From assembly GCF_963455295.1 (NCBI RefSeq), contig NZ_OY734020.1, positions 3,410,001 to 3,474,000 of the forward strand: a DNA stretch of 64,000 bases, in the 5' to 3' direction. The stretch comes from Candidatus Thiodiazotropha sp. CDECU1 (GTDB lineage Bacteria > Pseudomonadota > Gammaproteobacteria > Chromatiales > Chromatiaceae). A program made the position numbers and the translations under genes. Within the stretch, counting starts at the first letter, position 1, and the number at the start of each line of letters is the position of its first letter. The notes below the pieces were generated by a model. The model saw only the letters and a list, made by a program, of their open reading frames with translations. It ran no database searches and was not told the DNA's origin. Of the stretch, positions 1 to 64,000 are shown piece after piece.

Positions 1-612
1 TGGTGACATTTGGTTCAACTCTTCTGCATCTGTTTTTGACATCATCACATTGACGGGGTATTTTTCGCTTTCTGTTGCCTCATATTCTCTTAATCTTTTT
101 GACTGTTTTGCAACGTAATATCTTGCAAACCAATTAGATTCAACCTTTGATCTCCTGGCCATCAAAGATGATTCTATATTGTGATGAGTAACAATACATG
201 GAATATCACCTATACATTCTCTGTACTGAGATAAACCCACGGTATCAATATGGACAATATCGATTTTATTTTTTTCTAGAATTTCTCTAATCGTTTTTTT
301 ATATGCCGAGCTTTTATGAGCAAGCACACTAAATGGTAATGGATAGAAGAAGCCCAACAAAAACGCCAGGAATTTGTGAATCTTTGATTGCTTTGGCCAC
401 AGCTTGAAATAGTGCACCTGAGAACATATTTTCTCTAACTCCTGTTTGCTCTCTTCCAACAGCGATTCTGTGGCTATTGTATCGGGATGATGAAATGCGA
501 GTAGGTAGACTTCATTCTCTTTTCCGATCTCTCGAATGATATTGTAGCCTCTTTGTAAAACTCCACCATGCGGAGGGTAAGGTATGATTTGTGATAAAAA
601 TAAAACTTTCAT
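1..612 (-). CDS. Glycosyltransferase, GT4-like, N-terminal part (runs off left edge)
   Basis: About 204 codons are visible, starting from an ATG at 610-612 on the minus strand and open to the window edge. The protein starts MKVLFLSQIIPYPPHGG, which is the first beta strand and Gly-rich loop of a GT-B glycosyltransferase. It resembles the sugar transferases found in exosortase A polysaccharide clusters (TIGR03087-like), but that is a judgement by eye. The donor-binding C-terminal half lies outside the window, so the donor and acceptor cannot be named. It is the downstream gene of a minus-strand run of glycosyltransferases, 11 bp after the next gene, so it is probably cotranscribed. Confidence 0.75.
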   Translation of the reverse strand, partial: MKVLFLSQIIPYPPHGGVLQRGYNIIREIGKENEVYLLAFHHPDTIATESLLEESKQELEKICSQVHYFKLWPKQSKIHKFLAFLLGFFYPLPFSVLAHKSSAYKKTIREILEKNKIDIVHIDTVGLSQYRECIGDIPCIVTHHNIESSLMARRSKVESNWFARYYVAKQSKRLREYEATESEKYPVNVMMSKTDAEELNQMSP

Positions 613-623
613 TTATTGGCTAC

Positions 624-1751
624 CTAAACATTTATTAATTTTTGATACAGATCTGCATATCTAGAAGACATCTTAGCTGCCGTGAAATGCTCTTCATATC
701 TTAACCTTGCATTTTTTCCAAGCTGTTCTCTCAACTGCTTTTTTTCTATCATTTCTGTCAAAGATGAAATCATTGCTTGGATGTTACCCGGCTCAACCAC
801 TACTCCATATTCCGGACTGTTGATGATTTTTGGCGTCTCTCCTACACTCGTTGTGACTATTGCCTTACTTGATGCCATGGCTTCAAGTAAAACCATTGAC
901 ATTGCTTCCCATAGCGATGGCTGAAAGAATATATCTATTTTCGGTAGAATAACTGACGATGCTGAGTCTACCCAGCCCAAAAGATGGACATAATCCTCTA
1001 GATTGTATTTGGCTATCTCTGCTTCCAATTTAGATCTGAGAGGTCCATCTCCTGCAACAACAAAGACAAACTTGTCAGGTAGATTGTCTTTTAAAACCTT
1101 GGATACCTCAATCAAATCAAACATGCCCTTCTGTTCTATAAGTGTATTGACTGAACCAATAATCACCTTGCCTTGTTGCCTGTATCCTTCTATAGCATCA
1201 AGTTTTTTATTCTCTGTTAAAATATCCACCCCATTCCAAACAGTTGTTACTCTATTCTCCGGGATTTTATAAAATTTACATAAATCACTCTTTTGTTTCT
1301 CTGATACGGAGACTAGCTTATCAGGTACTCTCCAAAATAATTTCTCAAGTTTTGCCCTTTTCGGTTCTCTGTGTGGATAATTCCCAAAGTGAAATGTATG
1401 TACCAATTTTAGTGATGGCATCGTTAGCCTACATATTGATGCATCAATTAGAGAGTGAATGTCATGTGTATGTACAATACTGAATTGCTCTTTCTTTATA
1501 AGGTTTCTAAGGCGTAGTGATGTTAAATAGTCTGTTTTATTTATAGATTTTTTTGCAACCCCAATTACATCTGTACCTTGTTTTGCAATTCTTTCTCCTA
1601 CCAAACCCATCTCTTTAAGATAACAGACCGTAATATCAAATAAATCTTTGTCGATTGTTTTGCATATATTTGCTGTAACCTCTTCGGCACCACCTATATG
1701 TAAAGTTGAATGCAATATGCATATTTTGATTTTGCTGTTATTCATGGCCAC
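624..1751 (-). CDS. GT4 family glycosyltransferase
   Basis: This 375-residue protein has GT-B architecture. The N-terminal acceptor domain contains the GGAEEV loop (about residues 19-24), and the C-terminal donor domain has GSVNTLIEQKG near residue 205 and the E-x7-E motif in WEAMSMVLLEAM near residue 285. The family transfers a nucleotide-activated sugar with retention on the cytoplasmic face. It sits between a partial glycosyltransferase and a polymerase-like gene (10-bp gap), consistent with assembly of a repeat unit of an exported polysaccharide. The sugar cannot be told from sequence. The region is AT-rich compared with the genes beyond 21 kb. Confidence 0.88.
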   Translation of the reverse strand: MAMNNSKIKICILHSTLHIGGAEEVTANICKTIDKDLFDITVCYLKEMGLVGERIAKQGTDVIGVAKKSINKTDYLTSLRLRNLIKKEQFSIVHTHDIHSLIDASICRLTMPSLKLVHTFHFGNYPHREPKRAKLEKLFWRVPDKLVSVSEKQKSDLCKFYKIPENRVTTVWNGVDILTENKKLDAIEGYRQQGKVIIGSVNTLIEQKGMFDLIEVSKVLKDNLPDKFVFVVAGDGPLRSKLEAEIAKYNLEDYVHLLGWVDSASSVILPKIDIFFQPSLWEAMSMVLLEAMASSKAIVTTSVGETPKIINSPEYGVVVEPGNIQAMISSLTEMIEKKQLREQLGKNARLRYEEHFTAAKMSSRYADLYQKLINV

Positions 1752-1761
1752 TGTTTTTAAC

Positions 1762-3015
1762 TTATTTATCGGTTGCTAAACTTTTATTAATATTCTTTTC
1801 TTCCAGATCCAATTTATACATAAATTCAGCTGCCACAAATAACCCCACTAGCACAAATATATGAGGATAATATGTAACAGATAGGAATGCACCACCGACG
1901 GAGAATGCTACAAGGCTGGCATTCAACATTAGAAATAACTTTCTGTACTCAGACTCCACTCCAGAATCTCCTCCAGAGTCTGCATACTCCCTCATTGTTT
2001 TCATGTATTTACTGTTCCTTCTATAATTGCCAATGAGTATAGCAAGAAAGAATATGATCCCTGGCAATCCCAATTCACCGAGTATCAAAAAATAGGATGA
2101 GTGTGCTGTTAGCCATGGTAAATTCTCTGAACCATATTCAGGCGGTCTGAAATCAGTCCCTAGTTTCACTGCAAAATGGCCAGGCCCAACCCCAGTAAGC
2201 GGTTTGGCTGCCGCCATTCTTATGGCTGTCCTCCACGCTATAATTCTACCCATAGCAGATCCTTCTGATTCATAATTCCTTATTGTGTTCATCCTCTCGA
2301 AATATACGGGTGGAGCAAAAGCTAAAACTGTTACAAGTGCTCCACCTATCAGCATAATTCCCAGCAACTTCTGTCGCCCCATCCACCATAGATAAGCGAA
2401 AGTCGCCATTAAGGCCAATGACGCTCCACGGGATTGAGTACCTATAATTGCACCTATCAATATTATCAATGCAAGAATATAAAAAGATTTAGATATAAAC
2501 TTCTTAGCATCCTGTATCAGAAACAAGCACATTGGTATTGTCAGCGATACTGACAGGGAAAAATCATTTCCATCACCTAGAAAGGCATTATTCCTGATAT
2601 AGGATCTGGTAGCAGGCTCTAAAACCACATTTGGATTCAGGATAACAAGTAGTATATGGCTTAAGACAAAGACAATAAATATTCCCTTGATTTTATTTAT
2701 GTCTGTTACTAATTTAACGATGATGTAGTACCACAACACAAAACCAAATATTAGTTTAAATTTTTTGTATGCATATTCTGTTACATCTGAAATGAATAAT
2801 GATATGAATAGTAGAAATAAAAAGAACAAAAACCACTTGGTGTTGCTATGGCTGAATATTTTGCCATTACCGTTGGCACTAGCATAAAAAATAGCACCGA
2901 GTGTAACAGCCAGCGGAATAACTGAATTTAGCTTTATAGCCGCAAGTACTGGCAAGTATGCGTCTGGTCGCACATAATCCATGAAGAGAGATAGCAGTAA
3001 ACCTATATACAACAT
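1762..3015 (-). CDS. O-antigen ligase / Wzy-type polymerase family membrane protein
   Basis: This 417-residue protein is very hydrophobic, with roughly ten to eleven membrane spans. A loop motif TQSRGASL near residue 193 and a long periplasmic loop rich in conserved-looking Pro/Gly (GPGHFAVKLG, TAHSSYF) are typical of the Wzy_C / O-antigen ligase family. Members join lipid-linked oligosaccharides in the periplasm, either polymerising repeats or ligating them to an acceptor. In exosortase A clusters a related protein is annotated as a putative O-glycosylation ligase, so ligase and polymerase are both possible. Neighbouring glycosyltransferases are 10 bp and 15 bp away, so it is an operon member. 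Confidence 0.82.
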   Translation of the reverse strand: MLYIGLLLSLFMDYVRPDAYLPVLAAIKLNSVIPLAVTLGAIFYASANGNGKIFSHSNTKWFLFFLFLLFISLFISDVTEYAYKKFKLIFGFVLWYYIIVKLVTDINKIKGIFIVFVLSHILLVILNPNVVLEPATRSYIRNNAFLGDGNDFSLSVSLTIPMCLFLIQDAKKFISKSFYILALIILIGAIIGTQSRGASLALMATFAYLWWMGRQKLLGIMLIGGALVTVLAFAPPVYFERMNTIRNYESEGSAMGRIIAWRTAIRMAAAKPLTGVGPGHFAVKLGTDFRPPEYGSENLPWLTAHSSYFLILGELGLPGIIFFLAILIGNYRRNSKYMKTMREYADSGGDSGVESEYRKLFLMLNASLVAFSVGGAFLSVTYYPHIFVLVGLFVAAEFMYKLDLEEKNINKSLATDK

Positions 3016-3030
3016 ATTTAAATGGCTTTA

Positions 3031-4158
3031 TCAGTGCACTATTTCGTGATAGACATCATACAATTTATTCACTCTATTATCCTGATTATAATTTAATTTT
3101 ATGTTTTCTCTTCCTAATGTTGCCATCTTGTTAAAGTGAGATTTGTTTTTAACGTATTCGGTCATCGCATTCTTCAATGATTCAACATTATTTGCCTCTA
3201 TAAGGAACCCTGTTAGGTTGTGATCGACTATTTGAGAGGTCCCGCCCACATCTGTTGCTATTACCGGTATTTCCATCAACAATGACTCCAGAATTACATT
3301 TGGCATACCTTCTGTACTTGAGCTTTGAACAACCAAATCCACACCATTATAGATATTAACCATATCCTCTCTGTAACCAGTAAAAATTACTTTATCTGAT
3401 ATTTGTAATTCTTTTGCCATGTTGACTAATTTTTCATACTCTGGACCTATTCCAATAATTAAAAAAACAAAATCACTATTTGTTTCGCATATATATTTTG
3501 CTGCTTTTAAATAATTTTCCTGTCCCTTTTCGATACTTAATCTACCAATATTGGCTACAACGATTTTATCATGCGGGATTTTGAATTCATCTCTAAATCG
3601 CCTATTTTCTTTATCAATTATATAATCTTCTATTACTAGTGCATTGTTAATTACTTTAATTATATTAGGGTCAATTCCGCCTTGAACCAGCTGTTTTTTC
3701 ATAAGCTCTGATACAGTTATTATCTTATCGTGGTAGCGCAATAAATAGCGATCTATTTTTGTATAAATTTGACCTTTTAGATTATTAGAAATCCAACCAT
3801 GACAGGTTGAAACAAGCGGCAACCCTAGACTCTTAGCGCATACAAGCCCATATATATTAGAACGAAAATCATGGGTATGAATAATATCTATGGATTTTTC
3901 CTCAACAGTTTGTTTTATCTTTTTTATAACACCCAAATCGAAAGATCTTTTTTCCTCAATCGTCACTATATCTAGTGATAACTGCTTAGCTTTTTTGATA
4001 TAGGCATGATCATTATGGCTATCACCTGAGAAACCTCCTATAACTATTTTGCATTTTTCCTCATCCATCATATCAGCGCACTGTAGAATCGTCCTACCAG
4101 GGCCATCCACCCAAGGTGAATCACGTAAATCTAGTACCTGAATTACTTTTTGTTGCAT
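3031..4158 (-). CDS. GT4 family glycosyltransferase
   Basis: This 375-residue GT-B glycosyltransferase has ANIGRLSIEKGQENYL near residue 200 opening the donor domain. The motif EGMPNVILE near residue 285 supplies the two conserved glutamates, followed by PVIATDVGG. The acceptor domain begins VIQVLDLRDSPWVDGPGRT. It is one of four GT4 enzymes in the island. The gene is followed after 15 bp by the polymerase-like gene and preceded by a GT2 gene 90 bp upstream. Sugar specificity is not readable from the sequence. Confidence 0.88.
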   Translation of the reverse strand: MQQKVIQVLDLRDSPWVDGPGRTILQCADMMDEEKCKIVIGGFSGDSHNDHAYIKKAKQLSLDIVTIEEKRSFDLGVIKKIKQTVEEKSIDIIHTHDFRSNIYGLVCAKSLGLPLVSTCHGWISNNLKGQIYTKIDRYLLRYHDKIITVSELMKKQLVQGGIDPNIIKVINNALVIEDYIIDKENRRFRDEFKIPHDKIVVANIGRLSIEKGQENYLKAAKYICETNSDFVFLIIGIGPEYEKLVNMAKELQISDKVIFTGYREDMVNIYNGVDLVVQSSSTEGMPNVILESLLMEIPVIATDVGGTSQIVDHNLTGFLIEANNVESLKNAMTEYVKNKSHFNKMATLGRENIKLNYNQDNRVNKLYDVYHEIVH

Positions 4159-4248
4159 TTTAATAATATAAATTACAGTTTTTATAAAATAGTATCTTTG
4201 CCACTGCTACAAAATTAATAACAATTATCTTGGCACTAAAATATTGCC

Positions 4249-5394
4249 TCATAATCTATGTTCACGCTTCGTTGGCCTCCATACTTCTTGCCGTTTACCG
4301 AACAAGTAAAGAACCCAAGCTTTAAGGATTGCCAGGTTAACCATTGTAAAAAAGAGAGGAATTTTACCAACAGATTTATTGTGTAAGATGCTATTTTCAT
4401 GGATTGCGCCCACAGCCAATATATAAAATGCTATCTGGCATCCAAATATAATTCTATATAGATCGTAATCCAATAAATATATATTAATTAAAAACAGCAT
4501 GATCAAAAAAAATGGAACTAACCATCTCATTATTTTATGCGATAACAAAAATATCGAAAACCATCCATATCTGATTGGGTTTAATAAGTTTAGTTTTGAA
4601 AATAACGCAGTCATTCCTCGTAATATTGTTCTTACTTTCCTATTATATTCATTGCTTGTACTTTTTGACGCACTCATTATTCCAATGGCTTTCGGTTCTG
4701 TAATTGCTCTGAACCCAGCTTCAACAGTATATAGAACAGAAAGAAAATCAGGCGCTAAACCCTCCTTGAAAGACTTTACCAGTGAAGTTCTCTGCGCATA
4801 AAAGGAACCGCTGGCCCCTACAATGGAATCAATTGCTGATTCTTTATTACGCAAAAACAACTCATACTTCCCATAAAGCCCCTCACCTCCTTGATTTGCA
4901 GGTATATGATCTTCTCCGGACACACAACCAATGTTATCTACCGTGAATGGCATGACAATATTCTTGATGGATTGTTTATCTAGCATAATAGATGCGTCAG
5001 TAAATATCACAATGGATGAACTCACCTCTTTCAATCCTTGATTTAACGCATTAGCCTTTCCTTTTTGTTGCTCGACCTCTACTACTTTGATATTTAATCT
5101 ACTCTTGTAATTTTCAACTATTTCTATTGTATTATCTGTTGATCCGTCTGACACGATTACCACATTAAGTAACTCAGTCGGGTAGTTGAGAAGCTCTATA
5201 TTTTCTAATTTTGCTTGAATAACATTTGCTTCATTATGAACAGGTAACAATATTGCAACACTTGGTAATTCTTCATCTCCAACTGTTTTGTAAGTTAATT
5301 TTTGTCTATTTTTACCGATAAAGACCAGCAAAAGTGGATAAAGAAAATAGGCATAAAGGATAAAGAAAAGCATTAACCAAAACAGGATTGTCAT
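4249..5394 (-). CDS. GT2 family membrane glycosyltransferase
   Basis: This 381-residue protein begins with one membrane helix (residues 1-20) and a GT-A domain with LLPVHNEANVI, the nucleotide-binding DGSTDNT near residue 85, a second acidic motif TDAS near residue 132 and GASGSFYAQR near residue 195. Three or so membrane helices follow in the last 100 residues. This arrangement matches processive or lipid-linked-sugar GT2 enzymes. It probably extends the exopolysaccharide repeat unit on the inner face of the membrane. It lacks a clear QxxRW motif, so a cellulose-synthase-type processive activity is not supported. Confidence 0.85.
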   Translation of the reverse strand: MTILFWLMLFFILYAYFLYPLLLVFIGKNRQKLTYKTVGDEELPSVAILLPVHNEANVIQAKLENIELLNYPTELLNVVIVSDGSTDNTIEIVENYKSRLNIKVVEVEQQKGKANALNQGLKEVSSSIVIFTDASIMLDKQSIKNIVMPFTVDNIGCVSGEDHIPANQGGEGLYGKYELFLRNKESAIDSIVGASGSFYAQRTSLVKSFKEGLAPDFLSVLYTVEAGFRAITEPKAIGIMSASKSTSNEYNRKVRTILRGMTALFSKLNLLNPIRYGWFSIFLLSHKIMRWLVPFFLIMLFLINIYLLDYDLYRIIFGCQIAFYILAVGAIHENSILHNKSVGKIPLFFTMVNLAILKAWVLYLFGKRQEVWRPTKREHRL

Positions 5395-5560
5395 TTTGTT
5401 ACAGAATCCGCGTTGAGTGATGTTTTAGAGCAGCAGTACTAAAATTGGCATTGATCATATCAGAAGAATCATTCATTGGATTACTTAAATATTAATTTCT
5501 CATGCCGGTGTAATTTACATATTAGTAATTATTTTTAATTCTTATCATAATAGTTCTTAT

Positions 5561-5983
5561 TTAATTATTAATAACTCCTCTTCTTTTATCTGTATCGATC
5601 AATTCTATATTAAGCCCATAACCAGCATAAATAAATGCTATCAGCTCATCTTCGAATGCCTCTCCCTTGTCTGCCTCAGACAGCACTCTAAGACCTTTCA
5701 TCCTCAAATTTTCCAGTTCCTCAGTTACGCCATTCTCTGTTTTGAAGCATATATGATGAAGGCCCTCCCCTTTTTTTAAACTCTGAATAAGAGGTGATTC
5801 AGAATCAGATGGTTCAATCAGTTTAATGTCCAGAGATTCCTGCTTCTCTAAAAAAACTACATTTACTTTTTGGCGTGTATTTGTAATTTTCTCGGTCTTC
5901 TGTTTATACCCAAATATTTCCACAAACCTCGGTATGGCCCTTTCAATAGATCTGACAGCTATACATATGTGATCAATTTTCAT
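5561..5983 (-). CDS. VOC (glyoxalase-fold) protein, methylmalonyl-CoA epimerase-like
   Basis: This 140-residue protein starts MKIDHICIAVRSIERAI, the first beta-alpha module of the vicinal oxygen chelate fold. It contains a second module with EGLHHICFKTEN and ends with NIELIDTDKR. The histidines of DHI and HHI and the glutamate of IELID sit where metal ligands lie in the family. The closest look is to methylmalonyl-CoA epimerases, but nothing nearby suggests that pathway. Located between the GT2 gene and exosortase A in a polysaccharide island, it may act on a sugar or acyl precursor; that is inference. Confidence 0.75.
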   Translation of the reverse strand: MKIDHICIAVRSIERAIPRFVEIFGYKQKTEKITNTRQKVNVVFLEKQESLDIKLIEPSDSESPLIQSLKKGEGLHHICFKTENGVTEELENLRMKGLRVLSEADKGEAFEDELIAFIYAGYGLNIELIDTDKRRGVINN

Positions 5984-6313
5984 ATCAATATCATTTTAGA
6001 GATTTAAATAAATTACAAAATTACCGTATAAGCTTCTATATAATCGCATAATTTCATTTATTCGGCTATTATTTATAAGTACTTTTTTAACCAATCAATG
6101 TGTCTTTTATCTGTAAATAGTATTAAATAGTCGTGAATCCCATATCTCTAAAAAGACCTAAATTGATTTGTCTACGCGTAGCATATTTCCATACAATTTA
6201 ATCAGGATTTTACTTCACCTGGATCAGAACACGAAAAAGTTTTAGAATGATTATAATTTTGGATGCTATATAAAAATAGTAAATATTTCACAACGCTTTA
6301 AACTTAATAAAAA
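5984..6313. other. Divergent AT-rich promoter region
   Basis: This 330-bp gap lies between the VOC gene (minus) and exosortase A (plus), so it must hold start signals for both directions. It is strongly AT-rich. A ten-base palindrome CTACGCGTAG at 6172-6181 stands out against this background and could be an operator. I could not assign convincing -35/-10 or sigma-54 elements. Confidence 0.4.
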
Positions 6314-7843
6314 ATGCATAAACCGGCATCTCTCAAGTTTACTATTAGTGATATTTCACTATTTTTTGGAATAGCTATAATATTTGTATTTTATAATAAA
6401 ACAGCTGTCAGTATTTATAATAATTGGACGGCAGAAAACAGCCTTTATACTCACGGTTTACTATTACTGCCCATATCCCTGTTCCTTTTTTACAATGAGT
6501 GGAAATCTACCAGAGATAATTTCTCAATTAAATTCAGACCATTCTCGGCACTGCTATTAATATCGTTATCCATACTGTGGTTTATTTCTGAATCCATACA
6601 CATTCAGATTTCATCGCAAATTCTATTTATACTAATTTTATGTTTTTATATTTATAGTTTGTTCGGTATTAGACAAACTCTTCGTCTTTCCTTCACGATA
6701 TTAATTTTACTAAGCTCAGTCCCCTTGTGGTCTATTTTCTCGGCACCACTTCAACTTCCGACTGCAATAATCGTTGATCATCTACTCAAATTAACAGGCT
6801 ATACTTCTTTTCAGGAGAGTTTCTATATCCATATCCCCGAGGGTATATTTGAGATTGGCGATACTTGCAGTGGCCTTCGATATCAAATAGCAGCTATTAC
6901 TACAACAATTCTCTATGTATTTTTTTCAAAATATACACTTAAAATATCTATAATATGTATTATTATTGCTTCAATTGTTGCTTTTATCTCTAATGTAATA
7001 CGTATTTATATAGTAGTCCTTTCGGGTCATTATACTAATATGACTCACTCTCTGCTTGAAGATCACATTTGGCTTGGGTGGCTCGTATTCGGGATCTTTT
7101 TTTTAGCCTATCTAGTATTTTTAGGACGAATCGATAATCGCTTATCTGTAGAAACGAGAGTAACTACATCTCATCCTATATCACCGAAACCCCAAAAAAC
7201 CAATCATGTAGTGACTTCTATCTTACCTATAATACTTATTGCACTTATCAGTATCGGACCAATTATCTCTTTATCGAACAGTTCCACTTCAAATACAAAT
7301 ATCAAAGATATTAAGTTAGAGTCACAATTAGATGGCTGGAATCAAATAACAGCAACTAAAAAATGGAAACCAACCTGGCAACCCTCAGATTACGAAATAC
7401 TTACGAGTTATTCATATGAGCATGATCAGGTGGACCTCTTTTTATCCACTTTTCTTAACCAGAGGCAGGGTAAAGAGCTAATCAATGATTTAAATCTTCC
7501 ATATGAGACTGGTATTTGGAAAATAGAAAAAACGAATACTACCGAAATTGTTTTAGAATCCGGTGATACTTATAAAGTAAAAGAGACTCTTGTCGTTAAT
7601 CAATACATGCAGAAACGATTAATTTGGCATTGGTACTATATAGGTGGAAAGGTGACGCATGATAATCATAGAGCAAAATTATTGGGTATAATCAATATCC
7701 TGACCGGAAGAAAAGATGAATCAGTTTTTATTATTTCCTCCCAATTTAAAACAGATATCGAAAATACTCGACGCATCCTTAAAGATTTTTTTCATGGGAG
7801 TTTCTACTACTACCAAGGACAACTCGATAATTTGAATATTTAA
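6314..7843 (+). CDS. xrtA: Exosortase A with C-terminal EpsI domain
   Basis: This 509-residue protein has an N-terminal membrane half with about eight spans. The exosortase catalytic triad is visible: Cys185 in GDTCSGLRYQ, Arg230 in SNVIRIY and His251 in LLEDHIW. Residues from about 300 to the end form a soluble EpsI-like domain, as in the EpsH/XrtA fusion class. Exosortases are membrane transpeptidases that cut proteins carrying a C-terminal PEP-CTERM tail in the periplasm. The XrtA type is always linked to exopolysaccharide genes, as here. No PEP-CTERM substrate was found in the window, so substrates must lie elsewhere in the genome. Confidence 0.93.
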   Translation: MHKPASLKFTISDISLFFGIAIIFVFYNKTAVSIYNNWTAENSLYTHGLLLLPISLFLFYNEWKSTRDNFSIKFRPFSALLLISLSILWFISESIHIQISSQILFILILCFYIYSLFGIRQTLRLSFTILILLSSVPLWSIFSAPLQLPTAIIVDHLLKLTGYTSFQESFYIHIPEGIFEIGDTCSGLRYQIAAITTTILYVFFSKYTLKISIICIIIASIVAFISNVIRIYIVVLSGHYTNMTHSLLEDHIWLGWLVFGIFFLAYLVFLGRIDNRLSVETRVTTSHPISPKPQKTNHVVTSILPIILIALISIGPIISLSNSSTSNTNIKDIKLESQLDGWNQITATKKWKPTWQPSDYEILTSYSYEHDQVDLFLSTFLNQRQGKELINDLNLPYETGIWKIEKTNTTEIVLESGDTYKVKETLVVNQYMQKRLIWHWYYIGGKVTHDNHRAKLLGIINILTGRKDESVFIISSQFKTDIENTRRILKDFFHGSFYYYQGQLDNLNI

Positions 7844-7919
7844 TTGTATTTAGGATAGTGAGTTTCAATACAAACTATTCTAAATATTATGAGGAACAGC
7901 TCTTTTTATCTTACAGTCA

Positions 7920-8873
7920 TTATTTATAATTTATTTCCAACCATTCTCTGACATATTTATGCATTGACTCTTCCCAATTTGATAAAGAGAGAATGTGGTT
8001 GGCATCCGGTATTGTATGCAATTGGTATATGTGACTGTACTCTGTTAAATGAGACTTATATACATCCTCAAATTTTTCCTTAAATTCCCACAGTAACCTA
8101 TCTCCACCACTGTAGATTAAAAGCATCTTCTTCGATTGCTGTAACATGGAGAAAAAGGTTGGTGCGAATTTGGGATTAACGTTACTCGAAGCATCTTGTA
8201 TAAATTCTATTTGTTTATTTGATTTGTTTTTATATATATTTTTAATTTTTACAGAAATAACTCTAATTGGTTTTAATAAGATCTTAAATATAGTCCTAAA
8301 ATCACTTTTAAATGTAATTATTCTCTTCCATGAATCAAGGTCGGTGAGTTTGCTCATATATCCTTGTTTTAGATCATCTAGCTGACCTTCTGTGACAAAT
8401 TTAGAGAAATTACCTTCCCCCCCCTCAAACACATTAATTAATCCAAGCGCGATCAATCCTTTTACTCTCTCGTCAGTACTGCCAACCAACATACCTGTTA
8501 TGGCACCACCACAAAGACCACCTAATATAAATTTTCCTATATTATATTTGTCACTTAGCCAATCCATTGCGTCTATCGTATCTTCAATATAGCGCCCATT
8601 CTGGATACTATTATATACATCAACGAGAGCACTTTGATTCAATGTCCCTTCGGAATCTCCCAAGCCATAAAAGTCGAATCTTAAGACAGTAAAGCCACTA
8701 CTAACCAGTATTTTCGATAATTTATTATATAATCGATGTGGGCCAACACGCATCTTTATGCCGGGTGAGAGTAATAAAACGGCAACATTATTTGCGTTAG
8801 TAGACGGTGTTTCGAGTATTCCGAATAATTTCAATCCATTTCTATTATTGAAAGTAACAGGAGTAGCTATCAT
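7920..8873 (-). CDS. Alpha/beta hydrolase 1, exosortase A system-associated
   Basis: This 317-residue alpha/beta hydrolase has LLLSPGIKMRVGPHRLY at the oxyanion region, RFDFYGLGDSEG near residue 70 and the nucleophile elbow GGLCGGA near residue 132. The elbow carries cysteine in place of the usual serine, as I recall for the TIGR03100 family linked to exosortase A. A late ANHILS gives a candidate catalytic His. The gene overlaps the next hydrolase by 4 bp, so the two are translationally coupled. The substrate is unknown; an acyl or acetyl group of the polymer or its precursor is a guess from context. Confidence 0.82.
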   Translation of the reverse strand: MIATPVTFNNRNGLKLFGILETPSTNANNVAVLLLSPGIKMRVGPHRLYNKLSKILVSSGFTVLRFDFYGLGDSEGTLNQSALVDVYNSIQNGRYIEDTIDAMDWLSDKYNIGKFILGGLCGGAITGMLVGSTDERVKGLIALGLINVFEGGEGNFSKFVTEGQLDDLKQGYMSKLTDLDSWKRIITFKSDFRTIFKILLKPIRVISVKIKNIYKNKSNKQIEFIQDASSNVNPKFAPTFFSMLQQSKKMLLIYSGGDRLLWEFKEKFEDVYKSHLTEYSHIYQLHTIPDANHILSLSNWEESMHKYVREWLEINYK

Positions 8874-9757
8874 TTTAATGCCTGCAACCAGTTTACTGTT
8901 GATGAGCTAAGATTCTCTGCGTTTTGGTAGAACGTCTTTATTTCCTTCCAAAATTGCTCCTCATGAGACTTGATTAATTGTGAATCTTCAGCAAATTTAC
9001 TGATAATTTCTGAGTAGGTTTTATTTATTGGTTGCTTTGGGTTCCTAACTATTTGATTAATCAGACAGCTTATAGTTTTTCTATAATCAACCTCAAGTAA
9101 ATTCAACTCCGATATCTGCTTGTAGTAGTCATATGTCAGTAAATATCCCTCGATATTGATAGGTGTTCCTGATTGCATTTGATTAACCAGGTCTTCTCTA
9201 GTTACTTCTACTTTTCCTTTTAAAGCCATTTGTGCAGCTAGATTACTTCTAAGTAATTCTTGCATATACCTTTCACCGCTTATGACTGGATCCCAGAGAA
9301 TCAGATTTGATATATCATTATACGAGTCTGCATAAATTGCAGCTAGCGTGGCTCCCAACCTTAGACCAAACAAACCAACATGTTCTATTTGATATTTATC
9401 TTTTATCTCTCTGATGACAGCAGAGATGTCAGCAATGTTATTTTCTATCGATGAGTCTACAAATTCCCCATCACTATCGCCATGCCCTCTGAAATCGAAC
9501 CTAACGACGATATATCCCATATTTGAAAGTTCACGGGCAAAACTGACATAAACTCTATGGCTCCACAACTTTTCTTCCGCAAACGGATGTATAAAAACAA
9601 ACGCTCCCCTGACATCTTTTTTATCGGGAACATGAAATATTGAAAATATTTTTTCACTATTTATTGTTAAGAATGTTGGGGTTTCTTCCATTTTCGGCCT
9701 GTCACTATTAATAATTGATGCGTGAATTCTATCAAAATAATTACAACGTAACTCCAC
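8870..9757 (-). CDS. Alpha/beta hydrolase 2, exosortase A system-associated
   Basis: This 295-residue protein has the alpha/beta hydrolase core: FVFIHPFAEEK, VVRFDFRGHGDSDG and the elbow GLFGLRLGA near residue 149. The nucleophile position is occupied by arginine rather than Ser/Cys, as I recall for TIGR03101-type exosortase-associated proteins. This suggests a non-catalytic or altered role. It overlaps the first hydrolase by 4 bp and follows the phosphatase gene by 17 bp. The pair is a known marker of XrtA loci, and its biochemical role has not been established. Confidence 0.8.
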   Translation of the reverse strand: MELRCNYFDRIHASIINSDRPKMEETPTFLTINSEKIFSIFHVPDKKDVRGAFVFIHPFAEEKLWSHRVYVSFARELSNMGYIVVRFDFRGHGDSDGEFVDSSIENNIADISAVIREIKDKYQIEHVGLFGLRLGATLAAIYADSYNDISNLILWDPVISGERYMQELLRSNLAAQMALKGKVEVTREDLVNQMQSGTPINIEGYLLTYDYYKQISELNLLEVDYRKTISCLINQIVRNPKQPINKTYSEIISKFAEDSQLIKSHEEQFWKEIKTFYQNAENLSSSTVNWLQALK

Positions 9758-9774
9758 ACATTATAATCAAGTCA

Positions 9775-10335
9775 TTATCTTGGTTGAGATAGTACTTTAC
9801 AGATATCTATTACACAATTTTCAATCTCAGCCACTACTTTATTTGTAAATATTTGCCCCTTATTATATGGATCCATTATTTCAACACTATTATTATTTGA
9901 AAAAGCACCGATCCATACTGTCTTTTTTCCACAGTCTCTATCCATTTTATTGAGTAAATCCCAATTATATCTATCCATTATTACAATTATATCTGCCCAT
10001 AATATATCTGATTTATTAATAAGTTTTGACCTGTGATTGGTTAAATCATGGCCAGATTGATTGAGGATCTTTAAATATCCAGGCTCGCATTCCCGATCAG
10101 TGTTGGTGTGAAATCCTGCTGATTTAATAAAATACTTACCTCCAGAACAATTTTTTTTCATTAAATATTCCGCTAGAGGGCTACGATAAATATTACCATA
10201 GCATAGTATAAGTATATTATTTCCTTGTCTGTTTTTGACTGCTTCTCGACTATTCTTCTTTGCACTAATTAATACAATAATATGCGACATTCTTCTATTT
10301 AATGAAGATATGACTCTTGCGATAAACCTAAACAT
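9775..10335 (-). CDS. Low-molecular-weight protein tyrosine phosphatase-like protein
   Basis: This 186-residue protein carries a 38-residue N-terminal extension with basic residues ahead of the phosphatase core. The P-loop C-x5-R-S is CYGNIYRS (Cys45, Arg51), and the general-acid loop is IMDPYNKG near residue 155. The family dephosphorylates tyrosine kinases or sugar transferases that control capsule and exopolysaccharide assembly (Wzb/EpsP type). No tyrosine kinase is in the window. It lies 19 bp downstream of the polysaccharide deacetylase. The Y-G-N loop differs from the usual L-G-N but keeps the catalytic residues. Confidence 0.83.
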   Translation of the reverse strand: MFRFIARVISSLNRRMSHIIVLISAKKNSREAVKNRQGNNILILCYGNIYRSPLAEYLMKKNCSGGKYFIKSAGFHTNTDRECEPGYLKILNQSGHDLTNHRSKLINKSDILWADIIVIMDRYNWDLLNKMDRDCGKKTVWIGAFSNNNSVEIMDPYNKGQIFTNKVVAEIENCVIDICKVLSQPR

Positions 10336-10354
10336 TTTCTAATTAGTCAATCAG

Positions 10355-11206
10355 TCAGTCCAGATTCAGCAACCCACTATTATTAAGAACATCTTTTACT
10401 GTGCTGAATTCGAATTGTCCAATCAGACGATTGAGTCTAGATTCAAATTTATCAATATTTTGATAGTGCCTGAATTCAGATAACATCGATGACTTAATTC
10501 TTGGCTGATCAATATCTATTTCCCAAGGATGCATATAAAAGATAAACGGGATATTCTTATTATTAACTTTCTTCAAACCTTGTTGTGTCAACCAATACGG
10601 AAACAACCGGAAATAACCACCACCACTGATTGGTAACCTTTTATTACCGAAACCGATAGTTGATAGTGGAAATTCTACGATTTCATTACCTGAGTCGGTA
10701 CGGAAATTGTGCGGAATTGTTTTGGCATTGGGTATGCCATAACGGTCATGAACTATTGGAAAAATACTCGAATCATATGTAAAGCCGGCCTCACATAGTA
10801 CATCCATCGCCCAAATTGATTTTGATGTAATAGAATAACTTGCCGCCCTGTAACCATTCACCGGCTTACCAATTATATCCTCGAGGATCAACTTCGATTT
10901 TATTGTTTCTTCTGTAAATACCTGTTTTGTTTGATTATAGATTAAGTCGTGTTTATATCCATGGCACGCTATTTCGTGTCCAAGATCTGAAATATGCTTA
11001 ATTAATTTCGGCTCTCTTTCAGCAACCCACCCCAAGACAAAAAATGTAGCTTTGATATTTTTTTCGTCAAACAGGTCCAGTAACCTATTTGTATTTGAAT
11101 TAACCCTGGAAGGGTATTTTTCCCACTCAGATTTATCGACATTTTTCGAAAAAGCAGATACCTGATAGTAATCTTCTACGTCAACCGTCATCGCATTTAC
11201 TAACAT
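10355..11206 (-). CDS. XrtA-system polysaccharide deacetylase
   Basis: This 283-residue NodB-fold deacetylase has motif 1 in MTVDVEDYYQ (Asp9, Asp12), the zinc-binding H-x3-H as HEIACHGYKHD near residues 91-101, and motif 3 GYRAASYSI. A DUF3473-like C-terminal part has FYMHPWEIDIDQPR. The MTVDVEDYYQ start is diagnostic of the exosortase A-associated subgroup (TIGR03006). It lacks a signal peptide, suggesting it acts on cytoplasmic or membrane-face intermediates. Its place between the phosphatase and a GT4 gene fits modification of an N-acetylated sugar in the polymer. Confidence 0.9.
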   Translation of the reverse strand: MLVNAMTVDVEDYYQVSAFSKNVDKSEWEKYPSRVNSNTNRLLDLFDEKNIKATFFVLGWVAEREPKLIKHISDLGHEIACHGYKHDLIYNQTKQVFTEETIKSKLILEDIIGKPVNGYRAASYSITSKSIWAMDVLCEAGFTYDSSIFPIVHDRYGIPNAKTIPHNFRTDSGNEIVEFPLSTIGFGNKRLPISGGGYFRLFPYWLTQQGLKKVNNKNIPFIFYMHPWEIDIDQPRIKSSMLSEFRHYQNIDKFESRLNRLIGQFEFSTVKDVLNNSGLLNLD

Positions 11207-11294
11207 CTGTCACCAACCATCCAAGTGCTTTGCATCATTTGCAAGAAATTAATGAGTGAATTAACACAAGAAAGTGTCATGCCAATTAGATTTG

Positions 11295-12509
11295 TTAGCC
11301 TGATTCATGTGACAGTATCTTATCATATAGTAATTGTGTCTTATCAACATTAACTTTTATATGAAAATTATCGACAAGCCTATCGTACCCCCCTTTTCCA
11401 AGACTATCCGCATATTGCTTATCTTTTATTAATTGTATGACGAGTTCAGCGAGATGATCATGATCGCCTGGAGTGAATGTCAGACCCGACTTTCCATTTT
11501 CAATAATTTCTGGTATTGCCCCATCATTCGCAGCAATCAACGGCTTTGACAGAGACATAGCCTCTATTAATACACGTCCAAAAGGCTCAGGATCAATCGA
11601 TGTATGAAGTACTATTTGTAGAATATTTAGATAATCAGGAACATTTTTTACATATCCTGTAAAAATAATATTTGATTCCAATCCCAGTTCCTTAATAAGT
11701 GAATGTAACTGATCTTCATAATAGCCATCTTCTTTAGCTGTATCACCTATCAGAAGACAAACAGTTTCGGGATAGATTTCAACAATTTTTCGCATAGCCC
11801 TGACAGCGACGATTTGCCCTTTCCACTCTCTTATATTCCCTATAATACCTATTAAATTTTTGACCTTATTTAAGCCCAACTTCTCTAGGATATCTTCATC
11901 GGATACCTTTGAAATGACCTCGTAAGGATCAATTCCATTATGTATCGTCACTATTTTGCTTTTTTGAATCCCGTTGCTAACTAATGTTTCAGTAACTGAA
12001 TTAGAAATACTGATAATTGCATTTAATTTGGTTGATAAATATTTCGGAATGCGCGGATAATAATTATTAATCCCACGCTCATGTGTAATGCAGGGTATAT
12101 TCGCCAAATATGCAGCGATGATCCAATTGTTATTTCTAAGAATTGAATTATTTAAATGAACCAGATCTATTTCATATTCATTTAATAATTTTTTTAGTTT
12201 AAAACTCGACACAACAAGAAAGCCAATTAAATTAATTATTTTTTGTATTACTCTAGCAATTGAGTTAAATAATTTTAAATAATCATTGTCTATGTGCAAC
12301 GCCTTCGGTTTAAACTGGAGTAGAATTAGCGTTTTTACTCCTGCTTTTTCGTATTCAGGTATCAGAGAATGGTGATTATGGAAAACAACAATGGGATTAT
12401 ATTTTGATTTATCCAGACCCTTCGTCAAAAATAATAAACTGTAAAATGATCCACCAACAGTACCATCAGTATTACCTTCGCAATACATGATATTTTTCTT
12501 CTTAGTCAT
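11295..12509 (-). CDS. GT4 family glycosyltransferase
   Basis: This 404-residue GT-B enzyme has an N-terminal domain with NTDGTVGGSFYSLLFL, a membrane-associating hydrophobic patch near residue 90, and the donor domain with GIIGNIREWKGQ. The E-x7-E motif PEPFGRVLIEAM is near residue 315. It probably adds one sugar to the lipid-linked repeat. It is the first gene of the minus-strand group deacetylase-phosphatase-hydrolases, with an 88-bp gap to the deacetylase, and faces a divergent 393-bp intergenic region. Confidence 0.88.
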   Translation of the reverse strand: MTKKKNIMYCEGNTDGTVGGSFYSLLFLTKGLDKSKYNPIVVFHNHHSLIPEYEKAGVKTLILLQFKPKALHIDNDYLKLFNSIARVIQKIINLIGFLVVSSFKLKKLLNEYEIDLVHLNNSILRNNNWIIAAYLANIPCITHERGINNYYPRIPKYLSTKLNAIISISNSVTETLVSNGIQKSKIVTIHNGIDPYEVISKVSDEDILEKLGLNKVKNLIGIIGNIREWKGQIVAVRAMRKIVEIYPETVCLLIGDTAKEDGYYEDQLHSLIKELGLESNIIFTGYVKNVPDYLNILQIVLHTSIDPEPFGRVLIEAMSLSKPLIAANDGAIPEIIENGKSGLTFTPGDHDHLAELVIQLIKDKQYADSLGKGGYDRLVDNFHIKVNVDKTQLLYDKILSHESG

Positions 12510-12902
12510 TTTTTACTTCACTTAGGCAATAAATAATAAATAGCAAGTAGATTACTCTAACATTTACCCAGGGCAGACCAAGCTCATGTCAAATGAAGTC
12601 TGGCCACAACCATTCCAATTTATTGGACCACACTCAGTATTTAGGTCAATGCCTAATAAGATAATCTGGTAAAATTTTGGCTAATTCCTGTGAATCTTGA
12701 GCTACTGTGCATTATATATATTAACATGTATTAATAATGGTGTTTTTACCGTTGACACAGCCATTCGTGCCCTTACTTTTTAAATGTTCTATTATATTCA
12801 CAGCTTGACTCAAGTTTCATATCAAGAACGCAAAACAACTTACACAACCGTATCAAAGATAGTATATTTAATTACAAAAAATACTCAACAAGGGGAGTAG
12901 AA
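12510..12902. other. Divergent intergenic region
   Basis: This 393-bp AT-rich gap between a GT4 gene (minus) and an asparagine-synthetase-like gene (plus) has no credible ORF. It holds TTGACA at 12752-12757 with the weak -10 candidate TACTTT 16 bases later, and a strong Shine-Dalgarno GGGGAG at 12892-12897 for the plus-strand gene. Promoter assignment is tentative. Confidence 0.35.
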
Positions 12903-14618
12903 GTGTTTTTAATATCCATCACCGGTTCAAAGACTCTCAACGAAAAAAGCATTCCGGAATTAAAGCATTACAGCTTTTCAATAAATGATAATCTGGATTG
13001 CCACATCTATTACTCAAAGAGAGATTATGAAATAGAAGAGAAAAATAACAAAGTAACCTTAATAAAATCTTCGATTTATTCTTGTGATATATTTGTATTC
13101 AACAAACAGGATCAGTCAGGCTATTCTATAAAGAATTTCATGCTCAGCTGCCCTGTTTATATATATGATAACTCAGACGCCCTTATAATATCTTCCAATA
13201 TAAGACTTTTTCATAAACTAAGTATCAAGACAGATATCAATACTAAGGTCTTACCGGAGTATTTTGTTTTCAGGTATGTTACTCCACCAAGTACCTTGTA
13301 CAAGAATATTTTGTCCCTGCCTTTGGATAGTCAATTTGTCTTTACAGTTGGTTCAACGAAAGTAGAAACAAAAAATCTAATCTGGACCCGCGCCTTTGAT
13401 AAAAAAGACGACTTATCATTCAATAGCGCTTCTGATTTACTTGTCGAAAATTTCACAAGCAATACTCAAGACTTATTACCTTTAAAGGATAATGTCTCCT
13501 GCCTATTGAGCGGTGGAATGGACTCATCTGTAATATTCAAATCTGCTAAAGACATATTAACTCTTAATAACTCACATTCAACTGGATATCCTTTCGAAAT
13601 CGAGGAGGAAAATGGTGAATTATTATATGCAACCACCGCCGCAGAGGCATTAGGATCCAAGCATGTCTACCACAAATTCACCAATACTCAATTCCTCAAT
13701 GGTTTAGTAGATTCAATCAGCCAGGCTGAGATGCCTGTAGTTCATCTGCAATCGATCTTGCTTTCATTACTATTCAAAAACTCCCTGAGTGAAAAAGATA
13801 AAATTATCCTTTGCGGGCAAGGCGCAGATGGTCTAGTTGGTTTAAATGTCATGTTTAATTACCAACATTATAAATATATGATCAAACCCTACCTCTCACC
13901 TCTTCTTTTAATCGCTTCCAAATTAATCTCTGAAAATTCCTTTACATTTGCCAGGTTTCACACATGGTCCAAACGCAAATGGAATTCTGATTACAGCAAT
14001 CTTAACCATGCCATCTGGATGCTTGGAATATTTGGTGATATGGACTGGGTTATGAATGAATTCAATGTCGATCAATCAGATATTTTTCAAAGCAGACTTA
14101 CAACCATTAATAATATAAAACCGAACTCTGTTCTTGATGCATTTTCAACCCTGGATTTTCTTTCAGATGTGGCTGTAACTCAAGATATCTGGTCACAAAT
14201 GGCTATTGATACAGGCCGCAACGTATATTACTCATTCAATCCAGAAAATATTATAAAAACAGCCAACAGTATAAGCTGGGAGGAGAAATTGACTGAGCCT
14301 AAAAGGCTTATGTTCCACCTTGGCTCCAAGCTAGGTGTCCCAGAATTTATACTCAATAGACCCAAGCTTGGCTTTGGTGTTAGATCATCTCTTTGGGCCA
14401 ATAAAGGGGGCCTTAGCGAGCCTCTGTTAAAACTCATTGAACCTGTTGTTGATATTGAACTGGTAAGAACTTTTCAGGGTTCAGACGAAAGACGAGCCAT
14501 GATCTATTGGAACTGGATTAATTATGGAATATGGAAACGTTTATTCATTCTGCAAGAAAGCCCGCAAGACTTAAAAGCTGAGTTAAACGAGGCCATTCAA
14601 CAACACCCGGGTCTATAA
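12903..14618 (+). CDS. Asparagine synthetase-like protein, glutaminase-dead
   Basis: This 571-residue protein contains the ATP-pyrophosphatase loop SGGMDSS (residues 203-209) and a later CGQGADGLVGL corresponding to the substrate loop of AsnB. The N-terminal glutaminase region is divergent: it begins MFLISITG rather than MCG, so the Cys nucleophile is absent and glutamine hydrolysis is not expected. Such proteins adenylate a carboxylate and add an amine from another donor. In polymer loci they could amidate uronic acids or join amino acids to sugars, which is inference. The start (TTG or GTG class; GTG at 12903) follows GGGGAG by 5 bases. Confidence 0.78.
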   Translation: MFLISITGSKTLNEKSIPELKHYSFSINDNLDCHIYYSKRDYEIEEKNNKVTLIKSSIYSCDIFVFNKQDQSGYSIKNFMLSCPVYIYDNSDALIISSNIRLFHKLSIKTDINTKVLPEYFVFRYVTPPSTLYKNILSLPLDSQFVFTVGSTKVETKNLIWTRAFDKKDDLSFNSASDLLVENFTSNTQDLLPLKDNVSCLLSGGMDSSVIFKSAKDILTLNNSHSTGYPFEIEEENGELLYATTAAEALGSKHVYHKFTNTQFLNGLVDSISQAEMPVVHLQSILLSLLFKNSLSEKDKIILCGQGADGLVGLNVMFNYQHYKYMIKPYLSPLLLIASKLISENSFTFARFHTWSKRKWNSDYSNLNHAIWMLGIFGDMDWVMNEFNVDQSDIFQSRLTTINNIKPNSVLDAFSTLDFLSDVAVTQDIWSQMAIDTGRNVYYSFNPENIIKTANSISWEEKLTEPKRLMFHLGSKLGVPEFILNRPKLGFGVRSSLWANKGGLSEPLLKLIEPVVDIELVRTFQGSDERRAMIYWNWINYGIWKRLFILQESPQDLKAELNEAIQQHPGL

Positions 14619-14650
14619 AAACTTCAACTGTCAGGGAAGTTAATAATAAA

Positions 14651-14684
14651 AAAAGCACTACCCGCTCTCGCGGGTAGTGCTTTT
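14651..14684. terminator. Bidirectional Rho-independent terminator
   Basis: A perfect 15-bp inverted repeat (arms 14651-14665 and 14670-14684) encloses the tetraloop TCTC. The stem is GC-rich at the tip (CTACCCGC) with A-runs on one side and T-runs on the other. It lies between the convergent asparagine-synthetase-like gene and the beta-helix gene and can end transcription from both. Confidence 0.92.
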
Positions 14685-14710
14685 ATCTACTCAATGAATA
14701 AGCTGTACGT

Positions 14711-16108
14711 TTAGTACAAAAATGGGGAACTCGGTGGCGAATTTGCTACCGTTGGCTGTGTATCCGGAGCCGCACCACTAGCGCCAATGACATCATTTGA
14801 GGAAACACGGGCACCTATATTTATCGATGCGTTAGTACCACTCGATAGTAAATTCAACATATCCACGCCCGCGTTTAAAGCTGGGGAGTTGGATGAGAGC
14901 GTTAAATTGTTTGCAGACACATCACTCAACTGTGGATTTGTGAATTGTGATCCAGTGACATCCTGATTGAAGCTGCTTTGCCAACCAGATGATGAATAGT
15001 TCTGATAGTAGACTCTCGCTTGAGAACCATTATTGTAATACATGTTATACCTGAAGGTAGTTCCAGGAATGTTTGAAATATCTTCAGCCTGAATAGCCCT
15101 AGTACCGCCAACTACCAGATTGTTTGCAATAACAATATCTCTATAACCACTGGTTCCAGGCATCAATGCAAATCCGCTGACACAGTTATAGATAGTGTTG
15201 TTCACAACATCTATGTTTGCCGGATTACTGGAATCATAGCCAACGAACTGATAACCGATAAAGCTGTCACGGATAATATTTTGGTAGGCAAGCACACCAG
15301 CACTTCCGACTGTACCAAAAGTGACGGCTGCTACGTCTATATCGTGGATGTAGTTGTTTCTGATTGTGAAAGGTCCGATATTGTGACCCTTGATAAAAAT
15401 GCCACCATTTGATTCAGAAATATCATTATACTCAAAAGTGATATTACTTGATGTGTAAGTCATAATCGCGCTGCCGTTAGTATTACCGTCAGCGTTTCTA
15501 TTCCCATAAATAGTGTTATTCCTTACTAATGAGTCTCGAGAGCTCTCAACCCTGATAGCATTATGATTGTCATGCCAACCGGCCGTGACACTTCGAATAG
15601 TGAAGTTTTGAATTGTTATGTTATCGGAAGTCCATATCACTACAGGTCCTGTATCTGGAGTTGTATTGATATTTCTCTCATCCAGAATAAAGCCATCCCA
15701 AACAATGTGACTATTATCATATGCACCGACAATCGGTTCACCGGCTGAACTGGTGGGAGAAGCCAGGATCACATTGCCTTCTGCGCGAAATGTAATTGGG
15801 CTACCCGCGGATCCTGAATTTACAGGATTATAGATGGGGATGTATCTACTACCGATACCTTGGTTGGTAGTGTATGTGCCAGCTCGTACTATAACGACAT
15901 CCGCTGCACGCGCCGCCTGTTGAGAGTTCGGACTGGTCCTTGATGTGCTCCCCCACACGGCACGGCCTAGACTCGCCCATGGTTGTGAGCTGCTGTTAGC
16001 GTCATAGGTGGTGGAATCACTACCTGTACTTGCATCTACGTAAAGGGTTTTAGCCTGTACCAGAGAAAACGCTAGCAATAATGTTGCAAATAATATTAAT
16101 TTCTTCAT
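14711..16108 (-). CDS. Secreted right-handed parallel beta-helix protein
   Basis: This 465-residue protein has a clear Sec signal peptide (MKKLILFATLLLAFSLVQA). It is followed by TLYVDASTGSDS, typical of DUF1565/pectate-lyase-like starts, then repeated Asn-rich coils such as RNNTIYGNRN, EYNDISESNGG and RNNYIHDID. This is the look of a PbH1-repeat beta-helix that binds, cuts or epimerises polysaccharide. The C-terminus ends NSPPSSPFLY with no PEP-CTERM or membrane tail. As a secreted protein inside an exopolysaccharide island it may be a polymer lyase or epimerase; the exact activity cannot be told. It is followed by the shared terminator. Confidence 0.82.
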   Translation of the reverse strand: MKKLILFATLLLAFSLVQAKTLYVDASTGSDSTTYDANSSSQPWASLGRAVWGSTSRTSPNSQQAARAADVVIVRAGTYTTNQGIGSRYIPIYNPVNSGSAGSPITFRAEGNVILASPTSSAGEPIVGAYDNSHIVWDGFILDERNINTTPDTGPVVIWTSDNITIQNFTIRSVTAGWHDNHNAIRVESSRDSLVRNNTIYGNRNADGNTNGSAIMTYTSSNITFEYNDISESNGGIFIKGHNIGPFTIRNNYIHDIDVAAVTFGTVGSAGVLAYQNIIRDSFIGYQFVGYDSSNPANIDVVNNTIYNCVSGFALMPGTSGYRDIVIANNLVVGGTRAIQAEDISNIPGTTFRYNMYYNNGSQARVYYQNYSSSGWQSSFNQDVTGSQFTNPQLSDVSANNLTLSSNSPALNAGVDMLNLLSSGTNASINIGARVSSNDVIGASGAAPDTQPTVANSPPSSPFLY

Positions 16109-17267
16109 GATGAACTCTCATAACTCGCTGAATTTACTATACTAATTAGAAATTTCCATATTGTTGTAAATTTCAGCATGGGTTTAGTTTCTATTCATAG
16201 CCATTATCGGCATGCAACACGATTTTCTTTGAGTGTTAGTTCGCAAATGTTGATGTAGCAGTTCACATATTTATATTTTACCGCTCTCATCCCAGATGTG
16301 GGAGGTATTTCAAGAGACCAATCACGATTGTGTGCTTAACATTTCTTGGACTTTTCGTGAATTTGCCTGCTCATTCAGAGTGTTACCTATGCATATCGCC
16401 GATTGTCACTCCCCTCTCTGTGCATGCATGGCATCTAAGACCCTATCTGCTGGCTGTGCCCGACCGATCATGAGACAACTATTAATCCAGAAAATTTTAC
16501 CTTCCACACCAATAGTACAGATACTCAGGTGACACAGTAAGAATATATGTGTGAAATTATAGTGAATTGTTGTGGATGAATTTAGATATAAAAAATGTGT
16601 GGATAATTCACAATCCCTGCTAATCGAAACAAATTCTCACATATCCATTAATTTTTTTAATTGGTACATATGTTATATTTATATCTTTTTTGAGTAAATG
16701 TCGATCACACTTGATTATACAGATCTTTACCGTTCCAGTTTTCTACCCTGTTGGACATTGTGGTTAATAACAACACTGTTTTCAGATGCGACCTACCGCC
16801 ATCCAGTTCTTTTAGTGAATCATATGCCATTCAAATGCAACAGTTACTCATAAGCAGTAACAGTCTACCATTGTATATTTATACGACAATTTTTTCGTTT
16901 TTAGACTTACTCCTTTCAATATTGGGCTCTTCATATGACTTTAATTTAATTCCTATGAGCAGAGGGTTTTAAAATTTAAACTCAGATAATGGCAGTTATA
17001 TTTATATCCGGATCAATCCTTAAATTTTTCAACTACATTGTTTATTGCTATAAAGCCATTTAGGGCCTGTTAACAGGCCCTAGTTGTAAGCATCGTAATG
17101 TTCCTAAAATGATTGTAGAATTGTTGGCTAACTTGTACACCCAAAGTACATTCCTGATTTGCTGTCGCTATTTAGAGTAACCCAGACGATTCACTTGACT
17201 GTGTGTAGTTTTTGATTTGAAACAATCGCTATAACTTCTTATTTTTCTGACCTAGATTTGAATAAAG
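16109..17267. other. Long AT-rich non-coding stretch
   Basis: This 1,159-bp gap between the beta-helix gene (minus) and the flippase (plus) contains only short open frames (78 and 73 codons at 16296 and 16751) with no recognisable protein features. It holds the start signals for both neighbours and a perfect 22-bp palindrome at 17061-17082 related to the MITE ends at 61 kb. It may be a decayed gene or insertion region. Confidence 0.5.
17061..17082. repeat. Palindrome matching the joined ends of the 61-kb MITE
   Basis: The core GGGCCTGTTAACAGGCCC is flanked by TA on both sides and is perfectly self-complementary over 22 bp. The left half equals the tip of the left terminal repeat of the MITE at 61160, and the right half equals its right tip. 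The two share TGTTAACA. It could be a deletion scar of a former element copy, or act as a weak terminator. Confidence 0.7.
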
Positions 17268-18809
17268 ATGTTGAATAAAAAGAAAATATTCAAGAACATA
17301 TTTTCCAACTGGATGAATTTTGCTGTTAATGTATTAATTTCTTTCTTTTTGGCGCCTTTCATAGTTCACAGTCTTGGTAATACTTACTATGGCATCTGGG
17401 TAATCCTGATGCAGTTTACCGGATATCTGTACCTTATGGATTTTGGTATACGTGAATCAATTATTAGATATGTTTCTAAACTTGAAGCCAAAGATGATAA
17501 TAGAGAATTAAATGAGATATTAAGTACCGGTATACTCTTATATGGCGGTATAGGCGTCCTAAGCTTATTTATAGCTATTCTTTTTTCCTTTATATTTCCC
17601 TATATATTTTCAAGTCCTGCTGGTGATCTTACAGATATTCGTATTGCCGTTGTATTAAGCGGTATAACTATAATGCAGTTCCTCATTTTTAATGTTTACA
17701 TGGGCATTCTAATGGGGTTACAGCGTTACGATGTTTACAACATTATAGGTATATTTGCCGCTTTCATAAGATTAGGACTTATTCTCTATTTCCTGGGTAA
17801 TGGATATGGACTAGTTGCCCTTGCTTCAATACAACTGATAATCAGTCTTGGTGTAAGTATATTTATTTATATTTTTGCGCACAGATTACTTAAAAAACAT
17901 AACGTACCTTTCAAGTATATACACAAGCCATTTAAAGAAAGATTCCCAATATTTAAGAAGCTTTACAATTACAGTGTCTTTGTTTTGATAAACAATCTAG
18001 GTGAGAAGGCAATTTTCAGTACCGACGCCTTAGTAATCGGTATCTTTTTATCAGCACCAGCTGTCACTTTCTACGCAATAGCTGGAAACCTGATAATTTA
18101 TCTTCGGAAGTTGATATTAATGAGCAACAGCGTCCTGAACCCTGTTGCCAGTGAACTCGAATCAAAGAACGACATGTCAGGTGTCGGTCAACTTGTTTTA
18201 AATGCAAGCAGGTTGACTATGCTGATCGCATTACCTGTGTGCATCGTCTACTTATCATTGGGTGAAGATTTTATTAGGGTATGGATGGGGCTTGAATACA
18301 CTGAGTCATCACCAATAGTACTCTATATCTTAGCTGTGAGTACGTTACTTGCTGTTCCGCATAATACTATCAACATTATTCTATATGGTATTAGCAAGCA
18401 CAAAACCGTTGCCTATCTAAGAGTACTTGAAGCAATATGTAATTTATTGTTGAGCATTATATTAGTCAACTATATTGGTATATTCGGGGTTGCACTAGGT
18501 ACGGCAATTCCACAGATTATATTCATGGTTATAACCCTTCCAATTTTAGTCAGAAAACACATCCAATTTGATGGTTACAGATACATTATCGACGTTTACA
18601 CCAAACCACTAATTGCAGGTCTGCCTTTTGCGCTGGCAGGTCTCTATATTACAAATTATCATGCAGCAGAATCATTATTTACTTTTTTCCTGCAATTGGC
18701 GGCGATTATGCCTGTGTACATTATTTCCATATTTATAATTTGTTTAAAGAAGGATGAAAAAGAACTGTTATGGTCCCTGCTCCAAAGATATGTACCATTA
18801 TTAAGGTAG
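17268..18809 (+). CDS. Polysaccharide flippase, Wzx/MATE-like
   Basis: This 513-residue protein has about fourteen predicted membrane spans and the opening FSNWMNFAVNVLISFFLAPFIVHSLGN-type region typical of the Polysacc_synt (MOP/Wzx) family (residues about 12-40). It also has DFGIRESIIRYVSK near residue 58. Wzx proteins flip undecaprenyl-linked repeat units across the inner membrane for Wzy polymerisation. It completes a Wzx/Wzy set with the polymerase-like gene at 1762. It is separated from other plus-strand genes by the long non-coding region and ends 65 bp before the convergent asparagine-synthetase-like gene. Confidence 0.88.
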   Translation: MLNKKKIFKNIFSNWMNFAVNVLISFFLAPFIVHSLGNTYYGIWVILMQFTGYLYLMDFGIRESIIRYVSKLEAKDDNRELNEILSTGILLYGGIGVLSLFIAILFSFIFPYIFSSPAGDLTDIRIAVVLSGITIMQFLIFNVYMGILMGLQRYDVYNIIGIFAAFIRLGLILYFLGNGYGLVALASIQLIISLGVSIFIYIFAHRLLKKHNVPFKYIHKPFKERFPIFKKLYNYSVFVLINNLGEKAIFSTDALVIGIFLSAPAVTFYAIAGNLIIYLRKLILMSNSVLNPVASELESKNDMSGVGQLVLNASRLTMLIALPVCIVYLSLGEDFIRVWMGLEYTESSPIVLYILAVSTLLAVPHNTINIILYGISKHKTVAYLRVLEAICNLLLSIILVNYIGIFGVALGTAIPQIIFMVITLPILVRKHIQFDGYRYIIDVYTKPLIAGLPFALAGLYITNYHAAESLFTFFLQLAAIMPVYIISIFIICLKKDEKELLWSLLQRYVPLLR

Positions 18810-18874
18810 TCAAATTGATAAGTTAGATTAAGCCAACCCGATAATATTATATCTATGCTTGAATATTACTAAGA

Positions 18875-20785
18875 TCAATATTCCAACTGGATTTTATCCT
18901 TTGATGCCAATACAAAAGCTAATAACATAAGCGCATAGAGCCTGTGCTGATTTGATGGATCATTTGGATTGTCACGATAATCCTTCAACAGTTTATCAAT
19001 TATCGATTTTGCATTGTTAGAGAATAGTTCCTCTTTATAATTAACCAAATAATCAATCCACTTATAACTAGAATCCTCTAGGATTCGATTGATATTAAAC
19101 ACAAATCCCATTTTCTTTTTATTCACAATCTCTTCAGGCAGATTAGCTTTGAGATAGGCTCGCAGTATTTGCTTGTTTACATTATTTTTAAGTTTTAGCT
19201 CTTCAGGCAAGTCATTTATATATTCAGCAAGCCTGTTGTCTGTAAAAGGAAATCTTATTCCCTTTCCCAGAGCATGAGCTAAATAATGCGCTTTCCTATA
19301 GGCGGTATGTGGTTCCCAGACACCGCAAATGACCTCTGTTTCCAACTCTATGCGAGTCATTGACTTTCGACGACCCATCACATTCCATAAATAGGTATGT
19401 TCAAAAGATACTTCCCTATCCAGGAGGTCCTCTAATTCCTTACTACTCCATCCCTGCCATGCAACGAACGCCTCTTCTATTGGCATATCCCAGTTTTTTG
19501 CTAGATTTCGCATATTTGAAGTCGTCAACTTCATTGCGCCTAGAACTGTACGCCATAGATACTTAGGTACGTGATCCTCTATATCTATACGCTTTTGATA
19601 TTTCCAAATACCGCGTGGAACGCTTGAAACACCAAAGTAATAATCATTTCCAGTCCCATCTAAAATCAAATTGCAGTCATCGGGTAATTTTGTCATGCCG
19701 AGAAAATATGGCAATGTAGCCGGATCACCAATAGGCTGATCAGACAGGGCCGTGAATTTGTAAAACCCCTCTTCAATCTCATCATCTGTTGGGTAATAAC
19801 TTATGTGCTGCAACCCTAATGCCTTGCACACTTTTCTCGCATCTTTTGTTTCATCACTCCGTTTTTCCGATTGTCCTATTGTTAATGCAACTACTCTATC
19901 CGGACAAATTTTACTTAGAGCGATAGCAAGAGCTGACGAGTCCTTTCCACCACTTAGTGTTAGCGCAATCCTACCCTGTTCAGGTAGACAGTCCGTGACT
20001 GCTTTGATTAAATGATTCTCAAAGTTTGGTAGCTGTTTTTCTATAGCTTCATTAATTCGATTATCGTCATTAAGTGAATTACCTATGACAAATCGATCTT
20101 TAGAGTATTTTTTCTGTTTAAATTGACTATCTATTTGCAGGATATGCCCTGGAAGTACTGCGGTGCAGTTCTTGTAGATTGTTAATGGTGCGGGCACATA
20201 TAGATAGTGACATAATTCAGCTATGGATTGACTGTCGGCATTTAGTGCAACAGAATTTCTTAATAAACGTAAGTCAGTGGCAAAATAAACACTCTCACCA
20301 TGCTTTATAACATTGAGTGTCTGAATACCTATCCTGTCTCTAATAAACGATATGGTCTTTGTTTTGCTGTCAAAAATAAAACCAGCCCATGCGCCATTGA
20401 TTGTTTGAAATTTTGAGACATCATTTTGCCTGTATATTTCCAATAACCGCAAACTGGACTTTATATGATCATGACTTTGTTCTTGTTCGAAGAGTGATCC
20501 ATGCAACACACCTTGAAGGCCATCCAAAACTGGAATTGTATACTCTTTAACATCAGAATCAGTTTTGCTTTCCTGTGTATTTTGATATGACAGTGCAGCA
20601 ACGTTCTCACCTAACCAGACTGTCTTCGATGTAGATTCGGATCTAGCAAATTGGCTATCAATTAAGTCCAGTTCTTTTTTGAGGTCATGAGACTGTCCAT
20701 CCAAACGCATAACGCCTGCAAAACCTACTATGACAGGAGGGATCTGCATGTTTTTAGATTTAATAAACGTATTATTATCAGTCAC
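18875..20785 (-). CDS. Asparagine synthetase-like amidotransferase lacking the glutaminase cysteine
   Basis: This 636-residue protein has a recognisable N-terminal Ntn domain (VGFAGVMRLDG, then RDRIGIQTLN near residue 150, as in AsnB). The residue that should be Cys after the initiator is buried in VIVGFAG and no Cys is present there. The synthetase domain carries SGGKDSS (278-284) and a DGTGNDYYFG substrate loop. The length matches the XrtA-associated amidotransferase family (TIGR03108-like), but loss of the nucleophile suggests ammonia or another amine as donor. The start is GTG with GAGGTG upstream. It is the second such gene in the island. Confidence 0.82.
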   Translation of the reverse strand: MTDNNTFIKSKNMQIPPVIVGFAGVMRLDGQSHDLKKELDLIDSQFARSESTSKTVWLGENVAALSYQNTQESKTDSDVKEYTIPVLDGLQGVLHGSLFEQEQSHDHIKSSLRLLEIYRQNDVSKFQTINGAWAGFIFDSKTKTISFIRDRIGIQTLNVIKHGESVYFATDLRLLRNSVALNADSQSIAELCHYLYVPAPLTIYKNCTAVLPGHILQIDSQFKQKKYSKDRFVIGNSLNDDNRINEAIEKQLPNFENHLIKAVTDCLPEQGRIALTLSGGKDSSALAIALSKICPDRVVALTIGQSEKRSDETKDARKVCKALGLQHISYYPTDDEIEEGFYKFTALSDQPIGDPATLPYFLGMTKLPDDCNLILDGTGNDYYFGVSSVPRGIWKYQKRIDIEDHVPKYLWRTVLGAMKLTTSNMRNLAKNWDMPIEEAFVAWQGWSSKELEDLLDREVSFEHTYLWNVMGRRKSMTRIELETEVICGVWEPHTAYRKAHYLAHALGKGIRFPFTDNRLAEYINDLPEELKLKNNVNKQILRAYLKANLPEEIVNKKKMGFVFNINRILEDSSYKWIDYLVNYKEELFSNNAKSIIDKLLKDYRDNPNDPSNQHRLYALMLLAFVLASKDKIQLEY

Positions 20786-20914
20786 CAGTAAAGCACCTCA
20801 AAATAAATGCTATTTGATTTCTAAACCAAAAAAATATCGCCTCGACTCATGCAGACAGATATTAAATCATTTAAACGAATACCGAATATTTAAAAGCTGA
20901 TAAATTAATGCAAT

Positions 20915-21931
20915 TTATTTAAATGAATTAATGTTTTTGGATATTTTCCAAAACGCGTAACTCAGTCTTTTCTTGTTTATATGGTACCTCTCCCCCATAC
21001 AATTATATATAACTAATTCTATGTTCTTCCTATTGTCCACCATTAGTGATGCAAGATTGCTATCTAAACGCATCAATGCCGCCCTCCACCCGGGCAAATC
21101 AAGCGCTTTTTTTGTCTCCATAAACTCCGAATTAATTATAAATACTTCTTCATGCTGAAGGTCTATATCGTTAATATCTGCACTTAACTCATAATGCGTG
21201 GCAGTCATCAGGTTAGACAATCCCCTGGTTATCGGTAGGGAGGAATATATCGGAACAGCACGAGCATCAACCTTAGGCAACCTACCAAAACCAGAAAGCC
21301 ATAAACCACTTATAGTTTCCTTCCCGGCAACTGTTCTTTCTTGGTTTACATCGCTTTGATGGAAAAGCATTTGAGTTTCGTTGAGAAGACTCAGTAATTT
21401 CTGTTCATCTGCACCTTGCGGCAGGTAGTCATCGAGAAAATGACCAACAACCGACTCTTGACTACAAGTTCTAACCTCTGGGCATTCAGATATTCTTAAA
21501 TACCAAATACCTGAGCGTCCATATACAAGCGTTAAACCATCTTCTTCAAAGTGCCTATTAAATAGCTTTATCAGGACTTCAGCTTCTGAATATTGTATAT
21601 TCAAATGTTCTGAGCCGACCATTAACAACCTGTCTCTGTCTGCTATAAATTGGACTGGAGAAGCCACGGCCCAACAATATTCTGCTGGATCTCCGCCATC
21701 GCCCAGATAGGTTACAGCAGCAGTGGGTAGATCGAAGGAATTGTGTAAAGAAACATCAAATAGACGAAATAGCGTCTCTTCTAAGCCCAAACCTTCAGTA
21801 TGCTGTTTGCTTGCTCTAGACAACAGCTTTTCAATGAACCTGGGTCTGACATTTGTTTTCTCTATACTGTCGTTATCAACTGGCCAAAGCAGTTCCGGTA
21901 ATAGGAGGTGTATGGTTATTATATCTACCAC
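20915..21931 (-). CDS. COG4255-like conserved protein (RpfE / phosphoglycerate-mutase-like annotation)
   Basis: This 338-residue protein begins ITIHLLLPELLWPVDN, has a middle LTLVYGRSGIWYLRI and ends SYAFWKISKNINSF. It resembles the proteobacterial COG4255 family, labelled RpfE-type regulator or cofactor-independent phosphoglycerate-mutase-like. I see no intact metal-binding catalytic set. The function is not known. It lies 41 bp downstream of thrC on the same strand and may be cotranscribed. The start is GTG with no strong Shine-Dalgarno, so the 5' end is uncertain. Confidence 0.7.
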   Translation of the reverse strand: MVDIITIHLLLPELLWPVDNDSIEKTNVRPRFIEKLLSRASKQHTEGLGLEETLFRLFDVSLHNSFDLPTAAVTYLGDGGDPAEYCWAVASPVQFIADRDRLLMVGSEHLNIQYSEAEVLIKLFNRHFEEDGLTLVYGRSGIWYLRISECPEVRTCSQESVVGHFLDDYLPQGADEQKLLSLLNETQMLFHQSDVNQERTVAGKETISGLWLSGFGRLPKVDARAVPIYSSLPITRGLSNLMTATHYELSADINDIDLQHEEVFIINSEFMETKKALDLPGWRAALMRLDSNLASLMVDNRKNIELVIYNCMGERYHINKKRLSYAFWKISKNINSFK

Positions 21932-21972
21932 AGAGCACTACAAAGGCATACTGCATTCGTTACTAATCACAT

Positions 21973-23121
21973 TCAACTCTCTTCCATGTTGTTGAAAATG
22001 GCCCGTTTAACTTCATCAAGTTTTGCATCTATTGTGAGTACAGGTGAAGCCGATTGCTGAATAGCCGTGTCGGGATCTTTCAATCCGTTTCCTGTCAAAG
22101 TACACACGATACTTGATCCTTCCGGTATTTGCCCAGAACCAACATCACGCATGGCACCAGCCAGAGAGGCGGCTGATGCCGGTTCACAAAATACGCCTTC
22201 TTGCTCAGCCAATAGCTTTTGCGCGGCCAAAATCTCTTGGTCAGTACATTCATCGAACCATCCATCCGACTCTTCCTTGACCTTCCATGCCTGATTCCAG
22301 GATTGCGGATTTCCAATCCGAATTGCTGTAGCTATAGTTTCCGGATCTTTAACAGGACCGCCACGTAAGAAGGGGGCCGAGCCGGAGGCCTGATATCCAA
22401 CCATCTTTGGCTGTTTGCCTGTAACCGCACCCCCAGCAAATTTACACTTGCCATTACAGTAGGCACATGCCTCTGTCACATTGTCTGCAGATGTACAACT
22501 ATATTCACGGTACCCGATCCAGTGTGCCGTTATATTCCCAGCATTCCCAACCGGCAAACAGTGGTAATCAGGAGCATGGCCCAGCTCCTCAACAATCTCG
22601 AAAGAGGCTGTCTTCTGACCTTGTAGACGGTATGGATTAATCGAGTTGACGATGGTCACAGGGGCATGGTCAGCGACATCCTTTACCAACTGCATACCAT
22701 CATCGAAATTGCCTTTGATTTGAATGGTTATGGCGCCATACATCATTGCCTGGGCCAGCTTGCCCATCGCTATCTTACCATCCGGTATCAGTACAAAGGC
22801 TGTAATACCAGCACGTGCTGCATACGCAGCCGCAGCAGCTGAGGTATTTCCCGTGGATGCGCAAATGATGGCTTGACTATCCTCTTCCACGGCCTTGGTT
22901 ACGGCCATGGTCATACCCCGATCCTTGAACGAGCCTGTTGGATTCAAACCTTCGTACTTAACGTAGATATCCACATCCTTTCCTAACTGCCGGGGGATAT
23001 TGTTAAGACGTATAAGCGGAGTATTGCCCTCGCCAAGACTTATGATCCGCGTATCATCATGAACAGGCAGTCTGTCACGGTATCTTTCTATCAATCCTGT
23101 ATAGCGGGAACGGAATGGCAT
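21973..23121 (-). CDS. thrC: Threonine synthase
   Basis: This 382-residue PLP enzyme converts O-phosphohomoserine to threonine. The PLP lysine is Lys66 in [10 protein letters not shown], the phosphate loop is [11 protein letters not shown] (191-201), and [19 protein letters not shown] (87 on) is typical of the family. Unusually, after WIGYREY the protein carries an insert with four cysteines (Cys209, 219, 222, 226), resembling a small metal-binding knuckle. The ATG start is supported by GAGG 8 bases upstream. It follows hom by 55 bp, giving the usual hom-thrC order. Confidence 0.95.
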
Positions 23122-23176
23122 ATATAAACCTCAATAATAATTCAATTTACTGTAGCGAAAATAGATAGACCAATGG

Positions 23177-24490
23177 TCATCCATCCAGACGCTCCACACG
23201 TATACGCATCACCTGCCCAAACACGGTCTCCAACTGCTCGATCTCTGCGATAGCCTTGTCGAGCTGCTTTTCGATGACTTTTTGGGTCAGCATTACTAGT
23301 GGCACAGTATTATCACCTTCATTAGGTTCCTTTTGCTGAATCGCTTCTATGCTGATATGCGATTCAGCCAAAATACTGGCAATCCTTGCAACCACCCCAG
23401 GTTTGTCCACAACCTGCATACGTAAATAGAAGGTGGTTTCCACCTCTTCAATGGGTAAGATCGCTAAATCAACCAATTTTCCTGGTTGAAATGCAAGATG
23501 TGGCACCCGGTTTTCAGGATCGGTCGTCAGCATACGCACCGCATCGACCACGTCCGCCACAACAGCCGAAGCCGTGGGTTCAGAGCCGGCACCCGCACCG
23601 TAGTACAGTGTGGGACCCACTGCGTCACCCTTCACCAGCACAGCATTCATAACCCCATCTACATTGGCAATCAGCCGCCGCCGGGGAATCATGGTCGGAT
23701 GGACCCGCATCTCTATTCCAGCCTCTGTCTTACGGGTTATTCCAAGGTGTTTTATCCGATAGCCAAACTGATCGGCGTACTCAACATCCTGCGGTTCAAT
23801 TTTTGTAATACCTTCGGTATAGGTCTTTTCAAACTGGAGAGGAATACCAAAGGCAATGGAACCGAGGATGGTCAATTTATGGGCTGCGTCTATACCCTCC
23901 ACATCGAAGGTGGGATCAGCTTCCGCATAACCCAAGGCCTGCGCCTCTTTTAGCACATCGGTAAACTCACGCCCTTTGTCACGCATTTCTGTGAGTATGA
24001 AATTACCGGTTCCGTTGATGATGCCTGCAATCCACTCAATATGGTTTGCCGCGAGACCCTCTCGAACTGCCTTAATGATCGGAATACCACCCGCAACGGC
24101 GGCCTCGAAGGCTACAACAACACCCTTTTGTTGGGCTGCATCGAAGATTTCATTGCCATGCATGGCGATCAAGGCTTTATTGGCGGTCACCACATGTTTG
24201 CCATTCTCGATCGCCCTCATGACCAATTCTCGTGCTGGCGTGTAACCACCAATCAGCTCGATGATGATATCCAACTCGGGGTTGTCCACAACAGCAAATG
24301 CATCATCGGTGACCTCCACATTCTCTAGCCCAATCAGCTTGCTGGGGTCATACTGTTTTGCCGCCGCATGGGTGATATGGATACCCCGGCCTGCCCTGCG
24401 AGCGATTTCATCGGCATTGCGGGTCAGAACATTCAGCGTACCACCACCCACGGTCCCAAGCCCCAATAAACCAACTTTAACTGGATTCAA
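23177..24490 (-). CDS. hom: Homoserine dehydrogenase
   Basis: This 437-residue enzyme reduces aspartate semialdehyde to homoserine. The N-terminal Rossmann fold has GLLGLGTVGGG (residues 8-18), the catalytic core contains GIINGTGNFILTEM and YAEADPTFDVEG, and a C-terminal ACT domain (DKPGVVARIASILAES, about 355 on) gives feedback control by threonine in the family. The start is TTG with GGAG about 8 bases upstream. It sits between alaC (32 bp) and thrC (55 bp), so the three are likely one transcript. Confidence 0.96.
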   Translation of the reverse strand: MNPVKVGLLGLGTVGGGTLNVLTRNADEIARRAGRGIHITHAAAKQYDPSKLIGLENVEVTDDAFAVVDNPELDIIIELIGGYTPARELVMRAIENGKHVVTANKALIAMHGNEIFDAAQQKGVVVAFEAAVAGGIPIIKAVREGLAANHIEWIAGIINGTGNFILTEMRDKGREFTDVLKEAQALGYAEADPTFDVEGIDAAHKLTILGSIAFGIPLQFEKTYTEGITKIEPQDVEYADQFGYRIKHLGITRKTEAGIEMRVHPTMIPRRRLIANVDGVMNAVLVKGDAVGPTLYYGAGAGSEPTASAVVADVVDAVRMLTTDPENRVPHLAFQPGKLVDLAILPIEEVETTFYLRMQVVDKPGVVARIASILAESHISIEAIQQKEPNEGDNTVPLVMLTQKVIEKQLDKAIAEIEQLETVFGQVMRIRVERLDG

Positions 24491-24522
24491 GTTCTCTACT
24501 CCTGCTGTAAAAGTCCAATCAG

Positions 24523-25728
24523 TTACGAGGCTTTCAAGCCATCATTTCGAAACATATCACGGATCCCACGCACAGCTTGCCGGGTCCGGTGCTCATTTTC
24601 TATCAGCCCAAACCTCACATGGTCATCACCATGTTCACCAAAACCGATACCTGGTGAGACCGCAACTTTTGCATCACTCAGAAGTTTCTTGGAAAATTCC
24701 AGCGATCCCATTGATTTATATGCATCAGGTATAGGTGCCCAAACGAACATTGTCGCCTTGGGCTTTTCCACCTGCCAGCCGATGTTGCTTAATCCGTCGC
24801 ACAGTACATCACGACGATTCTGATACATACTGCAAATCTCTTTTACCACTTCCTGTGGACCTTCGAGGGCAGCGATTGCTGCCACCTGAATCGGCGTGAA
24901 GGTACCATAATCCAGATAGGATTTTATCCGTGCCAGTGCTGCGACCAGGGTCTTGTTACCCGACATAAACCCGACACGCCAACCAGGCATATTGTAACTC
25001 TTCGACAAAGAGAAAAACTCAACCGCTACCTGATCGGCGCCAGGCACTTGCAGGATCGACGGTGCCACATATCCATCAAATACAATATCCGCATAGGCCA
25101 GGTCATGAACAACCCAGATATTATACTCTGTGGCAATCTCGACAACTTTTTCGAAAAACTCCAGATCCACACACTGGGTGGTGGGATTACTTGGAAAATT
25201 GAGCACCAGCATCTTGGGGCGCGGCCAGGAGTCCTTGATCGATTTCACCAGCTCATCGAAAAAATCGATACCCGGAACCATCGGTACATGGCGCACATCA
25301 GCACCGGAAATAATAAAGCCGTATGGGTGTATCGGATAGGCGGGATTGGGTACCAGTACAGAATCACCCGGCCCCATACAAGCCAATGCCAGATGCGCCA
25401 GCCCCTCTTTCGAACCGATGGTGGCGATAACCTGGGTCTCCGGATCCAAGGTGACATCGTATCGAACCTTGTACCAATTGCTCATGGCGCGGCGAAGTCT
25501 CGGTATGCCTTTGGACATGGAGTAGCGATGGGTATCCTTTCGATTCGCCACTTCGCATAGCTTATCCACGATGTGCTGGGGTGTCGGCTGATCCGGGTTT
25601 CCCATGCCGAAATCGATGATATCCTCCCCACGCGCTCGAGCCGCCGCCTTTAGTTCATTGACTATAGCGAACACATAGGGTGGCAACCGCTTGATTCTGC
25701 GGAACTCTTCCATCTCAGGCGTAGACAC
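24523..25728 (-). CDS. alaC: Alanine transaminase AlaC-type aminotransferase
   Basis: This 401-residue fold-type I aminotransferase has the PLP lysine in [15 protein letters not shown], the substrate arginine region in [13 protein letters not shown], and the start [17 protein letters not shown] typical of AlaC (YfdZ). It would interconvert pyruvate and alanine with glutamate. In many gammaproteobacteria alaC precedes hom and thrC, as here. The GTG start at 25728 has GAGG upstream; an in-frame ATG five codons later is an alternative. Confidence 0.9.
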
Positions 25729-25987
25729 GAAAACCTCGACTTTTCACATGGCTTAAAAGAGGTAAAGTTAACTGACCCACTATCAAAGATCAATTGACAA
25801 GATCAGATCTTTCCAGGTTGATCAATCCAGCCGGTTGTTCAACCTCAACAGAATCGTGATTCACCGCACCTATCACCTGCATAGATACTGCTGGAGGGAT
25901 AATCCACATGAGATCCCAGTGGAGGGGTGCAGTTGTTCAGTTTGAAGCTGACTTTTTTCCTGGTTTTGAATAGGGTATGGTCAGGGC

Positions 25988-26359
25988 ATGAAATTCATAC
26001 TCGATGACACCAGCGCAGGCCATGTCATTCAGCGCTATGATCAGGGTGAAGTCACTGTCAGGGGCGTCATTTACAAAGACAACTGTATCGTACTGCCTGA
26101 CCAGGTCATCCCAACCTGGCGGCCAAGTGACTTTTTCGATCTCAAAGCGGAGGATTTTAGCCTTCTGCTTGAGCTGACGCCGGAAATCGTCATTCTGGGC
26201 ACAGGTGCCACTCAGCACTTTCCCCATCCCAGCCTGACTGAACCACTAATGCAACACCGGATCGGGCTGGAAGTAATGGCTACATCTGCGGCATGCCGGA
26301 CGTATAATATCCTGATGGCAGAAGGGCGACGCGTAGCTGCCGCACTTTTTATGATTTAA
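25988..26359 (+). CDS. Mth938-like domain protein (DUF498/COG3737)
   Basis: This 123-residue protein has VIYKDNCIVLPDQV and EIVILGTGATQHFPHP near residue 70-80, with a C-terminal DTAAACRTYNIL-like segment (TSAACRTYNILMAEGRRVAAAL). That pattern is the Mth938/Xcc1710 family, a small fold found in bacteria, archaea and NDUFAF3 of mitochondria. Its biochemical role in bacteria is unknown. The 3' end overlaps the convergent membrane-protein gene by 11 bp. An opposite-strand 96-codon frame here is a shadow. Confidence 0.85.
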   Translation: MKFILDDTSAGHVIQRYDQGEVTVRGVIYKDNCIVLPDQVIPTWRPSDFFDLKAEDFSLLLELTPEIVILGTGATQHFPHPSLTEPLMQHRIGLEVMATSAACRTYNILMAEGRRVAAALFMI

Positions 26360-26906
26360 CCTCTTCCTCCACTTCCACAGGCACTGCTTCCTCAGTATCG
26401 TACTCCAGCACCACAACATCCTCGGGATAGGGATACTTATCCGCCACCCTTTTACTCAATCGACGCGATGAAGCCTGGTGCAATGCGTCAGATTCCATCA
26501 GGATCAGGATCAATACCGTGACCATGATAGGTAAAATACCAACCCCGCCTATCAGCGCCAGCACGGCAACTTTTTTCATTTCGAAATAGGTGAATCCAAC
26601 CCAGCCCAAAAACCAGACGGTAAGAACGGCCAGCAGCATGTAGATAAAGACACGGCTACGCTCTGCCGCAATCTGCCAATGCACCCAGACATACCAGGGA
26701 TCCTTGGAGCGCTTGGCCCGCCATAGGGTGTAAAAAAGCGCCGCGAAAGAGAAGATTGGCACCAGCGCCAGGGGTTGCCAGTATGACCGAACGAGCCCCA
26801 GCGCCGCCACGAACCACAGGATATGGTTACCGATCAGATTGCTAAGAAAGATATCGTGGGGAATCTTGGCTTTATGCACCAATTCATCGGAAATCTCGAA
26901 TTTCAT
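26349..26906 (-). CDS. Conserved four-span membrane protein, unknown function
   Basis: This 185-residue protein has four hydrophobic segments (about 27-45, 48-66, 88-108, 115-138) and a charged cytoplasmic loop RAKRSKDPWYVWVHWQ. The C-terminal tail is acidic (PVEVEEEVKS). I do not recognise a named family. It is the last gene before the cco region and is convergent with the Mth938-like gene. A respiratory or envelope role is possible from position only. Confidence 0.72.
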   Translation of the reverse strand: MKFEISDELVHKAKIPHDIFLSNLIGNHILWFVAALGLVRSYWQPLALVPIFSFAALFYTLWRAKRSKDPWYVWVHWQIAAERSRVFIYMLLAVLTVWFLGWVGFTYFEMKKVAVLALIGGVGILPIMVTVLILILMESDALHQASSRRLSKRVADKYPYPEDVVVLEYDTEEAVPVEVEEEVKS

Positions 26907-27265
26907 TATTCTGAGCCTAAACCATCATCTAAGTGAAATATGAGACTACCATTGGATCTGGCTGAATGCATCAATGAGAAACCGTAACCAGATGAAAGAT
27001 AGTCGATTTCTTTACCCCTCGTTGGCTGGTATAAGTTTTTTATCAGCCATTCCTTTAACAAATAAGCTGGAAAAACAGTATGATACCCATCAGGATACCA
27101 ATCCATGGATGCTCTTTGAGAATTGTTATAACCCAAACGCTGTTTCCCATTGTAGAATCCCCACTGAAATAGATTCGACTGGGGCGATTGCAAGCTGGAA
27201 CATACAAGCTCGCACATTTCTCATCTGAGTCGATATAAAAGATGTTTCTGTTATCGGTTTGAAAT
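26907..27265. other. Divergent intergenic region
   Basis: This 359-bp gap separates the four-span membrane protein (minus) from the 226-residue protein (plus). Open frames of 84 codons (plus) and 103 codons (minus) cross it but lack family features and overlap one another, so I treat it as non-coding promoter space. No clear operator was seen. Confidence 0.45.
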
Positions 27266-27946
27266 ATGGAAAAAAAGATTATTTTTTGGGTTGTCTCACT
27301 GTCGCTGGTAGCAGTTGCACTCGCAATACTTCTGCCTGGCGGACGCACTGTCGACCCCAATCCCAGATTGCCCTGGGACATTACTATCAATGCCAGTAAT
27401 GAGGTTGAGGTTTTCGATCTTACCCTGAATCACAGTCGTCTCGCTGACGCCCGTGATGTCTTTCAGGAGCAGGGGGAGATCAATATGTTTATTGCCGAAT
27501 CCGGAGCCCCCTCCCTGGAGGCCTATTTTGAACGGGTCTTCCTGAGCGGCTTGCGGGCTGACATTATTTTGGTTCTCAAGGCTGAAACAGGGCAGCTACA
27601 GGGATTGTTCAACCGGGGATCCCGCATCAGCAGGACATCTGAATCCATTCATAAGGTGGCATTGTCTGGTGAAGACCAGCTTGTAGCAGCCAATCTACCT
27701 ATCGAACTGATCAACTACATACCAGCGGCCAACCTGGATGAATCCCTGATTCTCAACCGTTTTGGTGAGCCCTCCGAGAGAATCAGTGAAGGTGAGAGTG
27801 GGATGACACACTGGATCTATCCCAATAAAGGGCTGAGTATCGGCGTCAATCCCGAAGGAAAAGAGCTGATTCAATACATGCCGCTGGAGAGGATCCCGTC
27901 CTTTGTGGCACATATCTCTCACAACCAAGACGAAACGGCTAGATGA
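27266..27946 (+). CDS. Membrane-anchored protein of unknown function
   Basis: This 226-residue protein begins with an uncleaved-looking signal anchor (IIFWVVSLSLVAVALAILL) followed by PNPRLPWDITINASNEVEVFDL, so most of it is periplasmic. The middle part DLTLNHSRLADARDVF and the C-terminal FGEPSERISEGESGMTHWIYPNKGLSI suggest a compact lipoprotein-like fold. I do not recognise the family. It is convergent with ccoS (10 bp between stops). Confidence 0.7.
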   Translation: MEKKIIFWVVSLSLVAVALAILLPGGRTVDPNPRLPWDITINASNEVEVFDLTLNHSRLADARDVFQEQGEINMFIAESGAPSLEAYFERVFLSGLRADIILVLKAETGQLQGLFNRGSRISRTSESIHKVALSGEDQLVAANLPIELINYIPAANLDESLILNRFGEPSERISEGESGMTHWIYPNKGLSIGVNPEGKELIQYMPLERIPSFVAHISHNQDETAR

Positions 27947-27955
27947 TCTAAAAAG

Positions 27956-28162
27956 TCATTCCTGATCCTCTGCATCCGGCATCATCTGTTTGGGCTTCTT
28001 CCTCTTCTGCTTGACCGATTTGATATCGTCGTCCATCAGGATTCGGTGGGCCTCCCCATCCAGATCATCAAACTGACCGCTGCGGGCTGCCCAAAACAGC
28101 ACCCCGACTGCGGCGAGGCCCAAAAGAATCATGCCTGGTATCAAACCATAAATGACATCCAT
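27956..28162 (-). CDS. ccoS: cbb3 oxidase assembly protein CcoS
   Basis: This 68-residue protein has a single N-terminal membrane span (residues 5-25) followed by FWAARSGQFDDLDGEAHRIL, the diagnostic CcoS signature. CcoS is needed for cofactor insertion into cbb3 oxidase. It ends a minus-strand run of ccoG-ccoH-ccoI-ccoS. The highly charged C-terminus (KQKRKKPKQ) is longer than in many homologues. It lies 103 bp after ccoI. Confidence 0.93.
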   Translation of the reverse strand: MDVIYGLIPGMILLGLAAVGVLFWAARSGQFDDLDGEAHRILMDDDIKSVKQKRKKPKQMMPDAEDQE

Positions 28163-28265
28163 CTAACTGCTCCAATAGGTTTATCTAACGCAAACTCTGG
28201 GAGGGCATATCCTCCAGGCCTGCCCGGTTCGGGTTACGATTCAATACATTTCTGGCCAGTAGGCA

Positions 28266-30806
28266 TTATTGTTGGGCTTTTACACCTTTGAACAGAGTTC
28301 GTATGCGTGCCGAATTGCCAATTACAGCCAATGAACTCAGTGGCATCGAAATTGCGGCAACCAGTGGCGTGACAATCGCCGCCATCGCCAAAGGAACCAT
28401 AATGATATTGTAGACGATTGATATACCTATATTTTGCCTGATGGTCAGCAGAGTCCGCCTGGAGAGGCCAATGGCAAGCCTCACCTTATCCAGTTCGCTG
28501 CTCATCAACACGATATCCGCACTGGCGATAGACACATCGGTTCCCGAGCCCATGGCAATTCCCACATCGGCCCGAACCAATGCAGGCGCATCGTTGACCC
28601 CGTCTCCAACCATGGCCACCCGTTGCCCCTGCTCCTGGAGTCGCCGCACCACCTGATCCTTCTCCTCCGGCAACACCTCGGCAATGACATCCAGCCCCCC
28701 CAGGCGCTGCGCAATCGCTTCCGCTGCCTGGCGATGGTCGCCGCTCAACAGGGTCAGGTGCAGGCCTGCAGCCTTCAGCTCTGCAATTAGTTCCTTGGCA
28801 CCCGGACGTATTCTATCCTCTACCGCAATCAATCCTACCTGGCGGCCATCGATGGCAATATAGAAGGAGCCCACACCCTGCTCTCCCAGCTGCCGGGTCA
28901 ACTGCTCAAGTTGCTCCGATCGCACTATACCTTCACTTTTCATCAGACCCGAGTTACCTGCAAGCAGCTTTTTACCCAACACTATCCCGGAAACCCCCAA
29001 GCCGGGCCTATAGGTGAAATCGCTTCCCTGTAAGCGGCCCCCCCCTTCAGTGAATTCTTCGTACCATCTTGCAATAGCCTGGGCTGTAGGGTGTTCCGAA
29101 AATCGCTCTATGGCGAGTGCATTTTGCATAAGCTCAATCAGGGGTTCAGCTGGAGATGTGGTTTGGCCTATCTCCCATTTGGCCTCTTCCGTATAGATAC
29201 CAACCACTGACATGCCACCCTCGGTCAAGGTCCCCGTCTTGTCGAAAATGACATGATTGATGGATGAGAGGGTTTCAAGCACCTCGCCGTTCTTTACCAG
29301 AATGCCATATTTCGCCCCTAGCCCGGATGCCACCGCAATGGACATGGGTGTTGCCAAGCCGAAGGCGCAGGGGCATGTGATGATGAGTACCGAAGTGGCT
29401 GCCAGCAGTGCCACTTCGAAGGAGCTACCGACCCAATACAGAAAGGTAGACGTGCCCAGCAGGAGCGTTACCGCCACGAACCAGGGTACAATCTGATCCG
29501 CAAGGCATTGAATGGGTGCCTTGGAACCCTGGGCCTCCTCTACCAGACGGATAATACGCCCAAGGGCGGTATTTTTTAGTGAACCGGTTACCTTGACCTG
29601 GAGTACACCGTGAGCGTTGATGGTGCCCGCGGAGACCTTGTCACCTTCTGTTTTATTGACGGCTTGAGACTCTCCCGTGAGCATGGCCTCGTCGACGTTG
29701 CTCTGCCCATGGGTGACAACACCATCCACGGGTATCCTTTCACCCGGCTTAACCAAAATGGTGTCGTCGTTCGTGACAGCCCGAATCGGCACAATCTTCT
29801 CATCTCCATCCACCAGGCAGGTTGCAACCCTGGGTTGCAGGTCAAGCAGACGTTGGGTTGCGGCCACCGCCTGGCGTTTGGATATCGCCTCCAGGTAGCG
29901 TCCGACCAGAATAACGAATAGAAAATTGACCACCGTATCGTAGTAGACCTCACCGATCTGACTCCCGGTAACAGTCACATAGACAGAATAGAGATAGGTG
30001 ATCGAGGCGCCGATGGCAATGGGCAGATCCATACCCAGATGAAGATTGCGCAAGCCGGACCAGGCGCCACGATAGAATGGATAGCCTGAGTAGAGCAGCA
30101 CCGGGGTTGCCAGGGCAAAGCCGATCCAGTGAAACAGAGAGCGGAACTCACCTTCATCGGCCCCTGAATAGAGTGCGATGGACACCCAGAGCAGATTCAT
30201 CATGCCGAACGCGGCAAAGGCCATGCGATACAGCAGATTGCGGTTCTGCTTTTTCAGCGAACCCTCTGCCACCTCCGGGTCATAGGGCACAGCCGCATAG
30301 CCAATCTGGCCAAGACGTTTGATGATATGGGAGAGACTGATAGCACTGTTGTGCCACTTCACATGCAGGCGTTTCCCGGACAGGTTGACCTGAGCCGAGG
30401 TCACGCCGGATTCGGCATTCAAGGTATGCTCTATGAGCCAGACGCAGGCTGCACAGTGAATACCTTCGATAAGCAGGTGTATCTCTCTCTCCTCACCCAG
30501 CTCATCGATAAACTCCTCCTGCACCTCATCCAGATCGTAGAGCGCAAGTTCCTTGGGTATATCGGGGGGTGGGGCCAGGCAGCCATCTTCCGGGGTGCGC
30601 CGATAGAATCCATCCAATCCCGCCGCATAGATCGCCTCGCAGACTGCTTTGCACCCTATACAGCAGAAGTGCTGAGGTTCGCCCTCAATCTCTGCGACCA
30701 CATCCTCTTCGGGTTGAACAGGCAGATTACAGTGAAAACAGAGCGCTTGACTCTCTGCCTCTGCTGGATTTGCTTGTAATAAAGGAGAGCTGCTCAAGGG
30801 ATCCAA
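28266..30806 (-). CDS. ccoI: Copper-translocating P1B-type ATPase CcoI
   Basis: This 846-residue ATPase supplies copper for cbb3 oxidase assembly. Residues 22-75 form a Cys-rich N-terminal segment (CFHCNLP, FCCIGCKAV), followed by an HMA domain with GIHCAACVW near 115. About eight membrane helices follow, the sixth with the copper motif CPC (ITCPCAFGLATP), then DKTGT, the phosphorylation site, and GDGVNDAPAL in the ATP domain. The start is TTG overlapping the ccoH stop by 13 bp, so translation is coupled. The two Cys-rich modules match FixI/CcoI rather than CopA. Confidence 0.95.
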   Translation of the reverse strand: MDPLSSSPLLQANPAEAESQALCFHCNLPVQPEEDVVAEIEGEPQHFCCIGCKAVCEAIYAAGLDGFYRRTPEDGCLAPPPDIPKELALYDLDEVQEEFIDELGEEREIHLLIEGIHCAACVWLIEHTLNAESGVTSAQVNLSGKRLHVKWHNSAISLSHIIKRLGQIGYAAVPYDPEVAEGSLKKQNRNLLYRMAFAAFGMMNLLWVSIALYSGADEGEFRSLFHWIGFALATPVLLYSGYPFYRGAWSGLRNLHLGMDLPIAIGASITYLYSVYVTVTGSQIGEVYYDTVVNFLFVILVGRYLEAISKRQAVAATQRLLDLQPRVATCLVDGDEKIVPIRAVTNDDTILVKPGERIPVDGVVTHGQSNVDEAMLTGESQAVNKTEGDKVSAGTINAHGVLQVKVTGSLKNTALGRIIRLVEEAQGSKAPIQCLADQIVPWFVAVTLLLGTSTFLYWVGSSFEVALLAATSVLIITCPCAFGLATPMSIAVASGLGAKYGILVKNGEVLETLSSINHVIFDKTGTLTEGGMSVVGIYTEEAKWEIGQTTSPAEPLIELMQNALAIERFSEHPTAQAIARWYEEFTEGGGRLQGSDFTYRPGLGVSGIVLGKKLLAGNSGLMKSEGIVRSEQLEQLTRQLGEQGVGSFYIAIDGRQVGLIAVEDRIRPGAKELIAELKAAGLHLTLLSGDHRQAAEAIAQRLGGLDVIAEVLPEEKDQVVRRLQEQGQRVAMVGDGVNDAPALVRADVGIAMGSGTDVSIASADIVLMSSELDKVRLAIGLSRRTLLTIRQNIGISIVYNIIMVPLAMAAIVTPLVAAISMPLSSLAVIGNSARIRTLFKGVKAQQ

Positions 30807-31297
30807 TCAATGCCAACGCCAATTCGCTTGGGTGTGTTGAATTCATCTTCCCCGTTTTTAATGCTCACCAGGGTATCCCAGGCCCCCTTCAGAGGAAAGC
30901 TTACTTCCGCTTCATATTCACCAGGCGCAACCTGCACCATGGGTACGGAAAAGTCCTGATTCGCATCAGACGGTCGATAGGCATAGAAGGTCACACCATC
31001 CCGGGAAATCGGATTTCCTTGTTTATCCTTAACCGAGAAATGACAGACAACCGGCTGGTCGACTTCGATTTTCCGGGGCAGACCTATATTCATGATCCAG
31101 CCAGGATTTCTTGCCTGACGCTTGAGCATGTTTTCTTCATAATCCTCACCCCGATCGTAGAAATCTTCCACCACCAGACCCGGATTATTGTCGATGGCGA
31201 GATAGATCATGATCATGTTCATGGTGAAGAAAACTACCACCATAACTACCCAAGCGATGACCCATGGACTCTGCCAGGCTGATTTTTTCTCTGTCAT
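30794..31297 (-). CDS. ccoH: cbb3 assembly protein CcoH (FixH family)
   Basis: This 167-residue protein has one N-terminal membrane anchor (SPWVIAWVVMVVVFFTMNM) and a periplasmic FixH domain with VEDFYDRGEDYEENM and the later beta strands VAPGEYEAEVSFPLKG. CcoH is a stable assembly partner of cbb3 oxidase. It overlaps ccoI by 13 bp. A terminator-like hairpin lies between it and ccoG, so it may depend on read-through or its own promoter. Confidence 0.9.
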   Translation of the reverse strand: MTEKKSAWQSPWVIAWVVMVVVFFTMNMIMIYLAIDNNPGLVVEDFYDRGEDYEENMLKRQARNPGWIMNIGLPRKIEVDQPVVCHFSVKDKQGNPISRDGVTFYAYRPSDANQDFSVPMVQVAPGEYEAEVSFPLKGAWDTLVSIKNGEDEFNTPKRIGVGIDWIP

Positions 31298-31330
31298 AAC
31301 AGCGGATTATAACTTTTTTGAGGAACAATT

Positions 31331-31360
31331 AAAAAAGGGCGGGCATTTGTGCCCGCCCTT
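31331..31360 (-). terminator. Rho-independent terminator after ccoG
   Basis: An 11-bp perfect GC-rich stem (arms 31335-31345 and 31350-31360) has a TTTG loop. It is followed, in minus-strand direction, by a run of six U. It lies 20 bp after the ccoG stop and before ccoH, so it probably lowers expression of ccoHIS relative to ccoG. Confidence 0.88.
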
Positions 31361-31379
31361 AGGTTCAGACTTGTTAATT

Positions 31380-32816
31380 CTAACGCTTGGGGCCGATAAA
31401 GACACTCTTCCGGTTGCCTTTTAACAACTGGTCATCATACTCGCCCTGTACAGTGAATGTCACCGGTGTGGTCTCTTTGCTCAATAACTCTTGCGGTACG
31501 CGAATGAATACCGTACGCGCGGTTACCTTGCCACGACGAGCGGTGGTTACCTGGTCCTTATCCACCAGAATCAGGCCCTCAATCCCCTCCGCACTGATTG
31601 TGACAGGGATATCACTGGTCATCTTGTTTAGAATCTTCAAGGTATACTTATTCTGAATACTACCGTCACTCTGCAGCACGAACAACGGTTGACGATCATG
31701 GATGACCTTCAACTCCAGGGGCGCCAGAGAGGTCAGTCCATAGGCTATACCCAGCAGGGCCGCCGACATGATTGTGGCGTAGATCCATACCCTGGGCCGT
31801 TTGTAGAGGGGCTGGGGTTTCTTGTTCGCCTCCATGGCCTCGTAGGATTCGTAGCGAATCAGCCCTATCGGCCGGCCGATCTTCTCCATGACCTCATCGC
31901 AGGCATCGATGCAGAGCGCGCACATAATGCAGCCCTCTTGCTGACCGTGGCGGATATCCACACCGGTGGGGCAGACAGCGATACACATCTTACAATCGAC
32001 ACAATCACCTGTGGTTCGCTCCTCTTCGGATTCTCCTTTCTTAATCCTGCCCCGGGGCTCCCCGCGATGAAAATCGTAGGTGGGCACTACCGTGGCCTTA
32101 TCGATCATCACACCCTGGATACGGGCATAGGGACAGAGCCAGAAACAGGCCTGCTCACGCATATATCCCGCAAGCACATAGGTGCCGGCGGTAAACAGGG
32201 CGATGGTGCCATAGGCGACCGCACTGGCCTGGAGGGTAAACAGATCGCGCCATAGATCGAAGACGTCGTAAAACCAGGCGACGAAACTGATACCTGTCAG
32301 CACCGAGATCAGCAGCCAGATCAAGTGTTTGGTTGTCTTGATTCTAGCCTTTTTGAGGCTCATCGGCGCCTCTTCAAGTTTGCGCCGCTTCTGAGGTGTA
32401 CCCTCAAGCTTATCTTCAAACCAGGTAAACACATCGGTCCAGACAGTCTGGAAACAGAAAAATCCGCAATAGATACGACCCGCCAATGCGGTGGCGACTG
32501 CCAGCAAAAGAGCAAAAAAGAGCAGCGTCAGAGAGAGCATCCAGAAATCCTGGGGCAGCACTGTAATCCCAAGGATATGAAATTGACGGTTGGGGATATC
32601 GAACAGAACCGCCTGCCGGTCACCCCACTGAAAATAGGGTCCAATGAAGAAGATGATCCAGACCGCGGCACTCAGCCACTTGACATTGCGCCAATACCCC
32701 CCCATACGTTTGGCGTGGATAGTCTCCTCGCCGGTATTCAGATGCCAATGCACCGATTCAGCATAAAGGTCATCCACCACAGACTGCCTGGCTGCCGTGT
32801 TTTCGTTTCCGCTCAA
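31380..32816 (-). CDS. ccoG: cbb3 oxidase accessory ferredoxin-like protein CcoG (FixG/RdxA)
   Basis: This 478-residue membrane protein has about five spans. Two 4Fe-4S motifs are visible: CVDCKMCIAVCP and CIMCALCIDACD. A C-terminal IgG-like FixG_C domain (about 365-478) follows. CcoG is a copper-reductase needed for cbb3 assembly. The start is TTG with AGGAG 9 bases upstream. It lies between the ccoNOQP operon and ccoHIS, the usual order. Confidence 0.95.
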   Translation of the reverse strand: MSGNENTAARQSVVDDLYAESVHWHLNTGEETIHAKRMGGYWRNVKWLSAAVWIIFFIGPYFQWGDRQAVLFDIPNRQFHILGITVLPQDFWMLSLTLLFFALLLAVATALAGRIYCGFFCFQTVWTDVFTWFEDKLEGTPQKRRKLEEAPMSLKKARIKTTKHLIWLLISVLTGISFVAWFYDVFDLWRDLFTLQASAVAYGTIALFTAGTYVLAGYMREQACFWLCPYARIQGVMIDKATVVPTYDFHRGEPRGRIKKGESEEERTTGDCVDCKMCIAVCPTGVDIRHGQQEGCIMCALCIDACDEVMEKIGRPIGLIRYESYEAMEANKKPQPLYKRPRVWIYATIMSAALLGIAYGLTSLAPLELKVIHDRQPLFVLQSDGSIQNKYTLKILNKMTSDIPVTISAEGIEGLILVDKDQVTTARRGKVTARTVFIRVPQELLSKETTPVTFTVQGEYDDQLLKGNRKSVFIGPKR

Positions 32817-32985
32817 GGGATCAACTCCTGTGAAATCAGTAATGTCGTTTAGAGAAAATCATATATGCCGACTCTAATGAACACCAATGCGATTTATCAA
32901 TACATTAGTAACAATTAAACAACCATTCTGCCAGATTTTCCAACTGCGGTTACTAGGGGAATCACAGATACATTTCTCATCCAAC

Positions 32986-33013
32986 AAAAAAAGGGGGGTA
33001 TTCAACCCCCCTT
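32986..33013 (-). terminator. Rho-independent terminator of the ccoNOQP operon
   Basis: The stem has G6/C6 plus two A-T pairs (32991-32998 and 33006-33013) with a 7-base loop. It is followed in minus-strand sense by seven to eight U. It lies 26 bp past the stop of the small CcoM-like gene, so that gene is inside the same transcript. Confidence 0.9.
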
Positions 33014-33038
33014 GACTATCTCTTAGTACTTGCTTGGT

Positions 33039-33164
33039 TTAGTTTTGATGCTTTTCAGCGTCGCTCTTGATGAGATTTTTAACCTTGAAGGCGAGGAAAA
33101 TAATAATCACTACACTAATTGCGACAGTGATCATCGAACCCCAAAACACTGCATCTCCGTTCAT
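33039..33164 (-). CDS. Small single-span membrane protein, candidate CcoM subunit of cbb3 oxidase
   Basis: The 41-residue protein begins MNGDAVFWGSMITVAISV, spans the membrane once (about residues 7-27) and ends with a charged tail (FKVKNLIKSDAEKHQN). AGGGG about 7 bases before the ATG gives a good ribosome site. It lies 98 bp after ccoP and just ahead of the operon terminator. Size, topology and place fit CcoM, the small extra cbb3 subunit known from Pseudomonas stutzeri. Assignment as CcoM is inference from pattern, not a proven match. Confidence 0.68.
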   Translation of the reverse strand: MNGDAVFWGSMITVAISVVIIIFLAFKVKNLIKSDAEKHQN

Positions 33165-33262
33165 AGCAAACCCCTGATTTTTTCTAAGACCCCGTGAAGC
33201 CTACAGCTCCACGAGGTAATGGTGGAAAAAGTCTACTCAGTGAATAAATTATTCAACCTTGT

Positions 33263-34114
33263 TTACTGGCCACCACCGAACTTGTGAACATAAACAGCCA
33301 GCTTCTTGATGTCATCCTGTGACAGTCTATCACCAAAAACCGGCATCACCGCTTCACGAGTCTTCTGCTCGGTCGCATCATTCACACCATACTTGATGGT
33401 GTATTTTATGCTATCCAATACGGACTCGCCCTCAGCGGGTGTAAAGCGATAGATACCATCAGTCAGGTTTGCAGAACCGAGGACAGCCATACCCTTACCG
33501 TCCATTCCGTGACAGGCGATACAGCCCTTCTGGGCAAAGTTGGGATCAGAAGTCGGATCACCCGCTTGAATCGCCTTCGCCAGGCTATCGATTTCGGCAT
33601 CAGACAGGATCTTGCCATGTGCCGTCATGATACCTTTACGACCCATGGTGATGGTCTGCTGAATGTTCTCAATGTTTCCGCCATAGAGCCAGTCATCGTC
33701 AGCAAGTACAGGATAACCTGGGCCACCCTGACCACCGCCGCCATGACAGGCCGCACAGTTGTCACCATACAGTACCTTGGCTGAGGCCACTGCATACTGG
33801 GAAAGTCCAGGTGCAGCCAATACATCCTTAGCTGACATGCCTTTGATCTGAGTCTCAAACTCGGCACGCACGGCTTCGACCTCATCGACGCCCTTAATGT
33901 ACTCATCCATCTGAGTCCAGCCCATGACACCTTTGGTCGACTCATGTCCAACTGGCCACATGGGGTAGAGAACACCGTAGACTACCCACCAGATCACCGA
34001 GGCCCAGAAGGCCAGCATCCACCAACGTGGTGGTGGGTTGGTCAACTCCCGGAGGTTGTCGTCCCACACGTGTCCGGTATTGTTTTCACCCGGAAAAGAA
34101 TTGTTATCCGCCAT
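33263..34114 (-). CDS. ccoP: cbb3 oxidase diheme subunit CcoP
   Basis: This subunit passes electrons from soluble cytochromes to CcoO/CcoN. With the start at 34114 it has 283 residues. It has an N-terminal span (WWMLAFWASVIWWVVYGVLYP) and two cytochrome c motifs, CAACH and CIACH, each followed by a Met ligand region. The ATG at 34114 has GGAGAG 6 bases upstream; an in-frame ATG at 34144 lies inside ccoQ and is less likely. It overlaps the 3' end of ccoQ by 11 bp. Confidence 0.96.
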   Translation of the reverse strand: MADNNSFPGENNTGHVWDDNLRELTNPPPRWWMLAFWASVIWWVVYGVLYPMWPVGHESTKGVMGWTQMDEYIKGVDEVEAVRAEFETQIKGMSAKDVLAAPGLSQYAVASAKVLYGDNCAACHGGGGQGGPGYPVLADDDWLYGGNIENIQQTITMGRKGIMTAHGKILSDAEIDSLAKAIQAGDPTSDPNFAQKGCIACHGMDGKGMAVLGSANLTDGIYRFTPAEGESVLDSIKYTIKYGVNDATEQKTREAVMPVFGDRLSQDDIKKLAVYVHKFGGGQ

Positions 34115-34319
34115 TTTTCTCTCCGCTATCAATTGCATCATCATCGTCCATCGGGATGAAACGGTTCTTCTCCAGCTTCTCCCGATTCTTCGGACGTAAG
34201 GCGTAGAAATATACGCCTATCATGAGTAAGAAGGTGACCACCGTCATGATCAGGCCCACCCAATCACTGGTGGTCATAGCCTCCCAGTCAGTATGAAAAT
34301 AGTCACTGAAACTACTCAC
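34104..34319 (-). CDS. ccoQ: cbb3 oxidase subunit CcoQ
   Basis: This 71-residue protein has one membrane span (residues about 20-42), then [25 protein letters not shown], typical of CcoQ/FixQ. CcoQ stabilises the assembled oxidase. The start is GTG overlapping the ccoO stop by 8 bp, and the 3' end overlaps ccoP by 11 bp, so ccoO-Q-P are translationally coupled. The tail is more acidic than in many homologues. Confidence 0.93.
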
Positions 34320-35025
34320 GATAGACCTTGTTCTCGTCTAGCTTTGCCATGGTCCCCAAGACCTGCAGGTATGCCACTACAGCATCCTCTTCGGTCTTGC
34401 CGGCCAGTTCACCATTGGCACTGGCAATGTCTTCATCGGTGTAAGGGACACCCAGCAGTCTCATGACTGTGAAACGAGTTGCCATATCCTTACCCTCGAC
34501 CATGCTATCTTTCAGCCAGGGATAGTTGGGCATGACAGACTCTGGCACAACCGAGCGCGGATCCCGTAGATGCTTGCGTTGCCAGTCATCAGAGTATTTA
34601 CCACCGAGTCTGGCGAAGTCAGGGCCGGTACGCTTGGATCCCCACTGAAAGGGATGGTCGTACATGGACTCTGATGCCAGAGAGTAGTGGCCATAACGCT
34701 CTTTCTCATCACGGAAAGGACGAACCATCTGAGAGTGGCAGGTATAGCAGCCTTCACGCTGATAGATGTCGCGACCCGCCAGCTCAAGGGCTGTGTAGGG
34801 ACGTATGCCATCACCAGGTTTATGGTCCTGCAGCGTCTGACCGGCCTGACGCTGCCAGATCAGCTCAGGTGCTTTGTTGTGTTCCATGGTGGAATTCATG
34901 GTAAACAGCGGTACGATCTCGACAATACCACCCACGGTGAGAGACAAAGCCAGGATTAGCAGAAGCAACCAAACGTTCTTCTCCATCTTCTCCTGGAAGG
35001 TTGTTGATTGGTTTTCATTCGCCAT
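34312..35025 (-). CDS. ccoO: cbb3 oxidase monoheme subunit CcoO
   Basis: This 237-residue protein has one N-terminal span ([21 protein letters not shown]), and the heme c motif CYTCH in [13 protein letters not shown]. The heme Met ligand region follows ([12 protein letters not shown]). CcoO relays electrons from CcoP to the CcoN active site. It is 19 bp downstream of ccoN and overlaps ccoQ by 8 bp. Length and motifs are normal for the family. Confidence 0.96.
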
Positions 35026-35044
35026 TTTGCGAAACCCCCTTTAA

Positions 35045-36478
35045 TTAAGCAGATGCCGCAGCGGTGCGGGCTTGCTGCAGACTACCTTCACTGGATGCCT
35101 TGGCAACGGTCATAAGAACGTTGATCAACATCATCAATGCACCAAGCAGGAAGATCGCTCCACCCACGGTACGCATGGCGTAGTATGGATGCATCGCTTC
35201 AACAGACTCGGCAAAGGTATAGGCCAGGGTGCCGTACTCGTCATAGGCACGCCACATCAGACCCTGCATGATACCGGACACCCACATCGCAACGACATAG
35301 ATGACCGCACCGATGGTGGCAGTCCAGAAGTGAGCGTTGATCAGCTTCATGGACCACATTTCGGTGTGGAAGGTACGCATCATCAAGTGGTAGATGGCGC
35401 CAATAGCGACCATGGCCACCCAACCCAGAGCACCGGAGTGAACATGACCCACAGTCCAGTCAGTGTAATGTGAGAGTGCGTTCACGGTCTTCAGGGACAT
35501 GACCGGTCCTTCGAAGGTGGACATGGCGTAGAAGGCCAGGGACATGATCATGAAACGCAGAATGTAGTCGGTACGCAGTTTGTCCCAAGCACCGGAGAGG
35601 GTCATCATGCCGTTAACTGCACCACCCCATGACGGAATGATCATCGCCAGGGAGACAGCGGCACCGAGTGAACCGGCCCAGTCTGGCAGTGCGGTGTATT
35701 GCAGATGGTGGGAACCCAGCCATACATAACCGAACATCAGTGCCCAGAAATGGACCACTGAGAGACGGTAGGAGTAGACAGGGCGACCGGCCTGCTTTGG
35801 CACGAAGTAGTACATGATGCCGAGGAAACCGGCAGTCAGGTAGAAGCCCACTGCATTATGTCCGTACCACCATTGAATCATCGCATCCTGGACGCCGGCA
35901 AAGGCTGAATAGGACTTGAACAGGTCAACCGGAACCGCCAGGCTGTTAACCACATGCAGGTAGGTGATCATCACCATCATTCCGAGGAAAAACCAGTTAG
36001 AGACATAGATATGGGATGTCTTACGGGTCGCCAGGGTCATGATGAAGTTGAATGAATAGACCAGCCAGACCACAGCGATCGCCAGATCAATCGGCCACTC
36101 CAGCTCAGCATATTCCTTAGCGGTGGTGATGCCGAGAGGAAGGGTGATTACCGCGGAGACGATAATCAGGTTCCAGCCGATAAAGGTGAACCAAGCCAGC
36201 TTGTCACTCCATAACCGAACACCGCAGGTGCGTTGTACGCTGTAGAAAGATGTTGCCATCAATGCACAACCGCCAAAGGCGAAGATTACTGCATTGGTGT
36301 GAAGCGGACGTAGACGCCCGAAAGTGATATATGGAATATCGAAATTAAGAAACGGCCATGCCAGTTCGGCGGCGATATAAACCCCCACCAGTGCGCCTAC
36401 AACAAGGTAGACAACGGCCATGACGGTAAACCAGCGCACAACTGCAAAGTTGTATTTCTGCTCGGCTGCGGCGTCCAT
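35045..36478 (-). CDS. ccoN: cbb3 cytochrome c oxidase subunit I CcoN
   Basis: This 477-residue heme-copper oxidase core has about twelve membrane spans. The heme and copper ligands appear in [12 protein letters not shown] (low-spin heme His), [18 protein letters not shown] (CuB His plus cross-link Tyr), and the [25 protein letters not shown] pair region and HVHSGALGW. It reduces oxygen with high affinity, so it supports microaerobic respiration. The start ATG has GAGGGGG 6 bases upstream. Two FNR/ANR-type sites lie upstream. Confidence 0.97.
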
Positions 36479-36577
36479 GAACCCCCCTCATAAAACTAAG
36501 ATTGAACAAGACTTTAAAATTTGACTTTTAAGAAAAGCCCCACTACCCACAACTGTGTGAAATGACACAATTGCAGC

Positions 36578-36591
36578 GTGACATATATCAC
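36578..36591. promoter_or_regulatory. FNR/ANR-like binding site, proximal to ccoN
   Basis: GTGACATATATCAC is a perfect 14-bp palindrome whose half-sites resemble TTGAT-N4-ATCAA with a G-for-T change at the edges. It centres about 106 bp upstream of the ccoN start, a usual spacing for an activator site. Confidence 0.6.
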
Positions 36592-36619
36592 TCTTAAATG
36601 GCTCAGATGTCAATATGAA

Positions 36620-36637
36620 CATTAGAAAAATCTAATG
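36620..36637. promoter_or_regulatory. 18-bp palindrome, possible operator
   Basis: CATTAGA-AAAA-TCTAATG is a perfect 7-bp inverted repeat with four A between the arms. It lies between the two FNR-like sites. It has no U-run, so it is not a terminator; a regulator-binding site is likely, but which regulator cannot be told. Confidence 0.4.
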
Positions 36638-36695
36638 CCAGACAATGAATCTAAGATATTGATATAAAAAATATTTTATAGGCACATTACCTTAA

Positions 36696-36709
36696 TTGAC
36701 ATAGATCAA
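36696..36709. promoter_or_regulatory. FNR box, distal to ccoN
   Basis: TTGACATAGATCAA matches the FNR/ANR consensus TTGAT-N4-ATCAA at nine of ten fixed positions. It lies about 220 bp upstream of ccoN and 155 bp after the end of the fnr-type gene. A second, distal activator site or looping is possible. Confidence 0.8.
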
Positions 36710-36863
36710 CGAAAGTGAAAAAAACATGTTTTTCCCTATTCCAGATGGTGCTTGGCATTAGAATTGGGCTAATTGGCACAAACAGAGTGTACTTGGCAAG
36801 TTTTACCCACCGCATCCAGCAGTCATGGGATGTGGTAAGTAGTTGACTAAATCGAAAGGGTAC

Positions 36864-37607
36864 TCAACGGGAGGTGGCGACTTGCTCTAATTTTTCCCGA
36901 CTCAGCAGCATCAGACTTTGCTTGCGGAGTCGAATTAATCCGTCTTTTTGGAACCTTGTCAGCACCCGGCTGACTGTCTCTCGCGCAAGACCAAGATAGC
37001 TCGCCATGTCACTTCTTGACATGGCCAGATAGAGTCGATTGCTACCCAATCCTCGTAGCGAGGAGCGTATGGCGAGGGAAAGGATGAAGGCGGCCAGGCG
37101 CTGATCCGCATTCTGCCGTATCAGCGATGCGGTCACGGAGTGATTCAATGCAACCTCCTGTCCCAGCATTTCAATAAGTGCGCGCTGAACCGCCTCGGGG
37201 GAACGTCCACTCTGCTCCAATCGGCCAATATCCAGTACGCAAACGCTACTGGCCTCAAGGGCCCGGACTGAGTAGGAGTAGTAACGATTGGCCATGCCTT
37301 CGGCGCCAATCAAATCCCCTGGCAGGTAGAAGCCGATAACTCGCTCCCGCCGGTTCAGATCGGGGAGCATGGTCTTGAAGGATCCCGATTTGACGGCGTA
37401 GACGGCATCAAACGGCTGATCGACGCCAAACAGCCTCTCCCCCTTGCTGACCGGTTGGCGGCGCAGCAAGATCCCTGACGGCACTCCACTGTCCGGCGCT
37501 GCATAATCCAGAACCTGGCACATGGGATCGAGACCGCACTCCCTGCAAGCGACCTCGAGCAAGTGCTCGCCATCATGTCCATCTGAAAGGCAGCAAGACT
37601 TTAACAC
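36864..37607 (-). CDS. fnr: FNR-type oxygen-sensing regulator
   Basis: This 247-residue CRP/FNR protein carries the 4Fe-4S ligands Cys21, Cys24, Cys30 (CRECGLDPMC) and a central Cys123 in SSVCVLDI, matching FNR of E. coli. A cyclic-nucleotide-fold core and an HTH with SDMASYLGLARETVSRVLTRF follow. The cluster disassembles in oxygen, so the protein activates anaerobic or microaerobic genes. It lies upstream of ccoN, whose leader holds FNR-like sites, so direct control is likely. The start is GTG with a weak ribosome site. Confidence 0.95.
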   Translation of the reverse strand: MLKSCCLSDGHDGEHLLEVACRECGLDPMCQVLDYAAPDSGVPSGILLRRQPVSKGERLFGVDQPFDAVYAVKSGSFKTMLPDLNRRERVIGFYLPGDLIGAEGMANRYYSYSVRALEASSVCVLDIGRLEQSGRSPEAVQRALIEMLGQEVALNHSVTASLIRQNADQRLAAFILSLAIRSSLRGLGSNRLYLAMSRSDMASYLGLARETVSRVLTRFQKDGLIRLRKQSLMLLSREKLEQVATSR

Positions 37608-37658
37608 TGTACAATTAATACCGCAGTTAGGGAGGGGCTCAGTTAAACAGTTCCACCC

Positions 37659-38666
37659 TCACTTAAATATCGACTCTACCGAAAAACCGTCTCTCTCCAG
37701 GATATCACGCAGACGTCTGAGGGCATCCATCTGAATCTGCCTGACACGCTCACGGGTGACACCCAGTTCATTGGCCACCTGCTCCAGGGTGGAATTCTCA
37801 TAGCCATGCAGACCAAAGCGGCGTTCCACCACCTCGCGCTGCTTGTCATTCAGCTTACTCAGCCATCGGTCGAGATTGGCGTTGAGTCCATCATTCTGAA
37901 TATCCACCGTTGGATCCATGCTCTTCTCATCGGCAATGGTGTCGAGCAGGGGTTTGTCAGCATCCTTGCCAAAGGGCGTATCCACCGATGTGACACGTTC
38001 ATTCAGTCCCAGCATGCGCTTGACTTCATCTATCGGCCTGTCGAGCAGATCGGCGATCTCCTCTGAACTTGGTTCATGATCCAGGGTTTGAGCCAGCTTT
38101 CTGGCGGCGCGCAGATAGACATTGATCTCTTTGACCACATGAATGGGAAGACGGATTGTGCGGGTCTGATTCATGATTGCCCGCTCAATGGTCTGGCGGA
38201 TCCACCATGTGGCATAGGTTGAAAAGCGAAATCCCCGTTCAGGATCGAACTTCTCCACTGCTCGAATCAATCCTAGGTTTCCCTCCTCGATGAGATCCAA
38301 CAGTGCGAGACCACGATTCATGTAGCGACGCGCAATCTTCACCACCAGGCGGAGATTGCTTTCGATCATGCGTTGTCTGGCTGACTGATCGCCTTTTTGC
38401 GCGAGCCTGGCGAAGTAGACCTCCTCTTCGGCGGTCAGCAATTTGGATATCCCTATCTCATTCAGATAGAGCCGGGTGGCATCCATCTGTGCATCACCCG
38501 GCTCAGGTGATTTGAGCTTAAGGACATCGCTGATATCTTCTGTTTTTTCCTCTACGACCTCTTCGCTGTCAGCGGAATCATCCGACAGGATGACTTCATC
38601 TGCCGCAAGATCGTCAATGATCGGACTTTCATCCGAATCATCAGGCTCTACCGGACTTTTACTCAT
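37659..38666 (-). CDS. rpoS: RNA polymerase sigma factor RpoS
   Basis: This 335-residue sigma-70 family protein has an acidic N-terminal segment (1-55), region 2 with [21 protein letters not shown] and the -10-binding [18 protein letters not shown], region 3 and region 4 with [19 protein letters not shown]. The N-terminal extension and the neighbours nlpD-pcm-surE mark it as RpoS rather than RpoD or RpoH. It directs the stationary-phase and stress response. In E. coli the rpoS promoter lies within nlpD; the same is likely here. Confidence 0.97.
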
Positions 38667-38789
38667 CTCACATCTCCATCAACCTGGACATGCCTGCATA
38701 CGAAGCTCGTTAGGGATTGCTCGCACAACCGCCAATCCAGCCCCAAGCATGCCTCAATCACCCTTCTCAGTGGTGAGGCCATATTATTT

Positions 38790-39653
38790 TTATCTACGCG
38801 GGAGCAGTGGGAGCGGATTGATCGGCTTCCCCTGCTTCCTGACCTCAAAGTGCAGCATTGGTTGACCACCTCTGTTCGGTGATCCCATTTGAGCCACTAT
38901 ATCGCCTTTGGCTATTTTATCACCCTCTTTTACCAGTAGTTTCCGATTGTACCCGTAGGCACTCAAAAACTCCTGGCCGTGTTTGATGATAACGAGATTC
39001 CCATATCCGACCAATCCCCCGCCAGCATACACCACCCTACCGGCTTCGGCTGCCTTTATAGGTTGTCCGGTATCACCCTGGATTCTGATTCCTTTTCGGT
39101 TCTGATCCGATTTCGAAAAGGTCTGTACCACTCTACCTTTGGTCGGCCATCTCCAGCTTAACTTAATAGGTTTCTTCACCTGTTGAGACTTTGTCCGCCT
39201 GACAGACCCCTCCTGCTTCAACGGGGTCGCTTGGGCCTTGGCAGTCGCCACCCCGGATCGCTTATCCGGCAACGGCTTGATAACAGGAGAGCTCTTTTTC
39301 TTCGCTGGGAGCCGATCAGCCTGTGCCGGACGATTAACCCGCCTTGACCTTGTCTCGGGTGGCTTCAGGCGCAAACGCTGACCAGGGTAGATGGAGTAGT
39401 TCGGCCCTTTTATCCCATTCCAGGTAGCTAATGAGCGAAAGGAGAGATAGTGCCGCCAGGCAATAGAGTAGAGGGTGTCCCCGGCTTGCACCAGGTAGTA
39501 GGTGCGAGAGGTTTTATGCCGAGCCGACGGCGACTGATGCTGTTGTTGACCTGATTCCACTCCCTGCGAGGGTGAGGGTGTGCGGTTGTAGACAGGGGCA
39601 CTGCCTCTAGACGTACAGGCGGTTATGCCAATCAGCAGACTCAGCAGCAGCAT
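38790..39653 (-). CDS. nlpD: Murein hydrolase activator NlpD (LysM + M23)
   Basis: The protein has a lipoprotein signal ending in ITAC, a LysM domain (YYLVQAGDTLYSIAW near residues 55-98), a Pro/Lys-rich linker and a C-terminal M23 domain (GRVVYAGGGLVGYGNLVIIKHG). M23 zinc ligands appear degenerate, as in NlpD, which activates amidase AmiC rather than cutting itself. The open frame extends much further upstream but that part is a shadow of yqaA. The ATG at 39653 gives MLLLSLLIGITAC. A TTG at 39701 adding a basic n-region (VRHRRQR) is a possible alternative. Confidence 0.9.
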   Translation of the reverse strand: MLLLSLLIGITACTSRGSAPVYNRTPSPSQGVESGQQQHQSPSARHKTSRTYYLVQAGDTLYSIAWRHYLSFRSLATWNGIKGPNYSIYPGQRLRLKPPETRSRRVNRPAQADRLPAKKKSSPVIKPLPDKRSGVATAKAQATPLKQEGSVRRTKSQQVKKPIKLSWRWPTKGRVVQTFSKSDQNRKGIRIQGDTGQPIKAAEAGRVVYAGGGLVGYGNLVIIKHGQEFLSAYGYNRKLLVKEGDKIAKGDIVAQMGSPNRGGQPMLHFEVRKQGKPINPLPLLPRR

Positions 39654-39727
39654 GAGACCGACAGGCCCCAGCTGCACTCTTTGGCGTCGGTGTCTGACAA
39701 GCAGAGTTGCGATACCTAACCCCCTGA

Positions 39728-40303
39728 CTATCTCAGATAAATTATTAATATCAAAAAGACGATCACCAACAGCCAGCCAAGACGATCCACATAGCGATGC
39801 AGTACCCTCTCCATGCGTGCCCCGCCCCAGGCCATGAGAGCCGCCACCAGGAAGAAGCGTGCCCCCCGTCCAATCACGGATGCGATCACAAAGGGTATAA
39901 ACGCCATTCCGATCACCCCTGCGGTAATAGTGAATATCTTGTAAGGGATGGGGGAAAAGCCTGCCAGGAATATGGCCCAGAATCCCCATTCGCCGAACCA
40001 CCCCTTGGTCTCCAGATAGCCTTCCCAATAACCCCAGTTGTGCAGCCAGGGTTGGATCAAATCGAATGCATACACGCCTATCAGGTAACCGAGCATACCG
40101 CCTAGGACAGAGGCAAGGGTGGTCAAGCCGGCAAGAAACCATGCCTGGTTTGGCCGGGCCATGCTCATGGGTGCCAACATCACATCCGGGGGGATGGGGA
40201 AGAAGGAGGACTCGGCAAAGCTTAGCCCCGCAAGATAGGCAGGCGCATGGGGGTGGCGGGACCACTGCATGGTGCGAGCGTAGAGCGAGGAGAAGAGGCG
40301 CAT
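39728..40303 (-). CDS. YqaA/DedA-family membrane protein
   Basis: This 191-residue protein has about four spans and the DedA/VTT motifs FAESSFFPIPPDVML near residue 29 and FSPIPYKIFTITAGVIGM near residue 115. The family is linked to lipid-carrier flipping and membrane homeostasis. Here it is inserted between pcm and nlpD; its ATG overlaps the pcm stop (TGATG), so translation is coupled. Confidence 0.9.
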   Translation of the reverse strand: MRLFSSLYARTMQWSRHPHAPAYLAGLSFAESSFFPIPPDVMLAPMSMARPNQAWFLAGLTTLASVLGGMLGYLIGVYAFDLIQPWLHNWGYWEGYLETKGWFGEWGFWAIFLAGFSPIPYKIFTITAGVIGMAFIPFVIASVIGRGARFFLVAALMAWGGARMERVLHRYVDRLGWLLVIVFLILIIYLR

Positions 40304-40968
40304 CAGATCATACCACCCATCAACGGCACAAAATTCGCTGATTCAAGATGTTCCTGCTGAAAGCCATCGCTAGTGCGTGTAACCCTGACCATAACCTGTC
40401 CTTTTTCGCTCTGGATCGGTATCACCAAGCGACCTCCCACCGCCAATTGATCAAGTAGTGTTTGTGGCAAGCCCAGCGGTGCGGCTGTAACCAATATGCC
40501 ATCGAAGGGTGCGTACTCTGGTATCCCTATGCCACCATCACTATGCTTGAGACGAATATTGCGTAGACCAAGTTCCCGAAACCTGAGCCGGGCCTGATCG
40601 AGCAGCGCCGAAATTCTCTCGACACTGTATACCCGACGCACCAGCTGGGCCAGAATTGCGCATTGATAACCGGAACCGGTACCGATCTCGAGTACCATTT
40701 CCGGCACCCCGGCCTCTAACAACGCTTCTGTCATACGTGCCACGGTATAGGGTTGAGAAATGGTTTGACCATGACCTATGGGAAGGGCTGTCTCTTCATA
40801 GGCCCGACTGGCCAGCGCCTCATCGACAAAGATATGCCGGGGCGTATTACGCATTGCTTCAAGCACAGCCTGGTGACGAATCCCTTTTTTTCGCAGGCGC
40901 TCGATCAAACGCTGCCTGGTGCGTTGGGATGTCATGCCGATCCCTTGATGCTCAGGGCGTATCATCAC
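40303..40968 (-). CDS. pcm: Protein-L-isoaspartate O-methyltransferase
   Basis: This 221-residue SAM-dependent methyltransferase repairs isoaspartyl residues. It shows [15 protein letters not shown] near residue 68 and the SAM motif [15 protein letters not shown] near residue 95, both diagnostic of Pcm. The start GTG overlaps the surE stop by 4 bp; the ATG one codon later is equally possible. The gene is in the conserved surE-pcm-nlpD-rpoS block. Confidence 0.96.
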
Positions 40969-41708
40969 TGTTCAAGCCACTCGCTGACTGTCTGCAGTGC
41001 GCTGTGACGAGTAAGATCCACCTGCAGGGGTGTAACAGAGACATAGCCCTGCCTGACCGTATAAAAATCGGTACCCTGCCCAGCATCCTGCTCAGCCCCC
41101 GCGGGTCCGACCCAGTAGATGGTCTTTCCCCGCGGATCGCTGGCCTTGATTACTGGCTCGGCCTTGTGTCTGTGACCGAGACGGGTGGAGCGAATCCCCA
41201 GCAGTTGGTCATAAGGAATATCTGGCACATTGACATTCAGAATAACGTTTGACGATAAAGGATAACGCAGCAGTCGACTCACCAGCTCCTGGGCAACCCG
41301 GGCCGCCGTTTCGAAATGTTGCGGATCATGGGAATTCATGGAGATGGCAATCGCAGGAAAACCCAAAAAGCGTCCCTCAGTAGCCGCTGCAACAGTACCG
41401 GAGTAGAGGACATCGTCGCCCATATTCGGACCCGCATTGATACCCGAGACAACCAGATCCGGTTCATCAGACAGGAGTCCGGTTATTGCCAGATGGACAC
41501 AATCCGTTGGTGTGCCATCCACACGAATGAAGCCGTTTTCCATGGTGCGGGCACGCAGTGGATTGACCAGGGTTAGAGAGTTGCTGGCACCGCTGCGATC
41601 CTGATCCGGTGCCACCACCACGATATCACCAACCGCTGACAGCTGTTCGGCCAGTATCCGCAGACCCGGGGCCTGATAACCATCATCGTTACTAAGGAGG
41701 ATTTTCAT
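40965..41708 (-). CDS. surE: 5'/3'-nucleotidase SurE
   Basis: This 247-residue nucleotidase begins [15 protein letters not shown], with metal ligands Asp8 and Asp9, and has [17 protein letters not shown] and [19 protein letters not shown]. The family is a divalent-metal nucleoside monophosphate phosphatase active in stress. The open frame starts 33 codons earlier, but the ATG at 41708 matches the family N-terminus exactly. It is coupled to pcm by a 4-bp overlap. Confidence 0.96.
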
Positions 41709-41825
41709 ACCGGGCACAATATACTGGAAAGTCTCAACCTTCTCATCCTTCCATTCCACTCTCCGATTGAGATTCCCTTCAGCAGCCCATACCATGCATA
41801 TAAACACCCGTTGAGGGACTGGGAA

Positions 41826-42371
41826 ATGAGTGACGATGAGAAAAAAACCGATGACAAGACATTGTTATACAAGGCACTTGATGATGTAGAGCCGATACAG
41901 CAGCGACGGACTGAGCCCTATCGCCGCAAGTTGCCGCCCAGGCCCCTGAATCTCCCCGTCGGCGATGAGGATGATACCGAACAGGATCTCTATTCCGATC
42001 AGGAGATCGAGACAGGCGAGGTACTCGACTATGCAAGGCCCGGTGTACAACACCGTGTCATGCACGATTTGCGTCGCGGCTACCTGGAGATTGGCGCCGA
42101 ATTGGATCTGCACGGCCTGACCGTACGCCACGCCAGGGATGAGCTGAACCGGTTCCTCAAGATCTGTCAGGAACGGGATATCCGTTGCGTGCGCATCATC
42201 CATGGCAAGGGCTATCGGTCAGAGGGAAAACAACCGATTCTCAAGCAGAAGCTCAATCTCTGGCTGAGGCAACGGGATGATGTACTGGCCTTCACCTCAG
42301 CCCCCCGTCGGGACGGAGGCACCGGCGCGGCCTATCTATTACTGCGCAATCCGAAAAAGGCAAAGGGATAA
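41826..42371 (+). CDS. Smr domain protein
   Basis: This 181-residue protein has an N-terminal charged linker (DUF-like, [20 protein letters not shown]) and a C-terminal Smr domain with [16 protein letters not shown] and [11 protein letters not shown]. Smr domains are nicking or RNA-cleaving endonucleases; this short SmrA/YdaL-like form lacks MutS2 parts. The start is the ATG at 41826 with GGGA upstream. It is divergent from surE with 117 bp between start codons. Confidence 0.88.
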
Positions 42372-42528
42372 ATTTCGTATGGGTTATTGAATTTCAATCT
42401 AAACCCAGTAAAATACTTGGTTATTGAACCTGCAGTACAAGCATCATCGCTTCCGATGGTATACCCCCTTATGACTTGACTGCCTGTAGACCGCATCGAA
42501 CGATGCAGGCAATGAGAGGAGATTTGCA

Positions 42529-43086
42529 TTGGCAATCAGAATCAAAAGTCAGTGGCATGATGAGGATAGCTCCCGTTCAGCGGAAGAGCTGGGAGGGGCC
42601 ATCGCCTTTATCGCCTGGCGTCTCGCTTTGGATAAAGCCATCACCCTGCACGGCAAACACTTCGTGTATGAAAACGACCAACAACGGCTTGCCGTGATTG
42701 CCGAATACTTGTGCTTTGAGGCACAAATCAGCGATCGCCTGATCCACAAAATGGTCGATAATGAGTCCCGGGTGGCAATCATCACCGCACTGGTGATGAA
42801 ACTGGCTGAGCACTTTCAGGACAACGCCAGCGATCTGTTCGGTCCCGGTGACCATGGCAACAGTTTCATTGAACGCTATAACCAACGTTCAGGCGAGTAC
42901 GCCGAATTCAATTTCGATCAGCAAGGTCCCAGCTATCCGTTTCTGCGACATCTCGGTTATGAGATTCAACAGGTCATGGGAGACAAAGCGCATGAAAACC
43001 GCTGGGTCATCGATCAGGTGATGGACGTGGATGCCCCTGAAGTCTACAAACAGCTGGCACGCGCTGTCAGAAATCTCTTTGACTAG
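42529..43086 (+). CDS. Conserved protein upstream of moxR, unknown function
   Basis: This 185-residue soluble protein begins MAIRIKSQWHD and ends YKQLARAVRNLFD, with an acidic middle part (HFQDNASDLFGPGDHGNSFIE). It uses a TTG start preceded by AGAGGAG at about 8 bases. I do not recognise a family. It sits 9 bp before a MoxR ATPase gene and is probably in the same operon with the ATPase and the VWA-like protein, so it may be a substrate or regulator of that pair. Confidence 0.75.
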   Translation: MAIRIKSQWHDEDSSRSAEELGGAIAFIAWRLALDKAITLHGKHFVYENDQQRLAVIAEYLCFEAQISDRLIHKMVDNESRVAIITALVMKLAEHFQDNASDLFGPGDHGNSFIERYNQRSGEYAEFNFDQQGPSYPFLRHLGYEIQQVMGDKAHENRWVIDQVMDVDAPEVYKQLARAVRNLFD

Positions 43087-43095
43087 GAGATTCCT

Positions 43096-44142
43096 ATGCG
43101 TCCCACTCAGTTAATAACCATTCTTGAACAGGAGTTCATCAGCACCCGGGCCGGTCACCATACACCGGTCATGCTCTGGGGGCCCCCTGGTGTCGGTAAA
43201 TCGGATATGGTGCGCGAAGTCGCTGAAAACCACCGGGCGCCGGTGATCGATATTCGGCTCTCGCAAATGGAGCCCAGCGACCTGAGGGGCATTCCTTTCA
43301 GAGTCAATGGCAGCGTGGAATGGGCAATCCCCTCAATCCTACCGAATAGGGAAAGGCATGGCCCGGAGGGAATCCTCTTCCTGGATGAAATCACCTCGGC
43401 ACCCCCCACTGTCTCCGCTGCCGCCTACCAACTGATCCTTGATCGCCGCTTAGGTGAGTATCAGGTCCCCCAGGGGTGGGCCATCTTTGCAGCAGGCAAT
43501 CGCCAGGGCGACCGTGGTGTGACCTATAGCATGCCAGCGCCATTGGCCAACCGCTTCTCTCATTTCGAGGTGGAGACCAATCTGGATGACTGGGTTGCCT
43601 GGGCCTATCGCAACTCAATCGATGAGCGGATTATCGCCTTCCTGCGTTTTCGGCCCGAACTGCTGTTCGACTTCGATCCCGCACACAATCCCATTGCCTT
43701 CCCTTCACCCCGCTCCTGGGAATTCGCCCACCGTGCCCTGCAAAAGTTTGATAATCACCCACAACTCTTGCAGGGTGCCCTACAGGCTTGCGTTGGACCC
43801 GCTGCAGGCATTGAGTTGAACGCCTTTATAAACAGTCTCGATAAGATGCCCGATCTGGATGCCATTATCGCCGGGGAGGATCTGCCTGTACCCAAGGAGA
43901 TAGACCTGCAGTACGCCATAGCCGCAGCCCTGGTGGGGCGTGCCATACGTGCCCATGACGCCGGTGATGGAAGCCTCACCCATGGCCGGATCCTCGACTA
44001 TGCACGCCAGTTTCCGCAGCGGGAGATGGGGGTGATGCTGGTTTCTGATATGCACCGCGCCATCGGTGAGGCGATTTTCACCGTTCCCCAATTCAGTGAT
44101 TGGGCCCAGGCGGTGTCGGATGTGATGTTGTATGAATCTTGA
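43096..44142 (+). CDS. MoxR-type AAA+ ATPase
   Basis: This 348-residue ATPase has Walker A GPPGVGKS (residues 29-36), Walker B ILFLDEITSA near residue 95, sensor NRQGDRG near residue 135 and MPAPLANRFSHFEV. MoxR ATPases act as chaperones with VWA-domain partners, and the next gene encodes one. The 3' end is followed at once by a 160-bp repeat element. The ATG start follows AGGAG. Confidence 0.9.
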   Translation: MRPTQLITILEQEFISTRAGHHTPVMLWGPPGVGKSDMVREVAENHRAPVIDIRLSQMEPSDLRGIPFRVNGSVEWAIPSILPNRERHGPEGILFLDEITSAPPTVSAAAYQLILDRRLGEYQVPQGWAIFAAGNRQGDRGVTYSMPAPLANRFSHFEVETNLDDWVAWAYRNSIDERIIAFLRFRPELLFDFDPAHNPIAFPSPRSWEFAHRALQKFDNHPQLLQGALQACVGPAAGIELNAFINSLDKMPDLDAIIAGEDLPVPKEIDLQYAIAAALVGRAIRAHDAGDGSLTHGRILDYARQFPQREMGVMLVSDMHRAIGEAIFTVPQFSDWAQAVSDVMLYES

Positions 44143-44144
44143 TT

Positions 44145-44304
44145 AGTCCGCAAATGAACGCGAATAAACGCAAATGTTTTTCATTCAGTGCGTAGGGTGC
44201 GGCTTGCCGCACCGCACAAACAGGCATCGGTGGCATGCGGTGCGGCAAGCCGCACCCTACATTCATATCGATCATTCGCGTTCATTTGCGTTCATTCGCG
44301 GACT
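44145..44304. repeat. 160-bp composite inverted-repeat element (BIME/MITE-like)
   Basis: Outer 32-bp inverted repeats (44145-44176 and 44273-44304) match at 28 of 32 positions and contain CGCAAATGAACG-type units. Inside are perfect 25-bp arms (44192-44216 and 44236-44260) with a GGGTGCGGCTTGCCGCACC core and a 19-bp loop. It fills almost the whole gap between moxR and the VWA-like gene. This GC palindrome type is widespread in gammaproteobacteria. It is non-coding. Confidence 0.85.
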
Positions 44305-44313
44305 CAAAATTAA

Positions 44314-45546
44314 ATGAACCAGGAACAGATCGAAACCAAGCTGGCAGCAGCCCGCACCAAATTAATCCTCGACAAGCCCTTCCTCGGTGCGCTAGTTATG
44401 CGGCTACCGATGGAGGAAGCGAACCCTGACTGGTGTCCCGCCACCGCCACGGATGCGAAAAAGTTCTATTACAATCCTGAATTTATCGATCAGCTGAGTC
44501 TGGACGAGACCCAATTCATGCTCGCCCACGAGGCCCTGCATTGCGCCCTCTCCCATTTTGCCCGCCGCCAGCATCGTCACAAACTCCACTGGGATATGGC
44601 CTGTGATTACGCCATCAATCCCTTATTGATAGAGGATGATCTCAAGCCGCCCCCAGGCTCGCTTTTCCTACCCGAGTTCGAGGGTATGACCGCCGAGGAG
44701 ATCTATCCCCTGCTGGATGAGAAGGATGATGAGACACCCCTGGACAATCATATCTACGATCAGGACAACACCAAGGGTTCGGGGGCCGGCAAAACTGAGA
44801 AGGATATATCCAATAAGCAGGATCAGAGCGAGACCGAAAACGAAGGGGATGAGAGCGAGAATCAGCAAAGCGGAGACGGATCAGCCGCCAGCCAACCACC
44901 GCCACCCACTCCCGATGAGGCGGAAACCCTGAATATCCAGTGGCAGCAACGCCTTGCCGGCGCAGCCCAATCGGCGATGCAGGTGGGCAAGCTGGATGGG
45001 GCGATGGCCCGCATGGTGGATCACCTGTTGCAACCACAACTCCCCTGGCGGCTGCTGCTTGCCCGTTATATGACAGCTATCGCACGGGACGATTTCAGTT
45101 ATATGCGCCCCGCCCGGAGGGAGGGTGAACATATTCTTCCCAGCCTGCGCAGCAATCAGGTCGAGCTGGTGGTCGCACTGGATAGCAGTGGCTCAATACA
45201 GGATCACGAGATGGGTGATTTTTTATCTGAAATCAATGCCCTGAAGGGGCAGATGCGGGCCCGTATCACCCTCCTCGCCTGTGACTCGGCGATTGCCGAG
45301 GGCGCACCCTGGGTATATGAGGCCTGGGAGGATTTCCAGCTGCCAGCCAAGATCACCGGGGGCGGCGGCACCAGTTTCGAGCCGGTCTTCGAGTGGATCT
45401 CGGCCCAGGGCATGAGACCCGACCTGCTGGTCTATTTCACCGATGCGGAGGGTGCCTTCCCGGACCATGCACCACACTATCCGGTAATCTGGCTGGTTAA
45501 AGGAAAAAAAACCACTCCCTGGGGAGAACGGATTCAGCTCAACTGA
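44314..45546 (+). CDS. Metallopeptidase-like / VWA-like protein (DUF2201 family)
   Basis: This 410-residue protein has an N-terminal putative metallopeptidase domain with HEALH (72-76) in FMLAHEALHCALSH. An acidic, low-complexity linker (about 150-200) follows, then a C-terminal VWA-like domain with LVVALDSSGSIQD near residue 289. The family pairs with MoxR ATPases, as here. The ATPase may load or activate it to act on an unknown substrate. The start ATG is just 9 bp after the repeat element, with GAACC-like weak ribosome binding. Confidence 0.85.
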   Translation: MNQEQIETKLAAARTKLILDKPFLGALVMRLPMEEANPDWCPATATDAKKFYYNPEFIDQLSLDETQFMLAHEALHCALSHFARRQHRHKLHWDMACDYAINPLLIEDDLKPPPGSLFLPEFEGMTAEEIYPLLDEKDDETPLDNHIYDQDNTKGSGAGKTEKDISNKQDQSETENEGDESENQQSGDGSAASQPPPPTPDEAETLNIQWQQRLAGAAQSAMQVGKLDGAMARMVDHLLQPQLPWRLLLARYMTAIARDDFSYMRPARREGEHILPSLRSNQVELVVALDSSGSIQDHEMGDFLSEINALKGQMRARITLLACDSAIAEGAPWVYEAWEDFQLPAKITGGGGTSFEPVFEWISAQGMRPDLLVYFTDAEGAFPDHAPHYPVIWLVKGKKTTPWGERIQLN

Positions 45547-45695
45547 ACTGGGGGATGCTCAATAGAGCCCCTGAAAGGATAAATCTCCTTGGCGACAACC
45601 GGATGTTTGTGTTAACTAACCAGCATGGACTGCGTAGAACATTCAATTCTGTAAAATCAGGAACTAACCATCATCGCCGGGGATCAGTTAAAGGC

Positions 45696-47210
45696 ATGAC
45701 CATGCATGTGATGAAAAAAGCCTCCATCATCGTCCTCCTCATTAGCCTGGTGGCGATATCCAGTGCCAATTCCGAGGAGGGTGAATCGATCCAGTTGCCG
45801 GAACTTGGCTCTCCATCAGATCAGTATCTGACACCCGGTGATGAAGCCCGGCTTGGCAAGGAGTTCATGCTCAGTGTGCGTAAAACAGGTAAGGTGCTGG
45901 ATGATCCCCAGATTACAGAGTACATCCAGCAATTGGGTGACAAACTGCTGAAACAGAGCGAAGCGGTTGGGCAGAAATTCACCTTCTTTGTCATCGATCA
46001 GCCAGAAATCAACGCCTTTGCCGGCCCTGGTGGCTACATCGGCATCTATAGCGGCCTGATATTGGCAACCCAAAGCGAGAGTGAACTGGCATCAGTCATT
46101 GCCCATGAAATCGCCCATGTCACGCAGAAGCATCTGCTACGCGCCTTCGATGCCGCCAACCGCATGAGCGGTAAGACCGCAGCCCTGCTACTGGCCTCTA
46201 TCCTGGTGGGGATTTCCGGTTCACCGGATGCCGGCCTTGCCATGGCGACAGGTGTCCAGGCCGGCGCCATACAAGAACAGATCAACTTCACCCGCAGCAA
46301 CGAAGAGGAGGCGGATACCGTGGGTATCCAAATCCTTGCGAAATCCGATTTCGACCCCCGTGCGATGCCACTTTTCTTTGAGCGCCTGACCCATGCCAGC
46401 CGACTCTATGAATCGGGTATACCGGAAATACTGCGTACCCATCCAGTCACAACCAACCGTGTAGCCGATGCGCTGGGACGGGCGGAAAAATACACCTATC
46501 GCCAGTTTCCGGGCAACCTGAGTTATCACCTGACACGTGAAGCCTTGCGGGCCAGACAGTTCAAGGATCCAAGCAAGGCTGTCACCCATTTTGCCAGCGG
46601 ACTCAAAGAAGGACGTCACCTCAATCAGGAGGCCCATAAGTATGGTTCGGCACTGGCCCTCGTGGCTGATCGTCAATTTGGCAAAGCAGAAAAGATTATC
46701 GACGAGCTGTTGCGGAATAATCCGGGCCAGATCGAGTACATCCTGGCCAGCGCGGATATTGCGAGGAAAAATGGCAAACATGAACAAGTACTCAAGATAC
46801 TTGATACCTACTACAGCTTGATGCCGGAGAACTATCCTCTGGCTATTGCCTATATCGAGGCGCTGACCGCTGCGGGCAGATTGGAGAAAGCCCGTGAAAT
46901 CAGTCAACAATCAATCACTTTGCGTAACAACGAGCCCAGACTCTATCGCCTGCTCAGCAAAATCGAGGAGCTGGACAACAATCAAGTGGAATCTCACCGT
47001 ATGCTGGCTGAGGCGTTCGCTGCCGATGGGGAGCTAGCAGCCGCTATACAGCAATTAGAGATAGCCTTAAATGGTGTGAATAAATCGGACTTCTTCCTCA
47101 CATCACGCATAGAATCCCGGCTGAGTAAACTGCGTGATATCGAAAAAGCGCGACAGAAATCTGATCCAAAAAGCAAAAGACTGCAGATCCATCAGCATCT
47201 ATTCCGGTAA
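45696..47210 (+). CDS. M48 family metalloprotease, BepA-like
   Basis: The 504-residue protein has a signal sequence (KKASIIVLLISLVAISSANS), the zinc motif VIAHEIAHVTQKH, a third-ligand region FTRSNEEEADTVG and a C-terminal TPR domain (about 270 on). This is the BepA/YfgC layout, a periplasmic chaperone-protease that supervises LptD and outer-membrane protein assembly. The ATG at 45696 is chosen for the signal peptide; the frame opens earlier at 45555 without a Shine-Dalgarno match. ATGs at 45702 and 45711 are also possible. Confidence 0.9.
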   Translation: MTMHVMKKASIIVLLISLVAISSANSEEGESIQLPELGSPSDQYLTPGDEARLGKEFMLSVRKTGKVLDDPQITEYIQQLGDKLLKQSEAVGQKFTFFVIDQPEINAFAGPGGYIGIYSGLILATQSESELASVIAHEIAHVTQKHLLRAFDAANRMSGKTAALLLASILVGISGSPDAGLAMATGVQAGAIQEQINFTRSNEEEADTVGIQILAKSDFDPRAMPLFFERLTHASRLYESGIPEILRTHPVTTNRVADALGRAEKYTYRQFPGNLSYHLTREALRARQFKDPSKAVTHFASGLKEGRHLNQEAHKYGSALALVADRQFGKAEKIIDELLRNNPGQIEYILASADIARKNGKHEQVLKILDTYYSLMPENYPLAIAYIEALTAAGRLEKAREISQQSITLRNNEPRLYRLLSKIEELDNNQVESHRMLAEAFAADGELAAAIQQLEIALNGVNKSDFFLTSRIESRLSKLRDIEKARQKSDPKSKRLQIHQHLFR

Positions 47211-47774
47211 ACCCCAATCCACCACGCATAAAACCCAACTCCGGTATGCAGATGACACGCCCTGAAAACCACAAATCACTAATAATTCAACATTTTTCAC
47301 TTGATATCGTCGATTGTTTAGGTATTCTTACGACCTACCTGTTTAAGGTATGATGTGTATCGGCAAGCCACCATCTACACAAAAACTATTGAAGTGGTTT
47401 AGCCATACAGTGAATTGCAACAAGGATGAGTGAGTGCAGGTTGTCGCAACTTTTTTTTATTTATATTGTTCTAAAGCGTCTGATGTCATATGAAATGCCG
47501 GAATTGGTACGTCTTGATTGCCCAGTGCAGCAAGACCTTGTACAGAACCGACAGCTAAACCTTGGTGGTTTTTGTCTGACACACGCCTGTAAACAATGAT
47601 GACGACAATTGATATTGTGCACTCAACCCGGTGGTCATGGTGTAAAGGCTCATTTGTTGATGGGTGGATGGCATATCGATGATTAGAATAACCGGGAAAT
47701 GAAATTGACCAACCAAATCAGTTTCAAAAAAATAAACTGTTAATCACTAAACTTTCTCAGTCTGGAGAGAATGA
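47211..47774. other. Long leader region upstream of soxY
   Basis: This 564-bp gap has no credible gene. It holds a T8 run at 47451-47458 behind a short GTTG-TCG-CAAC hairpin that may end bepA transcription. It also holds a weak promoter candidate TTGACC (47705-47710) with AAAAAT 17 bases later, and a GGAGAG ribosome site at 47764-47769 for soxY. A long untranslated leader could carry regulation, but I see no known riboswitch. Confidence 0.4.
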
Positions 47775-48251
47775 ATGAGCACTGAAATCAAACGCAGGAT
47801 CTTCCTCAAAAGATCGCTTGCAGCAGGCACGGTAGGCGTGGCTGCTGCCGCCGGTCTCCTGGCACCTCAACGGCTGCTTGCAGCTTGGAACAAAGAAGCC
47901 TTTGAAGCTAAAGAACTGCCAGCCGCATTGAATGCGCTGCTAGGTAGCTCTGATATGGCGGAGTCAGCCGATATCAACGTAAAGGCACCCGACATTGCAG
48001 AGAACGGCGCCGTGGTTCCGGTCACCGTCGATACCGGCATGGACGGTGTTGAATCGATTTCCATCATCGCCTCGAATAACCCGGTACCATTGGTAGCGAA
48101 CTTCGTTATGGGTGCTGGCGCGACAGGTTTTGTATCCACCCGTATCAAGATGGGCAAGACTGGCGATGTAATCGGCATTGTAAAGGCTGGCGGTAAGCTC
48201 CACAGCGCCAAGAAAGAAGTTAAAGTCACCATCGGTGGTTGTGGCGGTTGA
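47775..48251 (+). CDS. soxY: Sulfur-carrier subunit SoxY
   Basis: This 158-residue protein has a Tat signal (KRRIFLKRSLAAGTVGVAAA with Arg7-Arg8) and ends in GGCGG, whose Cys on the flexible arm binds sulfur intermediates in the periplasm. SoxY forms a heterodimer with SoxZ, encoded next. No other sox gene is near, which fits a Sox system without SoxCD in sulfur-storing bacteria. The ATG at 47775 has GGAGAG upstream. Confidence 0.97.
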   Translation: MSTEIKRRIFLKRSLAAGTVGVAAAAGLLAPQRLLAAWNKEAFEAKELPAALNALLGSSDMAESADINVKAPDIAENGAVVPVTVDTGMDGVESISIIASNNPVPLVANFVMGAGATGFVSTRIKMGKTGDVIGIVKAGGKLHSAKKEVKVTIGGCGG

Positions 48252-48297
48252 TCCCACTCGGACCAACCCCGGCTACAAAGTATACGAGGAATAGAAC

Positions 48298-48612
48298 ATG
48301 GCTAAATCGATTAAGATCCGCGCCAAAGAGAAAGGCGGCGTAACCACGGTCAAGGCCCTTATGACCCATCCCATGGAGACCGGTGGTCGCAAGGACAAAA
48401 AGACTGGTAAAAAGATACCTGCCCACTTCATCCAAGAGGTGGTATGTAAACATAAGGGCAATACGGTGATGACTGCGGAATGGAGCGGTGGCGTATCCAA
48501 GAACCCCTATATTTCATTTAAATTTACCGGCGGCGCCAAGGGTGATGAACTTGAACTCTCCTGGAGCGACAACAAAGGTGGCAGCGACAGCATGACAAGC
48601 GCCATCAAATAA
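48298..48612 (+). CDS. soxZ: Sulfur-carrier subunit SoxZ
   Basis: This 104-residue protein begins MAKSIKIRAKEKGGVTTVKALMTHPMETG-type SoxZ strands (about residues 1-30) and contains FIQEVVCKHKGNTVMTAEW and PYISFKFTGG. SoxZ folds as an Ig-like partner of SoxY. It lacks a signal and is co-exported with SoxY through the Tat signal. It is 46 bp after soxY with GAGGAA upstream and is followed by a terminator. Confidence 0.97.
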   Translation: MAKSIKIRAKEKGGVTTVKALMTHPMETGGRKDKKTGKKIPAHFIQEVVCKHKGNTVMTAEWSGGVSKNPYISFKFTGGAKGDELELSWSDNKGGSDSMTSAIK

Positions 48613-48635
48613 ACATCACTTGTTTAGATATGCGT

Positions 48636-48667
48636 AAAAAAGGACGCCCCTGGGCGTCCTTTTTTTA
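48636..48667 (+). terminator. Rho-independent terminator of soxYZ
   Basis: A 9-bp stem of AGGACGCCC and GGGCGTCCT (48641-48649, 48652-48660) is followed by seven T and preceded by A-rich sequence, so it may work in both directions. It lies 24 bp after soxZ and before the convergent acidic membrane-protein gene. Confidence 0.93.
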
Positions 48668-48704
48668 TTTAACCACCTATGTTGCTGCCCCATAGTAAGG
48701 AACG

Positions 48705-49743
48705 CTATTCCGGTTTTTTGTTTGCGGCATCCTCTTCCAACAACTTTGCCCACTCATCCTCCAATGATCCCGCTTCAGCCTCACCTGCATCCATTAAGGG
48801 TTCATCCGCGTCGGGGATTTCAATGTCGATCGTCTCCAGATCATCCACCAGGGACTCACCGGTTTCGCTCTGTGTATCCGCTTCTGCCGTCTGTTCTGAC
48901 TCCTCTATCATCTCGTCGGCAATCTCCATTACCTCGTCGATAATCTCTGAAACTTCCTCATCCGCCTCAGCCGCATCTTCATCCAAACTGGCATTTTCCT
49001 CAACATCTGCCGCTTGCGACACCTGTTCCACCGCTGCTGCACTCTCCTCAACACTCAAATCTGGTATATCTGTATCGCCTACCAGGTCTGAGACCATTTC
49101 ATCCACTGGCACATCATCCATCGGGGATTCGGTTACGGAAGAGGATTCGGCTGCACTCTCATCAACCTCGCCACTTTCTCCCGACCCTTCGGGGGTGGGG
49201 GACGCGGCTACTTGACTTGCGTCGGCACCACCAGCAAACATGGTCGAGTACTCATTCAACATTCTACCCATGGTATCCATGGTCACACGCAGCTCTTCGG
49301 ACAACCGCTCGTTTTCGGCTTTTAGACTGGTGATCTCCTCATTATCATCTGATTCTTGAGGAGAACTATCTACCGACCTAGGCACATCAAGCCCCTGATA
49401 ACCGAGAACAAGATTTTCCACATCCACATCAATCTGCTGTAGATGCAATTGATCATCCTTCATAAAACCATTGATGACATTTTGATAGAGCAACATCTCT
49501 GACTGCATCATGTTATGCAGGGTCTGATTCAATTCAGAGTCTTTATACTGGTAACGATCCTGTAAAAGTGCTTTCAAGCGTTGTTCACGTTTTGCCTTGT
49601 CGGTTTTAACCCGCTCAGCCAAATGGGCTGCGGCTTTTCTTATCCGGCCTTTTCGTAATAGGGTAAAAACCACTAACAGGCCACTCAAAACCAATAGACC
49701 GATCATCACCTCAATAACGATCATCGCTACCAGGGAGCTGACT

Positions 49744-49751
<8 letters not shown>
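48705..49751 (-). CDS. Acidic membrane protein with coiled coil, partner of the VWA protein
   Basis: This 348-residue protein has one N-terminal span (VAMIVIEVMIGLLVLSGLLVV), a basic helical part (about 30-70) and a coiled-coil segment (about 135-165), and then a very acidic, Glu/Asp/Ser-rich C-terminal half with low complexity. No family was recognised. Its start overlaps the VWA gene stop by 8 bp (or 14 bp with an earlier ATG), so the two are coupled. The anchor plus long cytoplasmic acidic tail suggest a scaffold that works with the VWA protein. Confidence 0.72.
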
Positions 49752-51645
<1,894 letters not shown>

Positions 51646-51781
51646 TTCGATGTCATCCCAGTTCTAAATCCAGAGTCAATATTATGACTTACAGCCGAAT
51701 ACCCTTATATGTCTATCGGCTGGACCGGGTAGCTCTTTAATTCCCATCGGGGATCTTCACCGACACGGTGACCGGACAATC

Positions 51782-52669
51782 TCAGGGGCTTTCGCGGTAG
51801 GGTGACTCGGCCCCATCCGGTTGTATATGAAAGCGTTTATAGGACCACTGATATTGGGAAGGTAACTGGCGGACAATCGACTCCACACCCTGATTCAGCA
51901 CACTTGCCGCCAGCATCGGATCCTCGGCCCCAATCCTCTCATCTGCCGGCAGATAGTGAATGTGGTAACCACGACCGGCAGATAGCCGCTCGACATAGGC
52001 AAAAATCACCTTCGCACCCGTCTTCCTGGCCAATCGATTGGTGAGTAACATGGTCAAAGCCGGCACCCCAAACAGAGGGGCGAAAACAGCACCTGTAGCG
52101 GATCTTGGCTGTTGATCAGGCAGTATGCAGGTGACGCCACCTCTTATCAGTGCCTGGTATATTCGCTTGACTCCCGAGGTGTCCGTCGGTACCAGCTCCG
52201 CCCCGCTACGTTCTCTGGCCTGCTTCACAATAGTCTCGTAGGCACGGTTTCTCGGAGGACGATAGAGGGAAGTCACCTGTTCATGGGTCGGCAGTTCCAA
52301 GCCTAGTATTTCCCAACAACCCAGATGCGGTGTAAGGATTATCAGGCCCTGCCCTCGCTCTCTCTCAAGCAGCTCTGAACCACTTACCTGTTGAATCATT
52401 CCCAATACACGTTCAATGGGAGTGAACCACACAGCAGCCATTTCCATCAACGTGGCACCCATCTGTCGAATCGACCTGTCGCGCAACCGCCTCAATTCCG
52501 TATCCGACTTTTCAGGAAAACAGAGCGCAAGGTTTTTCTCCGTTATGCGTCGTTCCCGATTCGGTAACCAGATAAAAACACGGCCTAACAGATGACCAAT
52601 CAGATGCAGCCACTTCAGCGGCAAATAACCGAAAAGTCGCCATAAAGGAAAAATAGGGTGCTTTGACAT
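51782..52669 (-). CDS. Lipid A lauroyl/myristoyl acyltransferase family protein
   Basis: This 295-residue LpxL/HtrB-family protein has the catalytic H-x4-E in LTPHLGCWEILG near residue 113, LYRPPRNRAYETIVKQARE and LPDQQPRSATGAVFAPLFG. It would add a secondary acyl chain to lipid A at the inner membrane. The start is taken as the ATG at 52669 (MSKHPIFPLWR), which matches the usual family N-terminus; an ATG at 52714 lengthens it by 15 residues. Neither has a strong ribosome site. Confidence 0.88.
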   Translation of the reverse strand: MSKHPIFPLWRLFGYLPLKWLHLIGHLLGRVFIWLPNRERRITEKNLALCFPEKSDTELRRLRDRSIRQMGATLMEMAAVWFTPIERVLGMIQQVSGSELLERERGQGLIILTPHLGCWEILGLELPTHEQVTSLYRPPRNRAYETIVKQARERSGAELVPTDTSGVKRIYQALIRGGVTCILPDQQPRSATGAVFAPLFGVPALTMLLTNRLARKTGAKVIFAYVERLSAGRGYHIHYLPADERIGAEDPMLAASVLNQGVESIVRQLPSQYQWSYKRFHIQPDGAESPYRESP

Positions 52670-52836
52670 GATCACAAGATTGTACACAAATTCATTAACC
52701 AACCTGAATATCATAGGCGTAGATATTCATATCAAATCATCCCGACATCATGCGGGCTTGAAGATTGCTTTCATAGCCAAAACATCTAACATGTAGTGTT
52801 ATGATCCATGAATAAAAAACCGATAGGATATTTCCC

Positions 52837-53265
52837 ATGAGCGACCCTCTGCTGCATAACCTTACACCACAACAGGCTTGGCAATTAATGCAGGACGATC
52901 CACGTACTGTGCTGGTCGATATCAGGTCCAGCATGGAATTTCTCTTTGTCGGCCATCCTAAGGGGGCTGTGCATGTACCTTGGATTGATGAACCGGATTG
53001 GACGGTTAATCCTCATTTTGTCACCGACATAAGAAAACTCCTTCTGGGCGGGAGTATCTGCACCATCGATGAAGGCTGTGCCCCCGTTGTCCTCATCTGC
53101 CGCAGTGGCAAACGATCCCTTGAAGCCGGCAAGGCACTCCTGGATGGTGGCTTTATTCGCGTGTTTCACATCGATGAGGGGTTTGAAGGTGATCTCGATG
53201 ACGACCATCACCGCAGCACTACGGGGGGTTGGCGTTACCATGGTCTACCTTGGGAACAGTGCTGA
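52837..53265 (+). CDS. Rhodanese-like sulfurtransferase
   Basis: This 142-residue single-domain rhodanese has the active-site loop CRSGKRS (Cys88), VLVDIRSSMEF near residue 26 and a family-typical GAVHVPW. It carries sulfane sulfur and could serve cytoplasmic sulfur relay in this sulfur oxidiser, but no partner is adjacent. It is divergent from the acyltransferase gene and convergent with yadH. Confidence 0.9.
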   Translation: MSDPLLHNLTPQQAWQLMQDDPRTVLVDIRSSMEFLFVGHPKGAVHVPWIDEPDWTVNPHFVTDIRKLLLGGSICTIDEGCAPVVLICRSGKRSLEAGKALLDGGFIRVFHIDEGFEGDLDDDHHRSTTGGWRYHGLPWEQC

Positions 53266-53295
53266 ACATTACACCCCACACCCTGTGTCTACCCA

Positions 53296-54072
53296 TCAGT
53301 CTTTAATGCCGACACCACGGGAGAGTAGTACCAGGCTGAATCCTGTCAACAAGACGATAAATCCCAGAATAATCATCAATGCCAGGGTCACATCGATATC
53401 GGAGACACCCAGGATGCCGAAACGGAACGTGTTGACCATGTAGAGCACCGGATTCGCCAGGGACAACTTTTGCCATATCTCCGGAAGCAGTTGTATGGAG
53501 TAAAACACCCCGCCAAGATAGGTCAGTGGCGTCAACACAAAGGTCGGCACTATGGATATATCATCGAAGCTTTTGGCATACACTGCATTGATGAAACCCG
53601 CCAAGGCAAACAGGATGGATGTAAGCACAAACACCAGCAAGGTCAAAGCATAACTGTTGATGCTGAGATCGGTGAAGAACAGGGAGATTATAGTGACCAA
53701 CACGCCGACCATGGTACCACGGGCGACACCACCGACCACATAGCCACTCAGTACCACCCAATGAGGGACAGGGGCAATCAGCAGCTCCTCGATATAGTGC
53801 TGCAATTTGGTGCCAAAAAAGGATGACACCACATTCGCATAGGAGTTCTGGATCACCGCCATCAGGATAAGACCCGGAACGATAAAATCGATATAGCGAT
53901 AGCCATCCATCTCACCGATTCGATCACCGATCAATTTGCCGAAGATGACAAAATAGAGGGTGGTGGTTATTGCCGGCGGCAGCAGTGTCTGCACCCAGAT
54001 GCGCATGAAGCGCAACACTTCCTTCGTAATGATGGTCTGAAATGCGATACGGTAGATCCGCCAGCTATTCAT
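53296..54072 (-). CDS. yadH: ABC-2 type transporter permease, YadH-like
   Basis: This 258-residue permease has about six spans and the ABC-2 signature region EELLIAPVPHWVVLSGYVVGG, and an N-terminus (KEVLRFMRIWVQTLLPP) closely like YadH of E. coli. It pairs with the ATPase encoded upstream, whose stop it overlaps by 8 bp. The exported substrate of YadGH is not known. Confidence 0.88.
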   Translation of the reverse strand: MNSWRIYRIAFQTIITKEVLRFMRIWVQTLLPPAITTTLYFVIFGKLIGDRIGEMDGYRYIDFIVPGLILMAVIQNSYANVVSSFFGTKLQHYIEELLIAPVPHWVVLSGYVVGGVARGTMVGVLVTIISLFFTDLSINSYALTLLVFVLTSILFALAGFINAVYAKSFDDISIVPTFVLTPLTYLGGVFYSIQLLPEIWQKLSLANPVLYMVNTFRFGILGVSDIDVTLALMIILGFIVLLTGFSLVLLSRGVGIKD

Positions 54073-55042
54073 CGTTTCCTACCCGCTGCTGCTTGGATCG
54101 GTCGACCAGGTCGACAAACATCTGTTCCAAACGATTTTGTTTGTTGCGCATGCTGACGACTTCGATTCCCTGTTGCGAGAGTTGCTGGAACAACTGATTC
54201 ATACTCTGGTCACGCACAACTTCCACTTCAATGATTTCACTATCGACCAATGTGGCACGATACTCCTGCAGATCGGGCAGCCTGCTGACCGGTGATGCCA
54301 GGTTGAGCAGGAATACCTCGGTATGCAGTTGACTCAGCAATCTCGACATACTGGTCTGTTCGACGATTCGCCCATGATCAATGATGGCAATATTGCGACA
54401 CAGGCTCTCCGCCTCTTCCAGATAGTGGGTGGTCAGAATAATGGTCGTCCCCTGTTGATTGATCTCGCGCATGAAACTCCACATCGAGCGACGAATTTCG
54501 ATATCGACACCAGCGGTCGGCTCATCAAGAATCAACAGTCTGGGCTGATGCACCAGGGCCCTGGCAATCATCAAGCGACGCTTCATCCCCCCTGAGAGCC
54601 ATCTAGCCTGGGTGTTGCGTTTTTCCCATAACCCCAATCTTTGCAAAGCCGCCTCGGCCCGTTGGAATGCCGGCTTTCGCGGGATCCCATAATAGCCTGC
54701 CTGATTGACCAGGATCTCCACCACCGGTTCCCACATGTTGAAATTGAACTCCTGGGGTACCAGGCCGAGCAGAGACTTCGCCTGATCCTTCTCAAGATCC
54801 AGATCATGGCCATAGATCACGACCTCACCAGCGCTCTTATTGATCAGCGAGGCAATGATGCTGATAGCGGTGGACTTGCCGGCACCATTCGGTCCCAAGA
54901 GGGCGAAAAAGTCCCCCTCTTCAACCTTGAGATCGATGCCTTTTAAGGCCTCAAAGCCGTTGCGGTAGGTCTTGTGGAGATTATTGATTACGAGGGCAGT
55001 CACATCAGAGGTTAGCCTAGGCGGTTCTGTACATCCATCCAT
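54065..55042 (-). CDS. yadG: ABC transporter ATP-binding protein, YadG-like
   Basis: This 325-residue ATPase has Walker A GPNGAGKST near residue 54, signature LSGGMKRR near residue 153 and Walker B LLILDEPTAGVD. It matches the YadG type that pairs with YadH. The frame's ATG at 55042 overlaps parA by 31 bp; a GTG at 55003 is an alternative start giving VTALVINNLHKTY. Overlap with parA and yadH indicates one operon with the CYTH-CHAD gene. Confidence 0.88.
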   Translation of the reverse strand: MDGCTEPPRLTSDVTALVINNLHKTYRNGFEALKGIDLKVEEGDFFALLGPNGAGKSTAISIIASLINKSAGEVVIYGHDLDLEKDQAKSLLGLVPQEFNFNMWEPVVEILVNQAGYYGIPRKPAFQRAEAALQRLGLWEKRNTQARWLSGGMKRRLMIARALVHQPRLLILDEPTAGVDIEIRRSMWSFMREINQQGTTIILTTHYLEEAESLCRNIAIIDHGRIVEQTSMSRLLSQLHTEVFLLNLASPVSRLPDLQEYRATLVDSEIIEVEVVRDQSMNQLFQQLSQQGIEVVSMRNKQNRLEQMFVDLVDRSKQQRVGNDE

Positions 55043-55755
55043 AGTGCCTGGTAGGCGCTGGCGGCAAAACAGTTGGGCGAAAACGCCTGCACCGGCATCC
55101 GATGGATTCCCATCTTCTCGACATCGCTGGCATAGGGGATCTGTGCCTGCAACAGTTCACCGTGAGCGTCCGGGAAATTCCTCATTATATCCAGATGCAT
55201 ACGCTTACGTCGATCCGCCATGGAAAAGAAAGGCATTAACTTCAATCCGGTGATGCGGTGGCCTTGCAGAAAATCGAGAAGCTGTTGGTAGGTGCGCAAC
55301 GAAAGTGTGGTGGGTATCAAGGGCAACAGCAGCCCCTCGGCGGCACGGAAGATATTCTCCGAAACCAGTGAAATACTCGGCGGGCAATCAAGGAACACAT
55401 AGTCATAGTTTTTTGAAAGGGGGCGCAACAGCTTCAGCAGCTGCTTGGTGGGTTTCTTCGCATCCTCCAGTCGCAGATCCATATTGCGATAGGAGAAGTC
55501 GGCAGGCAGCATATCGAGATTCTCAAAATCTGTCGCCTTGACCACATCGTCCAGGTCGAACTTACCCTTGATAAGCTTTTTACTGCCCTTTACCTTCGCT
55601 TGAATACGAAAATAGAAGGTCGCGGCTGCCTGGGGATCCAAGTCCCAAATCAGGGTGCGATAACCCTGTTTAGCAGCGAGATAGGAGAGATTGACTGCGG
55701 TCGCAGTCTTACCAACCCCGCCCTTGATATTGTAGACGCCGATGATATGCATCAT
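55012..55755 (-). CDS. Orphan ParA/MinD-family ATPase
   Basis: This 247-residue ATPase has the deviant Walker A KGGVGKT (residues 11-17), switch DLDPQAAAT and LDCPPSISLVSENIF. The signature lysine is kept, so it can form ATP sandwich dimers that bind DNA non-specifically in this family. No ParB, replication or chemotaxis gene is adjacent. It overlaps the CYTH-CHAD gene by 4 bp (ATGA), so they are made together. A role in positioning a cytoplasmic cargo such as polyphosphate is inference. Confidence 0.88.
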   Translation of the reverse strand: MMHIIGVYNIKGGVGKTATAVNLSYLAAKQGYRTLIWDLDPQAAATFYFRIQAKVKGSKKLIKGKFDLDDVVKATDFENLDMLPADFSYRNMDLRLEDAKKPTKQLLKLLRPLSKNYDYVFLDCPPSISLVSENIFRAAEGLLLPLIPTTLSLRTYQQLLDFLQGHRITGLKLMPFFSMADRRKRMHLDIMRNFPDAHGELLQAQIPYASDVEKMGIHRMPVQAFSPNCFAASAYQALWMDVQNRLG

Positions 55756-57296
55756 CTCACCCCAAACAGCTGATGAAAGGCGTTTTGTTTCGACTCGCTG
55801 CTGAAATCGGCAAACAGATCAACAAAGGCATCCCTGGCCTGCTGCTGTCTCTCCAAAAGCCTGCCAACGAGAATGCCCATGGCCATCAGTGCACTGGCTG
55901 GCGCCCCCTCTTGCATCATCTGTGCACCAAACTTCTCCAATGATTTTGCCTGTACTTCCAGGTCCTGGAACTCCCCAAGATTATCAAGGATCACCTTCAA
56001 TGACCTGATCAGCCCACGGATTGCCGGCTTGGGGTATAGGCTCTGAAAGAACTCCATTAAATAGCGTAGTTTTTTACAATCCTTGCGGAGTTCGTGCAGT
56101 TGCTCAGCGGGTGAATCATGGCCGATGCCGATACCATCCTTGAGTACCCTCTTGTGGAGTTTCCCGATGCGCTTATCGGCCAACTCTACTGTCGGACGCA
56201 TGGCGTTTGGAGCCTGCGAACTATCCACCCCTGAATCCTGCAACCAGCTACGCCAGGCCTTCAGGGACTTTCTGAAATGAGGTGAGTTGATTTTCTTCAC
56301 CAGCTCGGCTTGGGCCTGCTTGTGGTGTTGCTGCAGAAAGGTGTGAAAAGGATCGAGATCATCTTGAACCATCTTTGGCAGGGAGGCCTGATAATCGGGA
56401 TATTGCAACAGATAGACATCCAGATCCCTTGTCTCCCCGGTTATTTGTCCAATCCAGCCAAAAGCCTGCTTGAATGGCGCCAGCTGTTGCACATCGAACA
56501 CCCCTTTTATCTGGCTCATAGCCGAACGGGTACGCCGGGTGGCAACCCGCAAATCGTGGAGAAACTCGCTGTCCAGATTCGCCCTGGTGCCATCCACATT
56601 GGCTTCCAGGGTATCCAGCAGATTCAGCATGATCTGGCGGGCCGTTTCATGCGCAGGGGCATCCGGATCGAGCCTGAAATTGAGCTTGGAGCTGTAATCG
56701 CCCGGTTTGCGCTCCACACCCAGCAATGCGTCATGGTACAGACTCTGCTCCGACAGTCTGAGTTTGAGTGATGCGAACTGTTGTTTAAGCTTCAGGAAAT
56801 CACTCTCATAGCCCTTTAACGGCTGCAGCACAATCCGGCCATCCAGGTCACCCTTTAACCTGCCCTTGACCGCGCTGAATTGATTCTTCTGCAGGATGAC
56901 TCTGACAACCGTCTTCTCATCGGCATCGAGAATACGCAAGGTATGTCGCTGCTGATTGATATGCACCATGGGTAGCAAGACACGCATCTCCAACACCGGC
57001 ACCAGGCGCTCCCGGACCGGGCCAGCGGGGATATCCTGGCTGAACCCTGGGGCTGATTCGATGGCTTGGCAGTGAGATTTTTTTTTATCCACCCAACACA
57101 GTTTATTTTGCTCGCCCTGCTCGTAGCGCAACTCTCCCCCCGCCTGCCAGACGCGCCAGTCGAAACTGTCGTAATAGGTCTGCTTTACCTTAACCGGGGT
57201 ATCTTCCAACAATGGATAGGATTCAGAAAGTATTCGCTTGAATCCTTCGAAATCGAGCTCTTCAGGCAATAGATAGGTAAGTGGGTGTTGTGCCAT
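55752..57296 (-). CDS. CYTH-like and CHAD domain protein
   Basis: The 514-residue protein has a degenerate CYTH-like N-terminal domain (about 1-200) without the ExExK motif of active triphosphatases. A C-terminal CHAD domain (about 220-500) follows, with paired basic motifs EFLHDLRVATRRTRS and EQLHELRKDCKKLRYL. CHAD domains bind polyphosphate and localise to polyphosphate granules. Loss of ExExK suggests binding rather than hydrolysis. The ATG follows GAGG. It is the first gene of the operon with parA and yadGH. Confidence 0.88.
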   Translation of the reverse strand: MAQHPLTYLLPEELDFEGFKRILSESYPLLEDTPVKVKQTYYDSFDWRVWQAGGELRYEQGEQNKLCWVDKKKSHCQAIESAPGFSQDIPAGPVRERLVPVLEMRVLLPMVHINQQRHTLRILDADEKTVVRVILQKNQFSAVKGRLKGDLDGRIVLQPLKGYESDFLKLKQQFASLKLRLSEQSLYHDALLGVERKPGDYSSKLNFRLDPDAPAHETARQIMLNLLDTLEANVDGTRANLDSEFLHDLRVATRRTRSAMSQIKGVFDVQQLAPFKQAFGWIGQITGETRDLDVYLLQYPDYQASLPKMVQDDLDPFHTFLQQHHKQAQAELVKKINSPHFRKSLKAWRSWLQDSGVDSSQAPNAMRPTVELADKRIGKLHKRVLKDGIGIGHDSPAEQLHELRKDCKKLRYLMEFFQSLYPKPAIRGLIRSLKVILDNLGEFQDLEVQAKSLEKFGAQMMQEGAPASALMAMGILVGRLLERQQQARDAFVDLFADFSSESKQNAFHQLFGVR

Positions 57297-57418
57297 TGGG
57301 CAACCTCAAATTCAACTAGCCAAGAGATTAACTGACCCGGCTCGATGTGACAAATACCAGGATCAGAACCATTCCCTCCTTACCTCCTCTCTTCCGCTAT
57401 AATCAACCTCCTCATCTA

Positions 57419-60079
57419 CTAGTCATCACCAGCTTCAGCCAGGCATTTGCTGGCTATCTCATAGACATCCTTCGAGATATCGGCGTGAGACAGAACCCGT
57501 TCGAACTGGGCACGCATCAACCCCTGGCGCAATTCATCATAACGACGCCAGCGACTCATGATCCGGATCATCCTTGCCGCAATTTGCGGGTTCAACCGGT
57601 CAAGGGCTATGACCTGATCGGTGAGGAATGCGTATCCGGAGCCGTCAGGCATGTGAAAGGCATTGACGTTGATACTGCAGAAGACACCAATCAGACTGCG
57701 AACCTTGTTCGGATTACGCAGCGAGAAAGCCTTATGCTCCATCAATGCCTTGACCTGTTGCAGTGTCCCGGGCAGACGGGAACTCGCCTGTACTGCAAAC
57801 CACTTGTCCATTACCAGCGGTTCGTCAATCCACTGTTTCTCAAAGGCGGCGAGGGCCTGATCCCGCTCCGGACAATCGGTGTTGGACAGGCAACTGAGTG
57901 CCGCCATCACATCAGTCATATTGTTCGCTGTTTGAAACTGATTATAACAGAGCTTGTGGATCTCGGGATCATCCAAATGCATAAGATAATCCAACGCCAG
58001 GTTTCTCAACCTGCGCCTGGCAATGGATGTGGACTCAATATCGTAGGCATAACCAGCGCAATTTTGCTGGTAGACATCTATTAGATGATGGCGTAGTCGA
58101 CTGGCCAATGCATGCTTGAGCCACTCCCTGACATGATGGATCGCCTCCACGTCCACAACGTCCATCTGGTCACCCAAAGTGGACTCGCCGGGGAGCCGCA
58201 ATACTTCACTCAGCAGCGCCTTGTCGGCGGCACTGTTTTTCAGGGCGGTCTCAAAGGCCCCAGCCAGACCTGCGTCCAACGAGAGGTTTTTTCCAGCCCG
58301 ATAGTCAGCCACCAGTTTCAACAAGGTCCTCTGTGCCAGGGCCTGGGAAGCATCCCATCGATTGAAGTCATCCGTGTCCCTGGCCATCAGAAACATCAGC
58401 TCTTCGTCAGTCGCGGGATAGCGCAGCTTGACCGGTGCTGAGAATCCCCTCAGCAGCGAGGGTATCGGCTGCTCCTCGAAGCCGACAAAGGTGAATTGCT
58501 GATCCGCAGCAGACAGCTCCAGCACCCGCCGGGTAGCTTGTGGTTCCGCCTCACCCTGCAACTGCAACGGGAGCTCGTTTCCCTCCCGATCCAACAGGGC
58601 TATCGCAACGGGTATATGGAAGGGCCTTTTATCCTGTTGTCCCGGTGTATCCGGGCAGTGCTGACGAAAGCTGAGTCGATAGCTGCCCTGTTGGGCATTA
58701 TACTCAGCCTCCACCTCAACCACCGGTGTACCCGACTGGCTGTACCAGAGACGAAACTGGGTCAGATCCCGACCACTGGCATCCTCCATGCACCGAACAA
58801 AATCATCGGTGGTGACGGCCTCACCATCATGGCGGCGGAAGTAGAGATCCGTTGCCTTTCGATAGAGTTCAGGACCAAGAAGATTGGCCTGCATGCGCAC
58901 CACTTCAGCCCCCTTCTCATACACCGTCACGGTGTAGAAATTATTGATCTCTATATAGCTGTCCGGGCGCACAGGATGAGCCATCGGGCCTGCATCCTCG
59001 GCAAACTGATGGCTGCGCAGCAGACGCACGTCATCGATTCGCTTGACCCCACGGGATCCCATATCGGCGGAAAACTCCTGATCGCGAAAAACCGTCAGCC
59101 CCTCCTTCAGGCTAAGCTGAAACCAATCGCGACAGGTGATCCGATTCCCGGTCCAGTTATGGAAATACTCATGGGCAATCACCCCCTCGATACCCTGATA
59201 GTCGTTGTCGGTCGCGGTATCGGTGCGGGCCAGTACATACTTGGAGTTGAATATATTCAGGCCCTTGTTCTCCATTGCGCCCATGTTGAAATCATTCACC
59301 GCCACGATCATGTAGATATCCAGGTCATACTCGCGTCCGTAGCGCTCTTCATCCCAGGCCATGGCCTTTTTCAATGAGCTCATGGCATGATCGCATTTAT
59401 CGATGTTCTCCGGCTCCACGTAGATTCGCAGGTCGACCTCCCGGCCAGAGAGGGTGGTAAAACTATCCTGCTGAAAGCGCAAATTACCGGCGACCATGGC
59501 AAACAGATAGCAGGGCTTGGGAAAGGGATCTTTCCAGCACACCAGATGGCGACCACCCTCCAGCTCCCTCTCCTCGACACAATTTCCATTTGCCAGCATG
59601 ACAGGATTATCAGCCTTACTGGCGCTGATGGTGGTTGCAAAACGCGCCATCACATCCGGGCGATCGAGATAGTAGGTGATACGCCTGAAGCCCTCGGCCT
59701 CGCACTGGGTGCAATAGAGTCCCCCTGACCGATAGAGCCCTTCAAGGGCGGTATTTTTTTGCGGATAGATCACAACCTGTGTAGTCAGGACAAAACGATC
59801 CGGTACATTGGGGACGGTCAGAGTCCGCTCATCGACCTGGTAGGCCTCATCAGGGAGAGGCTGATCATCCAGCGCTACAGCCTGCAACTGCAACCCTTCA
59901 CCATCCAGCTTCAAGGCGGGATTCAACGTTCCACTGGCCGGGTTTTTCCGAATATGCAAACGGCTGGTGACCTGGGCTGACTCATCCAACAGGTCAATAA
60001 ACAGTTCTACATCATCAATCAGGTATTCAGGAGGACGATAATCCTTCAAATGGATGGTTTTTGCGTTTTTTGTTCGCAT
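57419..60079 (-). CDS. pepN: Aminopeptidase N
   Basis: This 886-residue M1 metalloaminopeptidase has the exopeptidase motif GAMENKGLNIF near residue 257, zinc ligands in VIAHEYFHNWTGNRI with Glu about 19 residues later (SLKEGLTVFRDQEF), and the DUF3458 C-terminal domains typical of E. coli PepN. It removes N-terminal residues from peptides in the cytoplasm. Length matches the family. The downstream 122 bp before the CYTH-CHAD gene has no clear terminator. Confidence 0.97.
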   Translation of the reverse strand: MRTKNAKTIHLKDYRPPEYLIDDVELFIDLLDESAQVTSRLHIRKNPASGTLNPALKLDGEGLQLQAVALDDQPLPDEAYQVDERTLTVPNVPDRFVLTTQVVIYPQKNTALEGLYRSGGLYCTQCEAEGFRRITYYLDRPDVMARFATTISASKADNPVMLANGNCVEERELEGGRHLVCWKDPFPKPCYLFAMVAGNLRFQQDSFTTLSGREVDLRIYVEPENIDKCDHAMSSLKKAMAWDEERYGREYDLDIYMIVAVNDFNMGAMENKGLNIFNSKYVLARTDTATDNDYQGIEGVIAHEYFHNWTGNRITCRDWFQLSLKEGLTVFRDQEFSADMGSRGVKRIDDVRLLRSHQFAEDAGPMAHPVRPDSYIEINNFYTVTVYEKGAEVVRMQANLLGPELYRKATDLYFRRHDGEAVTTDDFVRCMEDASGRDLTQFRLWYSQSGTPVVEVEAEYNAQQGSYRLSFRQHCPDTPGQQDKRPFHIPVAIALLDREGNELPLQLQGEAEPQATRRVLELSAADQQFTFVGFEEQPIPSLLRGFSAPVKLRYPATDEELMFLMARDTDDFNRWDASQALAQRTLLKLVADYRAGKNLSLDAGLAGAFETALKNSAADKALLSEVLRLPGESTLGDQMDVVDVEAIHHVREWLKHALASRLRHHLIDVYQQNCAGYAYDIESTSIARRRLRNLALDYLMHLDDPEIHKLCYNQFQTANNMTDVMAALSCLSNTDCPERDQALAAFEKQWIDEPLVMDKWFAVQASSRLPGTLQQVKALMEHKAFSLRNPNKVRSLIGVFCSINVNAFHMPDGSGYAFLTDQVIALDRLNPQIAARMIRIMSRWRRYDELRQGLMRAQFERVLSHADISKDVYEIASKCLAEAGDD

Positions 60080-60477
60080 CGGTTGTTTTTACCAGTTATC
60101 TGTAGGCTACGGAGTATAGGGATGGTTGCTGAGAATCCATCTTGCTACAAAAATCTCTGCTGATAAACGTTGAGTAATTGCCCAAATAGTGGCAGCCGGA
60201 GGCTTGCCTGAAATCCTGGGGAGTAAATTGCAGCGGATTTGACCTATTGCCCGACAGCTCCTATATGAGTATAGGATTGTCATCTCTTGCAGATATACTT
60301 ACCTGCTAATTCTGTATGGTTAAAGGGATTGATACAAGATTCGATCGACCTCAGCGTGGAACTCGTATTCTTCTCCTGCTAGGATAGACGGGATAGAAAA
60401 AATATTTCTATTTATCCTTCTTTTACAAATAGTTAGATATATTATACTTACAATCTGCTGCCGAGGAACGCCCTTTT
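60080..60477. other. Divergent intergenic region
   Basis: This 398-bp gap separates pepN (minus) from grxC (plus). I see no gene. A TTTACA and TATACT pair near 60430-60455 with only 15 bases between them is a weak promoter for grxC, and GAGGAA about 12 bases before its ATG is the ribosome site. Nothing else stands out. Confidence 0.4.
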
Positions 60478-60741
60478 ATGCCAAATGTTGTCATGTATTC
60501 AACCGCAATCTGTCCGTATTGCGTTCGTGCCAAGCATCTGCTGGAAAATAAAGGTGTGACTTTTGAGGAGATTCGTATCGACCACAATCACGAAGTGATG
60601 CAGGAAATGATGCGTCGCAGCAACCGACACACCGTTCCCCAGATATTCATCGATGACTATCATGTAGGTGGCTACGATGATCTAGCCTCACTTGAAATGT
60701 CGGGCCAACTCGATCACTTGCTGGGTAGATCGGAGCTGTGA
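60478..60741 (+). CDS. grxC: Glutaredoxin 3
   Basis: This 87-residue dithiol glutaredoxin has the active site CPYC (Cys12, Cys15), the TVP cis-Pro motif (HTVPQIF) and GGYDDL for glutathione binding. It reduces disulfides with glutathione in the cytoplasm. It overlaps hslR by 4 bp (GTGA), so the pair is coupled. Confidence 0.96.
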   Translation: MPNVVMYSTAICPYCVRAKHLLENKGVTFEEIRIDHNHEVMQEMMRRSNRHTVPQIFIDDYHVGGYDDLASLEMSGQLDHLLGRSEL

Positions 60742-61148
60742 ATCAACCGCTGGACAAGACGCCGCAAAAAGTCCGCTTGGATAAGTGGTTGTGGGCTGCG
60801 CGCTTTTTCAAGACTCGCCAGATTGCCTCAGAGGCCATAAACGGTGGTAAGGTACATCTCAATGGCCAGCGGACAAAACCCGGCAAGGAGATAAAAACAG
60901 GGTCGCAACTGCGCATCCACAAAGGGGCCTTGGAGTGGGATATCACCGTGCGGGTGTTGGCAACCAAGAGAAGACCGGCTGCAGAGGCGCGCGGTTTTTA
61001 TGATGAGACAGCCGAAAGCATCGAGCGCCGTGAAAAAATGAGTGATGCATTGCGACTCGAACGATCGATGTCGCCCAGATTGGATCATGGTAAACCCAAT
61101 AAGAGAGAGAGACGCATGATTCACCGATTCACCGGAAAGTCCAGCTGA
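60738..61148 (+). CDS. hslR: Heat shock protein 15 (S4 RNA-binding), Hsp15
   Basis: This 136-residue protein has an N-terminal S4 domain (VRLDKWLWAARFFKTRQIA, GGKVHLNGQRTKPG) and a basic C-terminal tail (RLERSMSPRLDHGKPNKRERR), as in Hsp15. It recycles blocked 50S subunits carrying nascent chains. The start is GTG overlapping the grxC stop. The MITE begins 12 bp after its stop. Confidence 0.93.
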   Translation: MNQPLDKTPQKVRLDKWLWAARFFKTRQIASEAINGGKVHLNGQRTKPGKEIKTGSQLRIHKGALEWDITVRVLATKRRPAAEARGFYDETAESIERREKMSDALRLERSMSPRLDHGKPNKRERRMIHRFTGKSS

Positions 61149-61159
61149 ATAGGGCCTTT

Positions 61160-61455
61160 TAGGGCCTGTTAACACTAATCCAATAGGCTCTGTTGTACCT
61201 GAAAAAGCGCCAATCAAGGCGCGAGGAGAGAGGTTTGGTCATTCCAAATGAGCGACGAGCAACGCCGAGTGGCGCTTTTTCAGGCACACCCCAAGGGCAC
61301 TTCCTTCGGGGCGCAACCCGAAGGGCTGGGGCTGTTTTTGCACCCAGCGGCGTTATCATTCGCTCATGTAGCCATGCTACACCACGCTCATTCTGCCTTG
61401 CTGGACACAATAACAGTCTCAGCAGAGCCTATTGGATTAGTGTTAACAGGCCCTA
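61160..61455. mobile_element. MITE-like element with perfect 32-bp terminal inverted repeats
   Basis: Perfect inverted repeats at 61161-61192 and 61423-61454 begin AGGGCCTGTTAACACTAATC. Reading TA as the duplicated target leaves a 292-bp element with TA at each end. Inside is a second 15-bp inverted repeat (61198-61212, 61270-61284) and a CCTTCGGG/CCCGAAGG hairpin, so it can fold strongly. No transposase is present; open frames inside end identically because of the repeats. TA targets and TIRs suggest mobilisation by an IS630/mariner- or IS5-like enzyme, unproven. Confidence 0.88.
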
Positions 61456-61464
61456 GGACTGACA

Positions 61465-61914
61465 ATGGACCAGGATGCTTTCCGCAGAACCTATCGAGAG
61501 ATGAATGAGCGTATCTGCGCTTATGAAAAAAGCATCCTCTCTTCTCACTGTGGTTGTTCCCAGTCGAAAAAGCTCTGTATCGCGGAACGTGAGGGCGTAC
61601 ATTGTGTTTCCGATGAAGCACTGCAACAGTGCTTGGAACTGCTGGAGACACTCCGTCAACAGGCCCGCTTTGCCCTGAAGTCAAACGATGACAAGGGGGT
61701 TCTACCCCATGCAAAGGCGATGCGGCTCCAGGTGGGCGGATTGCGCGGCCTCTTCTCCGCTCTCCATCCCGATCGTCCCATACCGGAACTGATCGATGAT
61801 GTCTTTACATTGATCAACAGTGCCACTGATGCCTATGGAAGGTTGGAGAATCTACCCTACCAGACCCTCATACAACAGGTATCCGCCTATAAAGGCAGAC
61901 AGCGTGAAAAATAA
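61465..61914 (+). CDS. Small four-cysteine protein of unknown function
   Basis: This 149-residue soluble protein has an N-terminal Cys cluster (Cys18, then CGC near 29-31, Cys38, Cys47) within the first 50 residues, then a helical C-terminal part (LEKLETLRQQ-like and LIDDVFTLINSATDAY). The cluster could bind iron-sulfur or zinc. The ATG is 10 bp past the MITE, and its ribosome site AGGA (61455-61458) starts at the MITE junction. It is convergent with dsrS, stops 3 bp apart. I do not recognise the family. Confidence 0.75.
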   Translation: MDQDAFRRTYREMNERICAYEKSILSSHCGCSQSKKLCIAEREGVHCVSDEALQQCLELLETLRQQARFALKSNDDKGVLPHAKAMRLQVGGLRGLFSALHPDRPIPELIDDVFTLINSATDAYGRLENLPYQTLIQQVSAYKGRQREK

Positions 61915-61916
61915 CG

Positions 61917-63023
61917 CTAGCCAGTCTGTAATTGCTTGAAGAGTCCTTTCAACGGTTCGAATATCGGCGTCAACTTCTTCCGCATCAGTGAACCGATTGC
62001 ATCCGTGTTACACAAAACCGGTCTGACAACTCCATACCCAAGACCGGACATCAGATAGAGTATGCGCAACTCGGCTTCCCGCTGACCGGCAATTTCACAA
62101 CACTCCCGAAAGGCCTGAGTGGACAAGCCATCCGCTTCAGCCTGCAGCGCTTCCAGGGTCAGATCAGGATCGCCTGTTGGGCGTAACGAATGCAGATAGT
62201 CACGAATCACATCAAGCAGTGTCGTGACCACATCCTGATTGGCCGGTTTCTCCATGACTTGCAACGCGGTTGCAATGAAGCCTTGTCCGGCTGACGAGTG
62301 AATTCGCAACAGCTGAACAGCAAATGGATTATCCTGTTCAGACAACGGACGCAATCCTGCCAGCTCCTCATCAGACAGAGTACCTGGTGCAGACCGCACA
62401 GGCAGATCGTCGGGCAAGGCGGTAAGAAAACCAAGATAGTAGGTCGGCTTGCGTTGACAGCGGTTCCATAGGCCGATCTTCTCCTCTTCACTGATCAGGC
62501 CGGGCTGCAATACCAGGCGCAGGCTCTCTATGATCACCATCGGTTCAGTTTCAAAGGGGAGATATTCCACCAGAAAGCTGGCCAGTTCCGGTCCCATACT
62601 GCCAGCTGCGATCTGCGGGTTATTCAGCATTCGGCGGGCATTGTCAGGATCCTGACTGATCCACCAGGCACGTCTTGCCAATTCGTCGGTTATACCCTTG
62701 GCACAGGTAAAGGCCACCACTGCCTCCGGCTCACCCAGCAGCAGCAACTGTTCCAGGTTCTCATCCCGGGTCTGCCCCATGCGATTCCAGCGTTTGAGAT
62801 AGACCGGATAACCACCTGGAGAACCCTGCACATGACCGGAGAGTACCTCACGCACTCTACGCAGATAGATGTCATCACGACAAGTGGGATTGAGGGTGAT
62901 CCTGGATTCACCCTGTTCAGTCAAACCAAACAGGGTCATACTCGATTCGTCAATGCGTATCGCCTGTGGCTTGTTTGCCAATAGTACATTCAAGCGCAAC
63001 GAATCTTCGTTCGTCAGCTCCAT
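61917..63023 (-). CDS. dsrS: DsrS, terminal gene of the dsr operon
   Basis: This 368-residue soluble protein follows dsrN and dsrR, exactly the end order of the Allochromatium vinosum dsr cluster (dsrN-R-S). It contains LNPTCRDDIYLRRVREVLSGH, GGYPVYLKRWNRMGQ and AWWISQDPDNARRML, features I associate with DsrS. Its biochemical role is unclear; it accompanies oxidation of stored sulfur. The ATG at 63023 is preferred; a TTG at 63035 is possible. It is convergent with the four-cysteine gene. Confidence 0.88.
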   Translation of the reverse strand: MELTNEDSLRLNVLLANKPQAIRIDESSMTLFGLTEQGESRITLNPTCRDDIYLRRVREVLSGHVQGSPGGYPVYLKRWNRMGQTRDENLEQLLLLGEPEAVVAFTCAKGITDELARRAWWISQDPDNARRMLNNPQIAAGSMGPELASFLVEYLPFETEPMVIIESLRLVLQPGLISEEEKIGLWNRCQRKPTYYLGFLTALPDDLPVRSAPGTLSDEELAGLRPLSEQDNPFAVQLLRIHSSAGQGFIATALQVMEKPANQDVVTTLLDVIRDYLHSLRPTGDPDLTLEALQAEADGLSTQAFRECCEIAGQREAELRILYLMSGLGYGVVRPVLCNTDAIGSLMRKKLTPIFEPLKGLFKQLQTG

Positions 63024-63100
63024 ATCAGACAGCAATCCCTGGTTCTTTGCAAGCGAACGGTAGATTCATTCCACGCATCATCGGACTGAGGTCGTCAGTT

Positions 63101-63421
63101 CTATTGAACCGGCTCTTTCGGTGGCGTGTAGTTGCTGTCTTTTGGGTTGATGAAAATGAATTGGCTTTCGCCATCATCCAATTCAGTGAAATCCATGGTT
63201 GTCTCATCGAGCAGGGAGAAAAACTCAGGCTCCATGATCACACTGACCCCTTCGGAATCGAACTGGATATCATCGTCCTTGGCGTCATCGAAACCCATCA
63301 GATAGTCAAAAGTACCATCCTCTTTCTTTTGTGCAGCAAAACGCAAAGCCATACCTTCCGTGCCACCCATCTTGGCCGCTTGTTGAATCTGTTGCGCTGC
63401 CCGCGGTGTTATTTTAAACAT
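63101..63421 (-). CDS. dsrR: DsrR, A-type iron-sulfur carrier-like protein without cysteines
   Basis: This 106-residue protein has the IscA/A-type fold (MFKITPRAAQQIQQAAKMGG, LRFAAQKKEDG, DYLMGFDDAKDDD) but contains no cysteine at all, so it cannot hold a cluster the usual way. This loss is known for DsrR, which is needed for efficient stored-sulfur oxidation in Allochromatium. The start overlaps dsrN by 13 bp. dsrS starts 77 bp downstream. Confidence 0.93.
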   Translation of the reverse strand: MFKITPRAAQQIQQAAKMGGTEGMALRFAAQKKEDGTFDYLMGFDDAKDDDIQFDSEGVSVIMEPEFFSLLDETTMDFTELDDGESQFIFINPKDSNYTPPKEPVQ

Positions 63422-64000
63422 CTGTCACCCTTTAACCCATCCACATGCGCCACAAAACGCTGAACCCAATTGTTACCGCCTACATTTCTCATGTGCGTAT
63501 AGCTCGCCAGCAGGTTTTTGTAGAGATAACCGTCAAATTCGCCATCGATACCAGTGCCGCGTTCCACCCTGTAAACGAAATCTTCCTCATCGCCCTCAAG
63601 TGACTCCAGGGATGAATAGTGAAACTCGTGGGCATGGACCACCGGATTCGATGCTTCATTCGGGAGTCGGGGCCAAGGCCCCCTGCCGGTATCCCGCAAA
63701 CGCACATACCCTCTACCCTGTGGCTTTTCATGCATCCGGGTATCAGCCGGAATCACTCCGACCATTCTACATTTTTTAGCGCCCCAGGTAAGGCTCCTGG
63801 TTAGATAGATCAAACCACCACACTCTGCGTAGACCGGTCCGTCCTGCTCCACATAATCGGCAATTGCATGGCGCATGGATCGATTCGCCTCAAGCGCCTC
63901 CATGGCCATTTCCGGGAATCCTCCACCTAGAAAAAGCCCATCAATTTCAGGCAGTTTCTTGTCATTCAAGGTATCGATTTCTACTATTTCCACACCCAGG
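63409..64000 (-). CDS. dsrN: DsrN, siroheme amidase (CbiA-like), C-terminal part, cut by right edge
   Basis: The visible 197 codons form the glutamine amidotransferase end of a CobB/CbiA-type enzyme: LGVEIVEIDTLNDKKLPEIDG, GLFLGGGFPE, the Cys nucleophile in VYAECGGLIYL, and the His of VVHAHEFHYS. DsrN converts siroheme to the amide used by DsrAB. The frame remains open to 64000, so the ATPase half and the other dsr genes lie beyond the window. The stop overlaps dsrR. Confidence 0.93.
   Translation of the reverse strand, partial: LGVEIVEIDTLNDKKLPEIDGLFLGGGFPEMAMEALEANRSMRHAIADYVEQDGPVYAECGGLIYLTRSLTWGAKKCRMVGVIPADTRMHEKPQGRGYVRLRDTGRGPWPRLPNEASNPVVHAHEFHYSSLESLEGDEEDFVYRVERGTGIDGEFDGYLYKNLLASYTHMRNVGGNNWVQRFVAHVDGLKGDRCLK

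Follow-up and report, generated by a model that had tools for sequence, protein, structure and literature searches.

A conserved CHAD-parA gene pair in a Candidatus Thiodiazotropha-like genome and its possible role in polyphosphate granule positioning

Known positioning systems and polyphosphate-binding proteins

The McdAB system positions carboxysomes with an ATPase of the ParA/MinD family and McdB, a small disordered adaptor protein. The locus described here resembles it in that a single soluble ParA is encoded next to a cargo-binding protein, in an operon without ParB. It differs in that a folded CHAD protein would serve as adaptor and polyphosphate (polyP) as cargo, with positioning as a predicted role. 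ParABS partition systems are expected to have an adjacent ParB, whereas the CHAD-parA operon has none.

The CHAD domain of Chlorobium tepidum (CtCHAD; 6qv7, 6qva) is 34-35% identical to that of the present protein and has the same polyP contacts; its structure is that of an isolated domain, and a link to ParA is observed in likely relatives. Escherichia coli YgiF (TTM-CHAD) shares with the present protein both the N-terminal tunnel-fold domain (Foldseek match to 5a60) and CHAD. YgiF is termed a polyphosphatase in the available part of PMC6537752, whereas the CHAD family of this locus is without the ExExK motif. AlgP of Pseudomonas aeruginosa is a factor for even polyP granule spacing (PMC9239181, available in part); it is a histone-like DNA-binding protein and, unlike this ParA, not an ATPase of such a kind. 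The accessible portion of a 2025 review (PMC13052382) names AlgP as the only polyP granule factor and terms the energy need unknown.

Two papers, of 2019 and 2024, had already shown a ppk-parA-CHAD synteny in Acidithiobacillus (PMC6416229, PMC10892726, each available in part). The gene pair of this cluster is of the same kind, and ppk1 is nearby, as is pepN in PMC10892726. The available sections of the two papers interpret it in terms of cAMP signalling or copper resistance and give ParA no granule role; its ParA is likened to the present one by gene context only. An initial sequence-only reading of the locus had proposed an undescribed module. The gene order had already been described, but granule positioning is not the interpretation in those sections.

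The four-gene locus

The window (the whole stretch of DNA analysed, 64,000 nucleotides) belongs to a Candidatus Thiodiazotropha-like genome. Four open reading frames lie in series on its minus strand: a CHAD protein gene of 514 codons (55752..57296), an orphan parA of 247 codons (55012..55755), a yadG-like ABC ATPase gene and a yadH-like ABC permease gene (53296..54072). Their Pfam families are CHAD (PF05235, 197 bits), ParA-type AAA_31 (128 bits), ABC_tran and ABC2_membrane, and the permease also fits the PRK15066 permease model NF011648 (405 bits, cut-off 225). No ParB family match was found with Pfam among these four genes or the flanking genes scanned, in agreement with the sequence-only reading. 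As mechanical open reading frames, the genes reproduce the overlaps that it had listed: 4 bp for CHAD-parA (ATGA, 55752..55755, minus strand), 31 bp for parA-yadG and 8 bp for yadG-yadH.

The 31-bp overlap is probably a start-codon artefact, as judged from related sequences. In 14 yadG loci compared, the upstream start of the window (mechanical frame to 55042) is found only in a near-copy; one further locus has a mechanical start within parA at a different place, and in the other 12 the start is downstream of the parA stop. The relatives have a common start at (V/L)(S/T/N)AL, which corresponds in the window to the GTG at 55003, 8 nt past the parA stop, and gives a likely yadG-like gene at 54065..55003. 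The gene order and the frame overlaps originally observed stand; a real parA-yadG overlap is improbable, and the CYTH family label is corrected below.

Linkage of CHAD and parA in related genomes

In 76 of 80 loci the gene immediately upstream of this parA encodes CHAD, the 80 being the best of 139 relatives by a genome-contig scan and hence biased to close kin; a second count places one locus (L040) at a contig edge and gives 75/80. Of the 76 linked CHADs, 68 are full-length enough to be compared, and in 53 of these the stop codon precedes the first K codon of KGGVGK by 24 or 27 nt, a distance consistent with an overlap of 1-4 bp. An unsystematic look through the tables of open reading frames of the loci revealed no ParA-CHAD gene fusion.

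A family sample of 57 genomes includes 26 with ParA, all of which also have CHAD. Of the 31 ParA places, 30 have a same-strand CHAD, 29 within 300 bp; the remaining one lies at 1.8 kb and involves a partial ParA match. Over 62 loci, CHAD distances correlate with ParA distances (r=0.82, a value without species control). The rows were thinned from 126 to 92 for CHAD and from 157 to 114 for ParA. CHAD-linked rows fall in three parts of the ParA tree, with five label changes (gains or losses), three of them forced by strong branches.

A second phylum sample consists probably for the most part of green sulfur bacteria. Its 296 genomes divide into 62 with both genes, 6 with ParA only, 2 with a long CHAD only and 226 with neither, although in one genome of the ParA-only class (G655) a CHAD truncated at the contig end adjoins ParA (L237). 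CHAD is directly upstream at 57 of 69 ParA places, and ParA follows CHAD at 57 of the 66 places of the latter. Of these 66, 25 were first read as DNA, as were eight of the nine without ParA (all but G705), and the rest were judged by coordinates. Six of the eight are directly before ppk1 (L229-L231, L233-L235); L232 and L242 are not. In the 80-locus set the CHAD-parA coupling is far beyond chance, and the real unit at the locus is the CHAD-parA gene pair.

The CHAD protein

The CHAD domain (residues 222-453; 55938..56633, minus strand) exceeds the Pfam cut-off of 25.6 bits by a wide margin, and all 48 rows of the CHAD alignment, a hand-picked set of the window and 47 of the 80 loci, match as well. 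An AlphaFold2 model of the protein has a pLDDT of 93.8 overall, and Foldseek matches it to 6qv7 and 6qva. The eight core and front residues that contact polyP in CtCHAD are all identical in the window protein (H247, R250, R254, R290, R411, Y412, R431 and K434). Of four on the back face, K386 and K389 are kept, K390 is replaced by R and R385 by G. Judged by these residues, the protein should grip polyphosphate, and polyP binding is predicted.

The N-terminal domain (approximately residues 1-200; 56697..57296, minus strand) appears in the model as a degenerate CYTH/triphosphate-tunnel fold. Foldseek gives a probability of 1.00 to ygiF (5a60), THTPA (3bhd) and 3sy3, with target-normalised TM-scores of 0.34-0.64. 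The ExExK motif is the catalytic signature of CYTH/TTM enzymes. It is absent from the window protein, and a search of the first 90 residues finds it in one of 87 linked proteins and in none of the 25 taken from the second phylum sample. At E up to 0.1, none of 48 CHAD-protein members matches Pfam CYTH. The domain is accordingly described as CYTH-like by predicted fold only. Of the label CYTH-CHAD given initially, CHAD is confirmed, while CYTH holds for the tunnel fold but not for the family. By frame length, the domain is present in 30/30 ParA-linked CHADs of the family sample vs 8/13 CHADs of that subfamily that are not linked (p=0.0013, uncorrected for relatedness and with a subfamily limit of 200 bits chosen after the scores were seen). 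With a profile of the domain, 4 of 91 linked CHADs score below 20 bits.

A basic disordered N-terminus is given as a hallmark of ParA partner proteins in the available part of PMC10241942. The CHAD protein does not have it: the first 20 residues carry a mean net charge of -1.2 (87 proteins, mechanical starts), a basic ParA-activating peptide is absent there, and the N-terminus is ordered in the AlphaFold2 model (pLDDT 82 for residues 1-10 and 91 for residues 11-20). A conserved C-terminal F..LF tail was considered as a ParA-docking peptide and rejected, as it is also found on CHADs of genomes without this ParA (e.g. L169, L171, L176).

The ParA protein

The deviant Walker A motif KGGVGKT (residues 11-17; 55705..55725, minus strand) and the Walker A' and B residues D38, D40 and D123 are invariant in all 52 rows of a hand-picked alignment of the window and 51 of the 80 loci. 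Profile comparison is best to 8ray, 6iub and 1wcv, and the nearest solved folds are Soj/ParA entries. Residue R183, conserved to 90% or more, pairs in the alignment with the DxR arginine of both 8ray and 1wcv, but with no arginine in 6iub. That arginine presumably has a DNA role, and nonspecific DNA binding is putative for this ParA.

Proposed role and alternatives

The observed basis for a proposal comprises the gene pair with its overlap, its recurrence, the conserved ATPase motifs and the kept polyP-contact residues. The overlap and the recurrence in distantly related bacteria suggest a machine for spacing or sharing out granules. The conserved CHAD-parA pair would work as a module: its ParA, a soluble ATPase of the nucleoid type, would act on polyP granules via the CHAD protein. 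The latter would coat the granule and, through its degenerate CYTH-like domain or some other face, may dock nucleoid-bound ParA-ATP dimers and trigger hydrolysis; the ParA gradient so formed would space or share out the granules. We give about an even chance (roughly 0.5) to the reading that ParA positions or partitions polyP granules with the CHAD protein as adaptor. More tentative, and somewhat short of even odds, is a dedicated ParA-driven partition system for these granules in sulfur-oxidising gammaproteobacteria and probably green sulfur bacteria. Its ParA adaptor, in place of ParB or McdB, would be of a new class, a folded CHAD protein whose CYTH-like domain is dead.

Several observations count against granule positioning. 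A same-subfamily CHAD occurs without this ParA in 12 of the 57 family genomes. PPK1 is missing from 16 of the 26 ParA genomes there (present in 10/26 vs 25/31 others, p=0.002), although PPK2 is in all 26. Only four loci of the 80-locus set (the best 80 of 139 relatives) have ppk1 close to the pair: it is the next gene upstream in L067 and L073, and lies at most ~2.6 kb away in L086 and L090. The lack of a basic N-terminus on the CHAD protein also weighs against it, as does that of a Pho-box-like site near the operon (5 window matches at up to 3 mismatches, 6.6 expected). A promoter and terminator scan of 52700-57600 gave counts at chance level.

The same gene-context evidence fits an ATP switch in ParA that regulates the CHAD protein or polyP metabolism, or tethers polyP to the nucleoid without movement. 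Regulatory ParA-fold proteins exist, and BcsQ is in the list of fold matches. The motifs and nearest folds are nevertheless those of Soj/ParA chromosome-type positioners, with which regulation is still compatible, and this alternative is considered somewhat unlikely.

Perhaps ParA serves an old function unrelated to polyP, and its link to CHAD reflects shared expression only. A Pseudomonadota survey is in keeping with this and also argues against granule positioning: ParA is beside CHAD in 7 of 69 loci and not in the other 62, its neighbours are often an RnfH-cluster gene (18 members) or a PALP-cluster gene (14 members), and a CHAD match at E up to 1e-5 is missing from 19 of its 68 ParA genomes. 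Adjacency, on which the initial proposal depended, is thus the exception in that survey but the rule in the clade and the second phylum sample. Such adjacency in two phylum samples, the gene overlap in 53/68 and the spread of linked rows over three parts of the ParA tree, with its label changes, make a polyP-independent function unlikely.

The 2019 Acidithiobacillus proposal, in the part of PMC6416229 available, makes the CHAD protein an enzyme under polyP control, either a class IV adenylate cyclase or a polyphosphatase; on such a reading ParA would be just a neighbour. The tunnel fold and the conserved active-site residues reported there favour it, but for the present family the near absence of ExExK and the lack of Pfam CYTH matches make it very improbable.

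Finally, the sequence-only reading coupled granule positioning to the YadGH exporter in a four-gene module, which the shared strand, close spacing and 8-bp yadG-yadH overlap would favour; it is hardly tenable, as yadH follows parA in just 15 of 66 loci with room for it (all in records of lucinid or siboglinid symbionts or in one Chromatiales MAG), the spacing from parA to yadGH varies, and three Thiodiazotropha loci (L019, L020, L025) have room but no yadGH match. YadGH is a separate lineage-specific neighbour and is excluded from the core.

Significance

The placement and inheritance of polyP granules are an open question in the field. A ParA tied by synteny to a polyP-binding protein would supply candidates for both the motor and the adaptor, as well as organisms in which to test them. 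If the granule-positioning reading is true, a storage polymer would join the cargos of ParA.

The CHAD-parA gene pair

Four genes on the minus strand, together with the mechanical overlaps between them claimed in the sequence-only reading, are confirmed in the open reading frames of the window. Pfam and NCBIfam models name them CHAD (55752-57296), ParA-type AAA_31 (55012-55755), ABC ATPase (yadG-like, 54065-55042) and YadH-type permease (53296-54072). The 4-bp CHAD-parA overlap looks real: of 68 full-length relatives, 53 have the CHAD stop 24 or 27 nt ahead of the KGGVGK codon. The parA-yadG overlap, however, is doubtful, since YadG of relatives starts at (V/L)(S/T/N)AL, and the window equivalent is a GTG at 55003, 8 nt beyond the parA stop.

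ParA-encoding loci were collected from genome contigs. Among the best 80 of 139 relatives, CHAD is directly upstream of ParA on the same strand in 76; of the exceptions, one (L043) is at a contig edge and three (L057, L058 and L070) have no CHAD. YadH is found within 2.5 kb after parA in just 15 of the 66 of these loci with room, and thus YadGH does not belong to the core, which is two genes, CHAD and parA. The L057 and L058 loci carry Methylococcaceae-type ParA copies, followed by an 834-aa open reading frame that is glycogen phosphorylase-like by eye.

Of 57 genomes from the window's own family, 26 have ParA and 44 have CHAD, and CHAD is within 300 bp of ParA at 29 of 31 ParA places. The remaining two are a partial match with CHAD 1.8 kb away and a place without CHAD (G002:C82). 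A second phylum was sampled by 296 genomes around that of locus L079; these look like close kin, and therefore the counts are not independent: long CHAD is in 64, ParA in 68 and both in 62, and ParA follows CHAD at 57/66 CHAD places (22/25 among those first read as DNA). As 23 of the 25 CHADs show 44-56% identity to the Chlorobium tepidum domain, this sample probably consists mostly of green sulfur bacteria.

ParA across Pseudomonadota

Conservation of the neighbourhood thus holds among the closest relatives and in the second phylum, but not in Pseudomonadota at large. A survey of 398 genomes (213 genera; ParA family limit, E up to 1e-50) reveals ParA in 68 genomes and 38 genera, with only 7 of 69 loci CHAD-linked. 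Eight strong long-CHAD matches (E below 1e-80) were found; seven extend into the N-domain (approximately residues 1-200) and the same seven adjoin ParA, and the eighth (genome G268) matches in the CHAD part only and is unlinked. Any CHAD (E up to 1e-5) is present in 49 of 68 ParA genomes versus 80 of 330 others, kinship being ignored. Unlinked ParA loci commonly adjoin genes of two clusters, one of 18 members called RnfH and one of 14 called PALP, names that rest on one member each (locus L144). L144 and similar loci in many Pseudomonadota have ParA apart from CHAD and adjoining such genes.

A tree was built from 114 ParA rows with three outgroup rows. A single group in it (SH-aLRT 90) has 58 linked, two unlinked and one edge row, and two further linked pairs are placed outside that group. 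Linkage requires five label changes, three forced by strong branches, which may represent gains or losses of the CHAD link. From these changes and the low Pseudomonadota linkage, the ParA family is not always tied to CHAD.

Properties of the two proteins

The AlphaFold2 model of the CHAD protein is confident (pLDDT 93.8), and Foldseek matches it to the crystallised C. tepidum CHAD (6qv7, 6qva; 34-35% identity). Residues of the latter probed by mutation include H253, R256, R260, R296, R418, Y419, R438 and K441 (PMC6537752); the window equivalents are, in order, H247, R250, R254, R290, R411, Y412, R431 and K434. The back-face R385 is lost. Foldseek matches of the N-domain are tunnel-fold enzymes. 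This domain is probably a dead enzyme kept for binding, because the CYTH catalytic signature ExExK is absent from it and a Pfam CYTH match was found in 0/48 family members; D43, D46, R105 and K128 are retained. By frame length, the N-domain is present in 30/30 linked CHADs of the family sample and in 8/13 unlinked CHADs of the same subfamily (limit, over 200 bits).

The Walker A, A' and B residues of ParA are invariant in 52/52. Among solved structures, 8ray and Soj proteins are closest to it and McdA stands lower in the list, and its score against the model for bacterial MinD is 41.7 bits (cut-off 212.9); the protein is therefore probably a soluble ParA rather than a membrane MinD.

Host genome

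The host genome is a single contig of 4.46 Mb. The window ParA shares 99% identity with its counterpart in a Ctena orbiculata symbiont MAG and 93% with the one in Candidatus Thiodiazotropha endolucinida, which makes the organism a lucinid symbiont of Thiodiazotropha type (Chromatiales, Sedimenticolaceae). Besides the operon, there are one further CHAD match, one PPK1 match and four PPK2 matches. The second CHAD (L002, G000:C1:3367166-3367861) is short, in a 308-aa open reading frame, and clusters with other unlinked short CHADs, apart from ParA-linked ones. Elsewhere, window positions 1-20000 are low in GC (0.33-0.38 vs 0.50-0.55 beyond 24 kb), and a scan of 10 of the 18 long open reading frames there identified glycosyltransferases, a polysaccharide flippase, a DUF3473 deacetylase, two asparagine synthases and an EpsH exosortase at 6314-7843. 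This is an exosortase-type polysaccharide cluster, perhaps acquired.

Relation to polyphosphate

CHAD has no following ParA at nine places in the second phylum. Eight were fetched, and ppk1 is directly after CHAD at six (L232 and L242 differ). Near CHAD-parA itself, ppk1 is found in 4 of the best 80 of 139 loci. A cluster of ppk, parA and CHAD genes in Acidithiobacillus was printed in 2019 (PMC6416229, section 11) and again in 2024 (PMC10892726), interpreted there as cAMP signalling and copper resistance. On such genomic grounds, the ppk1/parA swap, the ppk1 neighbours and the printed cluster, the unit is tied to polyphosphate. Among the 57 family genomes, PPK1 is less frequent with ParA (10/26) than without (25/31); it was not found in 16 of 26 ParA genomes, single-contig G036 among them. 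PPK2 is present in 26/26 and might supply polyphosphate there.

In open-licence PMC literature, no proposal that ParA positions polyphosphate granules was found among the matches listed. A review names AlgP as the polyphosphate factor (PMC13052382), and the word 'polyphosphate' is absent from the main text of a Halothiobacillus ParA survey (PMC10241942). A basic N-terminus, typical of ParA partners, is missing from the CHAD protein. This, the occurrence of ParA without CHAD and of CHAD without ParA, and the lower PPK1 frequency weaken a simple McdAB-like picture. The CHAD-parA pair is real, conserved and coherent, and a granule function is its best, but unproven, interpretation.
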